64,000 nucleotides of DNA from Candidatus Nitrosymbiomonas proteolyticus (lineage in GTDB: Bacteria; Armatimonadota; Fimbriimonadia; Fimbriimonadales; Fimbriimonadaceae): contig AP021858.1 of NCBI GenBank assembly GCA_017347465.1, forward strand, positions 868,001 through 932,000. The letters are read 5' to 3'. The number at the start of each line of letters is the position of its first letter. The stretch's first letter is position 1. The translations under genes and the position numbers were made by a program. Below the pieces are notes generated by a model that was not told where the DNA came from, did no database searches, and worked only from the letters and a program-made list of their open reading frames with translations. Positions 1-64,000 of the stretch are shown here, in pieces.

Positions 1-1830
1 TGGGGAGGGTGGCCATTCTTCCAGCGCGGTTGGGCTTCGGTTGTCCATCGCAGCCCCAACATGTTCACGTTGATCGCGCTGGGGACCGGAGTGGCTTGGC
101 TGTACAGCGTGGTCGGCGTCATCGCCCCCCACGTGTTTCCGCCTTCGTTCCGCAACAAGATGGGTGGTGTGGACCTGTATTTCGAGGCAGCAGCCGTTAT
201 CACGACGCTCGTCTTGCTGGGTCAGGTCCTAGAACTTCGAGCACGGAGCGCGACGAGCAGCGCCATTCGGGCTCTACTCGACCTTTCACCCAAGCAGGCT
301 CGGCTGGTTCGAGACGGAAAGGAAGAGGACATCCCGCTGGAACATGTCCATATGGGTGATTCGTTACGTGTGCGCCCTGGGGAGAAGATTCCTGTGGATG
401 GCATCGTGATCGACGGCCGAAGCTCGGTAAATGAGTCCATGATCACCGGCGAGCCTATGCCCGTTCAGAAGGCCGAAGGCGACAGAGTGACGGGGGCGAC
501 GGTTAACGGAACGGGGAGCTTCCTAATGCGGGCTGAGCGCGTGGGAAGTGAAACCCTGCTTGCCCAGATCGTGAAAATGGTGAGCGAGGCACAGCGCTCG
601 CGGGCTCCCATTCAAAAGTTGGCCGACACGGTTTCTGGCATATTCGTGCCGATTGTGGTGTTGGTCGCGATCATTTCCTTTGTCGTTTGGGCCATGTTCG
701 GGCCAGCGCCTGCAATGGCGTATGCGGTCATCAATGCGGTCGCGGTGTTGATCATCGCCTGCCCTTGCGCACTGGGTTTAGCGACTCCGATGTCGATCAT
801 GGTCGGAACCGGGCGCGGTGCACAGGCCGGTGTTCTCATCAAGAGTGCGGAGGCGTTGGAGGCGTTCGAGAAAGTTGACACTCTGGTGGTTGACAAGACG
901 GGCACGCTCACCGAGGGCAAGCCACGGGTGGTTGCCGTCGTTCCTCTGGCAGAACTCTCGGATACCGAGGTTCTTGAGGTGGCGGGAGGGATCGAGCAAG
1001 GCAGCGAACATCCCCTGGCGGCGGCGATTCTCGCTGGCCTCAAGGAACGTAGCATCGAGCCGAGCAAGGTGCAGGATTTTGAGTCGGTCACCGGCAAAGG
1101 CGTGCGTGGCAAGATCGGCAACGACGACGTTGCGCTCGGAAACTTCGCCTTGATGGAGTCTGTTGGCGTGACCCCGGGGGACGCCGCGACGAAAGCAGAG
1201 GCGATGCGAGCCGAAGGCCAGACCGTCATGTTCGTCGCTAAGGGGACAAAGGTTGTGGGTCTGATCGGCGTTGCGGACCCGATCAAGACAACAGCATCTG
1301 AAGCATTGGTCGCTTTGCACGAAGAGAAGATTCGCGTCGTCATGGTCACGGGCGACAGCAAGACCACGGCGCAGGCGGTTGCCACAGGACTCGGCATTGA
1401 CGAAGTCCATGCCGACGTTTTGCCCGAAGGCAAGATTGAGATCATCAAGCGACTCCAATCGGAGGGGCGGTTCGTTGCGATGGCCGGTGACGGGATCAAC
1501 GACGCCCCTGCTCTTGCTCAAGCTCAGGTTGGAATCGCGATGGGAACTGGCACCGACGTGGCAATGGAAAGCGCTGGCATCACCCTCCTCAAAGGCGATC
1601 TAACGGGACTGGTTCGGGCGAGAAGACTCAGCCGTGCGACAATGAGCAACATCCGCCAGAACCTCTTTTTCGCTTTCGTCTACAACGTCGCGGGAGTTCC
1701 AATTGCTGCGGGCGCTCTTTATCCGTTCACTGGTCTTCTACTGGGTCCGGTGATCGCGGCATTGGCAATGAGCTTAAGTTCTGTGTCCGTGATTGGCAAT
1801 GCGCTGAGGCTACGGAGCACAAAACTGTAG
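1..1830 (+). CDS. copA: copper-translocating P1B-type ATPase, 5' end outside window
   Basis: Exports Cu(+) across the inner membrane using ATP. The reading frame is already open at base 1 and encodes the W-G-G-W-P-F-F stretch and the membrane segment that in CopA precede the actuator domain, so the metal-binding domain(s) and first helices lie left of the window. Visible in order: actuator loop TGEP, the intramembrane CPC motif (IIACPCALG), the phosphorylation site DKTGTLTEG, the SEHPLA nucleotide-binding motif and the hinge [12 protein letters not shown], then the last membrane helices ending NALRLRS. The CPC together with the YN and MSLSS residues in the C-terminal helices is the usual Cu(+) signature. 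It is the last gene of the leftmost integrated element: an att-like tRNA fragment follows 118 bases after the stop. Function is well supported by motifs; the missing N-terminus is only a window effect. Confidence 0.93.
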
Positions 1831-1868
1831 CGTCGAATCGTTGCCCTTTAACGAGGCATCACGCCTGC

Positions 1869-1897
1869 GACCACTGCAACGTACAACTGCAGAGGTC
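1869..1897. repeat. inverted copies of the att-core motif, left of att site 1
   Basis: GACCACTGCA and TGCAGAGGTC face each other across 9 bases, with one mismatch. The right arm repeats the CTGCAGAGGTC motif found in the att core 60 bases further right. The same arrangement, perfect, lies left of att site 2. This marks the conserved right end of the integrated elements; recombinase or accessory-protein binding is inferred. Confidence 0.6.
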
Positions 1898-1947
1898 GAT
1901 TAGGTTCAAAAACGACCGCTTTTGGCGAATTTGTGTGTTGATAGAGA

Positions 1948-1994
1948 CATCGCACTGCAGAGGTCGTGAGTTCGAATCTCATCATCTCCACCAG
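1948..1994 (+). other. att site 1: tRNA 3'-end fragment
   Basis: This stretch contains a T-arm (GTGAG, TTCGAAT, CTCAT) followed by acceptor-strand bases CATCTCC, A and CCA. These are the last ~45 bases of a tRNA gene, but no matching 5' acceptor strand GGAGATG lies about 75 bases upstream, so it is not a complete tRNA. The identical 47-base sequence recurs at 11137-11183 and a two-base variant at 40169-40213. Direct repeats of a tRNA 3' end are the standard footprint of site-specific integration by tyrosine recombinases. This copy is the junction between the copA-bearing element and the metal-efflux element. Confidence 0.85.
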
Positions 1995-2013
1995 ATTCAA
2001 ATGAACCTAAAGT

Positions 2014-2035
2014 GGTTCCTAAGATCGGTTCCTAA
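2014..2035. repeat. tandem GGTTCCTAA arm-type repeats, element left end
   Basis: Two copies of GGTTCCTAA start 13 bases apart, directly right of att site 1. The same pair occurs right of att site 2 (11202-11223) and left of att site 3 (40071-40091). Placement beside each core suggests arm-type integrase or Xis binding sites. The last codons and TAG stop of the cadA gene (stop at 2019-2021) lie inside this repeat. Confidence 0.65.
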
Positions 2036-4142
2036 ACGAGGAGCCGATGGGAGACTGTAGGAGCCGCAGGCCATTTACAACCACAAGCAAACTCGCCCCC
2101 ATGTCGGCAAAGACCGCCATCCAGAGGGTCGCGATCCCCAAGAAGGCGAGCACGAAGAAAAGCACCTTTACACCAATCGCGAATGCGATGTTTTGCTTCA
2201 ATACGGTGGAAGCTCGGCGGCTCAGTCGGATGAACTCGGGGATTTTGCGCAGGTCATCTTGCATCAGCGCGACGTCGGCAGTCTCTATCGCCGTGTCCGT
2301 TCCGGCTGCGCCCATCGCGAAGCCGACGTCTGCCTGAGCTAATGCGGGGGCGTCGTTGATGCCGTCACCCACCATGCCCACGTGTTCTTCGTCAGCGGTT
2401 AGCTCGGTGATGATCTTTCGCTTGTCTTCAGGAAGTAGGTCTCCGCGAGCGTCGTCAATGCCTACTTGGGCAGCAATGGCATTTGCGGTTCGAGCATTGT
2501 CACCAGTGAGCATGAGAGTTCTCACTCCAAGGTCGTGCAGCTCCTTAACTGCCTGAATGCTCGTTTCGCGGACGGTATCGGCAACCGCGATGACCCCGAG
2601 CGCCCGATCAGCGTTGCCGAGAATGACGACGGTCTTCCCCTGCTCTTCGAGGTCTTCGAGAACTGCCTCGACCTCGGCGCGGCAGTAGTCCTCCTCGTGA
2701 GCAAGCCGATGGTTTCCAAGGAAGTATTGCTGCCCATCAACGACTCCGCTCACCCCGCGCCCCGTAATGGACTCGAACTCTTGGACAGAAGCTCTTTCGC
2801 CTTTGTAGGCATCGACAATGGCGGTAGCTACGGGATGCTCCGACGGGGCGTCGAGGCTAGCCGCCAATCGAAGCAGTTCCACTTCTTCAATGGAATCGAA
2901 CGGTATAACATCGGTCACCTTTGGCAAGCCATGGGTCAAGGTGCCGGTTTTGTCAAGAGCAATTCGCGAGAGCCTCCGACCCTCTTCGATGTAAACGCCC
3001 CCCTTAATCAAAATTCCTCGTCTTGCTGCTGAGGCCAAAGCGCTGACGACAGTGACCGGAGTCGAGATGACCAGCGCACATGGGCACGCGATCACCAAGA
3101 GCACCAATGCTTTGTAGAGCCAATCCGAGTAAGGTTGGGCCAAAAGCAAGGGTGGCACGACCGTAATGAGGATTGCCAATACGACGACGAGCGGCGTGTA
3201 GTACCGAGCGAACTGGTCGACGAAACGCTGCGTGGGCGCCTTCTGACTCTGCGCTTGCTGCACGGCTCGAATGATCCGTGCCAATGTCGTTTGCCCCGTG
3301 TTAGCCGTAACTTCAAAATCGAAGCTGCCTTTCTCGTTGATCGTCCCGGCGAAGACCTGATCTCCAGCCGCTTTAGCAACCGGGATGCTTTCTCCGGTAA
3401 TAGGGGCCTGGTTTACACTGGAGGAACCTTTCTTTACGAGGCCATCTAGCGCGATGCGTTCTCCTGGCCGAACTCTCACGAGTTGCCCGAGAGCGACGCT
3501 GGAAGCTTCGATTTCGACCCATTCGTTTCCGACCAATGCAAGTGCACGCTCGGGGGATAATTCCATGAGTGAGCGAATCGCGTGACGCGCTCGATCGAGC
3601 GAGAATGCTTCAATCATTTCAGCGACCCCAAAGAGGAAGGTGACCATAGCGGCTTCGGGCCACTGCCCGATGAAGGCCGCCCCGATGATCGCAATCGTCA
3701 TCAAGAAATTTATGTTGAGCGTGAGGGTCCGCAGGGAGACGATCCCCTTTCGAATCGTCTCCTTGCCGCCCAGCGCAATCGAACCAAGTGCTAGAGCAAT
3801 CACCGGCCATGACCGTTCTGTGCCCATAGTCCACGCGATGACTTCGGCGGCCACCGCGAGGACTCCAGAAGCTCCCATGAGCCATCGATCGAGAATCGGA
3901 ACAGCCGGTCCGTGCCCCGCCGATTCGGGCTCGTCTTCACTTACGAGCTTTGGATCCATTCCTACCGATTCGAGGGCTTGCTGGATGGTGCTTTCGTCGG
4001 GATGATCGTGGATCACCGTCAGCTTGCGGCTCATCAAGTCGAATTCCAGCCGCTCGATCCCGTTCATCCCGTTCAAACGGTTCCGAATGATGCCTTCCTC
4101 CGTAGGGCAATCCATCTTTCCGATCCGGAAGACCGTCTTCAT
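2019..4142 (-). CDS. cadA: cadmium/zinc/lead-type P1B ATPase
   Basis: A 707-residue efflux ATPase for divalent soft metals. An N-terminal heavy-metal-associated domain carries GKMDCPTEEG (residues 8-17), with one Cys followed by Glu instead of CxxC. This variant is known from some Zn/Cd/Pb ATPases. Then come TGES (249-252), the intramembrane IACPCAL (CPC 353-355), DKTGTLTHG from residue 397 and [12 protein letters not shown]. Together these identify a P1B-2-like pump; the metal cannot be fixed more closely from sequence. It overlaps the czcA stop by an ATGA and is the last gene of the efflux operon. The final residues (about SSFRNRS) are encoded by the element-end repeat rather than by family sequence, suggesting the reading frame was completed by the att arm. 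Confidence 0.93.
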   Translation of the reverse strand: MKTVFRIGKMDCPTEEGIIRNRLNGMNGIERLEFDLMSRKLTVIHDHPDESTIQQALESVGMDPKLVSEDEPESAGHGPAVPILDRWLMGASGVLAVAAEVIAWTMGTERSWPVIALALGSIALGGKETIRKGIVSLRTLTLNINFLMTIAIIGAAFIGQWPEAAMVTFLFGVAEMIEAFSLDRARHAIRSLMELSPERALALVGNEWVEIEASSVALGQLVRVRPGERIALDGLVKKGSSSVNQAPITGESIPVAKAAGDQVFAGTINEKGSFDFEVTANTGQTTLARIIRAVQQAQSQKAPTQRFVDQFARYYTPLVVVLAILITVVPPLLLAQPYSDWLYKALVLLVIACPCALVISTPVTVVSALASAARRGILIKGGVYIEEGRRLSRIALDKTGTLTHGLPKVTDVIPFDSIEEVELLRLAASLDAPSEHPVATAIVDAYKGERASVQEFESITGRGVSGVVDGQQYFLGNHRLAHEEDYCRAEVEAVLEDLEEQGKTVVILGNADRALGVIAVADTVRETSIQAVKELHDLGVRTLMLTGDNARTANAIAAQVGIDDARGDLLPEDKRKIITELTADEEHVGMVGDGINDAPALAQADVGFAMGAAGTDTAIETADVALMQDDLRKIPEFIRLSRRASTVLKQNIAFAIGVKVLFFVLAFLGIATLWMAVFADMGASLLVVVNGLRLLQSPIGSSFRNRS

Positions 4143-7100
4143 AGCTCCTCCGGAAGCTCGTTGTCACGCTCGAACCATGTGTAAAGAACCGGAAGGACGA
4201 GAAGGGTTAGCAACGTGGCAGAAGCGATTCCGCCAATAACTACCGTTGCCAAGGGCCTTTGGACTTCTGCTCCTATGCCTGTGTTCAGTGCCATGGGAAT
4301 GAACCCCAGGGCGGCGACGAGAGCGGTCATCAGCACCGGACGAAGACGCTGCTGGGCACCTTCGCTAACGGCGTCCTTAACCAAGAGCTTGCCTTCTTGT
4401 CGCAATCGGTTGATCGCAGAGACCATCACAACACCATTCAGGACCGCAACTCCGGACAAGGCTATGAAGCCTACGCCGGCCGAGATGCTGAAGGGCAACC
4501 CTCTGATCCATAGGGCAAGAACACCGCCCGTCACCGCCAGTGGAACGCCGGTGAAGATCAGCAACGCCTGCTTGATCGAGCCGAAAGTCATGAAGAGTAG
4601 GGTGAAGATCAAGGCAAGCGCCAGAGGCACCACAATCATCAATCGTGCGCTTGCATGCTGCAGGTTCTCGAACTGACCGCCCCACGTAATGTAATAGCCT
4701 TCGTCGAGCTTTACCTTCTCGTCAATGGCCTTCTGGGCATTCGCGACGAAGCCAGCAAGGTCGGTTCCACGGACGTTGAGCTGAACGACGACGCGCCGCT
4801 TGCCCGATTCCCGGCTGATTTGGGCGGGTGCAGGTTGATTGTCGATATGCGCCAGACTCGATAGAGGGACCGATTCGCCGTTGGCCAGCTTCACGGGCAA
4901 ACTCGCGATGGCATCAGCGTCGTTTCGTACTTCGGCAGGCAAACGAACGATCAGCTCATACCGCTTGTCCCCTTCACGAATCTGCCCAATCTCTTCGCCT
5001 CCTAAGGCTGAGCTGATTAACTCTTGGACTTCGCTAATCGAAACTCCGAACCGCCCTATGGCTTCGCGGTCGATGTCGATTTGGAGAACGGGGATGGGCT
5101 CAACCTGCTCGACTTCGACGTCCGCTGCGCCCGGGATTTCTGCAACAACCGCCCGAATCTCCTCAGCCTTCTGACGGAGCACCTCCAAGTCTTCTCCAAA
5201 CACCTTGATTCCGATGTCGGCCTTGACCCCGGAAACCAATTCGGAGAAGCGCATTTCGATGGGCTGCGAGAAGTTGTAGCCTTGGCCTGGGACTTCGTTG
5301 AGCTTTTCTTCGATCTCCTCGCGGATCTTTTCCTTAGTCATTCCCGCACGCCACTGATCCCTCTCTTTGAGCATGATGAAGCTGTCGGTAAGGCTAAGCG
5401 GCATTGGATCGGTAGCGACTTCAGGCGTGCCGCTCCGGGAGAACATCGTGATCACCTCCGGAACTTCCAGCACCTTCTTCTCGGCTGCGGTTACCAGCCG
5501 GATGGTTTCCTCTGCGTTGACGGTCCGGATACGAATCGGCTGCACAACGAGGTCGCCTTCATCCAAGGTTGGAATGAACTCAGCGCCCAGCGTAGTGAAG
5601 ACCCAGCCCGCTAGCCCCAGCAGAACGAGAGCCCCCGCGACAACGATTGCCTTTGCGCGCAGCGCGAAGGTCAATGCGGGTTTGTACATACGGCTGAAGA
5701 ATCCCATGATCGGGTTCTTGCCCTCGCGCGTGTCGCCTGACAAGAACAGGCTGGCCAAAGCCGGAACCAATGTGAGGGTTAAGATCAACGCGCCAAGTAG
5801 CGCGAACACGACCGTAAAGGCCATCGGCTTGAACATCTTGCCTTCGGTTCCTTCCAGCGCCAAGATCGGCAAATAAACGACCGTGATAATGGAAACCGCG
5901 AAGGCCGTTGGCTTGGCCACTTCCTTCGAGGACTCCCAGACCACGTGCCGCACATCATGACGGTTTAGCGTCTTACCGGCATGCTCGCGGGCTTCCGCAA
6001 CCCTGCGGACGGCATTCTCGATCATGACGACCGCGCCGTCGACGATCAAACCAAAGTCGATCGCACCGAGGCTCATGAGGTTCCCAGAGATGCCCCACTG
6101 GTTCATCATGCCGATGGCAAAGAGCATCGACAATGGGATTGCCAAAGCGACGATTACTGCGCCGCGCCAGTTTCCAAGCAACAGAAGAAGGACGACGATG
6201 ACGAGGATGCCGCCTTCCAGCAGGCTCTTCTCAACCGTGCCTACCGTCTTGTTGACCAAGTTGGCGCGGTTGTAGACCGTCGTCAGCTTGACATCCTCGG
6301 GAAGCTGCGCCTTGATCTCCTCGATTTTGGCGTCCACTGCCTGGGCGACCGTTCGTCCGTTGGCCCCCTTGAGCATCATCGCGATGGCGAGAAGGGCTTC
6401 GTGGCCATCCTTCGTGCTCAGTCCGGTCACGACCGGTGTCCCTGTCGTGACTTCGGCCACGTCGCGCACGAGCACAGGCGTGCCGTCTTCGCTTGAGACG
6501 GGAATGGTTTCGATTTCCTCTGGTGTGGAAGCCATGCCCACCGATCGGATGAGCGTTCTCTCCCCTCCAGAGTCGAGAACTCCTCCTCCCGCGTTCTGGT
6601 TATTGTTCTGCAGGGCTTCGATCAGGTCGTGGATGCCGAGTCCGCGCGCTTGCAGCCGAGCCATGTCGGCGACCACTTGATATTGCTTAACGTTACCGTC
6701 AGCAACATTGACTTCGGCGACTCCGGCGACCGAGCGAAGCTGGGGCGCGATCTGCCAATCCATGATCGTCCTCAGGTCGGTGATCGAGCGCTTGTCGCTT
6801 TCGACCGAGAACATGTAGATGTCGCCGAGCCCGGTGGAAACCGGCCCCATTTGTGGCGCATCGATATTCGCCGGTAACTCAGCGCCAACTCTGCTCAACC
6901 GTTCGTTGACAAGTTGACGTGCGAAGAAGATGTCCACGTTGTCGTGGAATGTCACCGTGACTTGGGACAGACCGTATTGGCTGAGCGACCTGGTGTTCAT
7001 CACGCCGGGAAGGCCGGCCATCGCCGTTTCGATGGGAAACGTCACCAGCCGCTCCACTTCCTCGGGTCCCATGCCCCCGGTTTGCGTGTTGATCTGCACC

Positions 7101-7237
7101 TGATTCGTGGTGATGTCAGGGACCGCGTCGAGATTGAGCTTGGTCCATGAGAGAATTCCCCAAAGGACAAGTCCGATGGTTCCGGCAAAAACCAGGAGTC
7201 GCTGAGTCAGGCTGAAATGGAGGAGTCTATCCAACAT
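4139..7237 (-). CDS. czcA: heavy-metal efflux RND transporter, CzcA/CusA family
   Basis: Proton-driven inner-membrane pump of a tripartite metal-efflux complex, partner of the adaptor at 7732-9324 and the outer-membrane factor at 9321-10550. The protein has the family's usual ~1030 residues, two porter domains, and twelve predicted helices in two halves. Family motifs include NLDAVPDITTNQVQ near the N-terminus, the IDFGLIVDGAVVMIEN stretch in the first helix bundle with the proton-relay acidic residues, and the C-terminal GVAVLNGVVMVSAIN and GIASATLLTLLVLP segments. The start at 7237 is chosen because GGAGGT lies 8-9 bases before it; a longer frame reaches 7261. Whether it moves Co/Zn/Cd or Cu/Ag is not settled, although the neighbouring cadA argues for divalent metals. 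Confidence 0.93.
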   Translation of the reverse strand: MLDRLLHFSLTQRLLVFAGTIGLVLWGILSWTKLNLDAVPDITTNQVQINTQTGGMGPEEVERLVTFPIETAMAGLPGVMNTRSLSQYGLSQVTVTFHDNVDIFFARQLVNERLSRVGAELPANIDAPQMGPVSTGLGDIYMFSVESDKRSITDLRTIMDWQIAPQLRSVAGVAEVNVADGNVKQYQVVADMARLQARGLGIHDLIEALQNNNQNAGGGVLDSGGERTLIRSVGMASTPEEIETIPVSSEDGTPVLVRDVAEVTTGTPVVTGLSTKDGHEALLAIAMMLKGANGRTVAQAVDAKIEEIKAQLPEDVKLTTVYNRANLVNKTVGTVEKSLLEGGILVIVVLLLLLGNWRGAVIVALAIPLSMLFAIGMMNQWGISGNLMSLGAIDFGLIVDGAVVMIENAVRRVAEAREHAGKTLNRHDVRHVVWESSKEVAKPTAFAVSIITVVYLPILALEGTEGKMFKPMAFTVVFALLGALILTLTLVPALASLFLSGDTREGKNPIMGFFSRMYKPALTFALRAKAIVVAGALVLLGLAGWVFTTLGAEFIPTLDEGDLVVQPIRIRTVNAEETIRLVTAAEKKVLEVPEVITMFSRSGTPEVATDPMPLSLTDSFIMLKERDQWRAGMTKEKIREEIEEKLNEVPGQGYNFSQPIEMRFSELVSGVKADIGIKVFGEDLEVLRQKAEEIRAVVAEIPGAADVEVEQVEPIPVLQIDIDREAIGRFGVSISEVQELISSALGGEEIGQIREGDKRYELIVRLPAEVRNDADAIASLPVKLANGESVPLSSLAHIDNQPAPAQISRESGKRRVVVQLNVRGTDLAGFVANAQKAIDEKVKLDEGYYITWGGQFENLQHASARLMIVVPLALALIFTLLFMTFGSIKQALLIFTGVPLAVTGGVLALWIRGLPFSISAGVGFIALSGVAVLNGVVMVSAINRLRQEGKLLVKDAVSEGAQQRLRPVLMTALVAALGFIPMALNTGIGAEVQRPLATVVIGGIASATLLTLLVLPVLYTWFERDNELPEEL

Positions 7238-7357
7238 GGCTTGAAACCTCCGGCAAGTCACGAGTCGCTTCCCCTTCGGGCGAGGTCGGTTTGCATCCGC
7301 ACTCAGCGCTCAATAGAGGAGCCAGCATGAGCCAGCGAAGTACACGTATGACTCGTC

Positions 7358-7732
7358 TCATCTTGCCACAATCCTGTATGTCTGGAAGCTGGACGTCATG
7401 GGCGGTTCTTGCCCGGCAGCTTTAGCCGCCTTTATATCGTCGAAACCTCGCTGATGGCCTTCCGCAAACTCAGAAGAACCGACCCACGCTCGGAAGCCAC
7501 TCTCGTCCTCCCATTGGCTGATGATAAGATAGGCTTCGCCCTCTCGATCCGGGCGGAGAACAAACATCTCCACAAACCCTGGAACTCGGTCGATCGCATG
7601 GGCGCGCGTCGCGAAAAGCTCTTCAAATCGAAGTGCGTAGTCGTTCCGAACACTAATGTAGTTGATGGCCACGAATTGTGCGGGGCCGCACGGGGACGCG
7701 CAGCCACATTGAGTTTTTGCTTTGTGATCCAT
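7358..7732 (-). CDS. antibiotic-biosynthesis-monooxygenase (ABM) fold protein with N-terminal Cys motif
   Basis: A 124-residue protein. Residues from about 20 on match the ABM/heme-degrading monooxygenase fold (IsdG/HmoB relatives): FVAINYISV at the first strand, FEELFATRAH, VPGFVEMFVLRP, and the YLIISQWED strand typical of the family. Before the fold is a short segment, CGCASPCG, with three cysteines that could bind a metal. It starts one base into the czcB stop (TAATG) and sits between czcB and czcA, so it is co-transcribed with the metal pump. Heme degradation is known for some family members but is not shown here. A metal-responsive or redox role is only an inference from context. The stretch 7262-7357 to czcA holds no gene. 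Confidence 0.75.
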   Translation of the reverse strand: MDHKAKTQCGCASPCGPAQFVAINYISVRNDYALRFEELFATRAHAIDRVPGFVEMFVLRPDREGEAYLIISQWEDESGFRAWVGSSEFAEGHQRGFDDIKAAKAAGQEPPMTSSFQTYRIVAR

Positions 7733-9324
7733 TAGTCTTCATGCCCCTTGAGTTCACCCTTCACCTTCTCGCTTTTGAGCACGAAGGCGCCCTTGCTGAC
7801 TACTCGATCGCCGATGGCGACGCCTTCCAGAACTTCCACAAACTCTCCTTGAACACGCCCCAGCGTGACAGTCCGCTCCTCGAACTTCCCACCATCTTCG
7901 GCGATGTACAGCTTTCGCTTGTCGCCATCTTCGATGATCGCGGAGCGTGGAACGACGACGGCCTGTGTGCTTGCGCCGACTCCCAACCGGACCGTTGCAG
8001 ACATTCCGCTGCGTAACTGCGAGCCGGAGTTGTCAACGAGTATCTGGACGGGCATGGATCTCGTCTTCGGGTCGAGGCGGCTGCCTACCGACTGGACAAC
8101 CCCACTGAAGATCCTGCCAGGATAAGCGCTGACGCTGACTTGGGCGACTGTGCCGGCTCTGGCCGCTCCGATCTGCTTGTCGGAGACTTGCGCCACCACC
8201 CAAACAGTTGCCAGGTTCTCAATCTCTCCTAGCTCTGTCGACCTTTCAACGGCTTGCCCCATCGTGGCTTCAAGGTCGACGACTACGCCACTTATGGGAG
8301 CCTTAACGACCACGGAACCGCCCGATGCGCTCCCCGATCCCGCGAGGGCTGAGTACCCGGCGCGGGCTGCTTCAACGCCTTTCATGGCCGCGACAACGGC
8401 CGAGTTGGCGGACACCAAGCGAATGTGCGCTTGCTGGACTTCGAGGTTTGCGGAACGCACCTCTGCTTCTGCGGCTTGGATTTCCCGCGAATTCGATAGA
8501 CCTTGCTCGGCGATCTTTCGCTCTCGCTCATACGTCGCTTTAGCGAGTTCGATCCGTCTCTCCGCGTTTCGCTGCCGTATCTTGTCTGTGGCTACCTCCA
8601 GCCTTGCTTGCTCCAGCTCGGTACGGGAGATGAGCTCTTGCTTATAAAGCCGCTCCGCACGTTCCAACTGCGCTTCGTGGACGGTCTGGTCCTGCTTACC
8701 TCGCTCCAACTCCGCTTCCGCGTCGGCCAGGTCCTTTTGGGCGGCCTGGAGAGCGGGCTGGCTAAATGCACCGGTTTTGGCGAAGGCTTGTTGCCGAGCC
8801 AATTGCTGCTTGGCAGTGCGCAGTTTTGCGTTTGCCAAATTGATCTCGGCGGCTGCTTCCTTTACCGCGGCCTGGGCAGTAACGACTCCTCGCTGGGCTT
8901 CGATGATCAGCGCTGAAGCTTGCGCCAGTTCTCCTGATCGCAATGTCGCGATGGGTTGCCCAGCTCGAACTCGGTCACCCGCTTTGACATGGAGTCGAAC
9001 AACTTGCCCGCCAACAGGCGGAGTAACGATCGCACGTCCCTGTGAGGAAGTGGTCACCGTTCCCGGAACCTTGAGTTCTTGCTGAAGCAGCCTCTGTTCG
9101 ACCGGCTGGGTCTCAATTCCCGCGATCTTGATAGCCTCAGCAGTTAACTGGATGTCTTCGGAGTGACCTGCTTCCTCCTTCGTTGCCCCTGATTCGCCCT
9201 CGATGTGTCCAGTTTCTTCGTGGCCATGCTCATCCTTCGCAGCCGTCGCTCCTCCGTCCTTCGCACACCCGCCCAATGCAACAGCGAGACCGGCAAGTAT
9301 CCAAATCAAGTGGATTCGTTTCAT
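7732..9324 (-). CDS. czcB: periplasmic adaptor (membrane fusion protein) of metal RND pump
   Basis: A 530-residue adaptor linking the RND pump to the outer-membrane factor. The N-terminus is a lipoprotein signal (LAVALGGCAKDGG), followed by a His/Glu-rich stretch, HGHEETGHIEGE, of the type that binds metal in CzcB/CusB relatives. A lipoyl/barrel half-domain begins at VPGTVTTSSQGRA. A very long alpha-hairpin of about 200 residues rich in Ala, Glu, Gln and Arg follows. The second half-lipoyl segment reads VVKAPISGVVVDLEATMGQ, and the C-terminal beta-barrel and membrane-proximal domains end near KGELKGHED. The start codon overlaps the czcC stop by ATGA. The hairpin is longer than in typical AcrA proteins, consistent with heavy-metal adaptors. 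Confidence 0.92.
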   Translation of the reverse strand: MKRIHLIWILAGLAVALGGCAKDGGATAAKDEHGHEETGHIEGESGATKEEAGHSEDIQLTAEAIKIAGIETQPVEQRLLQQELKVPGTVTTSSQGRAIVTPPVGGQVVRLHVKAGDRVRAGQPIATLRSGELAQASALIIEAQRGVVTAQAAVKEAAAEINLANAKLRTAKQQLARQQAFAKTGAFSQPALQAAQKDLADAEAELERGKQDQTVHEAQLERAERLYKQELISRTELEQARLEVATDKIRQRNAERRIELAKATYERERKIAEQGLSNSREIQAAEAEVRSANLEVQQAHIRLVSANSAVVAAMKGVEAARAGYSALAGSGSASGGSVVVKAPISGVVVDLEATMGQAVERSTELGEIENLATVWVVAQVSDKQIGAARAGTVAQVSVSAYPGRIFSGVVQSVGSRLDPKTRSMPVQILVDNSGSQLRSGMSATVRLGVGASTQAVVVPRSAIIEDGDKRKLYIAEDGGKFEERTVTLGRVQGEFVEVLEGVAIGDRVVSKGAFVLKSEKVKGELKGHED

Positions 9325-10550
9325 GGGTTCACCTCCAGAATTTGGCCGGAAGCTCGGACAAGTCTTGCCTGTGCTTCGGCAAGGCGAGTTCGTGCTTCGA
9401 CGTAGGCTTGCTCAAGATCTCGGAGCACTCGGGTCGCGTCCAGGACTTCGATCAGGGTTGTCGCTTGTTCCGTGAGACCGGGGCGAAGGCGATTCACCAG
9501 TTCCTTGGCGCGTGCCACTAGTGCCTCGTATTTGCCTACTTGGTCTCTCGCGGACGCAACTTCAATCTGCGCCGCCTTTACTTCGCCCTCGGCCAACTTG
9601 GATGCGTCAGTAAACGCCTTGCGGGCGGCTTCGGCCTTGATTCCAGCAGCTCTCGTTTCAGCAGCGACTCGGCCGTGATCGAAGAGCGGGATTGACAGCT
9701 GAAGTCGGAGTCCATACCGATCGTCTCGCTCTTGCCAGGGCGTTCTCCTGCCTTGAAGCTCCAGTTCGGGCCTGCCGCTCGCTCGTGAGATGGCAATTTC
9801 GGCCTCAGCTAACTGGGTTTGGGCCTCAAGTAGCAACAATTCAGGGCGCTGCCGCTTCAGGGCTTCTGCGTCGGTTGCAACGGGCACTAGCTCTGGAAAG
9901 GCACCTTGAAACTCGCGCAATTCAGACAGTCCGGTAACAGACTCAAGCTTGCGAAGCGCTGCATTCTGTTCGGACTGACGCTGCTCGGCGCGAAGCTTTG
10001 CTTGCTCAAGGTCGAGGCCGACTTGCGTGAGGTGGAATCCAGGCGCAATTCCACCTTCGACTCGAAGCCGCGTCGCTTCGTATAGCTGCTCGTAAACGGC
10101 CTGAACGGCCTTTGCGCTCTTTGCCAACTCTGCAGCGGCGACGGCGGACAGATACGCCTCTAGCACCTCCGTCTGAACGTCGAGCGACACTTGACGAAAG
10201 CTGGCTTCAGCTTCCGCGACTAGAGCGCGGCCCGATCGACGGTAGGCGTTTGTTCGGCCAAACAAATCGATCGGTTGAGACAAGACGAGGTCATCATCAG
10301 ACCCCCCTGTTTCGGGATCAGTCGTGTATCCGACGAGGAGACGCGTGACAGGAAAGGCTCCTAGGGCGCGGCTGGTCAACTTGGCTTGACTCAGTCGCAG
10401 ACTGGCCGCTTGAAGCACGGGACGATTAGCTCGGGCTGAACGAAGAACGTCGTCAAGCCCGATCTGCTGGGCATGCGCTGAAATGGCGAGGCCAGCGAGA
10501 CAGAATATGGGTAGGGTTCTCAAGAAATCTCCAACTGAGGTTACGGTCAT
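9321..10550 (-). CDS. czcC: TolC/CzcC-type outer-membrane efflux factor
   Basis: Outer-membrane channel of the tripartite metal efflux system, about 409 residues. A signal peptide ends near ISAHAQQ, followed by two repeated outer-membrane-efflux domains with long coiled alpha segments (for example the SLDVQTEVLEAYLSAVAAAEL helix and its counterpart AEGEVKAAQIEVASARDQV). The start at 10550 is preferred because GGAG precedes it by 4 bases; an in-frame TTG at 10562 also exists. An 8-bp hairpin directly before the start covers that GGAG. The gene overlaps czcB by ATGA and follows a Cys-rich exported protein gene. Assignment is by family and operon position. Confidence 0.9.
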   Translation of the reverse strand: MTVTSVGDFLRTLPIFCLAGLAISAHAQQIGLDDVLRSARANRPVLQAASLRLSQAKLTSRALGAFPVTRLLVGYTTDPETGGSDDDLVLSQPIDLFGRTNAYRRSGRALVAEAEASFRQVSLDVQTEVLEAYLSAVAAAELAKSAKAVQAVYEQLYEATRLRVEGGIAPGFHLTQVGLDLEQAKLRAEQRQSEQNAALRKLESVTGLSELREFQGAFPELVPVATDAEALKRQRPELLLLEAQTQLAEAEIAISRASGRPELELQGRRTPWQERDDRYGLRLQLSIPLFDHGRVAAETRAAGIKAEAARKAFTDASKLAEGEVKAAQIEVASARDQVGKYEALVARAKELVNRLRPGLTEQATTLIEVLDATRVLRDLEQAYVEARTRLAEAQARLVRASGQILEVNP

Positions 10551-10551
10551 G

Positions 10552-10570
10552 GCTCCGCGCAACGCGGAGC
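10552..10570 (-). promoter_or_regulatory. hairpin covering the czcC ribosome-binding site
   Basis: GCTCCGCG and CGCGGAGC form a perfect 8-bp stem around a 3-base loop, ending one base before the czcC ATG. The 3' arm contains the GGAG Shine-Dalgarno bases, which would be paired in the mRNA. Translational control, for example by coupling to ribosomes arriving from the upstream gene (whose stop is at 10577), is inferred. Confidence 0.5.
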
Positions 10571-10576
10571 GAACAA

Positions 10577-10987
10577 CTAGCTCAGTTGGAAAGGCGGAGC
10601 GCGTGAAGAAGTGGATGAGGGCGGCGCATTGGGAAAGCCCAGCTCAATGTGCGCAAAAACGACCTTGCAGACGATGTACCGAACGACCGACAAGCAAATC
10701 GCTTCCGGAAGGATTGCGAAAACGAGTTGGAACTGCTGAGACGGGACTGCCGCTTGTTTCTCTTTCGAATCCGTGCAAGAAGTCAGAGTGCAACATTCAT
10801 GGCAATCTAGTGATCCACTGACCGAGATCGTTCGCTCTGACTGATTCTCCGATTTGCCGTCTAAGCATGGTCCGCGCGGACACGTGGGGCACTCCCTACC
10901 GTCGGGCAGCACCCAAGCGCCCGAGCAAGCATGAGCTTGTCCAAGCAGGAGCAACCATATGAGGATTAAAGAGCGGCCCAAAGGCAC
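10577..10987 (-). CDS. small Cys-rich exported protein, first gene of metal-efflux operon
   Basis: A 136-residue protein starting with GTG. It opens with a hydrophobic signal (LILIWLLLLGQAHAC), possibly ending in a lipobox-like Cys. Cysteine-rich mature sequence follows: CPTCPRGPC and CHECCTLTSC. Near residue 90 a second hydrophobic stretch (FAILPEAICLSVV) precedes a proline/serine-rich tail. I do not recognise the family. The Cys pairs suggest metal or disulfide chemistry in the envelope, which fits the first position in an operon of metal exporters. The protein is short enough that the assignment as a real gene rests on the good promoter directly before it (TATAAT five bases from the start) and on its operon position. 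Confidence 0.6.
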   Translation of the reverse strand: MPLGRSLILIWLLLLGQAHACSGAWVLPDGRECPTCPRGPCLDGKSENQSERTISVSGSLDCHECCTLTSCTDSKEKQAAVPSQQFQLVFAILPEAICLSVVRYIVCKVVFAHIELGFPNAPPSSTSSRAPPFQLS

Positions 10988-10992
10988 AACAT

Positions 10993-10998
10993 ATTATA
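10993..10998 (-). promoter_or_regulatory. -10 box of the metal-efflux operon promoter
   Basis: On the minus strand TATAAT is followed after five bases by the GTG start of the Cys-rich gene, which would give an essentially leaderless transcript. No good TTGACA is found at the usual distance. An interrupted repeat GGGAC-TCAAT-GTCCC lies about 13 bases upstream of the -10 box and could be a regulator site. Confidence 0.45.
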
Positions 10999-11057
10999 GC
11001 GAAATTGCGGTGGGACATTGAGTCCCTCTAACGGAGCCCTCAGCGGCTGAGGAACGC

Positions 11058-11086
11058 GACCTCTGCAAACCGCAACTGCAGAGGTC
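11058..11086. repeat. perfect inverted repeat of the att-core motif, left of att site 2
   Basis: GACCTCTGCA and TGCAGAGGTC are exact reverse complements separated by 9 bases. The right arm repeats the TGCAGAGGTC of the att core that starts about 58 bases further right, and is followed by an AGGTTCAAAA tract as at att site 1. It is a conserved component of the element right end. Confidence 0.65.
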
Positions 11087-11136
11087 ATTTAGGTTCAAAA
11101 ATGGCGTGTTTTGTCCAAACTTGCGCTATTTGCGAG

Positions 11137-11183
11137 CATCGCACTGCAGAGGTCGTGAGTTCGAATCTCATCATCTCCACCAG
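11137..11183 (+). other. att site 2: tRNA 3'-end fragment
   Basis: Identical over 47 bases to att site 1, with the same T-arm and acceptor-CCA end, and again without a 5' half of a tRNA. It joins the metal-efflux element on the left to the 29-kb element on the right, whose integrase begins 65 bases downstream. Confidence 0.87.
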
Positions 11184-11201
11184 GTTCAAATGAACTTAAA
11201 T

Positions 11202-11223
11202 GGTTCCTAAGATTGGTTCCTAA
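11202..11223. repeat. tandem GGTTCCTAA arm-type repeats beside the integrase gene
   Basis: Two GGTTCCTAA copies start 13 bases apart between att site 2 and the integrase gene. An inverted AGGAACC sits just before the integrase ATG. The copies match those right of att site 1 and left of att site 3. Confidence 0.65.
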
Positions 11224-11247
11224 ACCAGAGGGTAGACTATAGGAACC

Positions 11248-12459
11248 ATGGCCAAGGCTATTTCAGGCGAAGGCTCAATCCGAAGGCGGCTTAGCGGCAA
11301 GCTCGCTGGCAAGTGGCGGGTTCAGTGGTCGTACGACGACCCCATGTCTAATGAGCTGACGACTGTGGATCGCACCTTCCCGACTCAGGCTGAAGCAGCG
11401 AGGTTCCTAAAAGAACTCAAGGTACGGGTTCACACGGGACAGAAAATCGAGGTGGCAAACGCCAAGCGTGCCCTGACGCTCAATACTTGGTTCGATGAAC
11501 TTGCGGGTACATCGGCGAACGGATTCGCTGGCCGCTGGCAGGAGGACGGGATGAAGCTCAAGACGATCTCAACGAAGGTCAGCCGCTACAACACCCATGT
11601 CCGTAATTCTGAGGTTGGAAAGCTTCCAGTCCAGCACATCGACATCGACCGAGCGCGGGCATTCTTTCGAACGATGAAGGAAGAAGGCAAGTCCAAGGCG
11701 ACGATGAAGGACGTTCAAGGCGTTCTCGTGAAAGTTTTGAACGATGCCATCGACACCTATGAAAAGCTGCCGAATCTTCGCAACCCGTTCTCCAAGGTAA
11801 AGCTTGAAACCCCCGAAGTGCGAGAAGCAATTGTCGTGACGCCAAAGGACGCGATGCAGGCTGTCCGAAAGCTCTCGAATGAAGAAGATCGAGCATTTCT
11901 CGGCCTTTTCTTTCTGGCGGGTCTCCGATTGAGCGAACACATGGCGATAACCGCAGAGCAAATCGACTTCGATAAGGGCGTGATTGTAATAGACAGGGCG
12001 GTGAAGCTTGGACCAACTGGAAAGCAGGACCTCGGCTTGCCAAAGGGCGACAAGGTGAGGCTGGTTACAATGTGCCCAACCTTGGCCGAGTTGCTACGGC
12101 CGTTGGTGGAAAAGACTGATAGCTACTTATTCCCGGCGAAGTCTGTCGACAGCCCTCGGATGAAGAAACGGACCTATGAAAACTGGCATCGCATCCTCAA
12201 GGAAACGGGCTTACCGGAGGAATTGGAACCGAGAGACTGTCGGCTCAGCCACAACACGTGGCTTGAAAAGTTCTGTCCGAAGGTGAGCTTGTCCACGCGC
12301 CTTGAGCACATGGGCCACAGTGTGAATCGAAATAGCTCTGAACACCGTGGTTTGACCGTCAACCTGCGGAACTACACGAGGTTCTTGAGCGATGCGCAGG
12401 GGATTCTGAGGAAGGAACTGGAGCGAGTGGTCAAAGCGGCATTGCGTAAAGGGCGTTAG
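11248..12459 (+). CDS. int: tyrosine recombinase (site-specific integrase)
   Basis: Integrates and excises the element at the tRNA 3' end. The protein has 403 residues. An N-terminal arm-binding region of about 65 residues includes the FPTQAEAARFLKELK segment typical of AP2-like integrases. A SAM-like core-binding domain spans about 80-190, and the catalytic domain runs from about 200. Catalytic candidates are Arg227 (AGLRLSE), Arg332 and His335 (CRLSHNTW), His357 (LEHMGHS) and the nucleophile Tyr376 (NLRNYTRF). The usual first His of the HxLRH box appears replaced by Arg (PRDCRLSH), with two extra residues before His335. The gene lies 65 bases right of att site 2, the usual integrase position. 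An AGGAACC matching the arm repeats touches its start, suggesting autoregulation. Confidence 0.93.
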   Translation: MAKAISGEGSIRRRLSGKLAGKWRVQWSYDDPMSNELTTVDRTFPTQAEAARFLKELKVRVHTGQKIEVANAKRALTLNTWFDELAGTSANGFAGRWQEDGMKLKTISTKVSRYNTHVRNSEVGKLPVQHIDIDRARAFFRTMKEEGKSKATMKDVQGVLVKVLNDAIDTYEKLPNLRNPFSKVKLETPEVREAIVVTPKDAMQAVRKLSNEEDRAFLGLFFLAGLRLSEHMAITAEQIDFDKGVIVIDRAVKLGPTGKQDLGLPKGDKVRLVTMCPTLAELLRPLVEKTDSYLFPAKSVDSPRMKKRTYENWHRILKETGLPEELEPRDCRLSHNTWLEKFCPKVSLSTRLEHMGHSVNRNSSEHRGLTVNLRNYTRFLSDAQGILRKELERVVKAALRKGR

Positions 12460-12677
12460 CTTTCCTTCCACCCTTGCTCCAGTTCCTTTTCGCGGAGATA
12501 AGCCTCCACTTGACGACGAGTAATCATTGTCGTCCCGCCATCCTTGATGTGACCGAGTTGTCGGGAACGCAGGAGCCGTTTGACCTTCGATTCGCTGATG
12601 CTAAGCACGTAGGCTACGTCACCGATTCGATAAGCCAGCTTGTCAAGTCGAGATTCTCGGGAGATGGCATTGTTCAT
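12456..12677 (-). CDS. excisionase-like helix-turn-helix protein
   Basis: A 73-residue basic protein with a MerR/Xis-type winged helix: YRIGDVAYVLSISESKVKRLLRSRQL followed by the wing GGTTMITRRQVEAYLREKE. Proteins of this fold act as recombination directionality factors or as small repressors. It is convergent with the integrase (stops overlap by 4 bases) and its start overlaps the stop of the replication-relaxation gene by ATGA, so it belongs to the leftward mobilization operon. The role as Xis is inferred from fold and position; a transcriptional regulator of the operon is the alternative. Confidence 0.75.
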   Translation of the reverse strand: MNNAISRESRLDKLAYRIGDVAYVLSISESKVKRLLRSRQLGHIKDGGTTMITRRQVEAYLREKELEQGWKES

Positions 12678-13537
12678 GGGCCACCTCCCTCAGGCAACGG
12701 ATCCCAGAGAGTCGAGAATTCTTCGGTCTTCGCACTCTTCCAGATGGCGGCACCGAAGCCTTTTGACTCCAACTGCGCAAAAGTAGTGAACGTGACCGAC
12801 ACTGCTGCACGCCTAGTCAGCCGGGACAGGTTGTCGATTCGACGTCGCCCGGCCGTCGTCACAAGGGCGACTGTGAATGGAATGTCCGTCTCGTACGCGG
12901 ACTGGTAAGCGGTCTCCGCCCAGTACGCCTCGTAGCGCGCAAAAAGCGCCGCCATCTGAGGAAGCGAAGTGTTGCCTCGGTCGAACTCAATGTAGACAGA
13001 AAGCATAGAGTCGCCATGCGCGAAGACCGCCAACGCATCTGGCTTCATGAGCCGCTTGATAACTCGCCCGCGAACAACAACCTCATACTCATGTCGGCAG
13101 TCGGGTTCTGCTATGTAGCGAAGCAACCGCAAGTCGCTTGATTCCCGGATTGCCACAAGGCGGATCGAGACGACGCCAAGGTGATGCTCAAGGTACATCC
13201 GCTCAGGAGAGCGCCGACCATGCCGCTTCATCTCGATTGGATCGAATGAGTTGTCTTCGACGGCGACATCGACTCCGGCTGGGCCGAGGACGTAGATCGT
13301 TGAGTTCTGTTGAGGGCCGGTCGCAACAAACGTTCGACGGAGGAACTTACCCTCAACGAGGAGTCTTAGGCGTCGATTAGCGCGGCTGACCGAACTGAAG
13401 AACCCTAACTCCATCAGCTGGCCCCGGGAGATCGCCCCGTAACGTGCTATCTCTCCGATGACCCTTCGATCCCGGCTGGTTAGGCGGACGCCGCTCTTTC
13501 GAGGCCCGCACTTGCTAGGCTTGCGGCTTGCGGACAT
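12674..13537 (-). CDS. replication-relaxation family protein (Replic_Relax)
   Basis: A protein of about 287 residues resembling the replication-relaxation family of mobile elements, thought to initiate plasmid/element replication or mobilization. The N-terminal winged-helix region reads LTSRDRRVIGEIARYGAIS and LMELGFFSS, with FVATGPQQNSTIYVLGPAG after it. The central MYLEHHLGVVSIRLVAI box and a nuclease-like core with MKPDALAVF and VYIEFDRGN follow. These match the family pattern (H-x-L near 'LEHHLGV', then PDa and E-x-D-R). The start at 13537 is chosen for a GGAGGT six bases upstream; the frame extends to 13561. It is in one operon with the VirD4/HerA-like ATPase upstream and the Xis-like protein downstream. 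Confidence 0.75.
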   Translation of the reverse strand: MSASRKPSKCGPRKSGVRLTSRDRRVIGEIARYGAISRGQLMELGFFSSVSRANRRLRLLVEGKFLRRTFVATGPQQNSTIYVLGPAGVDVAVEDNSFDPIEMKRHGRRSPERMYLEHHLGVVSIRLVAIRESSDLRLLRYIAEPDCRHEYEVVVRGRVIKRLMKPDALAVFAHGDSMLSVYIEFDRGNTSLPQMAALFARYEAYWAETAYQSAYETDIPFTVALVTTAGRRRIDNLSRLTRRAAVSVTFTTFAQLESKGFGAAIWKSAKTEEFSTLWDPLPEGGGP

Positions 13538-14672
13538 GGCGCACCTCCACTTGGCCGTCACCCAAGCTATCCCGAGTTACTCCCAGGCTTGTCCAGCGAG
13601 AGGCGATTTCGGCATCAACAGCTTCACAGCCTTGGCCATGAGCAAACATGGACTGCTTCCGAAATTCCGGCACCAAAGACATGTCTACCGGGTCAGCGTT
13701 CGGCGTTACCACGCGAATTGGATACATGCCTTGGCGCACGACGAACGTTTCGCCGACCTTGAGGCGCAAGATGGCATCCGTTGCCTCAATGCGAGACAAG
13801 GGCATCAGCATCTGAGACATTTCTTTAGCGTCAATCGGGCCGACGTTGAACACAAGCTGCACCGCGCAGTTGTTGCGCATGATTGCTCGCAGGCCGGGTT
13901 CTATCTGTGCCTGGCTTTGGTGTGCAAACACAAGCCTGAGTCCATATCTGCGCCCTTCCGTGATGATCTCGGCAAGGCAGCCCTTGGCAAAGTTCTGTCC
14001 CTCATCGAGGATGAGCGTGCTCTTGACCCGTTTGTCCTCTGGAATCGTGGCGCGACTTAGTACAGCGTTCCAAACGCCTTGCATGACCATGTCTCCGAGG
14101 AAGTCACCAGAACCATGAAGCTGATCCTTCCGAAGCGCGACGAGAAGAATGGCAGCGGGATCGTCAACGATCTGCTGGAGATTGATCGTGCCCTTGCCGC
14201 AGAGAATGCGGCGCAGGCGCGGATTCGAGATGATGTTCTGCAGCTTGTTGCTGACCGCCATTTGGCGCTGCAACCGCTGCTCAGGCGTCAGGCGATCAAA
14301 TAGCTGCAGAAAGTTACGCAGGCAGACATCGGTGATCTTGGCTGCTACACTCGCACGAAACTCGTCGTCGGTGTACATGCGCTCAATCTCCAGAGGACTA
14401 TTGCGCGTCATGACAAGGGCACGAGAGATATTGCGCATGTCGCTATCGATTTGGACACCCCATGACGTAGCCTGCCGCTCCACTGCATCAACGAAGCCGT
14501 CCGCAACGCGAAACGGATCGCCAGGCTGCAAGAAGGGATTCCAGGGAACGACCCAGTCGGGATCGCATGGATCGATGATCACCACGCGTCCGGGTCGAAT
14601 CTTGGCCGCCGCAGATCGTGCTATCAAGCGGTCGGCCAAATCACCAATTCGATCGATGGAGATTACTGCCAT
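13515..14672 (-). CDS. VirD4/HerA-like DNA-transfer ATPase, C-terminal piece with Walker B
   Basis: A 385-residue protein that looks like the larger part of a coupling-protein-like ATPase whose N-terminal piece is the preceding gene. It begins AVISIDRIGDL, which corresponds to the strand after the Walker A helix in VirD4/TraG/HerA proteins. It then has VVIIDPCDP, WNPF, the Walker B STLILDEGQNF (about residues 230-240) and the sensor-like LVFAHQSQAQI, followed by a family-typical MLMPLSRIEATDAILRLKVGETFV. Its ATG lies inside the stop of the upstream piece (a 10-base overlap, aATGGCAGTAA). No Walker A is present. Transfer of element DNA to a type IV pore or to replication proteins is the inferred role. 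The overlap of 23 bases with the next gene suggests tight coupling. Confidence 0.8.
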   Translation of the reverse strand: MAVISIDRIGDLADRLIARSAAAKIRPGRVVIIDPCDPDWVVPWNPFLQPGDPFRVADGFVDAVERQATSWGVQIDSDMRNISRALVMTRNSPLEIERMYTDDEFRASVAAKITDVCLRNFLQLFDRLTPEQRLQRQMAVSNKLQNIISNPRLRRILCGKGTINLQQIVDDPAAILLVALRKDQLHGSGDFLGDMVMQGVWNAVLSRATIPEDKRVKSTLILDEGQNFAKGCLAEIITEGRRYGLRLVFAHQSQAQIEPGLRAIMRNNCAVQLVFNVGPIDAKEMSQMLMPLSRIEATDAILRLKVGETFVVRQGMYPIRVVTPNADPVDMSLVPEFRKQSMFAHGQGCEAVDAEIASRWTSLGVTRDSLGDGQVEVRHVRKPQA

Positions 14673-14941
14673 TTCAGAATCTCCTCAATGAACAGTCGAG
14701 CGATGAGCGTGGTCTTGCCGCAGCCCGTACCGCCAACGATTAGCAGGTGCCGATCGAGCTGCCAGCTTAAGGCGCACACCAACTCGCGGTTCTTCTCAGC
14801 TATTCCGATGAGGAAGCTCCCAGCAGGGGACACCGGTGGGATCGGCGCTGGCTGCGTCCTGTACACAACGATTCGCGCGGGCGGTACCGTTGGTGGGAAC
14901 AGAGACGCCCACATGCGCTGGACAATGTTGTCAAGTTTCAT
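14663..14941 (-). CDS. VirD4/HerA-like DNA-transfer ATPase, N-terminal piece with Walker A
   Basis: A 92-residue protein ending right after a P-loop: RHLLIVGGTGCGKTTLIA (Walker A at about residues 70-77) and the following helix IEEILKWQ, then TAA. The continuation of the fold is encoded by the next gene in the -1 frame, so together they reconstruct one ATPase of about 475 residues. The start at 14941 is chosen for AGGAG seven bases upstream; a TTG at 14971 is the far limit. Possibilities are a true split gene with translational coupling, ribosomal frameshifting, or a single-base deletion in this copy. The junction falls exactly between two secondary-structure elements, which allows all three. 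Confidence 0.7.
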   Translation of the reverse strand: MKLDNIVQRMWASLFPPTVPPARIVVYRTQPAPIPPVSPAGSFLIGIAEKNRELVCALSWQLDRHLLIVGGTGCGKTTLIARLFIEEILKWQ

Positions 14942-15317
14942 TCTTGTACTCCTGCGCCCGTGGGAGAACAATGGAGCGTCAAAGACTTGATTTCAGCCCT
15001 AAGCTTTGCTAGAGTTGCGACGCTGGCCCTCCGACCGACTTGTACCGGTCCCGGGCTGGTGGTTACAGTTCCGGAGCCGAGGGTCGGCCATCAACGGGAG
15101 TGCGCATCAGTAGCGTGCTCCTTTTTGCTATCCCAATCCCAGCGATACAAACCCTTCGCTGGAGGCGCATGAGCAGTAAACGGGTTCCTTCCTGAGGAAG
15201 AGAAAGCAAGCTTGCGGAAGCAATGCGGAAGAATGCGGAAGGACTGCGATTTGAGCGTGTCCGGGTTCAATCTCGAACGCGAAATCTGCCGCCGGAGCCC
15301 ATCGCGACATAATTGGA
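14942..15317. other. divergent intergenic region, possible origin/operator
   Basis: 376 bases between the leftward mobilization operon and the rightward SARP-like gene, with no convincing coding sequence. It contains three phased TGCGGAAG repeats near its right end (15213-15241). Its position next to the relaxation/ATPase genes makes it the best place for an origin of transfer or replication; that is inference. Confidence 0.4.
15213..15241 (+). repeat. three phased TGCGGAAG repeats
   Basis: TGCGGAAG occurs at 15213-15220, 15224-15231 and 15234-15241, that is at 11 and 10 base steps, about one helical turn. This is iteron-like spacing and lies 77 bases before the SARP-like gene. A binding site for that regulator or for a replication protein is inferred. 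Confidence 0.55.
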
Positions 15318-17300
15318 ATGCGGGTTATGGCCAGGGATGATGGGGTTAGGTTTAGGCTCTTTGGAGGCTTAAAGGCTTACAAAGACGGTCGGGAAGTAGA
15401 GCTGCCGGACAAGACGGTTGGCACCTATCTTCGGCTCCTGCTCCTTTCTGGAGGGCTTGCAATCAATAACGGCGAGGGCCGAAGGCTTGGCACCAGCGAA
15501 AGTATTCGGACGCTTGTCGACAAGGCCAACCGGCCCTTAGGACGGTCGGGCCAATACCATTTCAAAGGCAAAACGGGCCTTGAGCTCAGATTCCGAGAGA
15601 ACGTCGGAATTGTTCTCGAAGGCGGCTCGTGGTCTTCCGACATCCTTGAGTTTGAGGAAGTCTGGCGCCGTCGCTCAACAGCGGGACTAGATGAACTGCG
15701 CCGGGCTCTGGCCGAGTTTGACGACGGCCTAAGTATAGAAAGCTGGCCCAAGACTCCAGTATTCAATGCCAGTTTCAACTGGGTTCGCGAGCGAGTTGAC
15801 GAGCTCCAGGCGATGGGCGAGGACTTGGTTGCCGAAATCAGCGCCCGGAGCGAAGCGACTGAAAGGAACCAAGGCGATGGGGCGGAGCCGATGCTGGAGT
15901 TGAAGGATGAGACAAAATCTCAGACTGAAATATCAGGTTTGTCGAAACGGCAAAATGAGCCTGAGATCGGGGTCAAACCTAGCACACCTTTGGGCGAGGA
16001 GTTGTGCCAGCCAGAAGATGATCGAAAAGCAACCCAGATTGAGAATGAATCCCCGTTTGCCCCAGACGACCCTTGGGTCCTGACGTGGCTCTACCAAGAT
16101 GGCGACCACGGAATCGACCGCGAGAAACTGGATTCACTTCGTAACATTTATCAAATCAAAACTGAGGACGACGCTCTCGTCATTCTGGAACAGGCCGGAG
16201 ACTATGCCCGAGAAATGTTCCAATCTGATCCTCACCGAGGCGATAACCTGTTTGTGGAGCCTTCGCTTGAAAGAATCATGAGGTTTGGAAAGCGTTTTTT
16301 CCCATTTCTCAGAAGGGACGATCTGCTGCCTTCTCTTTCGCCTGCGTCGCAAGCAATGTATGACTCATATCATGTGAAAGGGCTAAAGCATGAGACCTGG
16401 TTCACGACAATCGCCCGTGAGCAAAGAAGAAGGGATACGACTAGTGCGGAGCCAACACACGGCCTTGTGTCGTTTGGAGAAAAGCGGTTCATAAGGGCTT
16501 GCGCCCTAAGAGCTTGTCGCTCCCTCGAATCGAGAGCCAAACAGTTAAGAGACAACCAGAAGAGGTCTGCTGAGAATCGAAATTTGCTCTATGTGCCAGC
16601 GTACGAAGGGGAGATCGACCGTATGATTGCCTTGGTTTTAGGTGTCGTGCATCTCCAGGGGTACACGATAGCCGAGCTTAAGAAAGTTGAGTCCAAGAAA
16701 GGTGGCATCGATCCTCGCAGTCTTACCCTTCGTCCTGGAGAATCATTGGAGGATCGGCGCAACCGAGCGAGTAAGCAGGTTTGGGAAGCTGAGGTCCTTC
16801 TCGACGCAATCGCAGTGCCAGATTGGACCAAGCCGGTCGCTCGGAGCCTGCATGCTGAGCATGGCCGTATACTTCGCTGTTGGGCTGACGAGAGAGATCG
16901 TATCGCTGAGAAGCAGCGACGACACCGTGAATCAGAGGAAAGCCTTCCCACTGACAAGCCAACGGCTTATCACGGGCAGCGAGAAACCCTGCTATTAGAG
17001 GGCATGTCCATTGCGTCCTCTTGGCTGACAATCATCGGATGTGGAGTGTTCACGGCGATGCAGTTTGAGCCCTCGAAGCAACTACTTTCAGGTCCCATAA
17101 CTCTCGTCCAAGTTGGCCAAACTGTCATGGGCGTTGCTTTGGGGGCATGGCCAATATGGATTCCGATGAGCCATGCCTTCCTCAAGTCATATTCAAATGC
17201 TGCTCTGGATGGAACGATTCGATCAGCACTTGGATTCTGGACGCTCTTGCTCGCTTGTTCGCTTATCTATCTTGTGTACTTTGTGATCACGCGTCTTTAG
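15318..17300 (+). CDS. SARP/BTAD-like protein with C-terminal membrane anchor
   Basis: A 660-residue protein. Residues about 8-110 resemble the winged-helix DNA-binding domain of SARP/OmpR-type regulators: VRFRLFGGLKAYKDGREVELPDKTVGTY, here without a clean recognition helix. Residues about 110-185 (DILEFEEVWRR, LDELRRALAEFDDGL, FNWVRERVDELQAMGEDL) match the helical bacterial transcriptional activation domain that follows it in SARPs. A charged linker and a long domain of unknown family come next. The C-terminal 100 residues contain three hydrophobic segments (SWLTIIGCGVFTAM, VGQTVMGVALGAWPIWI, ALGFWTLLLACSLIYLVYFVI). A membrane-tethered regulator or sensor is inferred. It stands alone behind the phased repeats. 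The call for the N-terminus is by resemblance and should be treated as tentative. Confidence 0.55.
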   Translation: MRVMARDDGVRFRLFGGLKAYKDGREVELPDKTVGTYLRLLLLSGGLAINNGEGRRLGTSESIRTLVDKANRPLGRSGQYHFKGKTGLELRFRENVGIVLEGGSWSSDILEFEEVWRRRSTAGLDELRRALAEFDDGLSIESWPKTPVFNASFNWVRERVDELQAMGEDLVAEISARSEATERNQGDGAEPMLELKDETKSQTEISGLSKRQNEPEIGVKPSTPLGEELCQPEDDRKATQIENESPFAPDDPWVLTWLYQDGDHGIDREKLDSLRNIYQIKTEDDALVILEQAGDYAREMFQSDPHRGDNLFVEPSLERIMRFGKRFFPFLRRDDLLPSLSPASQAMYDSYHVKGLKHETWFTTIAREQRRRDTTSAEPTHGLVSFGEKRFIRACALRACRSLESRAKQLRDNQKRSAENRNLLYVPAYEGEIDRMIALVLGVVHLQGYTIAELKKVESKKGGIDPRSLTLRPGESLEDRRNRASKQVWEAEVLLDAIAVPDWTKPVARSLHAEHGRILRCWADERDRIAEKQRRHRESEESLPTDKPTAYHGQRETLLLEGMSIASSWLTIIGCGVFTAMQFEPSKQLLSGPITLVQVGQTVMGVALGAWPIWIPMSHAFLKSYSNAALDGTIRSALGFWTLLLACSLIYLVYFVITRL

Positions 17301-17327
17301 CCACATTGCCATCGCAACGTTCGGAGA

Positions 17328-17348
17328 ACCCTTCTTCGTTTGAAGGGT
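17328..17348 (+). terminator. hairpin after the SARP-like gene
   Basis: ACCCTTC and GAAGGGT form a 7-bp stem with a 7-base loop 27 bases after the stop codon. No T-run follows, so intrinsic termination is uncertain; an mRNA-stabilising or Rho-related role is possible. Confidence 0.35.
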
Positions 17349-17367
17349 GCGTGACAGCTTGAGAACC

Positions 17368-17394
17368 TGCTCCTTGGACTTAGTTCCAGGAGCA
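17368..17394 (+). promoter_or_regulatory. hairpin sequestering the ardC Shine-Dalgarno
   Basis: TGCTCCT pairs with AGGAGCA, extended by GGA with TCC next to a one-base bulge. The right arm contains AGGAG, six bases before the ardC ATG. Folding would hide the ribosome-binding site, so conditional translation of the antirestriction protein is inferred. Confidence 0.45.
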
Positions 17395-17398
17395 CTGA

Positions 17399-18313
17399 AT
17401 GGCCAAGAACCTAAACAAGCAGTCAAACCGCGATGACTCGATCGCCAAGACCACATCGTCAGTTTATGAGCGTGTAACAGATCAGATTGTATCTGCACTT
17501 TCACGCGGCGTCGTCCCCTGGCGAAAACCGTGGAAGGGGCGAGAGTTCCTTCCGTGCAACGCCGCTTCAAAGCGTCTCTACGCCGGGGTGAATCTCTTCA
17601 CCCTTGGGCTCGCGCCGTTCTCCGATCATCGTTGGCTGACGGTCCGTCAAGCGAACGAACTCGGAGGGCACGTCCGCAATGGGGAGCGGGGCTCGTTGGT
17701 TGTCTTTTGGAAAATCCTCAGTGGGTCAGCGGACGATGAGGAATCCAAGAGAACGATTCCGTTGCTGCGACACTTCATCGTGTTCAACGTTGAGCAGATC
17801 GAAGGTGCATCAGTCGAACCGCTGCCCCAAGCTCAGCCAGTAGCCAAAATCGAGACAGCAGAAGCTGTGGTTGATTCCATGCCATCGCCGCCGCGATTGG
17901 CGGTTCACGCAACGAGCGCCTACTACCGACCAGCTGATGATCTTGTGGCAATGCCCCGGATCGAAAGCTTCCAGTCGGCGGACAGCTACTATGCGACGCT
18001 CTTTCATGAACTTGGCCACGCGACGGGGCACCCTAGCCGACTAAATCGGGCGGGAGTAGCTCAGACCACTCATTTCGGCTCTGAGGATTACAGTCGCGAA
18101 GAACTCGTTGCCGAGCTTGCCTCAGCGTTCGTGTGCGCCGAGATCGGGCTGGATAACAGCCTGATAGCGGACTCCGCAAGTTATATCTCTGGATGGCTCG
18201 ATGCCTTGAAGCGAGATCCTAAAGCGATCGTGTTAGCATCCTCTCAAGCCAGACGGGCGGCTGACTTCATACTCGCTCGTCATGTCACGTCCGAACATTC
18301 TGCCCCGCCTTAA
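17399..18313 (+). CDS. ardC: ArdC-type antirestriction protein with zincin-like domain
   Basis: A 304-residue protein of the ArdC family, which in conjugative plasmids protects incoming single-stranded DNA from restriction. The N-terminal ssDNA-binding domain has VTDQIVSALSRGVVPWRKPW, the diagnostic NAASKRLYAGVN and the GSLVVFWK strand. The C-terminal zinc metallopeptidase-like domain carries HELGHATGH (about residues 201-209) and the downstream glutamate in YSREELVAELASAF. The linker between the domains is Pro/Ala-rich. The presence of an antirestriction gene supports horizontal transfer as DNA of this element, and it co-resides with a restriction system in the same element. Start ATG at 17399 has AGGAG six bases upstream, within a hairpin. 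Confidence 0.9.
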   Translation: MAKNLNKQSNRDDSIAKTTSSVYERVTDQIVSALSRGVVPWRKPWKGREFLPCNAASKRLYAGVNLFTLGLAPFSDHRWLTVRQANELGGHVRNGERGSLVVFWKILSGSADDEESKRTIPLLRHFIVFNVEQIEGASVEPLPQAQPVAKIETAEAVVDSMPSPPRLAVHATSAYYRPADDLVAMPRIESFQSADSYYATLFHELGHATGHPSRLNRAGVAQTTHFGSEDYSREELVAELASAFVCAEIGLDNSLIADSASYISGWLDALKRDPKAIVLASSQARRAADFILARHVTSEHSAPP

Positions 18314-18324
18314 TCGGCGGGGCA
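18301..18324. terminator. bidirectional hairpin between ardC and the convergent lipoprotein gene
   Basis: TGCCCCGCC and GGCGGGGCA form a 9-bp GC-rich stem with a 6-base loop, and the ardC stop codon lies in the loop. It stands between two convergent genes. Only short T-rich tracts flank it, so it is a moderate candidate for termination in both directions. Confidence 0.55.
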
Positions 18325-18335
18325 ATCTTGTTGGT

Positions 18336-19340
18336 CTAATCCTGAGACAGCTTCACCCGAACCGACCGGAGGTTTCCTGCTCTTGTGGGTGGGATTTGAT
18401 CCAGTGGCGCTGGCGCAAGCCTAATTCCCGGTGGCAACAGCGGATACTCGATCCGATGGCCCTTCTTCGCAATCATGACGGAGCAAATGGGGGAGGCAAG
18501 AAGTGCAGAGCGGCTCATCGAGGCCGTTTCTACCGTTTCGAGCTGGCCACTTGATTCATTCAGTCTCTCGACTCGCGAGATGACGGCCCCTTCGTTCACA
18601 TAGCACCGAACGTGAAACTCGGTATCTCCTTTTTGGATGACAAAGAGAGCGCGCAGCGGAGCAAATCGAAGGCCGTTCCTCGATATCCAGAGTTCCGTGG
18701 GCTTCTGGCCCTCAACGGCACTCTGCTGAACATCACCCTCCAAAATCACGGGCTCGCGCACTTCTCCAATGCCAAGGTGATCCATGGTCTGCTGCACAGA
18801 AGGATATGACTGCCTAACGGCGGGAACCATCCAGCCATCTTTCTTGACCAGATTTTCGGCGTCAAAGAGTGGCCACGTCGCTCCGAACGCGCTGAGCTCC
18901 TTTTTCTGATTAAATTCCGCAACGACAAAGATGGAGCCATCCCTTTTATGTTGGCCTCCCTGCTTAATGCCCTGTTTAACCGTAAGCGACGACGACGGCA
19001 ACCACATCCAGTAGGTTCGGTATGCATGCAATTTGTTGCTGCCCTCTGTTTTGTCCGGGGGGCCAAGAGCAGCGTTTACTTCACCAAATCCCTTGCCAAG
19101 ATGCTCAGAGAGCGTTTTGAGCATTTGGAGCTCGGCTGAGCCAATTGCCGATTCGGATTCGGTCTCTGCGACACCCGAACTGGAAGCAGGTAGGTTGTTA
19201 TCACTAGGTCGAGCAGGTGGAACGACGCCACGCACATCCATGGGCCGCTCTCCGGGAGGCACCCCTTCCGCAAGATCATCCCCGTTCCTACCGCATCCGC
19301 TGGCGACGGTAAGAGCTAACAAGAGGACAACCGTTCTCAT
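18336..19340 (-). CDS. lipoprotein of unknown function
   Basis: A 334-residue protein with a clear lipoprotein signal: MRTVVLLLALTVASGCG, Cys at about residue 16. A low-complexity Pro/Ser/Glu segment is followed by a globular domain of unknown family. Its first part (LSEHLGKGFGEVNAALGPPDKTEG, then YRTYWMWLPS) resembles the general pattern of small periplasmic SmpA/BamE-like or DUF-type domains where a G-x-P-D turn is followed by an aromatic strand; this is only a pattern resemblance. It lies 2 bases after the small membrane-protein gene in transcription order, so the two are probably one operon. Function unknown. Confidence 0.6.
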   Translation of the reverse strand: MRTVVLLLALTVASGCGRNGDDLAEGVPPGERPMDVRGVVPPARPSDNNLPASSSGVAETESESAIGSAELQMLKTLSEHLGKGFGEVNAALGPPDKTEGSNKLHAYRTYWMWLPSSSLTVKQGIKQGGQHKRDGSIFVVAEFNQKKELSAFGATWPLFDAENLVKKDGWMVPAVRQSYPSVQQTMDHLGIGEVREPVILEGDVQQSAVEGQKPTELWISRNGLRFAPLRALFVIQKGDTEFHVRCYVNEGAVISRVERLNESSGQLETVETASMSRSALLASPICSVMIAKKGHRIEYPLLPPGIRLAPAPLDQIPPTRAGNLRSVRVKLSQD

Positions 19341-19342
19341 GG

Positions 19343-19612
19343 TCAGTCTGTCCTCTTTGAAGCGCGAATAAGCCCCTTTAGAACGTAGGCGATGCCTATC
19401 ACGATTAGCGCAACACCAAGCCAGATGAGAATCTGCATCATCGGTGTTTCGTCAACACGTCTGGTGGAACCGAAGCCAGGCGCCTGTTCCGCCGCAAGAT
19501 CAGCGATCCGGGATTGGCCGAGGCGCATCAGGCCAAAGCCAATCAAGGCCCCCACTATGCCTCCGACCAGATCACGGGCGACCGATGAACCCGCCTTTTG
19601 AGAACCTTGCAT
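19343..19612 (-). CDS. small membrane protein with glycine-zipper-like helix
   Basis: An 89-residue protein with two hydrophobic segments: VGGIVGALIGFGLMRL near the N-terminus and ILIWLGVALIVIGIAYVL near the C-terminus, separated by about 30 polar residues. The first is rich in small residues at spaced positions, as in glycine-zipper helices. The start at 19612 is chosen over longer in-frame starts because a CAGGG lies 8-9 bases upstream and residues before it lack protein-like character. It is the first gene of a two-gene leftward operon with the lipoprotein. No family recognised. Confidence 0.55.
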   Translation of the reverse strand: MQGSQKAGSSVARDLVGGIVGALIGFGLMRLGQSRIADLAAEQAPGFGSTRRVDETPMMQILIWLGVALIVIGIAYVLKGLIRASKRTD

Positions 19613-19713
19613 ACCGTTCACCCTGCCACACTGGTGCTTCGACCTAGAGTGACTGTAGGTCACCATCTTATCGCATGTAGACAATCGAATGCAACGCTCT
19701 TCATCGTGATTTG

Positions 19714-19983
19714 ATGCCTGAGCTGTCTTTATCCGAGGAATTTGGGCGGCTCGTTCGTGAGTGGCGGACACAGCGCGGCTACAGCCAAGAAGGGTTCGCC
19801 TATCGTTGCGGTATTCACCGAACCTACATGACCCATATCGAGCTTGGGTCCAAAATGCCGTCCATCCATGTCGTGGCACGAATCGCTCGTGGTTTCGAGA
19901 TTGAGATGAGCGAGCTCTTTCACGCGCTTGAAGAGCGGGGAATCACCGTTTCGCGCGTGACGGACGAACCAACCGTTAGATGA
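19714..19983 (+). CDS. XRE-family helix-turn-helix regulator
   Basis: An 89-residue protein made of a single Cro/C1-type HTH: FGRLVREWRTQRGYSQEGFA (first helices), YRCGIHRTYMTHIELG (recognition helix) and PSIHVVARIARGFEIEMSELF (closing helices). A short tail follows. Such proteins are DNA-binding repressors, common as regulators of mobile elements or as type II antitoxins. It is divergent from the small membrane-protein operon across about 100 bases and could control it. No toxin gene is next to it. ATG at 19714 is used; a TTG directly before it is an alternative. Confidence 0.8.
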   Translation: MPELSLSEEFGRLVREWRTQRGYSQEGFAYRCGIHRTYMTHIELGSKMPSIHVVARIARGFEIEMSELFHALEERGITVSRVTDEPTVR

Positions 19984-20132
19984 GCGAGTCTCCTAGAACC
20001 CAGGACCCCTTGAAGGGACCCACCGAGGCGGCCCCCCTCCTTGCACGACCAGAACGGTAGGCGTAGCTTTAAGCCTATGAAGACCAAAAAAAGCAGGCCA
20101 CCGAGCCAAGTTGGCTACGCCCAGTTGCAAAA

Positions 20133-20477
20133 TTGATTGGCACATCAGTTGTCATCTTTGCCTGCCTCATGATTGGAACCTTTATTGGGCTCAACTCGGC
20201 TGAACCAGACTTGACCGTATCGGAGTCTCGCGCAGACGAACTTTCGAAGGCACTTGGCGAGATTGCCAGGCTCAGCGGGCAGCAGTGGCACACTCAAACT
20301 GAAGCGACAGCGACCGCTCTTCTAATGACCGATGCATTCGTTTCCGGTGGAATCGAGAAGGCCACAGAGATGTTCGAAGAGACAATGGCCAAGGCTTCAG
20401 AAGCCGAGGAGCTCCAAGCGGCCATCACCGCGATTCTTTCAAAGCATGGTTTCCCCATAGAAGCTGAGTATCAGTAA
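20133..20477 (+). CDS. single-pass membrane protein of unknown function, N-terminus possibly frameshifted
   Basis: About 114 residues: one transmembrane segment (SVVIFACLMIGTFIGL) then a helical, Ala/Glu-rich domain ending FPIEAEYQ. The only start in frame is TTG at 20133, but the frame is open upstream from 20073 and would encode a positively charged stretch. An ATG at 20077 in another frame encodes MKTKKSRPP and stops at 20134-20136. Joining the two frames would give a natural N-terminus (charged residues, then the helix), so a one- or two-base frameshift near 20090-20110 is likely. No family recognised. It is convergent with the serine recombinase gene. Confidence 0.5.
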   Translation: MIGTSVVIFACLMIGTFIGLNSAEPDLTVSESRADELSKALGEIARLSGQQWHTQTEATATALLMTDAFVSGGIEKATEMFEETMAKASEAEELQAAITAILSKHGFPIEAEYQ

Positions 20478-20500
20478 CCAAATCTTGTCGATCCTGAGCG

Positions 20501-22048
20501 TTACGCATTGCCAAATGTGTCGTAAAGATCACGGAGGAATTCAACTTTACTTAGGGCCGCATCGTGTTCGCACTTTTGACGCTGTGGGCCACCAACGTGA
20601 ACAAGTGACCCAGTAGGAAGCACTTTCCCATCTGTTAAAGGTGCTTTTGCAGCGGTTCGCGGATGAGTATTGCTAACCACGATGGACCCACTAGGAAAAA
20701 GGAACGACTGGATCTGCTTCTTTAGGCAGATTTCGGCGTCCTGCCACATCTCGCTAACCTGTCGGAGGAACCGTGTCCCGAATTCAATGAGGACATCAAA
20801 GTGTGGTTCGCGGTCAAGAGAGCGAGACTTGGAGAGCTTGGCGTTTATCTGGCGCAACTTCGATTCGTTCTCCTGGAGCATTTGCTTAGCCAAATGATCT
20901 GGCACGACGCCATCTGCCACCTTGCGGACCAAGTTTGCTTGCTGACTCTCGATTCGTTCTCGATCTCGCTCCAGTTCTTCGAATCGCACCCTAAGCTGAC
21001 GCTGCGTTCCATCCCAGAATGACCGAAGATCAGCCGCCATTTGATCGTCCGGTGTCATCGCAGCGCTCAAACGTTGAAGCTGCATTAGAAACTGGCTCTC
21101 AACGAACTCACGCCCGATATTGACGCGTGGACAGGTCCGACACCGATAATAGGCGTAGCGGCGTTTGTTCCCCTTAGACCAGCATGCGGTCAAATACGCG
21201 CCGCACGCGCATCGCACCGTTCCTCTTAGTGGAAAATCTTCGTGATCTAGCTGGTTAACGCCCGGATGGTTCGACGGAGCAATCGCAGTCTGAGCACTTT
21301 CAAACAGCTCGAAAGGAATAAGTGGAGTGAAAGGCAACACGCCTCGGCTGGTCACACCGAATGCTTCGATGATTCCGATATAGACACGGTTCCGCACCAT
21401 TTTGTAGAAGCCATTGCGGCGAATTGGGATTCCTTGCTCGTTCAGCCATTCTCTGACATCCGTTACTCGGACGCGGCGAGCAAGTTTCTCAAAGGCTTCG
21501 ATGACAAGCGGCGCAGTTCGGGGATCGGGCTCAATGTTTGCCCTGCCATCGATCCGTACATTCCGGTAGCCGGTCGGTGCCTTCCAGACCCAACGACCTT
21601 GAGAGACCGCCTCCCGCATTCCGTTATAGGTTCGTTCCGAGCGCACGTCATTGTCGAACTGGGCGGTTGCCGCCAACATGCTTTCCAGGAACTTTCCGGC
21701 GGGTGAATCATCGAATCGCTCGTCGATAGACTCAACTCTGATGCCAAGGTTACGAAGCTGTCGCTTCAAGTGGTGATAGTCTTCGGAATATCGTGCGAAG
21801 CGGTCGATTTTCGGAACTACAAGAAGATCGATCTTTCCACGCTCCGTTTCGCAATAACGCAACATCTGCTTGAGGACAGGGCGATTGTCAGTTTTTGCCG
21901 ATTCGCCTTCCTCGACAAACTGTTTGACGAGGCGATACCCCTTGAGTGCCGTGTACTCGACAACTCGACGGCGCTGGGTAACGAGCGAAGTCCCGTCTGT
22001 TGCTTGACGGTCGGTCGAGACGCGAATATAAGCTATCGCTTGTACCAT
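20501..22048 (-). CDS. large serine recombinase
   Basis: A 515-residue recombinase of the large serine type, which cuts and rejoins DNA at specific sites. The N-terminal resolvase domain has the catalytic Ser in YIRVSTDRQ, then VPKIDRFAR with conserved Asp-Arg residues and SERTYNGMREAVSQGRW. Next is the recombinase domain (PTGYRN to NRVYIG), a zinc-ribbon (CACGAYLTACW with a later CRTCP), and a long coiled-coil region around residues 330-400 followed by a C-terminal tail. It is the last gene of the leftward operon from 25281. The element already has a tyrosine integrase, so this enzyme could be a remnant of a nested element, an internal inversion enzyme, or part of replication/resolution. Confidence 0.92.
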   Translation of the reverse strand: MVQAIAYIRVSTDRQATDGTSLVTQRRRVVEYTALKGYRLVKQFVEEGESAKTDNRPVLKQMLRYCETERGKIDLLVVPKIDRFARYSEDYHHLKRQLRNLGIRVESIDERFDDSPAGKFLESMLAATAQFDNDVRSERTYNGMREAVSQGRWVWKAPTGYRNVRIDGRANIEPDPRTAPLVIEAFEKLARRVRVTDVREWLNEQGIPIRRNGFYKMVRNRVYIGIIEAFGVTSRGVLPFTPLIPFELFESAQTAIAPSNHPGVNQLDHEDFPLRGTVRCACGAYLTACWSKGNKRRYAYYRCRTCPRVNIGREFVESQFLMQLQRLSAAMTPDDQMAADLRSFWDGTQRQLRVRFEELERDRERIESQQANLVRKVADGVVPDHLAKQMLQENESKLRQINAKLSKSRSLDREPHFDVLIEFGTRFLRQVSEMWQDAEICLKKQIQSFLFPSGSIVVSNTHPRTAAKAPLTDGKVLPTGSLVHVGGPQRQKCEHDAALSKVEFLRDLYDTFGNA

Positions 22049-22208
22049 TGCGTGAAGGCGGTGAATATAATCTCGGCTAATTGCCGAGTCTGCTCTCTCG
22101 TCAGTGTCGCAGGAATTTTAGATTTGTCACTAGTGTCGGGAATGATGCATCCTTGAAACTCCAGTTGCGGCTCAAGTGCTGGCCTGTCCGATGGCCCGGT
22201 GGTGCGCG

Positions 22209-22673
22209 TCATTCGTTGGCACCTCGTGTTTGTTTTCTTTTGTCTAGATTTGTTTTGTTGTCTTCGGTTTTGGAACTTCGGTTATGTTCGTTCCGCTGGT
22301 CGATTCGTCGTTCCGACCTCAAGCTGTAGAAGAGGGAGCTACGAGACCTTCGGCGTTCGGCAGCAGATTCGAGCAGGCGTCCTGACCCGTCCCTCACCGC
22401 GATCAGGCGAAGTTTGCACAGGGCATCGACGGCGCGACTCACAGCCGCACCCTGACGGCCAGATCTGCGCTTCAGTTGCGAGTGAGAAAGCCAGTCCGCT
22501 GACCGCCTTCGACCGGGGCCGTCGTGCCAACCGAATGTTTGGCGGACAACGATGCACAGGACGCGCCATGCCGTATCGCTGAGGAGAGGCATTGCCTGAT
22601 CAATCAAGGCATTGGGGAACGGCGTTGAACCCCGAACCACCCACTCAACCCTTGGCATAGACGGGAGGATCAT
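22209..22673 (-). CDS. replication-protein-like winged-helix protein
   Basis: A 154-residue basic protein. Its start region, VEWVVRGSTPFPNALIDQAMPLLSDTAWRV, and VVRQTFGWHDG followed by RRSADWLSHSQLKRRSGR match the N-terminal winged-helix domain of phage O-like and plasmid replication initiators. A long Arg/Ser-rich tail ending in Lys/Asp repeats is probably disordered. ATG at 22673 is chosen over a TTG at 22694. The gene overlaps the end of the 95-residue gene upstream, which carries the C-terminal-type domain of such initiators, so the two may form one initiator as separate chains. Function inferred from the fold. Confidence 0.65.
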   Translation of the reverse strand: MILPSMPRVEWVVRGSTPFPNALIDQAMPLLSDTAWRVLCIVVRQTFGWHDGPGRRRSADWLSHSQLKRRSGRQGAAVSRAVDALCKLRLIAVRDGSGRLLESAAERRRSRSSLFYSLRSERRIDQRNEHNRSSKTEDNKTNLDKRKQTRGANE

Positions 22674-22932
22674 AGTTGTTCTCAATCGCCGCAATGAGCA
22701 GTGATGCGGGCCGACGAGCGGCTCGAAGCGGCAGCCATTCTAACTGCTGAGCGATCCGATCGTGCGGATATCGCTCCACCAAGTTTTGAGCCTTTCGAAG
22801 GCCAATGCCGACGCGCACGAGGTCAAGTGTCAGCTCTTCGGCGTCCGTGAGAATGGCTTCATCTGGACTCAATCGCCGCTTATGACTCTGTTGCTTTGGG
22901 ATCAACTCACCGATGGGTTCAAGACGGCTCAT
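22645..22932 (-). CDS. replication-initiator C-terminal-type domain protein
   Basis: A 95-residue protein. The second half (LVRVGIGLRKAQNLVERYPHDRI, EWLPLRAARRPASLLIAAIENNYDPP) follows the pattern found at the C-terminus of many plasmid and element replication initiators, in which an 'RYP..RI' helix is followed by 'R.P..LL..AI..nw.pP'. Here it is a free-standing protein. The start ATG overlaps the stop of the Mrr-like gene by ATGA, and the end overlaps the start of the winged-helix gene. A replication role is inferred from this pattern and from the neighbour. Confidence 0.6.
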   Translation of the reverse strand: MSRLEPIGELIPKQQSHKRRLSPDEAILTDAEELTLDLVRVGIGLRKAQNLVERYPHDRIAQQLEWLPLRAARRPASLLIAAIENNYDPPVYAKG

Positions 22933-23570
22933 CGCACGGCTCCGGCAATAACGAATCCGAGTAGCACGAGCGCGAGGACGAGGAGCCACCGGTTGGGGCG
23001 CTGATCACCGAAATCAACGTCGGCCATCGTCCGCGCCGAGCGGCGAACTTTCGGATCGGACGGGTCCGCTTCATAGCCTAAACGAACCTTTCCGAGCATC
23101 TTCAGGAAGCGGGCACTTAGATCGAATTCGAGTTGCATCATTGACTCGACAAACCGGTCGATCCCAATGATACGAATCGGTCGCCCAGGAAATCCAGCGG
23201 CGGCGAGACGAGCAGCCCGAGAGCAATGCGACTTCGCTACGATCATGCCGGCCGGAATGTTCTCGCGGAGGAGCAACCCTCGAAACTCATCCACTGCCCG
23301 CTTCGAAACAGGAGAGTTCCAATGCCGCACTTGCACCGCCACATCCATTCCATCCTCACCCACTCGGACAATGAAATCCGGACCGGAAGCACCACGACCA
23401 CGCTCAGTCCGACGCCCGCCCGATCGCATATGCTTATAGCCGGACGCCCCGAGCCACAGCCAGACGCATCTCTGAAATCTCTTGAAGTCAAGCGCCGCAA
23501 TGCGAGGTGCGACATAGAATCCGCTGCTGCTGTTGCCGCCGCTGATGCCACGATCAAGAACGCCGACCAT
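22929..23570 (-). CDS. Mrr-like restriction endonuclease fold protein with C-terminal membrane helix
   Basis: A 213-residue protein. Residues about 28-145 follow the Mrr catalytic domain: FKRFQRCVWLWLGASGYKH, GPDFIVRV (the Asp of PD-(D/E)xK), VAVQVRHWNSPVSKRAVDEFRGLL, then the AGMIVAKSHCSRAARLAA strand typical of the family. The usual Lys of the Q-x-K motif is Arg here (VQVRHW), so activity is uncertain. The C-terminal 20 residues form a hydrophobic helix (WLLVLALVLLGFVIAGAV), predicted to anchor the protein in the membrane. It starts in a TGATG overlap with the upstream HTH gene. DNA cleavage, perhaps of modified or foreign DNA, is inferred. Confidence 0.65.
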   Translation of the reverse strand: MVGVLDRGISGGNSSSGFYVAPRIAALDFKRFQRCVWLWLGASGYKHMRSGGRRTERGRGASGPDFIVRVGEDGMDVAVQVRHWNSPVSKRAVDEFRGLLLRENIPAGMIVAKSHCSRAARLAAAGFPGRPIRIIGIDRFVESMMQLEFDLSARFLKMLGKVRLGYEADPSDPKVRRSARTMADVDFGDQRPNRWLLVLALVLLGFVIAGAVR

Positions 23571-23983
23571 CAGTTCAAACCCTCGAACTCTGCGACGTCA
23601 CCGGTCCACTTCCCCGGTTGGACATGCGACCATTCGTCCTTCAACGTGCCATCGGCGTGGAACGCTCGTTCGGGCATACAGCCAGCGCAGCCGACGAGCT
23701 GGCACACGAATGGAGTCTTGTAGGTTCCGTCCTCCGAAACAATCTCACGAGTCCCCAACCGACGCGCGATCTGAAACTCCAGCTGAGAAACGATCCGCTT
23801 GAGCGTGACGTACATGGGGCTCGACTGGCCATGCGTCAAATGGCAAATCGTTGACTTCGCGACCCCTGCATCTTTAGCCAGTCTCGACGTTCCCCGAAAA
23901 CTATATCGACTCGTATGAGCCATGATCGCCGCGATGCGATTGTGACAACGGACCGGACCGGACGTGCTTGATTTGTTCTTCAT
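23570..23983 (-). CDS. helix-turn-helix protein with C-terminal Cys cluster
   Basis: About 137 residues. The middle has a Cro/C1-type helix-turn-helix: SRLAKDAGVAKSTICHLTHG, continuing SPMYVTLKRIVSQLEFQIARRLG, as in DNA-binding regulators. The C-terminal part has CQLVGCAGC followed by a Trp/His-rich stretch, a possible zinc site. The start at 23983 is chosen because residues before MKNKSSTSG are not protein-like; the frame extends to 24019. It is coupled to the Mrr-like gene by TGATG. A regulator of the leftward operon is inferred. Confidence 0.65.
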   Translation of the reverse strand: MKNKSSTSGPVRCHNRIAAIMAHTSRYSFRGTSRLAKDAGVAKSTICHLTHGQSSPMYVTLKRIVSQLEFQIARRLGTREIVSEDGTYKTPFVCQLVGCAGCMPERAFHADGTLKDEWSHVQPGKWTGDVAEFEGLN

Positions 23984-24050
23984 GCTCAGAGCGTGCCAAG
24001 GCAGGCAAGGTGGCCGCATTTAGTGAACATTAGACCGAACATTTACCGAA

Positions 24051-24611
24051 CTATCGTAAACGCTTCGCCAGCCGACGCGCAACCTGGTTTTCGCTAACGG
24101 GAAGATCCCTCACCATCTGGGACACTACCGTTGAGGCGTTGACAAGTTTTAGTCGGTTCGCGCGAACAAAGGCACGAGCATAGTGCGGTGACTTGAAGTC
24201 GAACGAGTGAATGTTGCCAGCTGACCCAAGGTAGATCAGGGCGCGAGACACCGTGCAGCAAGTTGCTCCGGATCGAATCCGAGGGATCAGCAGAGCGGTC
24301 ACAAGCATGGTTAGCAGAATAGACCCGGCGAAGAATCCGAAGCCGAGCCGTGCATCGATAAGAATTGCGTACAGGAGCGAACAAAAACCGAGCAGTGCGG
24401 CAATGGACAATCCTACGATGAAAGCTCGATCAGTGCGAGCGACGTGGCGACGGCATTCTTGGCAATACGGCACGTCCCATGCCCAACCACGAGTGCGAGA
24501 GTTCCGATTCCGCTCGGTGCCACTAAGCGTGATCGTTGTTTCAGGAAAGCCGCCACAACAGGCACACTCACGGGGAAAGACGAACTGTTTACCGGCCGCT
24601 TCAATGCGCAT
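24051..24611 (-). CDS. zinc-ribbon membrane protein of unknown function
   Basis: A 186-residue protein. The N-terminal 55 residues have two Cys pairs, RECACCGG and PYCQECRRH, forming a likely zinc ribbon. Two hydrophobic segments follow (FIVGLSIAALLGFCSLLYAI, FGFFAGSILLTMLVTALLI), then a cytoplasmic domain with VSRALIYLG and the repeated FDFKSPHYARAFVRAN pattern. This resembles bacterial proteins with a zinc ribbon before two membrane helices. ATG at 24611 is used because the open frame beyond it overlaps the neighbour's 3' end and does not look like protein. A terminator and the SLOG gene lie upstream. No specific function can be assigned. Confidence 0.55.
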   Translation of the reverse strand: MRIEAAGKQFVFPRECACCGGFPETTITLSGTERNRNSRTRGWAWDVPYCQECRRHVARTDRAFIVGLSIAALLGFCSLLYAILIDARLGFGFFAGSILLTMLVTALLIPRIRSGATCCTVSRALIYLGSAGNIHSFDFKSPHYARAFVRANRLKLVNASTVVSQMVRDLPVSENQVARRLAKRLR

Positions 24612-24670
24612 GCAACGACCGTGCTCCGCCTTTCTTGACGGGGAAAACAGTGAGGCTTCAAACGAACAAA

Positions 24671-24688
24671 GCCCCTCAAACGAGGGGC
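24671..24688 (-). terminator. intrinsic terminator after the SLOG-like gene
   Basis: GCCCCT and AGGGGC form a 6-bp stem with a 6-base loop, five bases after the SLOG-like stop codon. On the minus strand it is followed by TTTGTTCG, a weak T-tract. Partial termination would lower expression of the genes further left. Confidence 0.5.
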
Positions 24689-24693
24689 GGGTC

Positions 24694-25281
24694 TTAGAAC
24701 TCGGGATTGCCGAACAGGCAGCCTCCAAGTTCTTGGTTGACGATCTTGCGGACGAGGCGATCCACAGTTGGGTTGTGCCGAGCGAACGTGGGCAGCTTCT
24801 CTGGTGCACGACGCGACACCACCAGGTCCGTTCGCTCATCCCACTGGTACCGCCAGAGCCTGGCAGCGCGGAAGGGTTCCTGCTTCAGGTCACCTCCCAG
24901 GTGATACTTGAAGCCTCCAGAAACCACCAATATCCGAGGAGCGCCCCACCTCAAAGGAACGACTGCCGCCCGCATGTGAGCCGGGCTATGAATGCCCGTG
25001 ACGAGGACCTTGCCCTCAAGAATGGATTGCTCTGCCATTCGCTCGATCTCAACGAGTTCGTCGGGGGCGTGATCCGGGGGACCACAGGCCTGCGAGATCA
25101 TGGCCATGTTGACACTCAGCAACCTGACGTTGCCGTAGAGCCACAGACCAGCAGGCTCATAGAAGCCTGGTTCCTGATCAAAGGGCGCTGATCGAGTGGG
25201 GACCTCAATCGAAAGGGACGATTTCGTGGCCGATCGGCCTGGAAGCGTCGAAGCTCCCGCTCCGACGGCGGTTCGAGACAT
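24694..25281 (-). CDS. SLOG/DprA-like Rossmann-fold protein
   Basis: A 195-residue protein whose middle (about residues 50-130) follows the nucleotide-binding pattern of DprA/LOG-type proteins: YGNVRLLSVN at the first strand, a helix, then GKVLVTGIHSPAHMRAAVVPLRWGAPRILVVSGGF. In DprA the 'G.vvvSG.A.GiD..aH.gAl..gG.tiaVl' segment holds the same place. The C-terminal part (RLWRYQWDERTDLVVS) is basic. SLOG domains occur in DNA uptake and in ligand-sensing defence proteins. Here it is the first gene of the leftward operon; AGGAGGT lies six bases before the ATG. Ligand and role unknown. Confidence 0.6.
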   Translation of the reverse strand: MSRTAVGAGASTLPGRSATKSSLSIEVPTRSAPFDQEPGFYEPAGLWLYGNVRLLSVNMAMISQACGPPDHAPDELVEIERMAEQSILEGKVLVTGIHSPAHMRAAVVPLRWGAPRILVVSGGFKYHLGGDLKQEPFRAARLWRYQWDERTDLVVSRRAPEKLPTFARHNPTVDRLVRKIVNQELGGCLFGNPEF

Positions 25282-25444
25282 GTCTGATACCTCCTAGGTG
25301 CGACCAGCCTTGGCGGTCGCAATCCAGGCGTATCAAGCCCGTCAATCAGCAAGCAAAATCCGCTGCTTGAGCCGAACGAACGGAACGTTCAAGCTGAACT
25401 GTCTGGCATTCGCTCCATAATCCAGGCAATATCCAAGGGAAAAC

Positions 25445-28327
25445 ATGCAACTCACGGACTACCACGCCGCGTTCTTCGCGCACGAACTCACCAAACGCAG
25501 CGCTTCAGACAGCGTTGAAAAGCTCGCGCACGTACTGGCGGACGCTCAGGTAGACCTCAACCCCCACCAGGTCGAGGCGGCACTCTTCGCGTTTCGAAAC
25601 CCGTTCTCAAAGGGAGCGATTCTCGCAGACGAAGTCGGACTGGGAAAAACCATCGAGGCAGGTCTCCTACTTGCTCAAAACTGGGCCGAACGCAAACGAA
25701 GGTTGCTTGTCATCGTCCCCGCCAACCTGCGGAAGCAGTGGAGTCAGGAACTGGCCGACAAGTTCTACCTACCTTCCGTGATCCTGGAAGCGAGGAGCTT
25801 TAATGAAGCCATCGCGAAAGGCAATCTCAACCCGTTCAAGCAAGACGCCATCATCCTTTGCTCGTACCAGTTCGCCAAGGCAAAAGAGCCCTACGTCAAG
25901 CAAACCGATTGGAATCTCGTTGTGATCGATGAGGCCCACAGGCTTCGGAACGTGTACAAGGGCACGAGCAAGATTGCCCTTTCGATCAAGAACTCTGTTG
26001 CGCCGTTTCCGAAGGTTCTGCTGACCGCTACACCGCTCCAGAACAGCCTGTTGGAACTGTACGGCCTGGTCAGCATCATCGATGACTACGCTTTTGGCGA
26101 TCAGAAGAGCTATCGCCAACGGTTCACGAGGCTCGGTGAGAACGAGGACTTCGCCGAACTCAAAGAGCGGCTTGCTCCGATTTGCAAGCGAACGCTGAGA
26201 CGGCAGGTTCTGGAATATGTCAGATACACGAACCGCCACGCTTTGGTGCAGGAGTTCGTGCCAACCGAAGAAGAACAACAACTCTACGATCTCGTTTCCG
26301 AATACCTGCAGGCGGACAAACTTTACGCTCTCCCGGCCAGTCAGCGAGCGTTGGTGACTCTCATTCTTCGAAAGCTTCTCGCCTCGTCAACCTACGCCAT
26401 TTCAGGAACCCTTCAAAGCTTGATTGATCGCCTGTCAGAAGCCGAGGCCGACGCTGAACGAGTTGAAGCCGCTCCAGAGGACTTGCCGAGCGAATGGGAA
26501 GACTACGACGAGCTGGCCGATGAATGGAGCGAAGAGGACGAAGAAGGGCCAAAGAAGGGTGAGCCGCTGACTCCCGAGCAGCTGGCTGAATTGAAGATGG
26601 AGAAGGCTAAGCTCCAAGAATTCTGTGCCCTGGCAAAGTCCATCGTCAAGAACTCCAAAGGCGAGGTTTTGCTCACGGCATTACGCCGAGGTTTCGACGC
26701 GGCCGCAAAAGCTCAGCAGGAAAGAGGAGGCGCCACGCTTCAGCAGAAGGCCGTCATCTTCACCGAATCCAGGCGAACTCAGGAGTATCTGTTCCGCATC
26801 CTTGGCGAGACCGAGTTTGCTGGCAAGGTCATGCTCTTCAACGGCACCAACAACGACCAACTTTCCAAAGACATCTATCAGGAGTGGCTGACGAAGCATG
26901 CGGGCACCGACAAGATCAGCGGATCGAAGTCCGCCGATATGCGCCAAGCGTTAGTCGAACACTTCCGCGACAACGCTTCGATCCTGATTGCAACCGAGGC
27001 GGCCGCCGAGGGAATCAACCTGCAATTCTGCAATCTCGTGGTCAACTACGATTTGCCCTGGAACCCTCAACGAATCGAGCAGAGGATCGGGCGATGCCAC
27101 CGATACGGTCAGAAGTTCGACGTGGTTGTAGTCAACTTTCTGAACAAGAGCAACGCCGCTGACGTGCGAGTGTACGAATTGCTTGACGAGAAGTTCAAGC
27201 TCTTCAACGGCGTCTTCGGAGCTAGTGACGATGTGCTTGGCGCGGTTGAATCAGGCGTGGATTTCGAGAAGCGAATCGCCTCGATCTATCAAAAGTGCCG
27301 GACGCCTCAGCAGATCGCGTTTGAGTTCGATGAACTGCAAAGGGACCTCGAAGGCGACATCGAGGCGACCCAGCGAGACGCTCGCGAGAAGCTCCTCGAC
27401 AACTTCGATCAGGAAGTGGTCGAGAAGGTTCGTGTCGAGAGCAAGGACGCACTTGACCGATTCCAGCACCAACTGTGGCTCTTGACGAGACACGTCCTCA
27501 AAGACCACGCATCGTTCGAGGACGCGACTTTCTCATTCCAGCTGGTCCAGAACCCATTTCCGCCCGAAACTATCCACGCGGGGCCATATCGCGTTGGCAA
27601 GAACGTGGAGAATGCCAACACCTACCGCGTGGGTCATCCGCTCGCTCAAAAAGTGATTACGTCGGCCACGTCGAAAGAGCTACCCGAAGCTGAGGTCACG
27701 TTCGACTACACCGGCTCAAGGAAGAACATTGCGATCCTGAACGACTTCACCGGGAAGTCGGGGTATCTCGCCTGTGTCAAGCTGACGATGACCGCTTTGG
27801 AAACTGAGGATCGCCTCGTGATGATTGGCGTCACCGACGATGGTGAAGTTCTCGATGAGCACCAAGCCCGTCGCATGTTTGACCTTCCGGCCTCAGTCGG
27901 CGGACGTACGGCGGTGCCGGAGACGATCAAGAACCATCTCGAAGGCTCGGTCCAGATCAAGAAGAAGATCATTTTGGACGAAGCCTCCGTTCGCAATGGA
28001 TCTTGGTTCGACACGGAAATGGAAAAGCTCGACCACTGGGCCGAAGATCGTCGTGCAAGTCTTAAGTCGGAACTTGCCGAGCTTGACGCGAACATCAGGG
28101 AATCCAAGAAAGCTGCTCGATTGGCCGGAAGCCTGCCGGAAAAGCTGGAGAAGCAGCGGCAAGTTCGGAACCTCGAAACAAAGCGCGAAGAAGCGTGGAG
28201 AGCCTACGACCAGGCGAGTCGAGAAGTCGATCAGCAGAAGGATTCGTTGCTAGACGAGATCAGCAAGCGGCTTGAGCAGCACATCCAAGAGGACCGTCTC
28301 TTCACGATCCGCTGGCACGTGACCTAG
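25445..28327 (+). CDS. SNF2-family helicase of a restriction/defence operon
   Basis: A 960-residue superfamily 2 ATPase. The N-terminal core has the Q-like LNPHQVEAALFAF, Walker A DEVGLGKT (62-69), DEAH (162-165), TATPLQN and the R-rich KRTLRRQV. An acidic linker lies at about 340-380. The second core has KAVIFTESRRTQEYL, ATEAAAEGINLQFC and QRIGRCHRYGQ. The last ~300 residues form a helical, coiled region. This architecture (RapA/DISARM-type SNF2) accompanies restriction modules in many defence islands. It faces the type III-like operon across the toxin-antitoxin pair and ends 4 bases inside the antitoxin gene on the other strand. A GGG lies four bases before the ATG. A role in DNA translocation or remodelling during defence is inferred. 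Confidence 0.88.
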   Translation: MQLTDYHAAFFAHELTKRSASDSVEKLAHVLADAQVDLNPHQVEAALFAFRNPFSKGAILADEVGLGKTIEAGLLLAQNWAERKRRLLVIVPANLRKQWSQELADKFYLPSVILEARSFNEAIAKGNLNPFKQDAIILCSYQFAKAKEPYVKQTDWNLVVIDEAHRLRNVYKGTSKIALSIKNSVAPFPKVLLTATPLQNSLLELYGLVSIIDDYAFGDQKSYRQRFTRLGENEDFAELKERLAPICKRTLRRQVLEYVRYTNRHALVQEFVPTEEEQQLYDLVSEYLQADKLYALPASQRALVTLILRKLLASSTYAISGTLQSLIDRLSEAEADAERVEAAPEDLPSEWEDYDELADEWSEEDEEGPKKGEPLTPEQLAELKMEKAKLQEFCALAKSIVKNSKGEVLLTALRRGFDAAAKAQQERGGATLQQKAVIFTESRRTQEYLFRILGETEFAGKVMLFNGTNNDQLSKDIYQEWLTKHAGTDKISGSKSADMRQALVEHFRDNASILIATEAAAEGINLQFCNLVVNYDLPWNPQRIEQRIGRCHRYGQKFDVVVVNFLNKSNAADVRVYELLDEKFKLFNGVFGASDDVLGAVESGVDFEKRIASIYQKCRTPQQIAFEFDELQRDLEGDIEATQRDAREKLLDNFDQEVVEKVRVESKDALDRFQHQLWLLTRHVLKDHASFEDATFSFQLVQNPFPPETIHAGPYRVGKNVENANTYRVGHPLAQKVITSATSKELPEAEVTFDYTGSRKNIAILNDFTGKSGYLACVKLTMTALETEDRLVMIGVTDDGEVLDEHQARRMFDLPASVGGRTAVPETIKNHLEGSVQIKKKIILDEASVRNGSWFDTEMEKLDHWAEDRRASLKSELAELDANIRESKKAARLAGSLPEKLEKQRQVRNLETKREEAWRAYDQASREVDQQKDSLLDEISKRLEQHIQEDRLFTIRWHVT

Positions 28328-29412
28328 TCATCCCTAGTCGCGACCCACTGGAACCTGATCTTGAGGTTGTTGAGCGCGCTCCAATCAATCAGCCTTTCTT
28401 TCTGAAGCCGACCTACGACGATCCCGGGAGAAATTCCAAGCGACTCTGCAAAGTTTCTCACGCTCGGTCCATCAAACGAGCGTTCGGCAATAAATTCCCT
28501 GAACGCAGTCGGTGGAATCAAAAGATTTGCCGCGAACTCATTCGCCTCCGCTTCCTCAACACTGTTATTGCCGGGCGTCTCCAAGAAAACCGCGCGCTTT
28601 TGATGCTTGAGGATATGGCACGATTCATGGAAGATTGTGAACCAAAAGTGGTCGTTTGTTTTGTAAAGCAGGGTGATCTGGATGACGGCCTTTGAGCCAA
28701 GCCATCGTGTTGCCCCAGAGACCCCCATTGAGGGAAGTTCGGGGATGAACAAAAGCGCGACTCCCGCATCAGCAAAGAGCTTGCGCAGTATCGAGTCGAA
28801 CTCGTCAGGAGTCTGGCAGGTCAACTTCCTAGCCTCCAAAACAGCCGCTTCGAAGTCCTTTTCAGAGTATTGGCCTGTCTCCACATCGGCGGCTTCAATT
28901 TCGCCCTGACGAAGCCAAGCGGCTATCAAGTTGTCCTTGGCTAAGTTCGACGCCGCAGACCTTCGATACATTGGACTCAGGGTTGCTTGCCAGGCAATGA
29001 ACGCAGAGCGATCCACTACACCAAAGAACTTGAGCAGGTTAAAGAACTTCTCACGCGCGTTGGTTGTCGCAGGAATCCAACCGTGTTGAGCCATCCTCGC
29101 ATAGGGAAAGGATCGAGCCCACGCGAGGTCATCCTCGGCGGGCTCAGCAATGCTTTGTCGCGTGAGCCACTCGCGATAGCGAGCTTCGCGACTGTTCCAG
29201 AAGTGAGCAGGGGTTCCAAGGACCCGCTCAAGGTCCAATGCGAGATCAGGCGTGATTGGGGCCTTCCCGTTCACGATCTGACTCAAGTTTTTGTCAGACC
29301 GTCCCAACTTGATGCTCAGCTCCTTCTGCGTAATGCCGCGCTCATCCAGGAGATCACTTAAGGTGTCTCCTGGCGGTGAGGCCCAGTTCGGTGCAAAGGC
29401 GGTCTTATTCAT
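28324..29412 (-). CDS. higA: HigA-like antitoxin fused to ImmA/IrrE metallopeptidase
   Basis: A 362-residue protein. The N-terminus is an XRE helix-turn-helix of HigA type (LSDLLDERGITQKELSIKLG, then KNLSQIVNGKAPIT and ALDLERVLGTPAHFW). The C-terminal ~150 residues are an ImmA/IrrE zinc peptidase: the HExxH motif reads FHESCHILKH, and the third ligand region is EEAEANEFAANLLIP. HTH-ImmA proteins act as regulators or antitoxins that cleave or release repressors. It follows the toxin gene by 27 bases, the usual toxin-first order of hig systems, and its end overlaps the convergent SNF2 gene by 4 bases. Autoregulation through the palindromes before the toxin gene is inferred. Confidence 0.88.
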   Translation of the reverse strand: MNKTAFAPNWASPPGDTLSDLLDERGITQKELSIKLGRSDKNLSQIVNGKAPITPDLALDLERVLGTPAHFWNSREARYREWLTRQSIAEPAEDDLAWARSFPYARMAQHGWIPATTNAREKFFNLLKFFGVVDRSAFIAWQATLSPMYRRSAASNLAKDNLIAAWLRQGEIEAADVETGQYSEKDFEAAVLEARKLTCQTPDEFDSILRKLFADAGVALLFIPELPSMGVSGATRWLGSKAVIQITLLYKTNDHFWFTIFHESCHILKHQKRAVFLETPGNNSVEEAEANEFAANLLIPPTAFREFIAERSFDGPSVRNFAESLGISPGIVVGRLQKERLIDWSALNNLKIRFQWVATRDD

Positions 29413-29439
29413 GATTCTCCAATGTTTGTGTGTCGTGTC

Positions 29440-29772
29440 TCAGTGGTAGTCGATGACTTCAAGGATTTGGATCGAGCGAACTTGGTTCCAATCGATTCCC
29501 CCGTCGTCCTTCAACGCGGGTGGTTCATCCGCGGGCTGAAAGATCAACCGGTAGTTTGCGTTGAGCCGAACCGAAAGCTGACCCTTCCGGTCTCCGACCA
29601 ACTCTTCGCACCGCCCTGCCAAGAGGCGCATTTCCTCCAGCACTTGCACAGCGTCGAGATCGGCCAAGCGCTTTTGAAGCGCCTTGGCTCGTTCCGCGCC
29701 GTAGGCCCTGACCATGCTAGCGTGGTCATTCATGTCCCTTTCGAGCCGGTCCGTGGCAAAACTGATGTCCAA
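29440..29772 (-). CDS. higB: HigB/RelE-type toxin
   Basis: A 110-residue protein of the RelE/ParE superfamily, mRNA interferases that act on ribosomes. Matching family stretches are ISFATDRLERDMND, YGAERAKALQKRLADL, the ELVGDRKGQLSVRLNANYRLIF strand pair and a C-terminal IQILEVIDYH. The start is TTG at 29772: an in-frame stop lies 27 bases upstream, no ATG or GTG is available before residue 14, and the residues from there match the family's usual beginning. It precedes the HigA-ImmA gene and follows two palindromic operators. A safeguard for the neighbouring restriction module is a reasonable inference. Confidence 0.85.
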   Translation of the reverse strand: MDISFATDRLERDMNDHASMVRAYGAERAKALQKRLADLDAVQVLEEMRLLAGRCEELVGDRKGQLSVRLNANYRLIFQPADEPPALKDDGGIDWNQVRSIQILEVIDYH

Positions 29773-29788
29773 GTCACCATTCCCGCAC

Positions 29789-29813
29789 TCTCTTTACGTT
29801 CTCGGTAAAGAGA
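29789..29813. promoter_or_regulatory. operator palindrome 1 of the toxin-antitoxin promoter
   Basis: TCTCTTTAC and GTAAAGAGA are perfect reverse complements across a 7-base spacer, just upstream of the TTG start of the toxin. It lies downstream of a candidate -10 box (TACACT on the minus strand, 29823-29828). HTH-antitoxin repression at this site is inferred. Confidence 0.65.
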
Positions 29814-29834
29814 ATGTTTCGCAGTGTACCCACC

Positions 29835-29846
29835 ATTTACGTAAAT
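29835..29846. promoter_or_regulatory. operator palindrome 2 (ATTTACGTAAAT)
   Basis: A perfect 12-base palindrome that shares the TTTAC/GTAAA half-sites with palindrome 1 and lies near the -35 region of the leftward promoter. Its position between the divergent toxin and small-protein/mod genes means that a bound antitoxin could control both directions. Confidence 0.6.
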
Positions 29847-29925
29847 CGGTCGGGTATTCTGAATCTGGAGACGACGGCGATGCAAGTCAGGAATTTTTGA
29901 CCGGCACGCGCGTCGACTGAAACGT

Positions 29926-30108
29926 ATGGCAAAAAACACAGGAAACGGGTTCAGGCGTGGCTCGGTCGACAATCGCACGCAGGTTCAGAATCCTAAGAAT
30001 GGGAACTGGACCAAGCGGGACACGGAGACCGGTCGCTTCATGGACCAGAAGCAAGATGGCGAACCCTTCAAGGGCGTAGCCAAGGAAGTAGACGACCGAC
30101 GCGACTGA
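29926..30108 (+). CDS. conserved 60-residue small protein of a restriction locus
   Basis: A 60-residue, highly polar, basic/acidic protein: residues 12-25 read GSVDNRTQVQNPKN, and 29-45 TKRDTETGRFMDQKQDG, then PFKGVAKE. The pattern 'GxxxxxxVxNRxQxxNP' plus 'xKRDxxTGRFMDxKxDGxPFKGVxKE' is one I recognise as recurring in small unannotated bacterial proteins; I cannot give a function. It is the first gene rightward of the divergent control region, 116 bases before mod, so co-transcription is probable. Conserved charged residues and no hydrophobic core suggest a nucleic-acid- or protein-binding peptide. Start ATG at 29926. Confidence 0.7.
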   Translation: MAKNTGNGFRRGSVDNRTQVQNPKNGNWTKRDTETGRFMDQKQDGEPFKGVAKEVDDRRD

Positions 30109-30224
30109 GTGGCGGCATGACCGGAGCCAAGCCCAAACCAGGCTTGGCTCTACTGAACAAAGAAAAACCCTTGCGCGAACCAGTAGAATCCGGTTCAATC
30201 AGGCTGAAAGGAACTCAAATCCAC

Positions 30225-32174
30225 ATGAACGAACCCAACGCCAACACCGAAGTTGAGAAGCTCGACCTGAGTTCGCTGGATGTTGCTGAGCTGAAGCGCC
30301 AGAAGCTGGTTGAACTCTTCCCTGAAGTCAGAACCGAAGGCGGGAAGATCGATTTCGAGCGCTTGAAGGCGGCGCTGGGCGAGATGGTGGATGCAGGCCG
30401 TGAGCGGTATGGTATGAACTGGCCGGGAAAGGCTGAGTGCATGCGAACGATCCAGGCTCCGAGCATGGGCACGCTACTCCCGATGCCCGACGAGAGCGTG
30501 GATTGGGACACGACCGAGAATGTGATCATCGAGGGCGACAACCTGGAGGTGCTCAAGCTGCTTCAGAAGAGCTACCTCGGCAAGATCAAGATGATCTACA
30601 TTGATCCTCCGTACAACACCGGCAACGACTTTATCTACCCGGATAACTACTCTGAGTCGCTCCAGACCTATCTTGAGTACACGGGGCAGCTTGACGCCGA
30701 AGGACGACGATTCACCACAAATGTGGAGTCCGACGGCCGCTTTCATTCGAAGTGGCTGAACATGATGTACCCCCGCCTCTACTTGGCCCGGCAGCTCCTA
30801 AGGCCCGACGGAGTCTGTTTTATCAGTATCGACGATACCGAAAGTGTAAATGTGAAGGCTGTTTGCGATGAGATTTTTGGCGCGGAGAATTTTGTCGCTG
30901 ATCTGACCGTCGTCAACAACTTGAAAGGGCGCAATGACAAGCGTTACATCGCTCGAGCAAACGAGCGACTTTTCATGTATGTAAGATCAGATGAGTTTGA
31001 GGAAGCTGGTCTGGAGATGTCTGAAAAACAGATCGGTGAATATTCCGAACAAGACGCTGTTGGACGATACCGACTACTTGGTTTGCGAAAACGAGGTGGA
31101 GCTGACACCCGAGAGCTTCGCCCAAAGATGTTCTACCCAATATATGTCAGCCCTCTTACGGGTGAGGTTTCGTTGATTCAAGATTCACACTTCTCGGTTG
31201 AGGTCTTGCCAAGAAAGTCTGACGACTCAGACGGTTGTTGGCGATGGGGTCTTGAGACCACACGTAATCGGCTAGACCAGCTTTACGGTCGAAAGGTAGG
31301 AGGCTCAAGTAAATTCGATGTTTTCGAAAAGGACTACCTTGAAACGGATGGCGAATTGAAACGCATAAAGCCAAAGTCGGTTATGAGTGGCACGGCATAC
31401 TCAACAGATGGCGCAACAAAGGCGTTTCGCGAACTGATGGGCGACATTGAGTTTTCAAATCCAAAGCCAGTACCCTTTCTCTCAGATCTGATCAGCTATG
31501 CAACTAATCCGACAGAGAATGCAATAGTTCTAGATTTTTTTGCGGGGTCAGGGACCACGGGGCACGCAGTGTTTGAGTCCAATGCACGAGATGGCGGCAA
31601 CCGGCGATTTGTGCTCGTTCAACTCCCAGAGCCGGTTGAGGACACACGGATTTCTTCAATTGCTAGCGTCACAATCGAGAGGGTCAGGCGCGCAGCTAAG
31701 CTCTTCGCGTCGAAGATCGAGCAAAGTCTATTGGATGACACGTCCGCGGTGGACCTAGGGTTCCGAGCATTCAGGCTCGCGCCATCAAACTTTATCCCAT
31801 GGGACGGAACCGCATCCAACGACGCCGAACAGTTGGCCAAGCAGCTGAAGCTAGGCATTGACCACACCCGAGGTGATCGCACCCCACAAGACCTACTCTT
31901 TGAAGTCCTCCTCAAGTCTTGGGGCGAACCCGCGCTCAGCCTGCAAGTTGGTGAGGAGGCTATCGAGGGCGTTCGCGTTTTCTCCATTGCTGAAGGCGCA
32001 TTCCTTATCTGCCTTGAGGAGAAGGTCACTCTTGAGTTCATTCGCGCCCTCGCCGCTCGAAAGCCGGATCGCGTCGTCATGCGCGAATCCGCCTTCGCCG
32101 GCAACGACCAGCTGAAGACCAACGCCGTCCAGACTTTCAAGTCTCAAGGCGTGACCAGCTTCAAGGTGGTGTGA
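30225..32174 (+). CDS. mod: type III-like adenine-specific DNA methyltransferase (Mod)
   Basis: A 649-residue N6-adenine methyltransferase of the beta class. The catalytic DPPY motif is IYIDPPYNTGNDF (127-136), and the AdoMet-binding FAGSGTTGHAV lies at about 438-447, the order typical of Mod subunits. An N-terminal helical segment (ELKRQKLVELFPEV) also fits Mod. The central ~200 residues (about 215-430), including the target-recognition region, are encoded by DNA visibly richer in A/T than the flanks. ATG at 30225 is chosen for AAAGGAA upstream; the frame extends to 30117. The TGA overlaps the KilA-N start (TGATG). It modifies host DNA and gives Mod-Res complexes their sequence specificity. 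Confidence 0.93.
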   Translation: MNEPNANTEVEKLDLSSLDVAELKRQKLVELFPEVRTEGGKIDFERLKAALGEMVDAGRERYGMNWPGKAECMRTIQAPSMGTLLPMPDESVDWDTTENVIIEGDNLEVLKLLQKSYLGKIKMIYIDPPYNTGNDFIYPDNYSESLQTYLEYTGQLDAEGRRFTTNVESDGRFHSKWLNMMYPRLYLARQLLRPDGVCFISIDDTESVNVKAVCDEIFGAENFVADLTVVNNLKGRNDKRYIARANERLFMYVRSDEFEEAGLEMSEKQIGEYSEQDAVGRYRLLGLRKRGGADTRELRPKMFYPIYVSPLTGEVSLIQDSHFSVEVLPRKSDDSDGCWRWGLETTRNRLDQLYGRKVGGSSKFDVFEKDYLETDGELKRIKPKSVMSGTAYSTDGATKAFRELMGDIEFSNPKPVPFLSDLISYATNPTENAIVLDFFAGSGTTGHAVFESNARDGGNRRFVLVQLPEPVEDTRISSIASVTIERVRRAAKLFASKIEQSLLDDTSAVDLGFRAFRLAPSNFIPWDGTASNDAEQLAKQLKLGIDHTRGDRTPQDLLFEVLLKSWGEPALSLQVGEEAIEGVRVFSIAEGAFLICLEEKVTLEFIRALAARKPDRVVMRESAFAGNDQLKTNAVQTFKSQGVTSFKVV

Positions 32175-33040
32175 TGAGGAAGTCCAAGCAAGCCAAAATC
32201 AGCGTGGCCGGGACCGATATCTCGGTGGTCAGCGACGCCCGGGGCGACTACATCTCGCTGACCGACATGACCCGCGGGTTCGACGGCGGCCCCGCCCTGA
32301 TCGAGCAGTGGATGCGGGCCAAGGACACGATTCTGTTCCTGGGAGCCTGGGAGAGCTTGCACAACCCCAATTTTAAACCCCACGAATTCGGGGGGTTTAG
32401 GAATGAGGCTGGCCGAAATAGCTTCTACATGTCACCCAAGAAATGGGTCGAGGCAACCGGAGCCATCGGGATCTACTCCCAATCGGGTCGCTATGGAGGC
32501 GGGACTTTCGCACACCGCGACATCGCCTTTGAGTTCGGAACTTGGCTGAGCCCAGAATTCAAGCTTTACCTAATCAAGGAGTTTCAGCGGCTCAAAGAGG
32601 CGGAAGCCGAACGGCAGAGCCTGGAATGGAACCTCAACCGCTCGCTTTCAAAGCTGAACTACCGAATCCATACCGACGCAGTCAGGGAGCACCTGATTCC
32701 GCCGAACTTGACCAAGCGGCAGGAAAGCTTCGTCTATGCGGACGAGGCTGATCTGCTGAACGTGGCTCTCTTTGGCAAAACGGCCAAGCAGTGGCGCGAC
32801 GCAAACCCTGAGCTCGAAGGAAACATGCGGGATTACGCGACGACGGCTCAGCTTCTCGTCATGGTGAACCTGGAGTCGCTGAATGCTCAGTGGGTGCGAG
32901 ACGGCTTGAAGCAACCCGAACGATTGCGACGACTGCGCGAAGCAGCAGTCTCACAACTCAAATCTCTCGGCTCCATCAGCCTGCGGTCGATTGACCGACC
33001 GCCAAGCCTCCCGATGAGGGACGACGAGGGGGAAGAGTGA
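32174..33040 (+). CDS. KilA-N domain protein of the restriction operon
   Basis: A 288-residue protein. The N-terminal ~125 residues are a KilA-N DNA-binding domain: YISLTDMTRGF, WMRAKDTILFLGAWE, and YMSPKKWVEATGAIGIYSQSGRYGGGTFAHRDIAFEFGTWLSPEFKLYLI, the diagnostic part of the family (given here in pieces). A helical segment (EAERQSLEWNLNRSLSKL) and a C-terminal domain with RQESFVYADEADLLNVALFG and MVNLESLNAQWV follow. It is coupled at both ends: TGATG with mod and GTGA with res. Such proteins are found between mod and res in other genomes and their task is unknown; DNA binding is known for the domain. A regulatory or target-scanning subunit is inferred. Confidence 0.85.
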   Translation: MRKSKQAKISVAGTDISVVSDARGDYISLTDMTRGFDGGPALIEQWMRAKDTILFLGAWESLHNPNFKPHEFGGFRNEAGRNSFYMSPKKWVEATGAIGIYSQSGRYGGGTFAHRDIAFEFGTWLSPEFKLYLIKEFQRLKEAEAERQSLEWNLNRSLSKLNYRIHTDAVREHLIPPNLTKRQESFVYADEADLLNVALFGKTAKQWRDANPELEGNMRDYATTAQLLVMVNLESLNAQWVRDGLKQPERLRRLREAAVSQLKSLGSISLRSIDRPPSLPMRDDEGEE

Positions 33041-36036
33041 GGCTTCAATTCGACCCAAACCAGCCGTTCCAGCGTGATGCCGTGGCCGCCGTCGCGGACC
33101 TCTTTGATGGCCAAGAGCGCGGAGCGCCGGAGTTCTCGGTCATCAAGACCAACTATGCGGGCGAGCTTCTGAGCGGCATGGTGATGACGGAGACCGGAGT
33201 CGGCAACCAACTCCTGCTACCGGACGACCGACTTTTGGCCAACCTACGATCCGTCCAAGAGCGGTTCGACATCGAGGTAGATCCAAACTCGACTTTGGCT
33301 GCATGGGAGTTATTCGATACCCCGGCCAACGTCAAACGACCGTGCCCGCACTTCTCGATCGAGATGGAAACCGGGACCGGCAAGACCTACGTGTACCTGC
33401 GCACGATCTTTGAGCTTTCCCACCGCTATGGATTCCAGAAGTTTGTGATCGTGGTTCCCAGCGTCGCGATTCGAGAAGGAGTTCTGAAGAACCTGGAGAT
33501 CACGGCAGACCACTTCCGGGCGCTCTACAACAACCTACCCTTCGAGTGGTTTGTCTACGACGCGAAGAAGGTGAACCGCCTTCGACACTTCGCTACGAGC
33601 AACACGCTCCAGATTCAGGTCATCAACATCGACGCGTTCCGCAAAAACTTCTCCGACACGGATGATGACAAAAAGTCGAACGTGATGTACAAGCGGCAAG
33701 ACCGACTTGGCGATCACATGCCGATCGAGTTCGTCCAAGCCGCGCGACCCATCGTGATCATCGACGAGCCCCAGAGCGTGGACAACACGGACAAGGCTCA
33801 GGAGGCGATCAAGGCGCTGAACCCGCTGATGACGCTTCGCTACTCCGCGACCCATCGCAATCCGTACAACTTGGTATACCAGCTCAATCCCGTTCGAGCA
33901 TTCGAGTTGCGCTTGGTCAAGCAGATCGTTGTCGCCAACGTCGAATCGGAGGACGCGGCCAACGAGCCGTTCGTCCGAGTCGAATCCATTGAGTACAAGA
34001 AGGAATACAAAGCAAAGCTCCGGATGTTGGTCAAGACCGCCGACGGGCCGAAGGAGAAGTCTGTTTCCGTCAAGCCCGGCGACGACCTGTTCTACAAGTC
34101 CGGCGAGTTGCACCACTACCAAGACGGTTTCCGCATTGCCGATCTTTCCGCCGAGCCAGGTGACGAGCACATTCGATTCAGCAACGGACGCCGACTCGGG
34201 CTGGGCGAGGAAATGGGCGGAGCCCGGTCTGACGTATGGCGAGTGCAGATCAAGAAGACGGTGGAAGAGCATCTGAAGAAGGAGGTCAAGGTTCGCGAGC
34301 GCGGCCTCAAAGTGCTTTCGCTCTTCTTTATCGACAAGGTCGCCAACTACCGAGACTATGACGACGACGGCAAGCCGATCCAGGGCAAGTTCGCCCAGGT
34401 CATCGAGGAGGAGTTGGCAGCTTTCGCCAACGACCCGCGATTCGCATCGCTGGAGTGGTTGAAGTTGCCAGTTGGCCAGCTCCACAACGGCTACTTCTCA
34501 GGCGACCGTAAGAAGCGAAAGGACGGAACCGAGGAAACGATCTGGAAGGATACGAAGGGCTCAACGGCGCTCGACGACGATACTTACAACCTGATCATGA
34601 AGGAGAAGGAGCGTCTGCTCGACATGAACGAGCCACTCCGATTTATCTTCAGCCACTCTGCCTTGCGTGAAGGATGGGACAACCCCAACGTCTTCCAAAT
34701 CTGCACTCTTAACGAGACCCAGAGCACCATGAAGAAGCGCCAGGAAATCGGGCGGGGCCTTCGATTGCCTGTTGACCAGACCGGTGCGAGAGTCTTTGAT
34801 GACTCGATCAACAAGCTGTACGTGATGGCCAACGAGAGCTACGAAGCGTTCGCCAAGGCGCTGCAAACCGAATACGAAGAGGACTGCGGAGTCACGTTCG
34901 GCAAGGTGCCGATCACGGCCCTCGCCAAGCTCACTCGCGTCATCGACCATGAGGAGAAACCCATCGGTCGAGCCGAGGCGGAGGCGATTCGAGACCTTTT
35001 GGTCGAGCAGAAGATGATTGACGTTCAGGGCCGTATCCAGAAGGCATTCGATCCTCGAAGTCCTGGCTTCAAGTTGGAACTACCCGAGGATAAGGCCGAA
35101 CTGACTTCGGCAGTCGTGGACCTGCTGTCGAGCTACCAGATCGAGCACCACATCCAGCGTGAGAAAGACGAGCGGGTCAACAAGCTGAAGAAGCAGGTAT
35201 TGCTCACGCCCGAGTTTGAAGAGCTTTGGACGAGGATCAAGCCGAAGACGATGTATCGCGTTGAGTTCGAGACCGCCGACTTGGTCGCCCGAGCCGTTGC
35301 CGAAATCAAACGCATGCCCAAGATCGAAAAGCCTATCCTGCGCGTGACGGCCGGAGTGCTTGGTGTGGAGAAATCGGGCGTCACCGCAAAGGGAATGAGC
35401 GTGGCCGAAGAGACGCGCGAATACGGCGCACGACCGCTACCGGACATCCTTGGCTACCTCCAGAACGAAACCGAGCTGACCCGTTCAACACTGGTGGAGA
35501 TCCTCACGAAGTCCGACCGCTTAACCGAGTTTTTCAACAACCCTCAGCGGTTCATGGACCAGGTTGCTCGCATCCTAAAATTCGAGCTGCATCGAATCTT
35601 AGTTGACGGCATCAAATACGAACGCATCGAAGGCACGGGCTCCGACGCTGCTTGGGACCAGATGCTCTTCAAGAACGAGGAGTTGGTCAACTATCTCAAG
35701 GCGCTGGAAGTGAAGAAGTCGGTTTACGACTACGTGGTGTATGACTCGGAAATTGAACGGGAGTTTGCCGAACAGCTTGATCAGCGCGACGACATCAAGC
35801 TTTTCGTCAAGCTTCCGGGTTGGTTCAAGGTGGACACGCCTGTGGGCGAATACAACCCGGACTGGGCCATCGTGAAGCACGACACATCGACGATCTATTT
35901 GGTGCGGGAAACAAAGGGAACCCGCGACTTCCTGAAGCTGCGATCAACGGAAGCGGACAAGGTGCGTTGTGGCAAGCGGCACTTCGAGGCTCTAGGCCAG
36001 GACTTCAAGGTCGTGGTGACGGCGGGTGAGGTGTAA
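33037..36036 (+). CDS. res: type III-like restriction helicase-endonuclease (Res)
   Basis: A 999-residue superfamily 2 helicase with a nuclease end. Walker A is METGTGKT (110-117), the Walker B is IIDEPQSVD (about residue 243-250), motif III-like ATHRN follows, and the second core has FIFSHSALREGWDNPNVFQIC and RQEIGRGLRLPVDQ. Near the C-terminus the PD-(D/E)xK nuclease is visible: EYNPDWAIV (about 937-945) and YLVRETKGTRDF (about 953-964). This is the Res arrangement. It starts with GTG overlapping the KilA-N stop by GTGA and ends 2 bases before the Shedu-like gene. It cleaves unmodified DNA together with Mod; ATP-driven translocation is known for the family. Confidence 0.93.
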   Translation: MRLQFDPNQPFQRDAVAAVADLFDGQERGAPEFSVIKTNYAGELLSGMVMTETGVGNQLLLPDDRLLANLRSVQERFDIEVDPNSTLAAWELFDTPANVKRPCPHFSIEMETGTGKTYVYLRTIFELSHRYGFQKFVIVVPSVAIREGVLKNLEITADHFRALYNNLPFEWFVYDAKKVNRLRHFATSNTLQIQVINIDAFRKNFSDTDDDKKSNVMYKRQDRLGDHMPIEFVQAARPIVIIDEPQSVDNTDKAQEAIKALNPLMTLRYSATHRNPYNLVYQLNPVRAFELRLVKQIVVANVESEDAANEPFVRVESIEYKKEYKAKLRMLVKTADGPKEKSVSVKPGDDLFYKSGELHHYQDGFRIADLSAEPGDEHIRFSNGRRLGLGEEMGGARSDVWRVQIKKTVEEHLKKEVKVRERGLKVLSLFFIDKVANYRDYDDDGKPIQGKFAQVIEEELAAFANDPRFASLEWLKLPVGQLHNGYFSGDRKKRKDGTEETIWKDTKGSTALDDDTYNLIMKEKERLLDMNEPLRFIFSHSALREGWDNPNVFQICTLNETQSTMKKRQEIGRGLRLPVDQTGARVFDDSINKLYVMANESYEAFAKALQTEYEEDCGVTFGKVPITALAKLTRVIDHEEKPIGRAEAEAIRDLLVEQKMIDVQGRIQKAFDPRSPGFKLELPEDKAELTSAVVDLLSSYQIEHHIQREKDERVNKLKKQVLLTPEFEELWTRIKPKTMYRVEFETADLVARAVAEIKRMPKIEKPILRVTAGVLGVEKSGVTAKGMSVAEETREYGARPLPDILGYLQNETELTRSTLVEILTKSDRLTEFFNNPQRFMDQVARILKFELHRILVDGIKYERIEGTGSDAAWDQMLFKNEELVNYLKALEVKKSVYDYVVYDSEIEREFAEQLDQRDDIKLFVKLPGWFKVDTPVGEYNPDWAIVKHDTSTIYLVRETKGTRDFLKLRSTEADKVRCGKRHFEALGQDFKVVVTAGEV

Positions 36037-36038
36037 GA

Positions 36039-37205
36039 ATGGCCAAGGCAAAAGCCAAACCAGCTGAGATCTTCCACGAGGTCAAGATCGCCGGTAAGAA
36101 CTTTAGCTCATTTGCTAACCCTGTCGTTTATCTTGAGGCAGACCTCAAGACTGAGTTTGAAAAGAAGGGGAAGGACGGGCAAACGAGGCTACAAAGACTG
36201 GAGAATGCGACCGCGATTCGAGGGTTCAAACACTTATATGAAAAGACGCTTGGGATCGGAAAGTGCAAGCGGCTCATTCTCACATCAAAGGCAACGAAGC
36301 TCGACGGTGATGACCTACACCTGAACGTCGATGAGTACTCAAAATACGGTCAGACTACGTTTCTTGGCTTATATCGAGAGACAGGATTGACAGTCGCAGA
36401 AGGCTACCTCGCAAGTTCGCTTCCTGCCTCCTTCCCGGCGAAGAGCACATCACTAAGCGAAAAGGAGGCGAAGAAGGCAACCGCCAATGTGAATGCGGTC
36501 ATTGATCGCACTGCGAAGAATTCTAAGGGCGTTGGAAAGATTGCCAAAGCAACAGCCGATGCTCTTAAACAGGCTAAGCAAGATAGCCTGGAACTCAAGA
36601 AGCAAGTTGCTGATCTGCGGGCTCTGCTAGATGCCTCGAAACTGAGTCTGTACGAACAAGACTTGGAGGAGTTCAAGCTGCGCTTGACCAAGAGTTACAA
36701 GGAAACCTCCGGGCGAGGTCATTGGCAAGGATGGTTCCGAGGGCACAGCTGGGTTCTGGGTCCGAATTACCTAGAGCCGATCGAAAAGTCAAAAGTTGGT
36801 TTTGAACAGATTCCGGACTTCATCTTGCCGACTCTCGACGGATTTGCTGACATTCTTGAGCTGAAGCTTCCCAATCACGAGGTCATCAAACAAGACGCCA
36901 GCCATGCAGGTTCATACTTCTGGAGTTCGGATGCTTCTAAGGCGATTGGTCAAGCCTCAAATTACATTCATGAAGCAGAGGACAATCGATTGAAGCTCAA
37001 AGAGAAACTCTCCGAACTCTTAGGGATTGAACTGGCATTTGTGAAGCCACGTGCATTCGTGATCATCGGCTCAGATTCCGACTGGTCGCCACAACAGCGA
37101 AAGGCCTTCCGAAATTTACGAGCGACCCTTCATGGCGTTGAAGTCTTGACTTATTCGGACATTCAGCGACGTGCTGAGGCACTGGTCAAACTACTTTCGG
37201 ACTAG
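36039..37205 (+). CDS. Shedu-type nuclease (DUF4263)
   Basis: A 388-residue protein. The C-terminal half carries the DUF4263 PD-(D/E)xK-type core: YLEPIEKSKVGFEQIPDFIL (about residues 247-266), then DGFADILELKLPN with the E-x-K, then a Lys-rich helix with SDASKAIGQASNYI and the strand PRAFVIIGSD. This pattern defines the single-gene Shedu anti-phage system (SduA). The N-terminal ~190 residues, with many Lys/Ala helices (KKATANVNAV, AKATADALKQAKQD), form a region that varies in the family and may sense the target. The gene begins 2 bases after res, so here it appears as a fourth component of the restriction operon. Local A/T content is higher than in res. Confidence 0.85.
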   Translation: MAKAKAKPAEIFHEVKIAGKNFSSFANPVVYLEADLKTEFEKKGKDGQTRLQRLENATAIRGFKHLYEKTLGIGKCKRLILTSKATKLDGDDLHLNVDEYSKYGQTTFLGLYRETGLTVAEGYLASSLPASFPAKSTSLSEKEAKKATANVNAVIDRTAKNSKGVGKIAKATADALKQAKQDSLELKKQVADLRALLDASKLSLYEQDLEEFKLRLTKSYKETSGRGHWQGWFRGHSWVLGPNYLEPIEKSKVGFEQIPDFILPTLDGFADILELKLPNHEVIKQDASHAGSYFWSSDASKAIGQASNYIHEAEDNRLKLKEKLSELLGIELAFVKPRAFVIIGSDSDWSPQQRKAFRNLRATLHGVEVLTYSDIQRRAEALVKLLSD

Positions 37206-37218
37206 TCGTGCCGGATAG

Positions 37219-39819
37219 CTAGCTTCTTCTCTTGCGGATTGCCGCCAGCCAGCCCTCCAAGGCTAGGATGTCTTGCTCAAGATCGGCTGGCTCAGGGAAC
37301 GGAGTATTTTCTGCACCCGCTTGGTCGTGGCCAGGAAGCCAGCGTGAGCACTTAGACATACCGTCGTTGAGTGCCTTGCAGTCATCGTCACTTATGTCTC
37401 CAAGGTGCTTTGCCCTATGTGTCTCAACGCTGTTTCGGTATCGCTCGATAACGCCGTTGAGCAGCACCTCTTCAACACCTCGCTCCCAAGCTTCTCGCAA
37501 TAATCCATAAATGTAAGAGGCTCTCTGCTCGTAACCTGCTTGATCGCCTTGCCGTGATAGCGCCGTAGCTTCCTGGTGCATTTGCTTCAGCATGCCTACC
37601 CGAGCACTTACTTTCATCGCAGCCCAGGGCAAGCGCTCCTCAGATAATCCCGAGCCATTTGATGTTCTCCTTAGGTATTGATGTTTAACTGCAACTCCCA
37701 TACGCTCAGCGTGGTCCGACAGCGACAGCAAGAAGACGATGTCATGAGTAAATATGATCACCTGTCTACTCTGGGATTCGGCCACAAGCCTGCCCGCGAC
37801 GTTCTCCCTCCAATGATGATCGAGTGAAGATACTGGGTCGTCAAAGAGGATCGCTGATCGATCATCGGCAGTGCTGAGTTCAGCGAAAAAGGACGCGATT
37901 GAAAGGCAACGGGCCTCACCCTCGCTCACTACTTTTGGAACCGAGACACCTGGAGCTCTCCGGAGTTGAAGTCGGTGGTATAGGGCACCCCGCGAACCAC
38001 CTGCCGCTACCATTTCCACTTCGACATGTCTGAAGTTCAATGCCTGGAGCTCAGCGGCGAAGCTCCCTGTCAACTGCTCTGTTACCGCACCCTTAGTCAC
38101 TTCGGTGCTTTTGCGAGTAATCGCATTTGTGTTCGTTTCGTCGAGGCACTCCCGATAGGCAGCCAAGCGCTTCTTCCGTTCGATTTCAGATACAACCGAA
38201 TCCGCGTGCTGCCCAAGTGCCCTGCGGGCTACAAGCTCCCGTAACTCTAAGTCGATGAGCCTTATCTTCTCGGAATGATCATCGCCGCGTAGCTCGGCGG
38301 CCCGGTTGAGCAAACTGTTCACGTGTTCGATCAGGTTCGCTGGTGCTAGGGGTAGAGCTGGCATCACTCCAGGCGGCGTGGACGCATCGGCAAGTGCATT
38401 CATTACCGCGACCCGTCTATGTTGCGCCGAATCGAGGTAGGCCCTGGCCGCCTCCGCTAACTCGGGCTCCTCAAGGTGAAGTTCATCTAGAACTTCTGCG
38501 GAAGCGTCATCGGTGATAATTAGATCGCGCACGGCGTTTTGACGCTGTAGGAATTCGGTGGAGGTTCGGTCTCGTTCGCGCTGAGACTCAGAGCTTAGAA
38601 AGTCGTGGAAACGTCTAAACCGATCAATTGCATCATCTCTTAGCAGCTGTTGGCAAAGTACGCATCGAGAGTTGACTTCGGTGACAGGGAATGCCTCATC
38701 TGGATAAGCATCCTCCCTCGAATACCTTTCTGCTGCCTTCCAAAGAGCGCGCCAAGCTTCAGATCCGGTATTTGGAAGCGGTTGGGCCTCAAATGCCTCG
38801 TGGCGCAGAGATTCGGCAATCATTTGGGCTTCCGTCATCTGCTTCTGGGCCACAAACGCCTCTTGGATCGAAGAATCGGACAAGACCTCGCCGCACACAC
38901 GAATCTTCTTCTCGATGCTTTTAACTCTGCCAGCACGGATTTCGAGCGCCCGAGCTGTCCTTTGTGGATCATCAGTGTGGAGATCCTTGAGCGACTTCTG
39001 CAGCTCCAGCATCCTGGCTAGCTCTTCATCGGATAGCGTCCCCAGTGTCCGCACGTCCTCTGGTTTTGTTAGAGATGTCAGTCTGGATAGCAGGTCATGT
39101 GCCCTTGTGCCCTCGGGAACCTCAGGAAGGTGGGCCACCACAGATTCCATTTGCCTTCGTTCCCCTTCAAGCACTCGACGTACCGCTTCGCATGCGTTTG
39201 AGAGTTTGTCAAAGAGGTCCAAGCCGAGGGGCCTATATGCAACATCGGTCTGTTCGGTTACGTACACGCTCGCGCAATGGTGGTCAAAGACACTCACGCG
39301 CGAGAGATCACGGTGAGGCGGATTATCATCATCCCAAATGTAGTCGTGATCTGTTTTGTCGAGGCTATACCTTATGGTGGCAGACGGTCTGCCAGGGACC
39401 CCTCCGTTGAGCACATTGCCAAGAATGTCCTCTGCACCCCTAGCGCGGCAGGCCCTCTTGAGAATGCGGGTATATCCCGACTTACCAGCTGCGTTCGCAC
39501 CGTAAACCACTGTCAAGCCTGGGCCGAACGCTACTGTTTGATTCTGAGCGAGAGCATTCACCCCACCGTTGTGAGTGAGGGATTTCATCTCGACCGGCGA
39601 CTCCGCAAGCCTTTCCTCTGGGAGATGATCAACGGCTAGGGGAACAGACTCTGCTGCCTCGACAAGGCCATGGTTCGCCTTGCATTGGGTGGCAAGATTG
39701 ACGATATCAGCATCGGAGAGCACTCCTGCAAGCACCAGGCGACGCAGGGCGTCGCGCTGCCAGTTGGGACGGTCTTCGGACCACTGGAGGATTTCTTTCA
39801 GTACATTCAACTTGGCCAA
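37219..39819 (-). CDS. zinc-hook AAA ATPase (RloC/AAA_13-like)
   Basis: An 866-residue ABC-type ATPase of the Rad50/RecF-like class. Walker A is VVYGANAAGKSGYTR (107-114), a CVLC (386-389) zinc-hook-like Cys pair sits in a helical middle, then SEGEARCLSIASFFAEL (signature), ILFDDPVSSLDH (Walker B) and IIFTHD (H-loop). The C-terminus has LREAWERGVEE, an R-x3-E pattern reminiscent of PrrC/RloC anticodon nucleases, with His residues 26 and 30 positions later, but the triad is not established. It starts with TTG at 39819. It is convergent with the Shedu gene (13 bases between stops) and is the last gene before the right att site. A phage-sensing ATPase is the inferred role. Confidence 0.82.
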   Translation of the reverse strand: MAKLNVLKEILQWSEDRPNWQRDALRRLVLAGVLSDADIVNLATQCKANHGLVEAAESVPLAVDHLPEERLAESPVEMKSLTHNGGVNALAQNQTVAFGPGLTVVYGANAAGKSGYTRILKRACRARGAEDILGNVLNGGVPGRPSATIRYSLDKTDHDYIWDDDNPPHRDLSRVSVFDHHCASVYVTEQTDVAYRPLGLDLFDKLSNACEAVRRVLEGERRQMESVVAHLPEVPEGTRAHDLLSRLTSLTKPEDVRTLGTLSDEELARMLELQKSLKDLHTDDPQRTARALEIRAGRVKSIEKKIRVCGEVLSDSSIQEAFVAQKQMTEAQMIAESLRHEAFEAQPLPNTGSEAWRALWKAAERYSREDAYPDEAFPVTEVNSRCVLCQQLLRDDAIDRFRRFHDFLSSESQRERDRTSTEFLQRQNAVRDLIITDDASAEVLDELHLEEPELAEAARAYLDSAQHRRVAVMNALADASTPPGVMPALPLAPANLIEHVNSLLNRAAELRGDDHSEKIRLIDLELRELVARRALGQHADSVVSEIERKKRLAAYRECLDETNTNAITRKSTEVTKGAVTEQLTGSFAAELQALNFRHVEVEMVAAGGSRGALYHRLQLRRAPGVSVPKVVSEGEARCLSIASFFAELSTADDRSAILFDDPVSSLDHHWRENVAGRLVAESQSRQVIIFTHDIVFLLSLSDHAERMGVAVKHQYLRRTSNGSGLSEERLPWAAMKVSARVGMLKQMHQEATALSRQGDQAGYEQRASYIYGLLREAWERGVEEVLLNGVIERYRNSVETHRAKHLGDISDDDCKALNDGMSKCSRWLPGHDQAGAENTPFPEPADLEQDILALEGWLAAIRKRRS

Positions 39820-40168
39820 GGGTTCCCTCGGAAACTGGGCCAGAAACTCTAGTCAGGTGGCCAGGCTTCAACGGCTGTGGATCAACTGTTCCATCCTTTC
39901 CAAGCGACCAGATCGGCCTCAGCGAGTTATTCTACCGTTCACGCCGACCCGAACGCCCTGCTTCCCGTGCTGCATGCTTCGAGCACTCCGCGACAAAGAT
40001 GGAGCAAAATGGAGGGAGTTGCTCCAACCCAGCCTGACCGCAGCATTTCTTTCTCCAGACTCCGCTACTTGGTTCCTAAACAGGTTCCTAAACGAGTAGG
40101 CCCCGAGAGACCTGATATGACCTGGTTCAGGAACCTAAAATCGGACAGCTAAGTCTGTAAAGTTTGCA
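39820..40168. other. right end of the 29-kb element, no gene
   Basis: About 350 bases without a convincing coding region. It contains the AAA ATPase promoter side and, at 40071-40091, two GGTTCCTAA arm repeats, followed by an inverted AGGAACC copy near 40128-40134 before the att core. Confidence 0.6.
40071..40091. repeat. tandem GGTTCCTAA arm-type repeats at the element right end
   Basis: Two copies start 12 bases apart, about 80 bases left of att site 3. The same nonamer pairs lie to the right of att sites 1 and 2. Confidence 0.65.
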
Positions 40169-40213
40169 ATCGCACTGCAGAGGTCGTGGGTTCGAATCCC
40201 ATCATCTCCACCA
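40169..40213 (+). other. att site 3: tRNA 3'-end fragment, right boundary
   Basis: Forty-five bases matching att sites 1 and 2 except for two changes that alter one T-stem base pair from A-T to G-C (GTGGG with CCCAT instead of GTGAG with CTCAT), so pairing is kept. No tRNA 5' half precedes it. It is the likely displaced original end of the chromosomal tRNA gene, while the other copies came with elements. Confidence 0.85.
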
Positions 40214-40258
40214 TAGCAACCTGTTGTCCATTTGCCTGGTCCCCATTTCTCGACCAGG

Positions 40259-40399
40259 TCAGAGTTTTAGTTTTTCCGCCTCCTGCATTGTGTCTGAAAC
40301 CCGGCTCTTGAAGCTTGCGGGGGTGAGCCCGTCGAGGCTTCGGTGCGGCCGGCGATGGTTGGAGTACTCCAGATGGTCGTCCAGATGGGCTTGGAGTTC
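40259..40399 (-). pseudogene. 3' remnant of an IS3/IS481-type transposase
   Basis: Only the last ~46 residues remain: HLDDHLEYSNHRRPHRSLDG and LTPASFKSR, the C-terminal end of an rve-family integrase core, then a short tail to TGA. The rest has been removed at the left end of the intact insertion sequence at 40400. A TGGTC just left of it at 40237 may be the end of this older element. Confidence 0.75.
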
Positions 40400-40463
40400 T
40401 GGTCTGCCCCCCAAAATTGAAGACGTCAAAAAAGTAGTCCTCTGGTTCAAACTGGAGGCAATC

Positions 40464-40769
40464 ATGAAGAGATCGAAGTTCACCGAGGAGCAGATCGTGA
40501 GGATTCTGCAGGAGGCCGCATCGGGCCAGAAGACGCAGGCCCAGCTTTGCCGCGACCACGGAGTCAGCGCGAACACGTTCTACGTGTGGAAGCGCAAGTA
40601 CGCGGGGATGCAGACAGACGATGTGCGGCATCTGCGCGAGCTCGAGCGGGAGAACGCTCAGCTCAAGCGTCTTCTTGCCGAAAGAGACCTTGAGATCGAC
40701 GCGGTACGGGCGCTGTTCCGAAAAAACGGACTCGCGCTCCCGAACCCGTCGCGGGGGCGCGATTCCTGA
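40464..40769 (+). CDS. IS3-family transposase OrfA (HTH)
   Basis: A 101-residue DNA-binding subunit: KFTEEQIVRILQEAASGQK and QLCRDHGVSANTFYVWKRKYAG form the HTH_Tnp_1 helix-turn-helix, followed by a leucine-zipper-like ELERENAQLKRLLAERDLE. It binds the inverted ends and pairs with OrfB. ATG at 40464 follows GGAGGCA. The TGA overlaps the OrfB ATG by one base, so OrfB can be translated by coupling. Confidence 0.92.
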   Translation: MKRSKFTEEQIVRILQEAASGQKTQAQLCRDHGVSANTFYVWKRKYAGMQTDDVRHLRELERENAQLKRLLAERDLEIDAVRALFRKNGLALPNPSRGRDS

Positions 40770-41599
40770 TGGAGCGGAACATGACGGTTCGCAGGGCTTG
40801 CTGGATGACCGGGATCTCGACTCGCGCTGTTTATGAGGAGCCAGGGCCGGACCGGGACGCTGCGCTCAGGGAAGCACTCAGGAGGGTCTGGCGGCCCAAC
40901 ATGGGCTACCGGATGGCGCACGCCCTGGTGAAGGAGGAGTTCGCTCCCTTGAACCTCAAGCGGGTGCATCGAATCTGGAAGGACGAGCGGCTCGGCCGCA
41001 AGAAGCGATATCGCAAGAAGCGGACCGGGAACCCGGTTCCCCTGTCGGCGGAGCATCCCAACCACGTGTGGACGGTGGACTTTATCCATGATTCCTGCCT
41101 GAGCGGAACGAAGCTGAAGGTGCTTTCGGTGGAGGATGAGTTCACTCGGGAGTGCCTGGCTCTGGAGGTGGCGACGCGGATCAATGCTCGCAAGGTGCGC
41201 GACGTATTGGCTCCGCTCTTTGCCGATCGCGGGGCTCCCCGGTTCGTTCGGAGCGACAACGGCGGCGAGTTCGTTGCCCGGCTGCTCGCGGTGTTTCTCT
41301 CTGAATCCGGTTCGAACAGCCGCTTCATCGATCCGGGCAAACCCTGGCAGAACGGGTTCGTGGAGTCGTTCCACTCGACCCTGCGCCGGGATCACCTCGA
41401 CGTCGAGGTCTTTGTCAATCTGGCCGACGCTCAGATGAAGACGGCGATCTACCGTCGCTACTACAACGAGGTTCGGCCGCATTCGTCGCTTGGCTATCGC
41501 CCCCCGGCGGTGGCCGCGCAGAGTCTGGAGTTCAGTCGGGCTACGCCCTGCCTGCCCCCCAACCCTGCTGGGATATCATCAGCGGAGGTCTACTCTTAA
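40769..41599 (+). CDS. IS3-family transposase OrfB (DDE integrase core)
   Basis: A 276-residue catalytic subunit. The first part has the HTH_21 region (YRMAHALVKEEFAPLNLKRV), then the rve core with Asp in WTVDFIHDSC, Asp in FVRSDNGGEF and Glu in QNGFVESFHSTLRRD, the DDE triad. The end is YYNEVRPHSSLGYRPPA, as usual for IS3 elements. All three catalytic residues are present, so this copy appears intact. It starts with its own ATG in a TGATG overlap, unlike many IS3 members that need a -1 frameshift. Confidence 0.93.
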   Translation: MERNMTVRRACWMTGISTRAVYEEPGPDRDAALREALRRVWRPNMGYRMAHALVKEEFAPLNLKRVHRIWKDERLGRKKRYRKKRTGNPVPLSAEHPNHVWTVDFIHDSCLSGTKLKVLSVEDEFTRECLALEVATRINARKVRDVLAPLFADRGAPRFVRSDNGGEFVARLLAVFLSESGSNSRFIDPGKPWQNGFVESFHSTLRRDHLDVEVFVNLADAQMKTAIYRRYYNEVRPHSSLGYRPPAVAAQSLEFSRATPCLPPNPAGISSAEVYS

Positions 41600-41626
41600 G
41601 ATGTCTTCAACAATGGGGGCTGGCCA

Positions 41627-41787
41627 GGGGGAGAGGCACCAAGGCTGCGAGAGAGTGTCAAAGCTCGCAGGGCATCGGGCGTCTGGGAGGAGCGCTCAGT
41701 TGACAAAGCGACGGAGGCACCCAGCAGGACCGGCAGAACGGCGACGAGGCACTGTGTGCGGAAAGCTGCCAAAGTTGCAGTTTTCAT
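41627..41787 (-). pseudogene. truncated exported-protein gene, cut by the IS
   Basis: Only about 53 codons remain: MKTATLAAFRTQCLVAVLPV and LLGASVALS form a signal peptide, then TERSSQTPDALRAL. The reading frame runs into the IS right end at 41626 and no continuation is seen on the other side. A good promoter precedes the start. The original product is unknown. Confidence 0.6.
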
Positions 41788-41793
41788 AAGGTG

Positions 41794-41822
41794 AGTGTAC
41801 CAATTGGCGATTCTCTTGTCAA
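41794..41822 (-). promoter_or_regulatory. sigma70-type promoter giving a leaderless transcript
   Basis: On the minus strand TTGACA (41817-41822) and TACACT (41794-41799) are separated by 17 bases, and the ATG of the truncated gene begins 6 bases after the -10 box. Transcription would therefore start at or next to the ATG. Confidence 0.7.
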
Positions 41823-42016
41823 GTCCTGAGACGAAGGAGCCAAACCCAAGGCTGGTCAGTTTTCTGGGGGACCAGTCACCTTGGCCCTGCAGGGGAGCCG
41901 GCGGGAGGCAGGGGTATCGGAGCGAGTCTCCCTTCAAAGCGTCGGGAACTGGGGATGGAGCGGTCCTCTGGCGGAGCCAAGCCTCATCACCGAAGAGCGG
42001 CCAAACGACCTATCAC

Positions 42017-42032
42017 TTCTATAATCATAGAA
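42017..42032. promoter_or_regulatory. ArsR operator palindrome
   Basis: TTCTAT and ATAGAA are perfect reverse complements with a 4-base spacer AATC. It lies 8 bases before a CATAAT -10 box (42041-42046) and so overlaps the promoter of arsR. The position fits ArsR repression relieved by arsenite. Confidence 0.65.
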
Positions 42033-42052
42033 ATATCGCGCATAATGGGATC

Positions 42053-42439
42053 ATGGCGACGGATTCCATCGTTCTCCAACTCAAGGCTCTGGGCGAGCCC
42101 ACAAGGCTGAGGATTTTCGAGTTCTTGTGCCGGTGCGCTTGCCCCGTCGGCATCCTCGAGGACGGCTCCGCCACGTGCGAGCTTCCTCAGGCTGCGAGCG
42201 GACGGCCCGTTCAGCCGACGGTCGGCGAGGTGTGCTGTTTCGTGCTCGGCTCCGACCGCATCCCATCGACGCTCAGCTTCCACCTCAAGGAACTCAGAAA
42301 CGCTGGGCTGATTCGCATGGAGAAAGCGGGCCGAAGGCACATCTGCTCGGTCGAGGCCGACGCGGCCAAGAGGCTGGCGGAGTACTTCCATACTCATGTT
42401 CAGGCCATGGAATCTTGTTGCCCTGGAGGCAATTCATGA
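42053..42439 (+). CDS. arsR: ArsR/SmtB-family repressor, probably arsenic-responsive
   Basis: A 128-residue winged-helix repressor: LKALGEPTRLRIFEFLCRCACPVGIL (helices 1-3), then an inserted Cys-containing stretch, GEVCCFVLGS, and the recognition region IPSTLSFHLKELRNAGLIRMEKAGRRHICSV. The Cys residues in CRCACP and the later CC are candidates for arsenite binding, and the C-terminus adds ESCCPGG. The start at 42053 is used because the upstream frame is not protein-like and a -10 box lies six bases before it (leaderless). The stop overlaps the arsM start by ATGA, so one operon is certain. It should repress its own promoter at the palindrome 42017-42032. Confidence 0.9.
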   Translation: MATDSIVLQLKALGEPTRLRIFEFLCRCACPVGILEDGSATCELPQAASGRPVQPTVGEVCCFVLGSDRIPSTLSFHLKELRNAGLIRMEKAGRRHICSVEADAAKRLAEYFHTHVQAMESCCPGGNS

Positions 42440-43287
42440 AAGAACCAACGACCCACGATTCTCCCCCTCAGATCCGCGAACTGGTCAAGGCCGAGTACGC
42501 CAAGACCGCGAGCAAACTCCTCGAAGGAAGGGCCAGTTCGTCGTCCTGCTGCAACTCGACCGGATGCTGCGAATCTGCCGACCCCATCAGTTCGGAGCTC
42601 TACACGGATTCCGACGCCGCAATCGTTCCCAAGGGCGCGCTCGAAGCCTCGCTGGGGTGCGGCAACCCGACCGCGCTCGCCCAGCTTTCCGAGGGCGAAG
42701 TGGTCCTCGACCTCGGGAGCGGGGGCGGCATCGACGTCTTGCTCTCAGCTAGGCGTGTCGGCCCCAACGGGTTCGTTTACGGGCTCGATATGACCGAGGA
42801 GATGCTGGCGCTCGCGGAAAGGCACAAGGCGGAATCGGGGCTGACGAACGTCGAGTTCCTCAAAGGTCACCTCGAGGACATTCCGTTGCCCGACGCCAGC
42901 GTCGATGTCGTCATTTCGAACTGCGTGATCAACCTCTCGGGCGACAAGCCGAAGGCCCTAGCTGAAGCGTTTCGGGTTCTTAGGCCGGGCGGCCGCTTCG
43001 CGGTGTCGGACATGCTTGTCGAGGGCGAACTGTCGGATGAGGTCAAGAATGACGTGAAGCTCCTGGCCGGATGCATTGCCGGCGCGGTTTCCCCTCAGGA
43101 ATACGCCGACCTGCTCGCAGGAGCGGGCTTCACCGGCATCAGCATCGAGGTCACGCGAAGACTGGTTCTTCCCGATGGCGCGACCTGTTGCGAGGACCTC
43201 GTGGAAACGGGCGACTCGCCTTCGGACGCCGGCGTAGCGGTCCTGAGCGCGTTTCTCCGAGCCTCAAAGCCCTCCGATCCGCTATAA
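42436..43287 (+). CDS. arsM: arsenite S-adenosylmethionine methyltransferase
   Basis: A 283-residue enzyme that methylates As(III) to volatile or less toxic forms. The AdoMet-binding motif I is VLDLGSGGGIDVLL, then YGLDMTEEMLALAERHK, ISNCVINLSGDK with a conserved Cys, and AFRVLRPGGRFAVSDML. Arsenic-binding Cys residues are in NCVINL, in GCIAGAVS, and in the TCCEDLV at the C-terminus; the N-terminal CCNSTGCC adds four more. This pattern is that of bacterial ArsM. It lies in a two-gene operon with arsR and is followed by purN after 7 bases, probably on the same transcript. Confidence 0.92.
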   Translation: MKEPTTHDSPPQIRELVKAEYAKTASKLLEGRASSSSCCNSTGCCESADPISSELYTDSDAAIVPKGALEASLGCGNPTALAQLSEGEVVLDLGSGGGIDVLLSARRVGPNGFVYGLDMTEEMLALAERHKAESGLTNVEFLKGHLEDIPLPDASVDVVISNCVINLSGDKPKALAEAFRVLRPGGRFAVSDMLVEGELSDEVKNDVKLLAGCIAGAVSPQEYADLLAGAGFTGISIEVTRRLVLPDGATCCEDLVETGDSPSDAGVAVLSAFLRASKPSDPL

Positions 43288-43294
43288 CAGGGAG

Positions 43295-43885
43295 GTGAAG
43301 CAGGCGCGGCTTGCGATACTCGTCGGACCCAGGGGCAGGGGCAGCAATATGCGAGCCCTTGCCCTTGCGTGTTTTGCAGGCGAACTGACTGCCGAAGTGG
43401 CTGTGGTGGTGTCACCCCGCGACGGGACGCCCGCCGTGGAGTGGGCGCGGGATCACGGCATTACGGTAACGATCCTGGACCCGGGCAGCGAGGGATATGC
43501 AGAGCGATTACTGGGGGCGCTGCGGGAGGCTCAGGTTGGCTGGATTTGCTTGGCCGGTTACCTGCGGCTGCTTCCCGCTGACGTGCTCCGAGGGTTTCCG
43601 CAAAGGGTCCTCAACATCCACCCGGCGCTCCTGCCGAGGCACGGAGGCAAGGGCATGTATGGAATGAAGGTGCATGAGGCCGTGCTCGAATCGGGCGATT
43701 TCGAGTCGGGGTGTACGGTTCACTTCGTCGATGAGCGATATGACGAGGGCGAGATCGTTCATCAACTTCGGTGCCCCATTCTCTCTGGAGACACGCCGGA
43801 GAGCTTGTCGCTGCGAGTCTTGAAGTTGGAGCACTTGGCCTATAAGCAGGCGTTGCAGAAGTTATTGAACGATGGCGAAGAATAA
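43295..43885 (+). CDS. purN: phosphoribosylglycinamide formyltransferase
   Basis: A 196-residue folate enzyme catalysing the third step of purine synthesis, transferring formyl from 10-formyltetrahydrofolate to GAR. The phosphate-binding loop is GPRGRGSNMRAL, the folate-binding and catalytic region is LAGYLRLLP with VLNIHPALLP (Asn and His of the active site), then GGKGMYGMKVHEAVLESG and the VDERYDEGEIVHQ stretch with the catalytic Asp. The length is typical. The start is GTG at 43295 directly after GGGAG; no better start is in frame. It overlaps the acyltransferase gene by 14 bases. Confidence 0.92.
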   Translation: MKQARLAILVGPRGRGSNMRALALACFAGELTAEVAVVVSPRDGTPAVEWARDHGITVTILDPGSEGYAERLLGALREAQVGWICLAGYLRLLPADVLRGFPQRVLNIHPALLPRHGGKGMYGMKVHEAVLESGDFESGCTVHFVDERYDEGEIVHQLRCPILSGDTPESLSLRVLKLEHLAYKQALQKLLNDGEE

Positions 43886-44513
43886 CGATCTCCCGCGTCA
43901 GGTATCGGGTCTGCAACTGTGGATTGCGCGCATTTTCGCCACTCCACTGCTGTGGATTCTCGGTCCCATTCGCGTTCGGGGGGGCTATCGTGTGCCCCGC
44001 GAGGGCGGGCTTTTGGTTCTCTGCAACCACAGGTCCGACATCGACCCGGTACTCGTGCAGTGGGCGTGTCGGCGGCCAATTCATTTCATGGGGAAGAGCG
44101 AGCTGTTCGAGATGCGAGGTTTAGGGCGAGTGATGAGGTCCTTCGGGGCTTTCGCGGTTCGCAGAGGAGAACCCGACCGCGCGGCCATCCGAATCGCCGT
44201 CGAGCTTCTGAAGGATGGGCGGTGCGTTTGCGTGTTTCCCGAGGGCCAACTCACGGAGGACGGAGACTTGCAGGAGATCAAGCCCGGCGTCGCGCTGATT
44301 GCGAGAATGGCGGGGGTGCGTTCGATTTGCGCGGGGATCGTGGGTTCGGAGCGGATTCTGCCCTATGGCAAGCTGATCCCGAGGCCAGCGTTCGGTGGCG
44401 TCGAGGTGAACTGGGGTGAACCCTTAGAGTGCGGGCAGATCACCCAAGCTGGCGAGTATATCGCTTGGGTCGAGGGACAGCTACGCTCGCTGGCCCACCC
44501 GGAGTCCGACTGA
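43872..44513 (+). CDS. PlsC-like 1-acylglycerol-3-phosphate acyltransferase
   Basis: A 213-residue membrane-associated acyltransferase of phospholipid synthesis. The catalytic HX4D motif is NHRSDIDPV (His about residue 53), followed by a GKSELFEMRGLGRVMRSFGAFAV block, and the second motif VFPEGQLTEDG (about residue 120). The N-terminal helix QLWIARIFATPLLWILGPI anchors it in the membrane. The 14-base overlap with purN implies translational coupling. The gene ends 2 bases before the convergent ctaF stop. plsC is the nearest family name but substrate specificity is not certain. Confidence 0.88.
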   Translation: MAKNNDLPRQVSGLQLWIARIFATPLLWILGPIRVRGGYRVPREGGLLVLCNHRSDIDPVLVQWACRRPIHFMGKSELFEMRGLGRVMRSFGAFAVRRGEPDRAAIRIAVELLKDGRCVCVFPEGQLTEDGDLQEIKPGVALIARMAGVRSICAGIVGSERILPYGKLIPRPAFGGVEVNWGEPLECGQITQAGEYIAWVEGQLRSLAHPESD

Positions 44514-44515
44514 GG

Positions 44516-44932
44516 CTACGGAGCGCCGTAGTATTGCCGAGGAACCTCGCGTCTAGGGTCGCCCGGCGCCTCGCCATGGGTGAACTTCCCTGTCGGAGGA
44601 GACTCCCATCCGGGAATGGGCTCCCAATCTCTCGTCAGGTAATCGCAGAACGTGATCCCCAGAAGGGTAACCCACAGGAACCCCATGACCGCATACACCT
44701 GCGTCAGGCGCGTACTGTACTTGACGCCCATGAAGATCAGGATCACTAGAGTGGCCTTGAGGCAAGCGATCGTCAACGCGACGGTGTTGTTGAACACGCT
44801 TTGCCAAGCGTCGTTGGGCAGGAAGGGCGGCACCAAGGCCGCGACGACGGTCAGGACCATCAAGACCATCAGCGCCCCGAGATTGAGCGCGAGGGTACGG
44901 ACTGGGGTGATGTGATGGTGTTGTTCACTCAT
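44516..44932 (-). CDS. ctaF: cytochrome c oxidase subunit IV-type protein
   Basis: A 138-residue subunit of the caa3 oxidase. Three hydrophobic helices are seen: LNLGALMVLMVLTVVAALV, NNTVALTIACLKATLVILIFMG and VYAVMGFLWVTLLGITFCDY. The middle one contains the K-A-T-L-V pattern of the prokaryotic COX4 family. The C-terminal 30 residues are Pro-rich and soluble. It is the last gene of the oxidase operon, 4 bases after ctaE. A 6-bp hairpin, CTACGG-AGCG-CCGTAG, covers its stop at 44516-44531 between the convergent genes and may help terminate both transcripts. Confidence 0.9.
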   Translation of the reverse strand: MSEQHHHITPVRTLALNLGALMVLMVLTVVAALVPPFLPNDAWQSVFNNTVALTIACLKATLVILIFMGVKYSTRLTQVYAVMGFLWVTLLGITFCDYLTRDWEPIPGWESPPTGKFTHGEAPGDPRREVPRQYYGAP

Positions 44933-44936
44933 GGTC

Positions 44937-45644
44937 TTACTGCGGCATCAAGTAAAAGAGCGGGAAGAGGAAGATCCACACGAGGTCGACGAAGTGCCAA
45001 TACAGGCCGACCATTTCCGTCGGGATATACGACTCGACGAGCTTGCTTTTCCTTGCCGTAAGGAGCATCAGCGTCCCGATGCAGATGATGCCGATCACGA
45101 CGTGGAGGCCATGCAGGCCGGTCATTCCGAAGTACAGCGAGAAGAACAGTTCGGCGATCCCCGCGGGCACGACTCCAGCTTCGCCAGCGGCCTCCCACCG
45201 AAAACCGGGACCGGGGACATGTCCCACATGGAACTTGTGCGCCCACTCGAAGTACTTGACGATCAAGAAGCCGAAGGCGCAGGCCAGAGTCAGCCCCAGC
45301 CAGAGGAGCTGTTTCTGCCGAGCCTTCTTTTGGGCGAAGTGGACGGCCATCGCTACGGCAAACGAACTGAACAGCAGGATGACCGTGTTGAGCCCACCGA
45401 GCGCCACGTTGAGTTCCTTGTGAACCAAGTAGAACTGGGGCTGGAATTGCCAGCGGTAGAGCAAATAGGCGAAGAACAACGGGCCGAAGAACATCACTTC
45501 CGTGACGAGGAACGACCACATCCCGACGATGTAGGATTCGTTCTGCTGTTCGATCGATTCGAACTGGTGGAAGACGCCGTCGGCGTGTCCTTGCTCGGTG
45601 TGTTCAGCGATTGCTTCGACTGCCATAGGTCCGTTATCTCCCAT
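44937..45644 (-). CDS. ctaE: cytochrome c oxidase subunit III
   Basis: A 235-residue membrane subunit of the oxidase, stabilising subunit I. Seven hydrophobic helices are visible. Family marks are [19 protein letters not shown] (first helix, here with the MW-x-FL-x-E pattern), [32 protein letters not shown] and [13 protein letters not shown] at the C-terminus. The open frame starts at 45644 and overlaps the ctaD stop by 11 bases; an ATG at 45626, behind a GGGAG, is the alternative start. It is co-transcribed with ctaC, ctaD and ctaF. Confidence 0.93.
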
Positions 45645-47328
45645 GAGGAAGGTCGCCAGCAGCGATCCGCTCGACTTCCGTGGTCACTTCTTCGTCGGCC
45701 TCGGGGTCGTATTCGTAAGCTTCTTCGGTAACGACCGGCGTGGTTTCGAAGTTGAAGGTTGGGGGTGGCGACGCGGTCTGCCATTCGAGTCCCTTCGCCG
45801 CCCAGGGATTGGGGCCGACTTTGGGGCCGCGCTTGAGCGACCAAAGCAGATAGAACAGCGGCATGGCATACCCGACCGCCAAGATCGAAGAGCCCGCGCT
45901 CGACATCACGTGCCACACCTGAAATTCGGGCGCGAAGTGGTAGTAGTGATACCGTCGGGGCATCCCCAAGTAGCCCAGGACGAATTGGGGCAAGAAGGTG
46001 AGGTTGAACCCGACAAAGATGATCGTGGCGGACAGTTTGCCCCAACTGTCGGCGTACATCCGTCCGGTCATCTTCGGCCACCAGAAGTGGACCCCGCCCA
46101 GCATCGCCATCACCGCGCCGCCCACCATAACGTAGTGGAAGTGCGCCACCACGAAGTACGTGTCATGGAGGTGGATGTCGGTGGCCATCGACGAGAGGTA
46201 GAGCCCGGTCAGGCCTCCGATCAAGAAGAGCCCCATGAACCCGATGGCGTAGAACATCGGCGTGTTGAATCTGACGCTGCCCTTGTAGATGGTCGTAGCC
46301 CAGTTGAAAATCTTGATCGCTGAAGGCACTGCGACGAGGAACGAGATGATCGAGAAGACCATCCCTTGGTACATCGACTGGCCGCTGACGAAGAGGTGGT
46401 GGCCCCACACCAGGAACCCCAGCCCCCCAATGGCGAGCGAGGAGAACGCGATGAAGCTGTAGCCGAAGATCTTGCGCCGAGAAAAGCACGTGATGAGCTC
46501 GCTCATCACGCTGAACGCGGGCAGGATCATGATGTAAACGGCGGGGTGCGAATAGAACCAAAACAGGTGCTGAAACAGCACGGGGTCGCCGCCCAGTTCG
46601 GGGCTGAAGAACCCGAGTTTGAGAACTCTCTCTCCCGCGAGCATGAGGAGCGTGATTGCGATGACCGGGGTCCCGAGGATGATGACGACGCTGGTTGCGT
46701 AGTGCCCCCAGACGAAGAGCGGAAGCCGAAACCAAGTGAGTCCCGGCGCGCGCATCTTGTGGATGGTCACGATGAAGTTGATCGCCGTGAAGATCGAGGA
46801 GAACCCGGCAAGGAACGCCGCGCCGATCGTCAAGCCGACTTGCGAGTTGCTGTAGATGCTGCTGTAGGGCGTGTAGAACGTCCAGCCCGTGTCGACGCCT
46901 CCGGTGAGCATGGCGATGACCGCAAGGACGCCCGCTGCGACGTACACGTACCAACTCAGCAGATTGAGTCGGGGAAACGCGAGATCGCGCGCGCCAATCA
47001 TCATGGGGATCAAGAAGTTCCCCAGCGTGGCCGGGATCATCGGGATGAGGAAGAAGAACACCATCACCACGCCGTGCATGGTGAAAATCTTGTTGTAGGT
47101 GTCGTTCTCCATCAGCGTGCCCTTAGGCACCATCAGCTCGAGGCGGATCATCGAAGCGGCCCACGCGCCGACCGTGAAAAACACGGTGATCGAGACGAGG
47201 TACAGCAGGGCGATTCGCTTGTGGTCCGTCGTGAGGAGCCACGATGCGATCGTGTTGCCGTTGGTCAGGTAGTTGCTCTGGGGGGCGGCGGGTTCAGCCG
47301 CGCCGTGTTGCGTAGAAACCGTGCTCAT
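45634..47328 (-). CDS. ctaD: cytochrome c oxidase subunit I
   Basis: The 564-residue catalytic subunit of the caa3-type oxidase, holding low-spin heme a and the heme a3-CuB centre where O2 is reduced to water. Conserved motifs: [14 protein letters not shown] (His for heme), [16 protein letters not shown] with the His-Pro-x-x-Tyr of CuB and its cross-linked Tyr, the WGHHLFVSG His pair, and [17 protein letters not shown] with heme ligands. Twelve helices are present, with an extended C-terminal tail of about 50 residues rich in acidic residues. It starts in an overlap with the ctaC stop. Confidence 0.96.
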
Positions 47329-48326
47329 CGACTTTCACCACCTTGCGCATCCGCTTCAGACTCCGTGACTGCGAGCTTTTCGGGAGCGGCTCCGAGCGTC
47401 TGGACATAGGCGAAGAGCTCCAAGACCTGGTCCTCTGAAAGCTGCTGGCCGTAGTCCGGCATCGTCTTCCCATAGCCCCGAGTGAGTCTGCGGTAGGGGT
47501 CCAGGAGCGACTCGCGGAAGTAGGTCAGGTCCCCGTTGGCCGTCGACCCGTCAGCGATCGGATGCGCCGCTCCAGTCCAATTGAAGAGCGAAGGCGCTTC
47601 GAGGCTATCTTGGGGGCCGTGGCACGAGCCGCATCGGAACTGATCCCAAAGCCTCTTGCCGTTGGCGACGGGAGTCCGGTTCGCTGCAGCGATCTTCGTT
47701 CCCTCGTTCGCCAGCCACGCTTCATACTCGGCGGGTTCCATCACATACACATATCCGCCCATTTCGGAGTGCTGGGTCCCGCAGTATTCGGCGCAAAACA
47801 GGTTGTACTTGCCGGGTTTCGTTGCCGTGAACCACTGGAGCGTGTACCTGCCCGGGATCACGTCCTGCTTCGTTCGGAACTGAGGGATGAAGAAACTGTG
47901 CAATACGTCTTGCGAGATCATGATGAGCCGCACGGGCTTGCCGACCGGCACGTGCAGGGTGTTGTTCTCTCTCACTCCGTTCGGATGCTGGATGTGCCAC
48001 ATCCACTGCTTTCCGATCACGTAGATGTCCATCGCGTCCTTCGGCGGAACGCGCGCGTCGACGAAGAGCTTTGCGGCCCAGAAGAACATCATCACGCCCA
48101 GCACGAGCGGAATCACCGTCCAGGTGGCTTCGAGCAGCATGTGCGACGTCGGCGCGTTCTTGCGGTTGACCTTGGCGCCCTTGCGGTAGCGAATCGCAAA
48201 CCCCAGGACCATGATGAGGACGACCGTGGTGAAAAACACCGTGAGCGCCGTGGTCGCCCAAAACAGCAGGTCATACTGCTTGGCGAATTCGGACGCTTGT
48301 TCCGGGGCGATGGGAAGGTTAAACAT
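47325..48326 (-). CDS. ctaC: cytochrome c oxidase subunit II with fused cytochrome c domain
   Basis: A 333-residue caa3-type subunit II. Two N-terminal helices ([35 protein letters not shown]) anchor it. The periplasmic cupredoxin domain carries the CuA site: [12 protein letters not shown] (His) and [13 protein letters not shown] (two Cys, Glu, His, Met). The last 100 residues are a cytochrome c with a CGSCHG heme site (RCGSCHG) and the C-terminal methionine candidate in KTMPDYG, so electrons pass directly from this domain into CuA. The fusion defines the caa3 type. It is preceded by SCO by 16 bases and overlaps ctaD by 4. Confidence 0.95.
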
Positions 48327-48342
48327 GGCAGCGACCCGAGGG

Positions 48343-49206
48343 CTACTCGGCCGTTTCTCCTCCTTCGGCGGCCTTGTCGGACTTCTGAGCGGGGGCGGTC
48401 CGGTACTTGTAGGAAAGGAACCCGATCGAGATTCCGAGGATCAACACCGTCGCGGCGCCTAGCGCTTTGAGCACGTTCTCGACGACGATGCGGTATTTGC
48501 CCGACTTAGGGTCGTACTTCCAGCAGCCGAAAAGAAGCTCTTCGCTTCGCTCCCCGATCTGGTTGCTTTGGGCTGCCGAAACGGAATCCATGAAGATTTT
48601 GGCCGGATACGTCACGCCGAAAATGTACTGGCTGGTGCGCCCTTCCGGCGTCAGAACGACGATTCCGGCAGGGTGCGCAAGCTCGTCGGTTTCGAAGTCG
48701 TAGACGTATCGGAATCCGACCGGCTTGGTTACCGACTGGATCGCGTCCCAACTCCCCGAAAGGAAGTGGAATCCATCCTCAAAACCCTCCTCCTTGTAGA
48801 CCTCCATCCAAAAAGCCTTCGCATCGGCGGCCATTTGGGGCGTCTCCTTGGGGTGAACGCTGAGAATCACGACCTCGAAGTCCTCGCGCGGCTTGATCTT
48901 CTTCTGCGCGTTCAGCATCTTGATGACGCCGTCGCGGATCAGGAGGCAGGAGCCCTTGCAGCCATAGAAAAGGGGCACGAGAACGACCGGTTTCTCTTTG
49001 AAGTAGTCGCCGAGCGCTACCTTCTTGCCGGACTCGTCGAGGAACTCCGCCGAGAGGGGCACCTGCGCGCCGAGGTTCTGGTCGAGCCCGATCTTGTCCG
49101 TAATCGGGGTCTTACCGCGCTGGGCCAGCAGCACCCCTGGGAGCGCGCAAAGGAGGGCGATCCCTGCGAGGTGCTTCCAGCCGAAGTGCGAGATTCGTGT
49201 CGTCAT
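48343..49206 (-). CDS. SCO1/SenC family copper chaperone for the oxidase
   Basis: A 287-residue exported thioredoxin-like protein that delivers copper to the CuA site of subunit II. The signal peptide is HLAGIALLCALPGVLLAQR. The copper-binding motif is FYGCKGSCLLI (CxxxC, about residue 91-95), and the conserved His is in ELAHPAGIVV. The C-terminal residues 255-275 (AATVLILGISIGFLSYKY) form an additional membrane helix, so both ends may be membrane bound. The start at 49206 overlaps the upstream gene stop by ATGA; the open frame extends further but that part belongs to the upstream gene. Its place directly before ctaC fits its role. Confidence 0.9.
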   Translation of the reverse strand: MTTRISHFGWKHLAGIALLCALPGVLLAQRGKTPITDKIGLDQNLGAQVPLSAEFLDESGKKVALGDYFKEKPVVLVPLFYGCKGSCLLIRDGVIKMLNAQKKIKPREDFEVVILSVHPKETPQMAADAKAFWMEVYKEEGFEDGFHFLSGSWDAIQSVTKPVGFRYVYDFETDELAHPAGIVVLTPEGRTSQYIFGVTYPAKIFMDSVSAAQSNQIGERSEELLFGCWKYDPKSGKYRIVVENVLKALGAATVLILGISIGFLSYKYRTAPAQKSDKAAEGGETAE

Positions 49207-49706
49207 AGAGTCGTTCCTGAGCTTGCTCCGGCTGCGGGCCGCGCGGGCCGGGGCTGGTCGCCGGCGGGTTGTTCTTCCGAGCGGGCCTCCTCGCGCGTCA
49301 TGGGCCGTCCGATTTCGGGCATACCTTGGGTGGCGAGAATCTGCATCGCGCGTTGGATCGGGATATGGGCGACGCCGCGCTCTGGGTCCACCCAACCGTA
49401 AGAGTTCAGCGCATGGTCCTGCTCGCGAAGCATCTGCATGATGTCTTTCTTGGCCGTGATGTTGGATTGCAGAATTGGGTTCGGGTAGGGAGGACGTTCC
49501 ACTTCCACCGATCGGCTTTCCGCAACGCTACCTGAGAACACCTCGACTCCCTTGAAGATGTAAACGACCGCGAGGATCGTGAGCGTGGTCCCAAGAAAGA
49601 AGCCAGCGGTCCACTTGATCAGCGGCACGATTTCGATGTCGCGCTTTTCGTAGCCGTCCACGGCCTGCGTGCCGGCATTGATGGCTTCGTTGTCCATCTC
49701 ATGCAT
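49203..49706 (-). CDS. small membrane protein of Alternative Complex III/oxidase clusters
   Basis: A 167-residue protein with one N-terminal membrane helix (KWTAGFFLGTTLTILAVVYIF) and a soluble domain that contains YGWVDPERGVAHIPIQRAM (about residues 103-121). This YGWVD..G..(H/R)IPI..AM pattern recurs in proteins encoded beside ACIII and oxidase genes in several phyla and is otherwise uncharacterised. The C-terminal 40 residues are Pro/Ala/Glu-rich and disordered. It overlaps actF by 8 bases and the SCO gene by 4. An assembly or linking role between ACIII and the oxidase is inferred from position only. Confidence 0.75.
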   Translation of the reverse strand: MHEMDNEAINAGTQAVDGYEKRDIEIVPLIKWTAGFFLGTTLTILAVVYIFKGVEVFSGSVAESRSVEVERPPYPNPILQSNITAKKDIMQMLREQDHALNSYGWVDPERGVAHIPIQRAMQILATQGMPEIGRPMTREEARSEEQPAGDQPRPARPAAGASSGTTL

Positions 49707-50883
49707 GGTGATAAGCCTCCTTCACGCGGGGGTCGTGCGTGGGGATCAGGGAGCCTTGGAGAGCGCTGCGAGCGAACACGAACAGCCAGAGGCATCCCAT
49801 GAAGCCGAACGCTGCAAAGTCGGTCCAGACCACTTCCACCCCGTTCTTGCGGAAGAACGGCGCGACGATCCAGAACACGTCGACAACTCTCATCAAGAGA
49901 ATCCAGCTCGCTATCAGCATCAGCAATCGCGGCACCGCCTTGGTCCGTGGGGCCATCAGCAAGAGGAACGGCGCCAAGAACTGGCCCGCGATGAGGACCA
50001 GTCCCATCGTGTCCCAGCCCATCTTCGTGCGGCTGACGTAGTACGTGATGAACTCGGGCAGGTTCCCAGACCAGATGATGAGGAACTGCGACAGCGAGGT
50101 GTAGGCCCAAAGCAGCGTGAACACGAACATCATGTTGCCGAGGTCCTTGGTGAGCCCCTTGTTGACGATCTCGGCGAAGGGTGCGCGGAGCGCGTTGCGG
50201 CATACGATCCAGTTCATCACCGCGATTGCCGTCAAGGCGCCACCGACCATCAGCCAGGCCCCGAAGATGTGCGAGAACCAGTGCGGGTCGAGCGACATCA
50301 CCCAATCCGTCGTAGCGAGCGTCACGGTCAGAACGAATACGACCAGGCCGGGAGCGCTCAGCGTCGTCCGCCCTTCAGCCAATCGGGTCTCGCCGGTCTT
50401 ATCCTGCTCATGGGACGACTTCCGCAAGATCGCCGACATCCCGAAGAAGATCAGGAAGTAAACGGCGGTTCGCACAAACCAGCCCGTCTCGTTGAGGAAC
50501 CACAGCTTGTATTGGAGCGCAGGGTGGCTTTGCATGAAGGCCGTGTGAGTCCATTCGTAGAGCGTGTGGGTGTTGGCCGCGATGGGGACGAACGCGATTG
50601 CAAGAGCGGCGAACATCATGGGGCTGGACCCAGCTTCGAGCAGCCGCAGAATGCTGAGGCTCCACGCGGCGCGAATGGTGTGGTGAAGCAGCGTGAACCC
50701 AAGGCAGCCGATGGCGAGCAGCATCCAGAAGAGCCAGCCCATCAAGTACGACTGAAGGAAGGTCGTCTTATCGGAAGCGAAGGCGACTCCGCAAAGCACC
50801 CCTAGCCCGACCACGCCAAGAAGCGCAACCGGTGCGAGCTTATCGAATCCCAACGCGCGGGCCGTGTTGTTCGAGAGGTTCAA
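49699..50883 (-). CDS. actF: Alternative Complex III subunit ActF (membrane quinol-binding type)
   Basis: A 394-residue integral membrane protein with ten hydrophobic helices, a relative of NrfD/PsrC membrane subunits and of ActC. Visible marks: FASDKTTFLQSYLMGWLFWMLLAIGCLGF, the HHTIRAAWSLSILRLLE helix, YFLIFFGMSAIL, SLDPHWFSHIFGAWLM and LLWAYTSLSQFLIIWSGNLPEF. It anchors ActE and forms part of the membrane arm that couples quinol oxidation. It overlaps the ActE stop by ATGA and the next gene by 8 bases, indicating one transcription unit for the complex. Confidence 0.92.
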   Translation of the reverse strand: MNLSNNTARALGFDKLAPVALLGVVGLGVLCGVAFASDKTTFLQSYLMGWLFWMLLAIGCLGFTLLHHTIRAAWSLSILRLLEAGSSPMMFAALAIAFVPIAANTHTLYEWTHTAFMQSHPALQYKLWFLNETGWFVRTAVYFLIFFGMSAILRKSSHEQDKTGETRLAEGRTTLSAPGLVVFVLTVTLATTDWVMSLDPHWFSHIFGAWLMVGGALTAIAVMNWIVCRNALRAPFAEIVNKGLTKDLGNMMFVFTLLWAYTSLSQFLIIWSGNLPEFITYYVSRTKMGWDTMGLVLIAGQFLAPFLLLMAPRTKAVPRLLMLIASWILLMRVVDVFWIVAPFFRKNGVEVVWTDFAAFGFMGCLWLFVFARSALQGSLIPTHDPRVKEAYHHA

Positions 50884-51530
50884 CTTCCCCCTCCTGAATC
50901 GGCCCTGTCGAGCGCGCGCCGATCCCTATCGCCGAGCTGCGATGCCTGGGCGTGCTGGCTGAGTTGAAGGGCGCGGATGTACGCGGCGATCGCCCAGCGG
51001 TCGTCGGTTTCGATTCGGTAGCCGTAAGGGTACATGACGCCGTATCCGTTCGTGATCACGTCGAAGAAATGTCCAATCGGCATTTCGCGAAGCCGATCCG
51101 TGTGGTAATTCCCAGGGCTTCTCCGGAGTTCGAGCCCACGCTGCGCGATCATGCCCTTGCCGTCTCCTAGTTGGCCGTGGCACGGAGTGCAGAAAACCTC
51201 AAACCGGTCGCGGCCGCGTCGCAGAATCCGCGCCATGCTCCGCGTGTCGCTGGTCGAAAGCTCCTCGCCTTCGATCTTGAGGGTTTCGGGCAGCCTCGTA
51301 GCAAGCTTTCCGCCCTCATACCCCGTGTTGCGGAGGTCTCGGGGCTTATACTCCCCGACGGCGACCGTGCCCTCGACGGGTGGCCGGTCGCTCCTACCGT
51401 CCGCAAAGAACGCGCTTCCTTGCTGGGGCAAAGCCTTGGGCTGGCGCCACATATCGGTATGGCAACCCGAAGCGAGCCATGCGGCGGCGGTCAGGACGAG
51501 ACAGCCGAGACCAAGCCTTCTTGGGTTCAT
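50880..51530 (-). CDS. actE: Alternative Complex III monoheme cytochrome c subunit ActE
   Basis: A 216-residue lipoprotein (LTAAAWLASGCH, lipobox Cys at about residue 23) with one heme c site, VFCTPCHGQLGDGKGM, and a C-terminal DDRWAIAAYIRALQLS stretch of class I cytochromes c. The axial Met is probably in YGVMYPYGYRI. It accepts electrons from the ActA cytochrome and passes them to the oxidase. It overlaps actD by 4 bases and actF by 4, so all are translationally coupled. Confidence 0.92.
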   Translation of the reverse strand: MNPRRLGLGCLVLTAAAWLASGCHTDMWRQPKALPQQGSAFFADGRSDRPPVEGTVAVGEYKPRDLRNTGYEGGKLATRLPETLKIEGEELSTSDTRSMARILRRGRDRFEVFCTPCHGQLGDGKGMIAQRGLELRRSPGNYHTDRLREMPIGHFFDVITNGYGVMYPYGYRIETDDRWAIAAYIRALQLSQHAQASQLGDRDRRALDRADSGGGS

Positions 51531-52081
51531 TCGCTCACCTCAGAAACCTCCGCCGCGCCCAGGCCCTCCAGAAAAGCGCGGGTCGCCTTGGGGTCGTACT
51601 TCGAGTCAGTCGACTCGATGCAGAGGAAGAACCGATCCCGGCTCGCGCGATCGAAGTGCTTGCCGTTGAAGATCGGATGATGAGGCCTCGGCAATCCGTT
51701 GAGGCCCAGCATGCCGATCACGGCGCCAAACGAAGCGAAAAGCACCATGCATTCAAAGGTTACCGGGATGAACGCGGGCCAGGAGTGCAGGGGCTTGCCG
51801 CCGACGTTGTGCGGGTAGGCGATCACCGACACCCAATACTGTAGGCCGTAACCCGAAAGCGCCCCCACAACGCCCGCGAGAAAGATGATCCACTTCACGC
51901 GGTGATCCTCGCGGTCGACCGCGTCGGCCAGCCCGTGGACGGGAAACGGCGAGTAGGCTTCGAAGTCACGGTAGCCTTCGCCCCGCGTTTTCTTTGCCGC
52001 ATCGAGGATCTGCTCGGGGGTCTCGAACTCGGCAAGGAGTCCGTAGGCCTTGGGAGTTGTGGCTTCGGCGTGATGGCTCAT
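51527..52081 (-). CDS. actD: Alternative Complex III subunit ActD (DUF3341)
   Basis: A 184-residue protein of the DUF3341 family. The N-terminal cytosolic part (YGLLAEFETPEQILDAAKKTRGEGYRDFEAYSPFPVHGL, here in pieces) is followed by two membrane helices (WIIFLAGVVGALSGYGLQYWV and PAFIPVTFECMVLFASFGAVIGML) joined by the GGKPLHSWP loop. This arrangement and the position between ActC and ActE define ActD. Role in the complex is structural; no cofactor motif is seen. The start at 52081 is 27 bases after actC. Confidence 0.92.
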   Translation of the reverse strand: MSHHAEATTPKAYGLLAEFETPEQILDAAKKTRGEGYRDFEAYSPFPVHGLADAVDREDHRVKWIIFLAGVVGALSGYGLQYWVSVIAYPHNVGGKPLHSWPAFIPVTFECMVLFASFGAVIGMLGLNGLPRPHHPIFNGKHFDRASRDRFFLCIESTDSKYDPKATRAFLEGLGAAEVSEVSE

Positions 52082-52108
52082 CGTCTTGCCCTCCTTCGAG
52101 TCTTTGGG

Positions 52109-53542
52109 CTACTCATGGTGCCCTCCTGCTGCCGCCGCTGTGCCTTCTTTTTGGGCGTGAGCCTCGAGCTTCTGCCTGTGCAGGAGGTCCTTCATCTCAA
52201 AAATGTTGATCGCGGGCAAGAACCGAACGAACAGCCACATCATGAAGAAGAAGAACCCGACCGTCCCGAAGAACATCGTGAAGTCGAACACCGTCGGCGT
52301 ATAGTGGCCCCACGACGAAGGCAAGTAGTCGCGGTGGAGGCTCATTGGGATGATGACGAACCGTTCGAGCCACATTCCTATGCTGACGATGATCGAGATC
52401 ACCATCAGCGCGCCGAGACTCTTGCGGACTCTGGGATGCCAAAGCGGTTGGATCGCAACGAAGTTGCAGGCCCAAAGGGCGAAGTAGAGCGGTGCGTATG
52501 GGCCTCGCAAGCGGGTTTCCATCAACTGCAATTCTGCGGGGCTGCCGCTGTAATAGGCGTAAAACACCTCGCACAGGTAGCCGTAGCACACGATCATGCC
52601 GGTCGCCAGCATGATCTTCGCCATCCAGTCGAAGTGCTTCAGCGTGACGATATGGTCGAGCTTGTACTGCTTCCGGATGGGGATCGCCAGGATCATGACC
52701 ATCGCGAATCCGGCGAACACCGCGCCCGCGACGAAGTACGGCGGGAACAGCGTGACGTTCCATCCGGGGACGATCGAAATCGCAAAGTCGAGGGACACGA
52801 TGGAGTGAACGGACAGCACGAGCGGAGTCGAGAGCCCTGCCAAGATCAGGTACGCGGTCTCATATCTCTGCCAGTGCCGCGAAGAGCCTCGCCATCCCAG
52901 CGCGACCATCCCGAAGGTCTTTTGCGCAATCGGTTTCATCGCCTTGTCCCGAAGCGTCGCGAAGTCGGGAATCAGACCCACGAACCAGAAGAGCAACGAG
53001 ACCGTAAAGTAGGTCGAGACCGCAAACACGTCCCAGATGAGCGGGCTGCGGAACTGCGGCCAGAGAGCCAGCCAGTTCGGGTAAGGGAAGAGCCAATAGG
53101 CCGCGACCCAAGGGCGTCCCGTATGCAGCAACGGGAACATCCCCGCGCACATGACCGCGAACAGCGTCATCGCCTCGGCGAACCGGTTGATCGAGTTCCT
53201 CCATTGCTGCCGCATGAGGAGCAGGATCGCGGAGATGAGCGTTCCGGCATGGCCGATGCCGATCCACCACACGAAATTGATGATCGGAAACGCCCACGAA
53301 ACGGGTTGGTTGTTGCCCCAAATCCCGATGCCCATGTAGAGGAGCCAGGCGACGGTCAGCATCAGCATGTTGACCATCAAGAACGCGATCCCGGCGACGA
53401 TCAGCCACTCCTTCCCGTGCCGGGTCTGATCCAGCACCACGTTCCCGATCGAGTCTTCGATCGACTGGTAGGTCTGCTCGCCGACGATCAACTGCGTCGT
53501 CTGCTGTTCGAAGTCCGTTTCAGGCGGCGTTTTAAGGGCCAT
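52109..53542 (-). CDS. actC: Alternative Complex III subunit ActC (NrfD/PsrC-like)
   Basis: A 477-residue membrane protein with ten helices of the NrfD/PsrC type, the main quinol-binding arm of the complex. Features: WLIVAGIAFLMVNMLMLTVAWLLYMG, NFVWWIGIGHAGTLISAILLL, FPYPNWLALWPQFRSPLIWDV, LDFAISIVPGWNVTLFPPYFVAGAVFAG and FVIIPMSLHRDYLPSSW (given in short pieces). The HAGTLIS and SIVPGWNVT stretches are typical of ActC. It begins in a one-base overlap with the actB stop and ends 27 bases before actD. Electrons from quinol enter the ActB Fe-S clusters through this subunit. Confidence 0.94.
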   Translation of the reverse strand: MALKTPPETDFEQQTTQLIVGEQTYQSIEDSIGNVVLDQTRHGKEWLIVAGIAFLMVNMLMLTVAWLLYMGIGIWGNNQPVSWAFPIINFVWWIGIGHAGTLISAILLLMRQQWRNSINRFAEAMTLFAVMCAGMFPLLHTGRPWVAAYWLFPYPNWLALWPQFRSPLIWDVFAVSTYFTVSLLFWFVGLIPDFATLRDKAMKPIAQKTFGMVALGWRGSSRHWQRYETAYLILAGLSTPLVLSVHSIVSLDFAISIVPGWNVTLFPPYFVAGAVFAGFAMVMILAIPIRKQYKLDHIVTLKHFDWMAKIMLATGMIVCYGYLCEVFYAYYSGSPAELQLMETRLRGPYAPLYFALWACNFVAIQPLWHPRVRKSLGALMVISIIVSIGMWLERFVIIPMSLHRDYLPSSWGHYTPTVFDFTMFFGTVGFFFFMMWLFVRFLPAINIFEMKDLLHRQKLEAHAQKEGTAAAAGGHHE

Positions 53543-56500
53543 CAGCTAGCTCCACGCTCCGACAGGGTGTTCGAGGGGTTCGTGACTTTGGCGAGATACG
53601 TGGTCCGCGGCCGCGTGTTCAGGTCGGCAAGCAAACCGTAACTTCTTGGATCGCTCCTGAGCTTCGTGACGCGGCTCGCTGGGTCGGAAAGGTCGCCAAA
53701 GACGATCGCTTGGGTGGGGCAAGCCTGCTGGCACGCGGTGACGATGTCGCCGTCCTTGAGGGGGGCACCGGTGCGCTTCGATTCGATCCGCGCCGAGTTG
53801 ATTCGCTGGACGCAAAACGTACACTTCTCCATGACGCCTCGGCCTCGAACCGTCACATCGGGGTTGTTGAGAAGCCGCAAGGTCGGAGCGTCTCGCCCAA
53901 GCTTGTCGGTGGTCTTGTCGGCGAAGTTCAAGTAGTTGAACCTTCTGACTTTGTAGGGGCAGTTGTTGGAGCAGTACCTTGTCCCGACGCACCTGTTGTA
54001 GACCATCTGGTTGAGGCCCTCCTTGCTGTGCGTCGTGGCGGCGACTGGGCAAACTGGCTCGCAAGGGGCGTTTTCGCAGTGCATACAAGGCAGGGGCTGA
54101 AAGAGCGTCTGTTCCGGAGCGTCGGGTGAGCCCTTGTAGTACCGATCCACGCGAATCCAATGCATCTCGCGTCCTCTCTGCACCTGCGTCTTCCCGACGC
54201 TGGGGATGTTGTTCTCGGCTTGGCAGGCGATCGTGCAGGCGTTGCAGCCGATGCAAAGCGAGAGGTCGATCGACATCGCCCACTTGTGGCCGTCGTACTC
54301 GAACTCGCCCTCCGGATACAGCGAGTCGAAATGACCCTCGTGAACGTACTCCGGCGCGAGCGAGGGTTTCGCCTGAAACTCGGCGACGGTGCCGGAGCGG
54401 ATGATGTCCTTCCCCTCCATCGAGTGGTGGACTTGAACCGACGCGAGCGGCACCTTGCCCTCCAGTTTGACGACGGCGACCCGCGTCCCTACCCCCGGCG
54501 AAGCAGGGTTCATCAGCAGGAAAGCGTTGAATCCGCGCGGGCCGTCTGAAGTCACCCACATGCCGCCCGCCTTCCGACCGTAACCCATGTGGACGACGAC
54601 CGTTTCGTCCGGGATTCCCGGCATCACGAAGAGCGCGGCCTCCTCCTTGCGATTTTGAACACTGATGGAGACCTTGTCCTCCGTGCCAGCGCCGATCCGT
54701 TCGGCCATCGCGGGACCGACGTATACCGCGTTATCCCACGTCAGCGACGACATCGGCTTGGGGAGCTCTTGCAGCCAAGGGTTGTTCGCGAACCTGCCGT
54801 CCAGGACGGTGGGATCGGGCAAAACGATCAACTCGAAGCCGGACGGCAGCGCAGGCGGAAGTTCGAGGGCTTCGAAGTTCGGTTCGACCTGCTCGGACCC
54901 GAACTCGCTCCCAGGGAGCACGCCCTTTTCCAGCATCGCTTGGAACCGGTCCTCGCCCTGAACCCCCGCAAAACCGTGGACCTCTTTGACGACCTCCCGC
55001 GCGGTGCGATGGCTGCCGAGGAGCCCCTCGATGAACTCGATTTCGGAAAATGAATGATAGAGCGGCGCAATCAAGGGCTGCTGCAACACCTTGCTGCCGT
55101 CGTATCCGAGCCCATCTCCCCAGGACTCGAGGTAGTGCGAAAGGGGTAACTCCCACCGGCAAAGCTCCGAGGTTTCGTTAGCGTGAGAGGTGAGGTGTGC
55201 CGTAAAAGGAGCCGCTTCGAGCAATCGCCCGAGGCTCGATCCTCCCGGTAGCGTGTATGCGGGGTTGCCTCCCAGAATGAAAACCGCGTCAATCGGGTTC
55301 TGCCTCGCCGCGCGCTGCAAGCCCGACACCCCATCGGCGCTCGCGTCTTCCGCGAAATCGAGGGGTTGGGTGTACCGTACCGTGGTCCCGACGTTGCCCA
55401 AATGAACATTGATCGCCTGCGCGAGCGCATGGACCATCGGGCGGTGATGCAGCCCAGGCACTACGACACACCGGCCGCGCGCAGCCTGAAGCTGAGCGGC
55501 GAGTTTCTCGATCCATTCACCCGACTTCGGGGGAGTGTCGCCCGGCGCTACAGGAATCCCCAGCCGAACCGCCAGCGTGCGCAAGAACGGTTCCACGAGG
55601 GTGGGCTTCAAAGCCAGCACTTCGTCTGCTGCGGCGCTCGTGACGCTCGGCGCGCATTGGATTGCGAACATGCGGTTTAGCTTGGAGGCGTCCGTCCCCT
55701 GGGGCGCGCGCCTCGAACTGAACTCGCGGGCATAGCGTACGGCGCCCGGACCAAGATAAAGGAAGTCCGAATCGACCGAGAGAATTACGTCCGCGCCGCG
55801 GAAATCGTAGACCGCGTTAAGCTTGCGATCGAACAGCAAGTCGTTCCCGTACAGCACGTTCATCGGGGCCAGCGGGTCATAAGCGACCCATTTGGCTTCG
55901 GGGAACGCCTGCAAGAACTTCTGAATCTGGGCGTGATACGATGGCGAAACGACCGACTCGGTCAGCAAGACCACGCCTTGCCCGTTTTTCTCCTTGGCGA
56001 CCTGAAGTTGAGCCCTCGCCTCCTTCCAAAACTGGTCCCACGAGGCGGTCGACCGGCCCCGTTGAACCGCCTTGAGCCGATCCGGGTCATAAAGGTCATA
56101 CAGCGAAGCCTGGCAGAAAACGTCGGACGAGCCCAGGCTGCCGGAATGCTCCGGGTTCCCCTCGACCTTCATGGGCCTCCCCTCGCGGCTCTCGACGACG
56201 AGACCCATCGCCGCCCCCTGGGAGACGAAGGAGGTCGCGTATCGCTTGCGGACGCCGGGCACGGAGTCCTCGGGCTGCTTGACGAACGGGACGATCTGTT
56301 CCTTGGGAAGCCTTCGGCAGCCCGCGAGGCTGGCCATGAGCGTCGCCGCGCCCATGAACTTCATGAAGTTGCGACGGTCGAGTTCGAAAAGGCTGGAGCG
56401 CTCGGGAAACTCGTCTTCGAGCCACTTCTCGTATTCGGGCGAGTTGGCCACCTGCTCGAAGCTCCGCCAAAAGCCATCGACCTGGCCGCTTTTCAGCAGC

Positions 56501-56547
56501 TTTCGAGCCTTCTGCAACCACATTCTCTTGCTCTCGCCGTTCTCCAT
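53542..56547 (-). CDS. actB: Alternative Complex III subunit ActB (molybdopterin-like and Fe-S domains)
   Basis: A 1001-residue two-part subunit. An N-terminal TAT-like signal, RRNFMKFMGAA, is followed by a lipobox-like SLAGC. The molybdopterin-oxidoreductase-like domain occupies residues to about 740 (AVRYAREFSSRR, VVVPGLHHRPM); in ACIII it has lost the cofactor. The C-terminal domain carries four-Cys clusters of ferredoxin type: CIGCNACTIAC, CMHCENAPCEPVC, CVGTRYCSNNC and CTFCVQ with CQQACP. Start at 56547 (MENGESKRM) is preferred to a frame reaching 56583 because a GAGGA lies nine bases upstream and the longer start would overlap actA by 22 bases. It overlaps actC by one base. It relays electrons from quinol to the ActA hemes. 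Confidence 0.94.
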   Translation of the reverse strand: MENGESKRMWLQKARKLLKSGQVDGFWRSFEQVANSPEYEKWLEDEFPERSSLFELDRRNFMKFMGAATLMASLAGCRRLPKEQIVPFVKQPEDSVPGVRKRYATSFVSQGAAMGLVVESREGRPMKVEGNPEHSGSLGSSDVFCQASLYDLYDPDRLKAVQRGRSTASWDQFWKEARAQLQVAKEKNGQGVVLLTESVVSPSYHAQIQKFLQAFPEAKWVAYDPLAPMNVLYGNDLLFDRKLNAVYDFRGADVILSVDSDFLYLGPGAVRYAREFSSRRAPQGTDASKLNRMFAIQCAPSVTSAAADEVLALKPTLVEPFLRTLAVRLGIPVAPGDTPPKSGEWIEKLAAQLQAARGRCVVVPGLHHRPMVHALAQAINVHLGNVGTTVRYTQPLDFAEDASADGVSGLQRAARQNPIDAVFILGGNPAYTLPGGSSLGRLLEAAPFTAHLTSHANETSELCRWELPLSHYLESWGDGLGYDGSKVLQQPLIAPLYHSFSEIEFIEGLLGSHRTAREVVKEVHGFAGVQGEDRFQAMLEKGVLPGSEFGSEQVEPNFEALELPPALPSGFELIVLPDPTVLDGRFANNPWLQELPKPMSSLTWDNAVYVGPAMAERIGAGTEDKVSISVQNRKEEAALFVMPGIPDETVVVHMGYGRKAGGMWVTSDGPRGFNAFLLMNPASPGVGTRVAVVKLEGKVPLASVQVHHSMEGKDIIRSGTVAEFQAKPSLAPEYVHEGHFDSLYPEGEFEYDGHKWAMSIDLSLCIGCNACTIACQAENNIPSVGKTQVQRGREMHWIRVDRYYKGSPDAPEQTLFQPLPCMHCENAPCEPVCPVAATTHSKEGLNQMVYNRCVGTRYCSNNCPYKVRRFNYLNFADKTTDKLGRDAPTLRLLNNPDVTVRGRGVMEKCTFCVQRINSARIESKRTGAPLKDGDIVTACQQACPTQAIVFGDLSDPASRVTKLRSDPRSYGLLADLNTRPRTTYLAKVTNPSNTLSERGAS

Positions 56548-56561
56548 CCCTGGTGTCCTCG

Positions 56562-57311
56562 TTACCTGTGGCAAATCCAACAATCCATGAGTTGCTGTTT
56601 CTTCACGCCCAGGCGCTCCACCTGCTGCTCTCCGTTTCGGACTTGCTCGGCGGTCGGAACCGTGGTTTTGTCGTTGAGTAGGTTGAACTCCCTCGTGGAG
56701 AGTTGCTCGCCCCTTCGCTGCTTGTCGTAAAGATCGAACACGCGCTCCGCGGGAGAAGCGCCCCGCCCCTCTTCTCCTTCAACATAGAGATACTTCTCGG
56801 GGTTGCGATGGCACTCCAAGCACCACGACATCGATAGGTCACGGCCCTTCGCGGTCATCTGCATCTTCGTAACGGCCCCGTGGCACTCGTTGCAGCTCAC
56901 CCCTCGGGCGATGTGGATGCTGTGGTTGAAGTAGACGAACTCGGGGACCTTATTGACCTTGTTCCAGACGAGCGACTCCCCGGTCTCGTAGCTTTGGCGC
57001 AGCGGCTCGAGCAGCGGGCTGTTCAGCCAAATCTGTGAGTGACAGGACATACATGTCTCTGTGGGGGGCACCCCCGCCACGGGGCTTTTCTCGACGGACG
57101 TGTGACAGTATCGGCAGTCGATCCCGAGTTCGAAGGCGTGGTGTTTGTGGCTGAAAAAGACCGGCTGATCGACGGCGACCCCGACATTCGTGTTAGCGGA
57201 CGACCTCGTGAACGTGCTGCCCGCGTAAAGCACCCCGAAGGGCAAGATGGCAGCGGTTATAAGGCTCAGCTTGGCAAGGGTGTTGGCACCCGAACTAAAA
57301 ACCTGCGGCAT
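56562..57311 (-). CDS. actA: Alternative Complex III pentaheme cytochrome c subunit ActA
   Basis: A 249-residue exported or anchored cytochrome with five heme c sites: CRYCH, CMSCH, CNECH, CLECH and CWICH. An N-terminal hydrophobic helix (ITAAILPFGVLYAG) anchors it. His residues before the first site (FFSHKHHAFELGI) and in FNHSIHIARGV provide distal ligands. Five hemes is the number typical of ActA. It is the first gene of the respiratory operon (actABCDEF onwards) and lies 118 bases downstream of the cox15-ctaB gene, which reads the same way. It delivers electrons to ActE and so to the oxidase. Confidence 0.94.
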   Translation of the reverse strand: MPQVFSSGANTLAKLSLITAAILPFGVLYAGSTFTRSSANTNVGVAVDQPVFFSHKHHAFELGIDCRYCHTSVEKSPVAGVPPTETCMSCHSQIWLNSPLLEPLRQSYETGESLVWNKVNKVPEFVYFNHSIHIARGVSCNECHGAVTKMQMTAKGRDLSMSWCLECHRNPEKYLYVEGEEGRGASPAERVFDLYDKQRRGEQLSTREFNLLNDKTTVPTAEQVRNGEQQVERLGVKKQQLMDCWICHR

Positions 57312-57429
57312 CGACCCGGATCTCCCGACTCCGCTCCGGGGCGTCCGAAACGACGCCCGCGAATTCAGCGGAGTTCACGGCAAAGAACTATGGCACAGGG
57401 TTCAGCGTATACGCAACTGTCCAGTATGT

Positions 57430-59301
57430 TCAGCCAACCCATGTTCGATCGATCGCTAACGTTGCGAACAGCAGCGCCAGGTACACCATTGAATACTTAA
57501 AAAGAAACAATGCCTCTCTCCGGACGGGCCGGCGATAGAGCCTGGCGCAGAGCCAAAGGAGCCCGGCGTTCAGGATCAGCGCTGCAGGAAGGTAGCTGGG
57601 GCCGACCCTTGGGTCGAGGAGCGGCAACGCGCTCACAAGGGTCGTAAGAACGGCGTACAAGGCAATCTGAAGGATCGTGGCGCGATCCCCCCGAACGACC
57701 GGCAGCATCGGCACGCCCGCCGCCGCGTAGTCGTCCTTGATCAGAATCGCCAGCGCCCAAAAATGAACCGGCGTCCAAACGAAGATCAACGCGAACAGCA
57801 CCCAAGCAAAAAAGTTGAGGTCACCCGTCACGGCGGCCCAACCCACGAGCGGCGGAAACGAACCGGCTGCGCCCCCGACCACGATGTTGTGCCACGTGCG
57901 CCGCTTGAGCATGAGCGTGTAGATGAACACGTAAAACAAGAGTCCGGCCATGGCAAGGCTGGCCGCCAGCAAGTTTGCGCCCGACCAAAGAATCAAGAAA
58001 GAGGCGACTGCCGCAAAGAAACCGAAGTATAGGGCGTTGATCGGCGGGATCACTTCGGTCACGGTGGGCCGGGTCGCTGTGCGTGCCATCTCGCGGTCGA
58101 TGTCGCGGTCGACGAACATATTGATCGCGTTCGCCGCGCCGGCGGCCAAGTAGCCTCCGATGGCGACCGAGAGGAACAAGGGCCAGCCGGGCCAGCCGCC
58201 GTTCGCCATCAGCGCAGCCATCAATGTCGTGAAGAGAAGAAGGCTGATGACGCGCGGCTTCGTAAGTGCCACGTAGGCGCGCGCCAACTCCCCGAGGTTC
58301 TTTGCTCCAGGGCGTTCACGCTCGCCGCTATCGAGGTCAGCAGGTTCTGAGGTCAATGAGGTCAGTCCCAACAGTACGAAGGCCACCCACAGTGCGTCGG
58401 CGATCGCCAGGTGGACCAACTGCATCCAAACCGGCGCCAGCAGGATAACGTTCATCATACCGACGAAGAGTTGGGTGACGAAAAGGCCCACCAGCGCGCT
58501 CGCGTACCTGGGGGCTCCGTACCTCGGGCGCGAATGGCTCAACGCGACCGAGACCAAGACCACCAGTACCCCCACCGAAACCGCGATCAGCGGGTGGAGC
58601 AGCCTCAGCCTCACAAGGAAATGGGCGGTGGAAGAGAAATCGGCCGTGAGTCCCTCGGTGAGCGTTTGAGCGGGGAAAAGGGTGTCCCCCAAAGCAGTTA
58701 CCGCCCCACTGACTCCAAGCAAGAGGATGGCTGCGGCCCCCAGAAGGACTCCGAACCCGGCCGCGCCCTGCCCCCGGAACTTCGGCGTCGCGCCCGTCTT
58801 CGCCCAAAAAGCGGTCGCCACCATTGCCGCCAGCAGCAAGAACGTGTTGCAGAGGTGAACCGCCATATAGACGGCCCGGTGAACGGAGTCGTTGTCGCCC
58901 ACCAACCCTTGCTTGACGAGGATCGCCCCGATTCCCGCCTCGATCATCATGAAGACGAACGTGAGGATCGCTCCCAGACGGGAAGGGTGCCTTCGAGGAA
59001 GCCATCGAAAGGCAAGGAAGACCAAACCGATCGAGAGCAGCCCCGCGATCCCACTCGTGACGCGGTGTGTGAACTCGATCAGCATCTCGGCCGAGGGGTT
59101 GAGTGGAACAAAGACCCCGTCGCACTTCGGCCAGTGGGCGCCGCAACCATCCCCGGAGTGGGTGGCCCGAACGAACGCGCCGAACACGATCACGGCGATG
59201 GTGTAAAGAACGCTAGCCCACGCCAGCCGGGCGAAGCGTTTGGGTCCGGGGTCGACCGGGTTGGGGGTCGAATTCCCCCCTGACAGGCTCACTGAGGACA
59301 T
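57430..59301 (-). CDS. fused heme A synthase (COX15/CtaA) and heme O synthase (CtaB)
   Basis: A ~623-residue fusion that makes heme A for the oxidase encoded downstream. The N-terminal half is COX15-like: FVRATHSGDGC followed by GAHWPKCDG (two Cys in the first loop), EFTHRVTSG (heme ligand His), a later VHLCNTFLLLA and the HPLIAV and QLVHLAIAD segments. The C-terminal half (from about residue 340) is UbiA-type protoheme farnesyltransferase CtaB: NMFVDRDIDREMARTATRP, the NxxxD-x3-D motif, and LIKDDYAAAG with the second Asp pair. The open frame reaches 59376, but ATG at 59301 (MSSVSLSGG) better fits the family; no strong RBS is visible at either. Gene symbols for the halves are ctaA and ctaB. 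Confidence 0.9.
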   Translation of the reverse strand: MSSVSLSGGNSTPNPVDPGPKRFARLAWASVLYTIAVIVFGAFVRATHSGDGCGAHWPKCDGVFVPLNPSAEMLIEFTHRVTSGIAGLLSIGLVFLAFRWLPRRHPSRLGAILTFVFMMIEAGIGAILVKQGLVGDNDSVHRAVYMAVHLCNTFLLLAAMVATAFWAKTGATPKFRGQGAAGFGVLLGAAAILLLGVSGAVTALGDTLFPAQTLTEGLTADFSSTAHFLVRLRLLHPLIAVSVGVLVVLVSVALSHSRPRYGAPRYASALVGLFVTQLFVGMMNVILLAPVWMQLVHLAIADALWVAFVLLGLTSLTSEPADLDSGERERPGAKNLGELARAYVALTKPRVISLLLFTTLMAALMANGGWPGWPLFLSVAIGGYLAAGAANAINMFVDRDIDREMARTATRPTVTEVIPPINALYFGFFAAVASFLILWSGANLLAASLAMAGLLFYVFIYTLMLKRRTWHNIVVGGAAGSFPPLVGWAAVTGDLNFFAWVLFALIFVWTPVHFWALAILIKDDYAAAGVPMLPVVRGDRATILQIALYAVLTTLVSALPLLDPRVGPSYLPAALILNAGLLWLCARLYRRPVRREALFLFKYSMVYLALLFATLAIDRTWVG

Positions 59302-59410
59302 CTCTTTTGCGCCCGACGCCCCCACAGCGCGAGCGGTCAAAGGATACCTTGATGTAAGGGATGTCGGCTTACACATCGAAGGGGCGCATCGGGTACTCTC
59401 TCCTCACTCC

Positions 59411-59435
59411 GCGCCCGACCAAGGGCGCTTTTTTT
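59411..59435 (+). terminator. intrinsic terminator/attenuator in the leader of the saccharopine-dehydrogenase-like gene
   Basis: GCGCCC and GGGCGC form a 6-bp stem around GACCAA, followed directly by a run of seven T. It reads in the + direction, yet the only gene downstream is the reductase starting 13 bases later, and the upstream gene is on the other strand. It would terminate a transcript from a promoter inside the divergent region, so it may be an attenuator. Confidence 0.65.
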
Positions 59436-59447
59436 GGGTTTCCTAAC

Positions 59448-60602
59448 ATGAGCAAGGTTTTTGCGGTTCTCGGTGCTGGAATGCAGGGCACGGCCCTCGC
59501 TTACGACCTGGCAAAGTACGCCGATCCAGCCAAAGTCATTCTCGCCGACGTGAGCGGCGCCCAGGCGCAAGCGTCCGCATCAAGAGTCAACGGCCTTCTG
59601 GGAGGCTCGAAGTGCGAGGCGGCTCAAGTCGACGCCCTCGACGAAGCGAGCCTCGTCGAGTTCCTTCGCGGGGTCGATGTGTTGGCCAGTTGCGTGCCGT
59701 ATTGGATGCACCCTCGCATCGCCCGTGCCGCGATCGCTGCCCAAACCAGCATGGTTGACCTCGGCGGCAACACCGAAGTCACGCTTCAGACTCTTGAGAT
59801 GGACGAGGAGGCCAAGAAAGCGGGCGTCACGCTCGTTCCCGACTGCGGCCTCGCTCCGGGCCTCGTGAACAACCTGGGCTGTTACTGCATCGAGCAATTG
59901 GACGAGGTGGAGTCGGTCAAGCTCTATTGCGGCGTGCTTCCCCAGCATCCCGAACCTCCCTTCAACTACAAGCTCACGTTCAACGTCGAGGGTCTCGTGA
60001 CGGAATACGACTACGAAGCGGTCGTGCTGCGCGACGGCAAGATCCACAAGGTCGATACCCTCGATGAACTGGAATCGCTTCACATCGAAGAACTCGGCAA
60101 CATGGAGGCGTTCACGACCTCGGGAGGCACGAGCACCGCTCCGTACACCTTCGAAGGGAAGGTCAAGAACTACGAGTACAAGACGATCCGGTTCCCAGGG
60201 CATTGCGAACGGATGCGCATCTTCAAGGACTTCGGGTTCTGGAGTCACGAGAGGCTTGAGATTGGCGACTGCGAAGTGAAGCCGGTCGAGGTGTTCTACA
60301 AGGTCTTTGGCGACAAGCTCGCTCAATATGAGGACCTCGATATGTGCGCCGTCCGTGCCGTCGGCTTGGGAACGAAAGACGGCCAGCCCAAGCGAATCCA
60401 AATCGACATTTTCGACCGTGAGGACGAAGCGACTGGGTTCACTTCGATGGAGCGGCTTACTGGGTTTTCAGCGGCCATTTATGCAGAAGCCATCGCCGCC
60501 GGGGATATGCCGCCAGGAACGTTGCGGTACGAAACCGCAATGTCGGGCGAGAGGTTCGTCGAGCAGATTCAGCGCCGCGGCATCCAGTTGAAGTTCAACT
60601 GA
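59448..60602 (+). CDS. saccharopine dehydrogenase-like NAD(P)-binding oxidoreductase
   Basis: A 384-residue enzyme of the saccharopine dehydrogenase family. The N-terminal Rossmann fold is VFAVLGAGMQGTALAYDLAK (residues 3-22), then VILADVSGAQAQA. The substrate-binding domain has CVPYWMHPRIARAAIAA, SMVDLGGNTEVTLQTL, VTLVPDCGLAPGLVNNLGC, CGVLPQHPEPPFNYKLTFNVEGLVTEY and the SGGTSTAPYTFEGKV loop (listed in pieces). This subfamily occurs in bacteria beyond the lysine pathway, and its substrate is unknown. ATG at 59448 is chosen because a conserved family start (SKVFAVLGAG) follows it and the longer frame runs through a terminator hairpin. Confidence 0.9.
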   Translation: MSKVFAVLGAGMQGTALAYDLAKYADPAKVILADVSGAQAQASASRVNGLLGGSKCEAAQVDALDEASLVEFLRGVDVLASCVPYWMHPRIARAAIAAQTSMVDLGGNTEVTLQTLEMDEEAKKAGVTLVPDCGLAPGLVNNLGCYCIEQLDEVESVKLYCGVLPQHPEPPFNYKLTFNVEGLVTEYDYEAVVLRDGKIHKVDTLDELESLHIEELGNMEAFTTSGGTSTAPYTFEGKVKNYEYKTIRFPGHCERMRIFKDFGFWSHERLEIGDCEVKPVEVFYKVFGDKLAQYEDLDMCAVRAVGLGTKDGQPKRIQIDIFDREDEATGFTSMERLTGFSAAIYAEAIAAGDMPPGTLRYETAMSGERFVEQIQRRGIQLKFN

Positions 60603-60611
60603 GCCGGGACA

Positions 60612-63311
60612 TCAGGCGGCTTCCTCTTGAATCGTCCGGAAGTGCGAGGTGCGGTTGCGCCCGTTGGCCTTCGAGGCATAAAGCGCTTTGTCAGCCTCAC
60701 TGATGAGGTCTTTGGCGTTCGCGCACGTCCCGCAGGTTGTCGCCGCGCCCAAACTGATCGTGACGGGGCGAAGCGGCCACTCTCTATCTTCGATCGCGCT
60801 TCGAATCCTCTCGGCCACGGTTAGAGCCGCTGTTTCATCGGCGTCCGGCAGGAGCACCGCGAACTCCTCACCACCGTATCGCGCTACGATATCCACCTCG
60901 CGGGCGTGTTCGGTGAGAATCTTCGCCACGCCGATGAGAACCTCGTCGCCCATAGGATGTCCGAAAGCGTCGTTGTACTTCTTGAACTCGTCGACGTCGA
61001 TCATCAAGAGCGACAGCGGCCGGTTGGAGCGAGCGCACGAAGTAGCGGCCCGTTCGAGATGGTCTTGGAACGCGCGGTGGTTGAAAATCCCGGTCAGGCC
61101 GTCTCGCGTCGCCAATGCCTCCAGTCGTGAGTTGGCCTCTTCGAGCTTGGCGTTCGCTTGACGAAGCTCATGCCGCTGCTTTTCTAGCTGATCGCTGTAC
61201 TCTCGAATCTGCTGAAGCTGCGCCGCTTGCATCTGCTCCGAGTGCTTTCGGTCGGAGACATCGTGGAAGTAAACGGAAAGCCCCTCGCCGGAAGGATATG
61301 CCTTGACGTCGAGCCAACTGTCGGATTCCTCAAAGTAAGTTTCGAATCGAACGGTCTCGCCGCTGTTGAAGGCTAGCTTGAGTTGGCGCATGAGGGGAGT
61401 GTCCCGAAGGTAGGCGACCGACTCCTGAATGCTGTCTCCTGCCTGGACGTCCTCCGCAATGTCGAGCAAGCGCCGGGCCTCGCGGTTGATGTAGGTGATC
61501 CTCCACTTCTTGTCGACGGCGAAGAATCCGTCCGTAATGCTCTCCAGGGTGCGCTGTAGATTCTCCTTCGTCTGCCGAATCTCCGATGCTGCGATCCTCA
61601 GTTCCGTTTCCGCGCGCTTTCGCTCAGTGATCTCGCTGCCGTACACGTTCGCGTACCCGGCCCCCTCGACGGGAACGATATCGAGCAGATAAACCCTCCC
61701 TTGAGCCTCGAACTCCATTTGCGACATCTTATGCTCGACAAAGCAGGACTGGATTTCGGACCGGAAGGACTCCGGCAACGGATCTCCGAGACTCACCTGC
61801 CATGTGTCGAGGAGGGGAGAACTCGCCGAGTTGGCATAAAGCACCTTGCCGTCGGTGGAGAATCTGAGGGTCGGGCTGGGGTTTTCGTTCGGGAATCGCG
61901 CGAGCTGCTCGATCGCGACCCTAGCGTTCCTTCGCTCCGTCACGTCCCGGATGAACGCCGAGCAGAATCTCGCATCGCCGTAAACGCTTTGCGAAAGCGA
62001 GAGTTCGATCAAGAACCGTTCGCCGTCCTTCCGCAAGACTTCGATCTCCGTGCGGACGCGCTCAAAATCGGGTTGGGACTCGAACAGCGCCTCTACGTCC
62101 AATGGATGCCCCGAGCGCTCTTCGGCAGGAACGACCAGGTGCAGCAACTTCCTGCCCAGCGTCTCCTCTCGCGTGTAACCGAAGATCTCGTGCGCCGCCG
62201 AGTTCCAGCCGATGATCTGGCCGTTCTCGTCGAGGGTGATGACGGCGTCGAGCGCGCTGTCGATGATGTTCCGCGTCCGCTCTTCGCTGGCCCTGAGGGC
62301 CCGCTCCATTCGGAGCCGGTCCGAGACGTCTCGGGCGTTCAGAATGAGCACCATCTCGCCCAGTTCGTTGCGATGCAGCGAGGGCATACATTCGAGGTAC
62401 CTGTAAAGACCGTCCTGGTGGAGGAAAGCGAGCCGGGTCGGCGGAAGGTTGGTCGCGTCGATCCGAGCGTTCTGAAAGAGCGTTTCGATGTCCGCGTCAG
62501 CCGACTTTCGAAGGTACTCGTGGACGTTCTTTCCTTCCAGGTCGGAGGGCTCCCAATCGAGCACGCTCTTCACGGAGGGGCTGGCGTAGGTGATTTTGCC
62601 GTCCAGTTCGAGGGTCAGAATCACGTCGCGCCCGTGCTCGATCAGGCACCGGAACTTGGACTCGCTGTTTCGGAGCCTCTCTTCCCATTTCTTTCGGTCG
62701 GTGATGTCTACGTTGGCGCAGAGAGCGGCGACCACATTGCCGTTGGGGTCTCGCAGCGGGAAGATGCTGCTCAGCACCCACGACCGGTTCTGCCGACTCG
62801 ACTTGAGCTCGACCTCGAAAGGATCGGACTTGCGGCCCGCAAACACTCTTGCAAGGCGTGCGCGGACCGACTTGGAGACCCCTTCCGGCCAAAGGAGATC
62901 GAACATGGATTGCTCGAACACTTCGCTCGCGGGGTATCCCCAGAGCTTTTCGGACTCGCGATTCCATTCGTAGATCGTGCCTTTGGCGTCCGTGGTGAAG
63001 CAGGCGATCGGGAGGCCGCTGAAAAGCTCCTCGAAGCGCCTGGCGGCTTGCCAGTAGATTTCAGATCGTCGTTCGAGTTCGGCCACACGCTCCGACGTGG
63101 TCTGTGGATGCCCGATGATCTCGTCGCAATCTATGAGTTCAAGTGATCGCGGGGCCTTGCTCCTCAGGTGTCGCAGCATCATGAAAGCGCACGCGAGGAC
63201 CGCCAGCGCTGCTGGGGGGAGCCAATGTTGGGTGAGGGCAGCGGACGCCGCGCCCAAGATCAGCAAGATCAAGAGGACCGATCCCCGAACCCAATCGACG
63301 CGATGTGCCAT
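60612..63311 (-). CDS. multi-PAS diguanylate cyclase
   Basis: An 899-residue membrane sensor producing cyclic di-GMP. A hydrophobic N-terminus of two helices (VLLILLILGAASAALT, LPPAALAVLACAFMML) precedes several PAS domains in tandem: from about 85 (EELFSGLPIACFTTDAKGTIYEWN), about 215 (CLIEHGRDVILTLELDGKI), about 350 (IIDSALDAVITLDENGQII), about 475 and about 585 (TLESITDGFFAVDKKWRITYIN), all given in part. A coiled coil, EYSDQLEKQRHELRQANAKL, links to the GGDEF domain at about 735-890 with GGEEF at 813-817. An RxxD inhibitory site (REVD) lies upstream of GGEEF. It is transcribed leftward, convergent with the reductase. Activation by the PAS ligands is inferred. Confidence 0.92.
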   Translation of the reverse strand: MAHRVDWVRGSVLLILLILGAASAALTQHWLPPAALAVLACAFMMLRHLRSKAPRSLELIDCDEIIGHPQTTSERVAELERRSEIYWQAARRFEELFSGLPIACFTTDAKGTIYEWNRESEKLWGYPASEVFEQSMFDLLWPEGVSKSVRARLARVFAGRKSDPFEVELKSSRQNRSWVLSSIFPLRDPNGNVVAALCANVDITDRKKWEERLRNSESKFRCLIEHGRDVILTLELDGKITYASPSVKSVLDWEPSDLEGKNVHEYLRKSADADIETLFQNARIDATNLPPTRLAFLHQDGLYRYLECMPSLHRNELGEMVLILNARDVSDRLRMERALRASEERTRNIIDSALDAVITLDENGQIIGWNSAAHEIFGYTREETLGRKLLHLVVPAEERSGHPLDVEALFESQPDFERVRTEIEVLRKDGERFLIELSLSQSVYGDARFCSAFIRDVTERRNARVAIEQLARFPNENPSPTLRFSTDGKVLYANSASSPLLDTWQVSLGDPLPESFRSEIQSCFVEHKMSQMEFEAQGRVYLLDIVPVEGAGYANVYGSEITERKRAETELRIAASEIRQTKENLQRTLESITDGFFAVDKKWRITYINREARRLLDIAEDVQAGDSIQESVAYLRDTPLMRQLKLAFNSGETVRFETYFEESDSWLDVKAYPSGEGLSVYFHDVSDRKHSEQMQAAQLQQIREYSDQLEKQRHELRQANAKLEEANSRLEALATRDGLTGIFNHRAFQDHLERAATSCARSNRPLSLLMIDVDEFKKYNDAFGHPMGDEVLIGVAKILTEHAREVDIVARYGGEEFAVLLPDADETAALTVAERIRSAIEDREWPLRPVTISLGAATTCGTCANAKDLISEADKALYASKANGRNRTSHFRTIQEEAA

Positions 63312-63448
63312 AGATGTGCGACCTGACGCGCAGCCTCAAAAGCCCTGTCCGCCAAGACTTCAAGTCATATATCGGCATTTGAGGGAACGAAACATAGGCG
63401 TAGCGAGGGCGTTGCGCGAGTTGCCGCGAACTTGCGCGCCCAAAAACG

Positions 63449-64000
63449 TCAGATTGAAGAAGCCAGTCCAGCGAGGCGCAACCGCGCCGACCTTGCCGCC
63501 TCCAACTCCTCCCGAAGCGAAATGGCAGCGTCGAGGTCGATGAACTCGAACTCGACCTCGGAACCTGGGGCCGACTGCCCGATCCGATCGAGGTCCGCCC
63601 CACAAACGACGGCGACTCGGGGGTATCCGCCGAGGGTAGGGCCGTCGGGACCGATCACCAGAAGCTCGCCGGAGGCCGTCAGTTGGACGCACCCCTCGCA
63701 CACAGGGGTGCTCGATCGCTCAGCGAACCCCGGCACTGCCGGCCCGCGAAGTCGGATGCCGCGCCGGTCCGAGTCCGACCGTACGGAAAAGCTACCCTGG
63801 CGGAGGGCTTCAATCTGAAGGGGCAGGGCCTCGGGAGTGGGAAGACATCGGATGGGACCGGGCGCAAGGCTTTCGCTCGGCCCATCGAGGGAGATCGTGC
63901 GAGCCCTAGATTCGGGGGTCTCGACTTTGGGGCCCAGCGTTTGGCCCCGGGCGACCTGCAACCCGCTTACGCTGCCGAGGACTCTTCTCCCGATCCACCC
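63449..64000 (-). CDS. pxpC: 5-oxoprolinase subunit C/KipA-like protein, 5' end outside window
   Basis: The C-terminal part (about 183 residues inside the window) of a PxpC/KipA family protein, which together with PxpA and PxpB converts 5-oxoproline to glutamate. Matching stretches: RVLGSVSG at the right edge, then SFSVRSDSDRRGIRLRGPAV, VCEGCVQLTASGELLVIGPDGPTLGGYPRVAVV and LDRIGQSAPGSEVEFEF, typical of the carboxyltransferase-fold C-terminal domain (in pieces). The frame is open to base 64000 and no start lies inside. The tail ends ARLRLAGLASSI. Region 63312-63448 between it and the cyclase start holds no gene. The upstream neighbours lie outside the window. Confidence 0.88.
   Translation of the reverse strand, partial: GWIGRRVLGSVSGLQVARGQTLGPKVETPESRARTISLDGPSESLAPGPIRCLPTPEALPLQIEALRQGSFSVRSDSDRRGIRLRGPAVPGFAERSSTPVCEGCVQLTASGELLVIGPDGPTLGGYPRVAVVCGADLDRIGQSAPGSEVEFEFIDLDAAISLREELEAARSARLRLAGLASSI

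Follow-up and report, generated by a model that had tools for sequence, protein, structure and literature searches.

The locus at positions 25445-39819 of the window (the whole 64,000-nucleotide stretch of Candidatus Nitrosymbiomonas proteolyticus DNA that was analysed) is best explained, with a probability of about two in three, as a type III restriction-modification (R-M) core of the form SNF2-Mod-(KilA-N)-Res, which has a dedicated SNF2 motor, gaps that serve as slots for cargo genes, and separate back-up defences beside it.

Gene content and genomic setting

The preliminary description had read this locus as a composite defence island of named families. All nine open reading frames were found in place, appear intact, and belong to those families by their Pfam or PADLOC matches (Table 1), and the description of them as defence genes was correct. 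Intact motifs were present in SNF2 (Walker A, DEAH), Mod (DPPY and FAGSG, the FxGxG of a beta-type N6 methyltransferase), Res (Walker A, DEPQ, and PD..ETK, as in an SF2 helicase with a C-terminal PD-(D/E)xK nuclease), ImmA (HESCH), Shedu (D..ELK in the C-terminal SduA_C PD-(D/E)xK nuclease domain), and the ATPase (Walker A and one CVLC hook). The conserved part of Mod begins near 30225, later than the start of its reading frame, and this is the probable start of the protein because the homologue in locus L186 aligns from residue 37 onward.

The close packing reported for Mod, KilA-N, Res, and Shedu was borne out, with 4-nt overlaps at the Mod/KilA-N and KilA-N/Res junctions and 2 nt between Res and Shedu. 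The accompanying idea of a joint operon may hold for the tightly spaced plus-strand genes from the 60-aa protein (p60) to Shedu but not for the HigB/ImmA pair and the ATPase gene, which lie on the opposite strand, so that the possible operon is SNF2 ... p60-Mod-KilA-N-Res-Shedu. Promoter and terminator scans of the locus performed no better than chance level, and no plasmid copy of the whole block was found by megablast.

Table 1. Features of the defence locus and of the element that carries it (window positions).
Feature	Positions	Strand	Basis
Left attachment repeat, 45 bp, 3' end of tRNA-Ala(CGC)	11138-11182		Identical 45 bp at 1949-1993
Tyrosine integrase of element	11248-12459	+	Pfam Phage_integrase 8e-16
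SNF2 (RapA/DrmD-like) helicase-translocase, core	25445-28327	+	Pfam SNF2-rel_dom 4e-33; PADLOC DrmD 683 bits; nearest PDB RapA
HigA/ImmA antitoxin-like (HTH + M78 peptidase), slot A	28324-29412	-	Pfam HTH_3, Peptidase_M78; PADLOC PD-Lambda-2_B 110 bits
HigB-like toxin, slot A	29440-29772	-	Pfam HigB-like_toxin 1e-8
60-aa protein (p60, PDC-S38), slot A	29926-30108	+	PADLOC PDC-S38 99 bits
Mod, type III methyltransferase, core; target recognition at about aa 276-550	30117-32174	+	Pfam N6_N4_Mtase; PADLOC MTase_III 594 bits
KilA-N protein (PDC-S22), slot B	32171-33040	+	Pfam KilA-N 3e-15; PADLOC PDC-S22 415 bits
Res, helicase-nuclease, core	33037-36036	+	PADLOC REase_III 966 bits; Pfam ResIII, RE_endonuc; EcoP15I Res 4zcf 9.5e-56
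Shedu (SduA) nuclease, slot C (after Res)	36039-37205	+	Pfam SduA_C 5e-19; PADLOC SduA 174 bits
AAA/SMC-like zinc-hook ATPase (PDC-S06), RloC/PrrC-like	37219-39819	-	PADLOC PDC-S06 771 bits; Pfam AAA_13 above cut-off
Right attachment repeat of element	40169-40213		Near-identical to 45-bp tRNA-Ala(CGC) repeat

The defence genes lie within a larger integrative element of about 29 kb (11138-40213), which was called because tRNA-Ala(CGC) repeats flank it at 11138 and 40169 and an integrase gene follows the repeat at 11138, the second of three in the window (the first is at 1949); the intact tRNA-Ala sits just upstream of the window. The element also carries resolvase and ArdC-like genes, so that it encodes an ArdC-like anti-restriction protein (17399-18313) alongside the restriction enzymes. 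A second element, for metal efflux (P-type ATPase, CusABC-like), lies in tandem at 1949-11138 with the same tRNA-Ala repeats as borders. G070, another genome of this species, has the tRNA and the metal-efflux element, but the 29-kb defence element was not found in it. The SNF2 gene is preceded by a minus-strand block (22929-25281) encoding an Mrr-like nuclease and proteins of 149, 262, and 195 aa. A similar minus-strand block precedes SNF2 in locus L012 (428-2743), with about 52-68% protein identity for the two genes compared, and the gene for the 195-aa protein also adjoins SNF2 in L043.

Recurrence of the core and turnover of its slots

Res was used as the anchor for comparison. The genomic set, drawn from many phyla, comprised the best 80 of 584 confirmed relatives, and viral contigs contributed another 63. 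A same-strand SNF2 gene was present, across many phyla, in 52 of the 65 evaluable loci, or in 49 of 62 when three loci obtained by other routes than this set of 80 were left out; such co-occurrence counts are not phylogenetically independent events. On viral contigs, SNF2 accompanied 30 of 39 close Res relatives, and it was found upstream of none of 11 distant Res of the classic EcoP1/EcoP15-like type III. Within the window's phylum, the DrmD-like SNF2 (SNF2-A) occurred in 10 of 17 genomes with such a Res, whereas 14 of the 274 remaining genomes had it (Fisher 3e-8), and many SNF2-A genes outside those Res genomes adjoin type III Mod/Res of another subfamily. Since it is absent from 13 of the 65 loci, SNF2 is not essential for every Res of the clade.

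The core takes two clade forms, one with SNF2-A, as in the window, and without DUF4391, and one with a second SNF2 type (SNF2-B) and DUF4391, which was found in 28 of 29 SNF2-B loci and in none of 23 SNF2-A loci. The Res tree has a branch with full support that separates the SNF2-A rows (24) from the SNF2-B rows (29), and within each clade the SNF2 distances correlate with those of Res (r 0.54 and 0.76). Together, these comparisons of sequences and gene order point to a stable partnership of SNF2 with type III Mod/Res rather than mere crowding in islands, with the proviso that the counts are not independent. DUF4391, the near-constant partner of SNF2-B (for example, L091, 7314-8087), was not mentioned in the open-access literature searched.

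Of 75 loci, 28 have the Mod-Res gap filled, and of 50 loci, 23 have the SNF2-Mod gap filled; overlaps of 4 nt are common. HigB/ImmA, p60, and KilA-N are the window's cargo; elsewhere the cargo includes RhuM, Schlafen/AlbA, OLD/Gabija-like, GmrSD, PLD, YhcG, Fic-like, Abi_2, and ApeA-like proteins and a long Argonaute, and many of these genes fall in known or candidate defence families. Along the Res tree, cargo labels change about 25 times versus 12 for the SNF2 type. As a separate observation, the long prokaryotic Argonaute (pAgo_II, 642 bits; L114, 4472-6379) belongs to a type III R-M locus, where it fills the slot between SNF2 and Mod.

Turnover was also seen between close relatives. In L012, from a genome of another genus (G061), SNF2, KilA-N, and Res are 96.9%, 97.2%, and 97.7% identical to the window's proteins. 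In Mod, most blocks towards the two ends show 80-100% identity, against 12-60% over about aa 226-550; this is the recognition region, which is unrelated in the two proteins and amounts to a swap of specificity. The HigB/ImmA pair was probably exchanged as well, since ImmA and HigB, flanked by 97%-identical genes, reach 67% and 55% identity. The DNA sequences are homologous up to 36043, just past the Res stop codon, and other genes follow in L012, where p60, Shedu, and the zinc-hook ATPase were not found; p60 was not found in L186 either. From its 97.2% identity, KilA-N was therefore inherited with the core in the window's lineage, and the other extras are exchangeable. In a genome of another family (G156), one contig carries SNF2 / ImmA-HigB / Mod and a second carries Mod / an 87-aa KilA-N remnant / Res, with SNF2 and Res each 75% identical to those of the window, and the two contigs probably join into one locus.

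KilA-N protein and neighbouring modules

PDC-S22 KilA-N proteins are widespread and are mostly encoded by stand-alone genes on plasmids and viral contigs, for which reason a family specific to R-M loci was ruled out. Within the window's Res subfamily the gene was gained once, in three related loci, and because of this single gain and the reduction to a remnant in one locus it may be dispensable. A viral contig (L353, 7787-13534) carries Mod - KilA-N - Res of a type III subfamily distant from the window's, which is an independent use of the same Mod-Res slot; KilA-N has thus been taken up by type III loci repeatedly. In L354 the order is SNF2-B - KilA-N - Eco57I-type methylase. A union of KilA-N and RhuM in one family received no support from hhalign, with small alignments.

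The AlphaFold2 model of the KilA-N protein (pLDDT 88.7) had Deinococcus DdrC as its best structural match (Foldseek 2.6e-4; Z 12.3, rmsd 8.9 A over 189 residues, about 15% identity), and its N-terminal part matched the Mbp1 DNA-binding domain (Z 7.8). As in DdrC, an N-terminal KilA-N/APSES fold is followed in the model by a helical bundle, and the two align over most of their length, although the genomic context differs and no sequence homology to DdrC was found at E 1 (phmmer against PDB sequences). DdrC binds and compacts damaged DNA, and if the modelled resemblance extends to function, the KilA-N protein may bind DNA breaks or ends here.

The zinc-hook ATPase is an independent neighbour of the core. 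It resembles the RloC/PrrC anticodon nucleases in its SbcC/Rad50-like ATPase, CxxC zinc hook, and C-terminal R-x3-E and H, but its gene runs against the operon and its catalytic domain is putative. The family conserves a CxxCQQ hook, and R-x3-E ... H is invariant in five members; the PrrC profile matches the ATPase part only, the C-terminal anticodon-nuclease (HEPN) part being without a profile match, and there were not enough viral homologues to build a useful model. Among the phylum's 291 genomes, 12 encode p60. It is encoded divergently from an HTH-ImmA-type gene in L036, L037 (within a type I hsd R-M locus), and L042, and because of this pairing p60 and ImmA may form a small module of their own. 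The window's HTH-ImmA protein corresponds to the PD-Lambda-2 B subunit, and neither HigB nor p60 had a PD-Lambda-2 profile match at E 0.01.

Proposed mechanism, rival readings, and known systems

The most likely role of Mod is to methylate one site and to recruit Res, and Res would then cut DNA carrying unmodified sites; Mod-directed methylation and Res cleavage at unmodified sites are established for EcoP15I. The RapA-like SNF2 protein most likely travels on double-stranded DNA, where it could clear bound proteins or help Res to reach a partner site. The SNF2-Mod, Mod-Res, and post-Res gaps would act as cargo slots with a gene content that varies from one relative to the next, with HigB/ImmA, p60, Shedu, and the RloC-like ATPase as separate back-up defences in or beside them. 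For KilA-N, as a two-domain, DdrC-like protein, the likeliest role would be DNA binding, perhaps at ends or nicks made by restriction, and one may speculate that it assists or reports on the restriction complex. A bolder version is less likely than not: SNF2-assisted type III systems would be a distinct unnamed lineage with two clades, the slots would provide plug-in back-up immunity, and in the window's branch the DdrC-like KilA-N protein would have become a fourth subunit that binds restriction-made breaks.

That all eight families act together as one integrated system is very improbable, and the full machine was rejected. The tight packing from p60 through Shedu would fit it, as would the conserved order of six genes in G061 and, split over two contigs, in G156, but the complete set, whose repeated occurrence in one order the preliminary description had proposed as a check, was found in none of the best 80 of 584 Res relatives. 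What did recur was SNF2-Mod-Res across phyla and, in two further genomes (one of them from a different family of the phylum), SNF2/ImmA-HigB/Mod/KilA-N/Res with ImmA-HigB on the opposite strand. Moreover, a 97%-identical core lacks p60, Shedu, and the ATPase, these three were found alongside SNF2-Mod-Res in none of the compared loci outside the window, the TA pair was exchanged, and the ATPase and TA genes run on the other strand. At the other extreme, an ordinary type III R-M system with unrelated neighbours on a mobile element, to which SNF2 and KilA-N are not functionally linked, is unlikely. The tRNA-Ala-integrated element with its integrase, ArdC-like, and resolvase genes speaks for this reading, as do the several cargo genes unique to the window and the usual stand-alone state of KilA-N; against it, SNF2 keeps its strand and order in 52 of 65 relatives across phyla, its type follows the division between Res clades, its divergence parallels that of Res, and Mod, KilA-N, and Res are joined by 4-nt overlaps.

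A further reading is compatible with the slotted SNF2-type III core but makes a stronger claim about the cargo, namely that the cargo, including KilA-N, is silenced by the restriction complex and fires an abortive response once phage anti-restriction proteins block that complex, as with PrrC and EcoPrrI. PrrC/RloC and RhuM do occur in R-M operons, and PrrC is released upon R-M inhibition (PMC3710099; PMC12707154), and the same kinds of cargo occupy the slots here. For these slot genes, however, the support is by analogy rather than direct, several cargo families (GmrSD, Gabija-like) are able to work by themselves, and KilA-N has no visible catalytic domain, so that this reading is possible but doubtful.

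The slotted core, if correctly read, offers a simple guide to new defence genes, which could be sought between SNF2, Mod, and Res. Most work on type III restriction has dealt with SNF2-less EcoP1/EcoP15-like enzymes, and should an SNF2 motor be used by a large clade, which may include the majority of relatives of the window's Res, the usual sliding model would be incomplete there. No named system was found for the combination, in agreement with the preliminary description, and SNF2 plus type III Mod/Res plus three slots was not described as a system in the open-access literature searched, the coverage of which was incomplete.

The window shares with EcoP1I and EcoP15I the Mod motifs DPPY and FxGxG, the SF2 helicase and PD-(D/E)xK nuclease of Res, and the Res match to 4zcf, and differs from them in the SNF2 gene in front and the gene slot between mod and res. 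RapA-like helicases pair with methyltransferases in DISARM and ARMADA (PMC12458937), and the DrmD-like SNF2 and a methyltransferase in one operon recall class 1 DISARM and ARMADA (RapA/BrxHII-like helicase with PglX-like methyltransferase), but the partner here is a type III Mod/Res pair. No DrmB, DrmC, or YprA-like genes were seen in the locus, and DISARM was ruled out: the only gene with the MZB domain of DrmB (DUF1998/MZB) lies about 0.7 Mb away and the only DrmA match is the SNF2 gene itself. Embedded defence genes are known from R-M operons (PrrC in EcoPrrI; RloC and RhuM associations; PMC3710099; PMC12707154), as are type I R-M loci containing a second system inside (PMC12629846). The window resembles R-M loci with PrrC (EcoPrrI), RhuM, Fic, or RloC in having extra defence genes inside the operon and differs in its type III core, three slots, and other cargo (KilA-N, HigB/ImmA, p60). 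Defence genes embedded in R-M loci are thus known, and an SNF2-type III core with swappable slots is little described; if a large clade does use such a motor, RapA-like motors would connect type III R-M with DISARM, BREX, and ARMADA.
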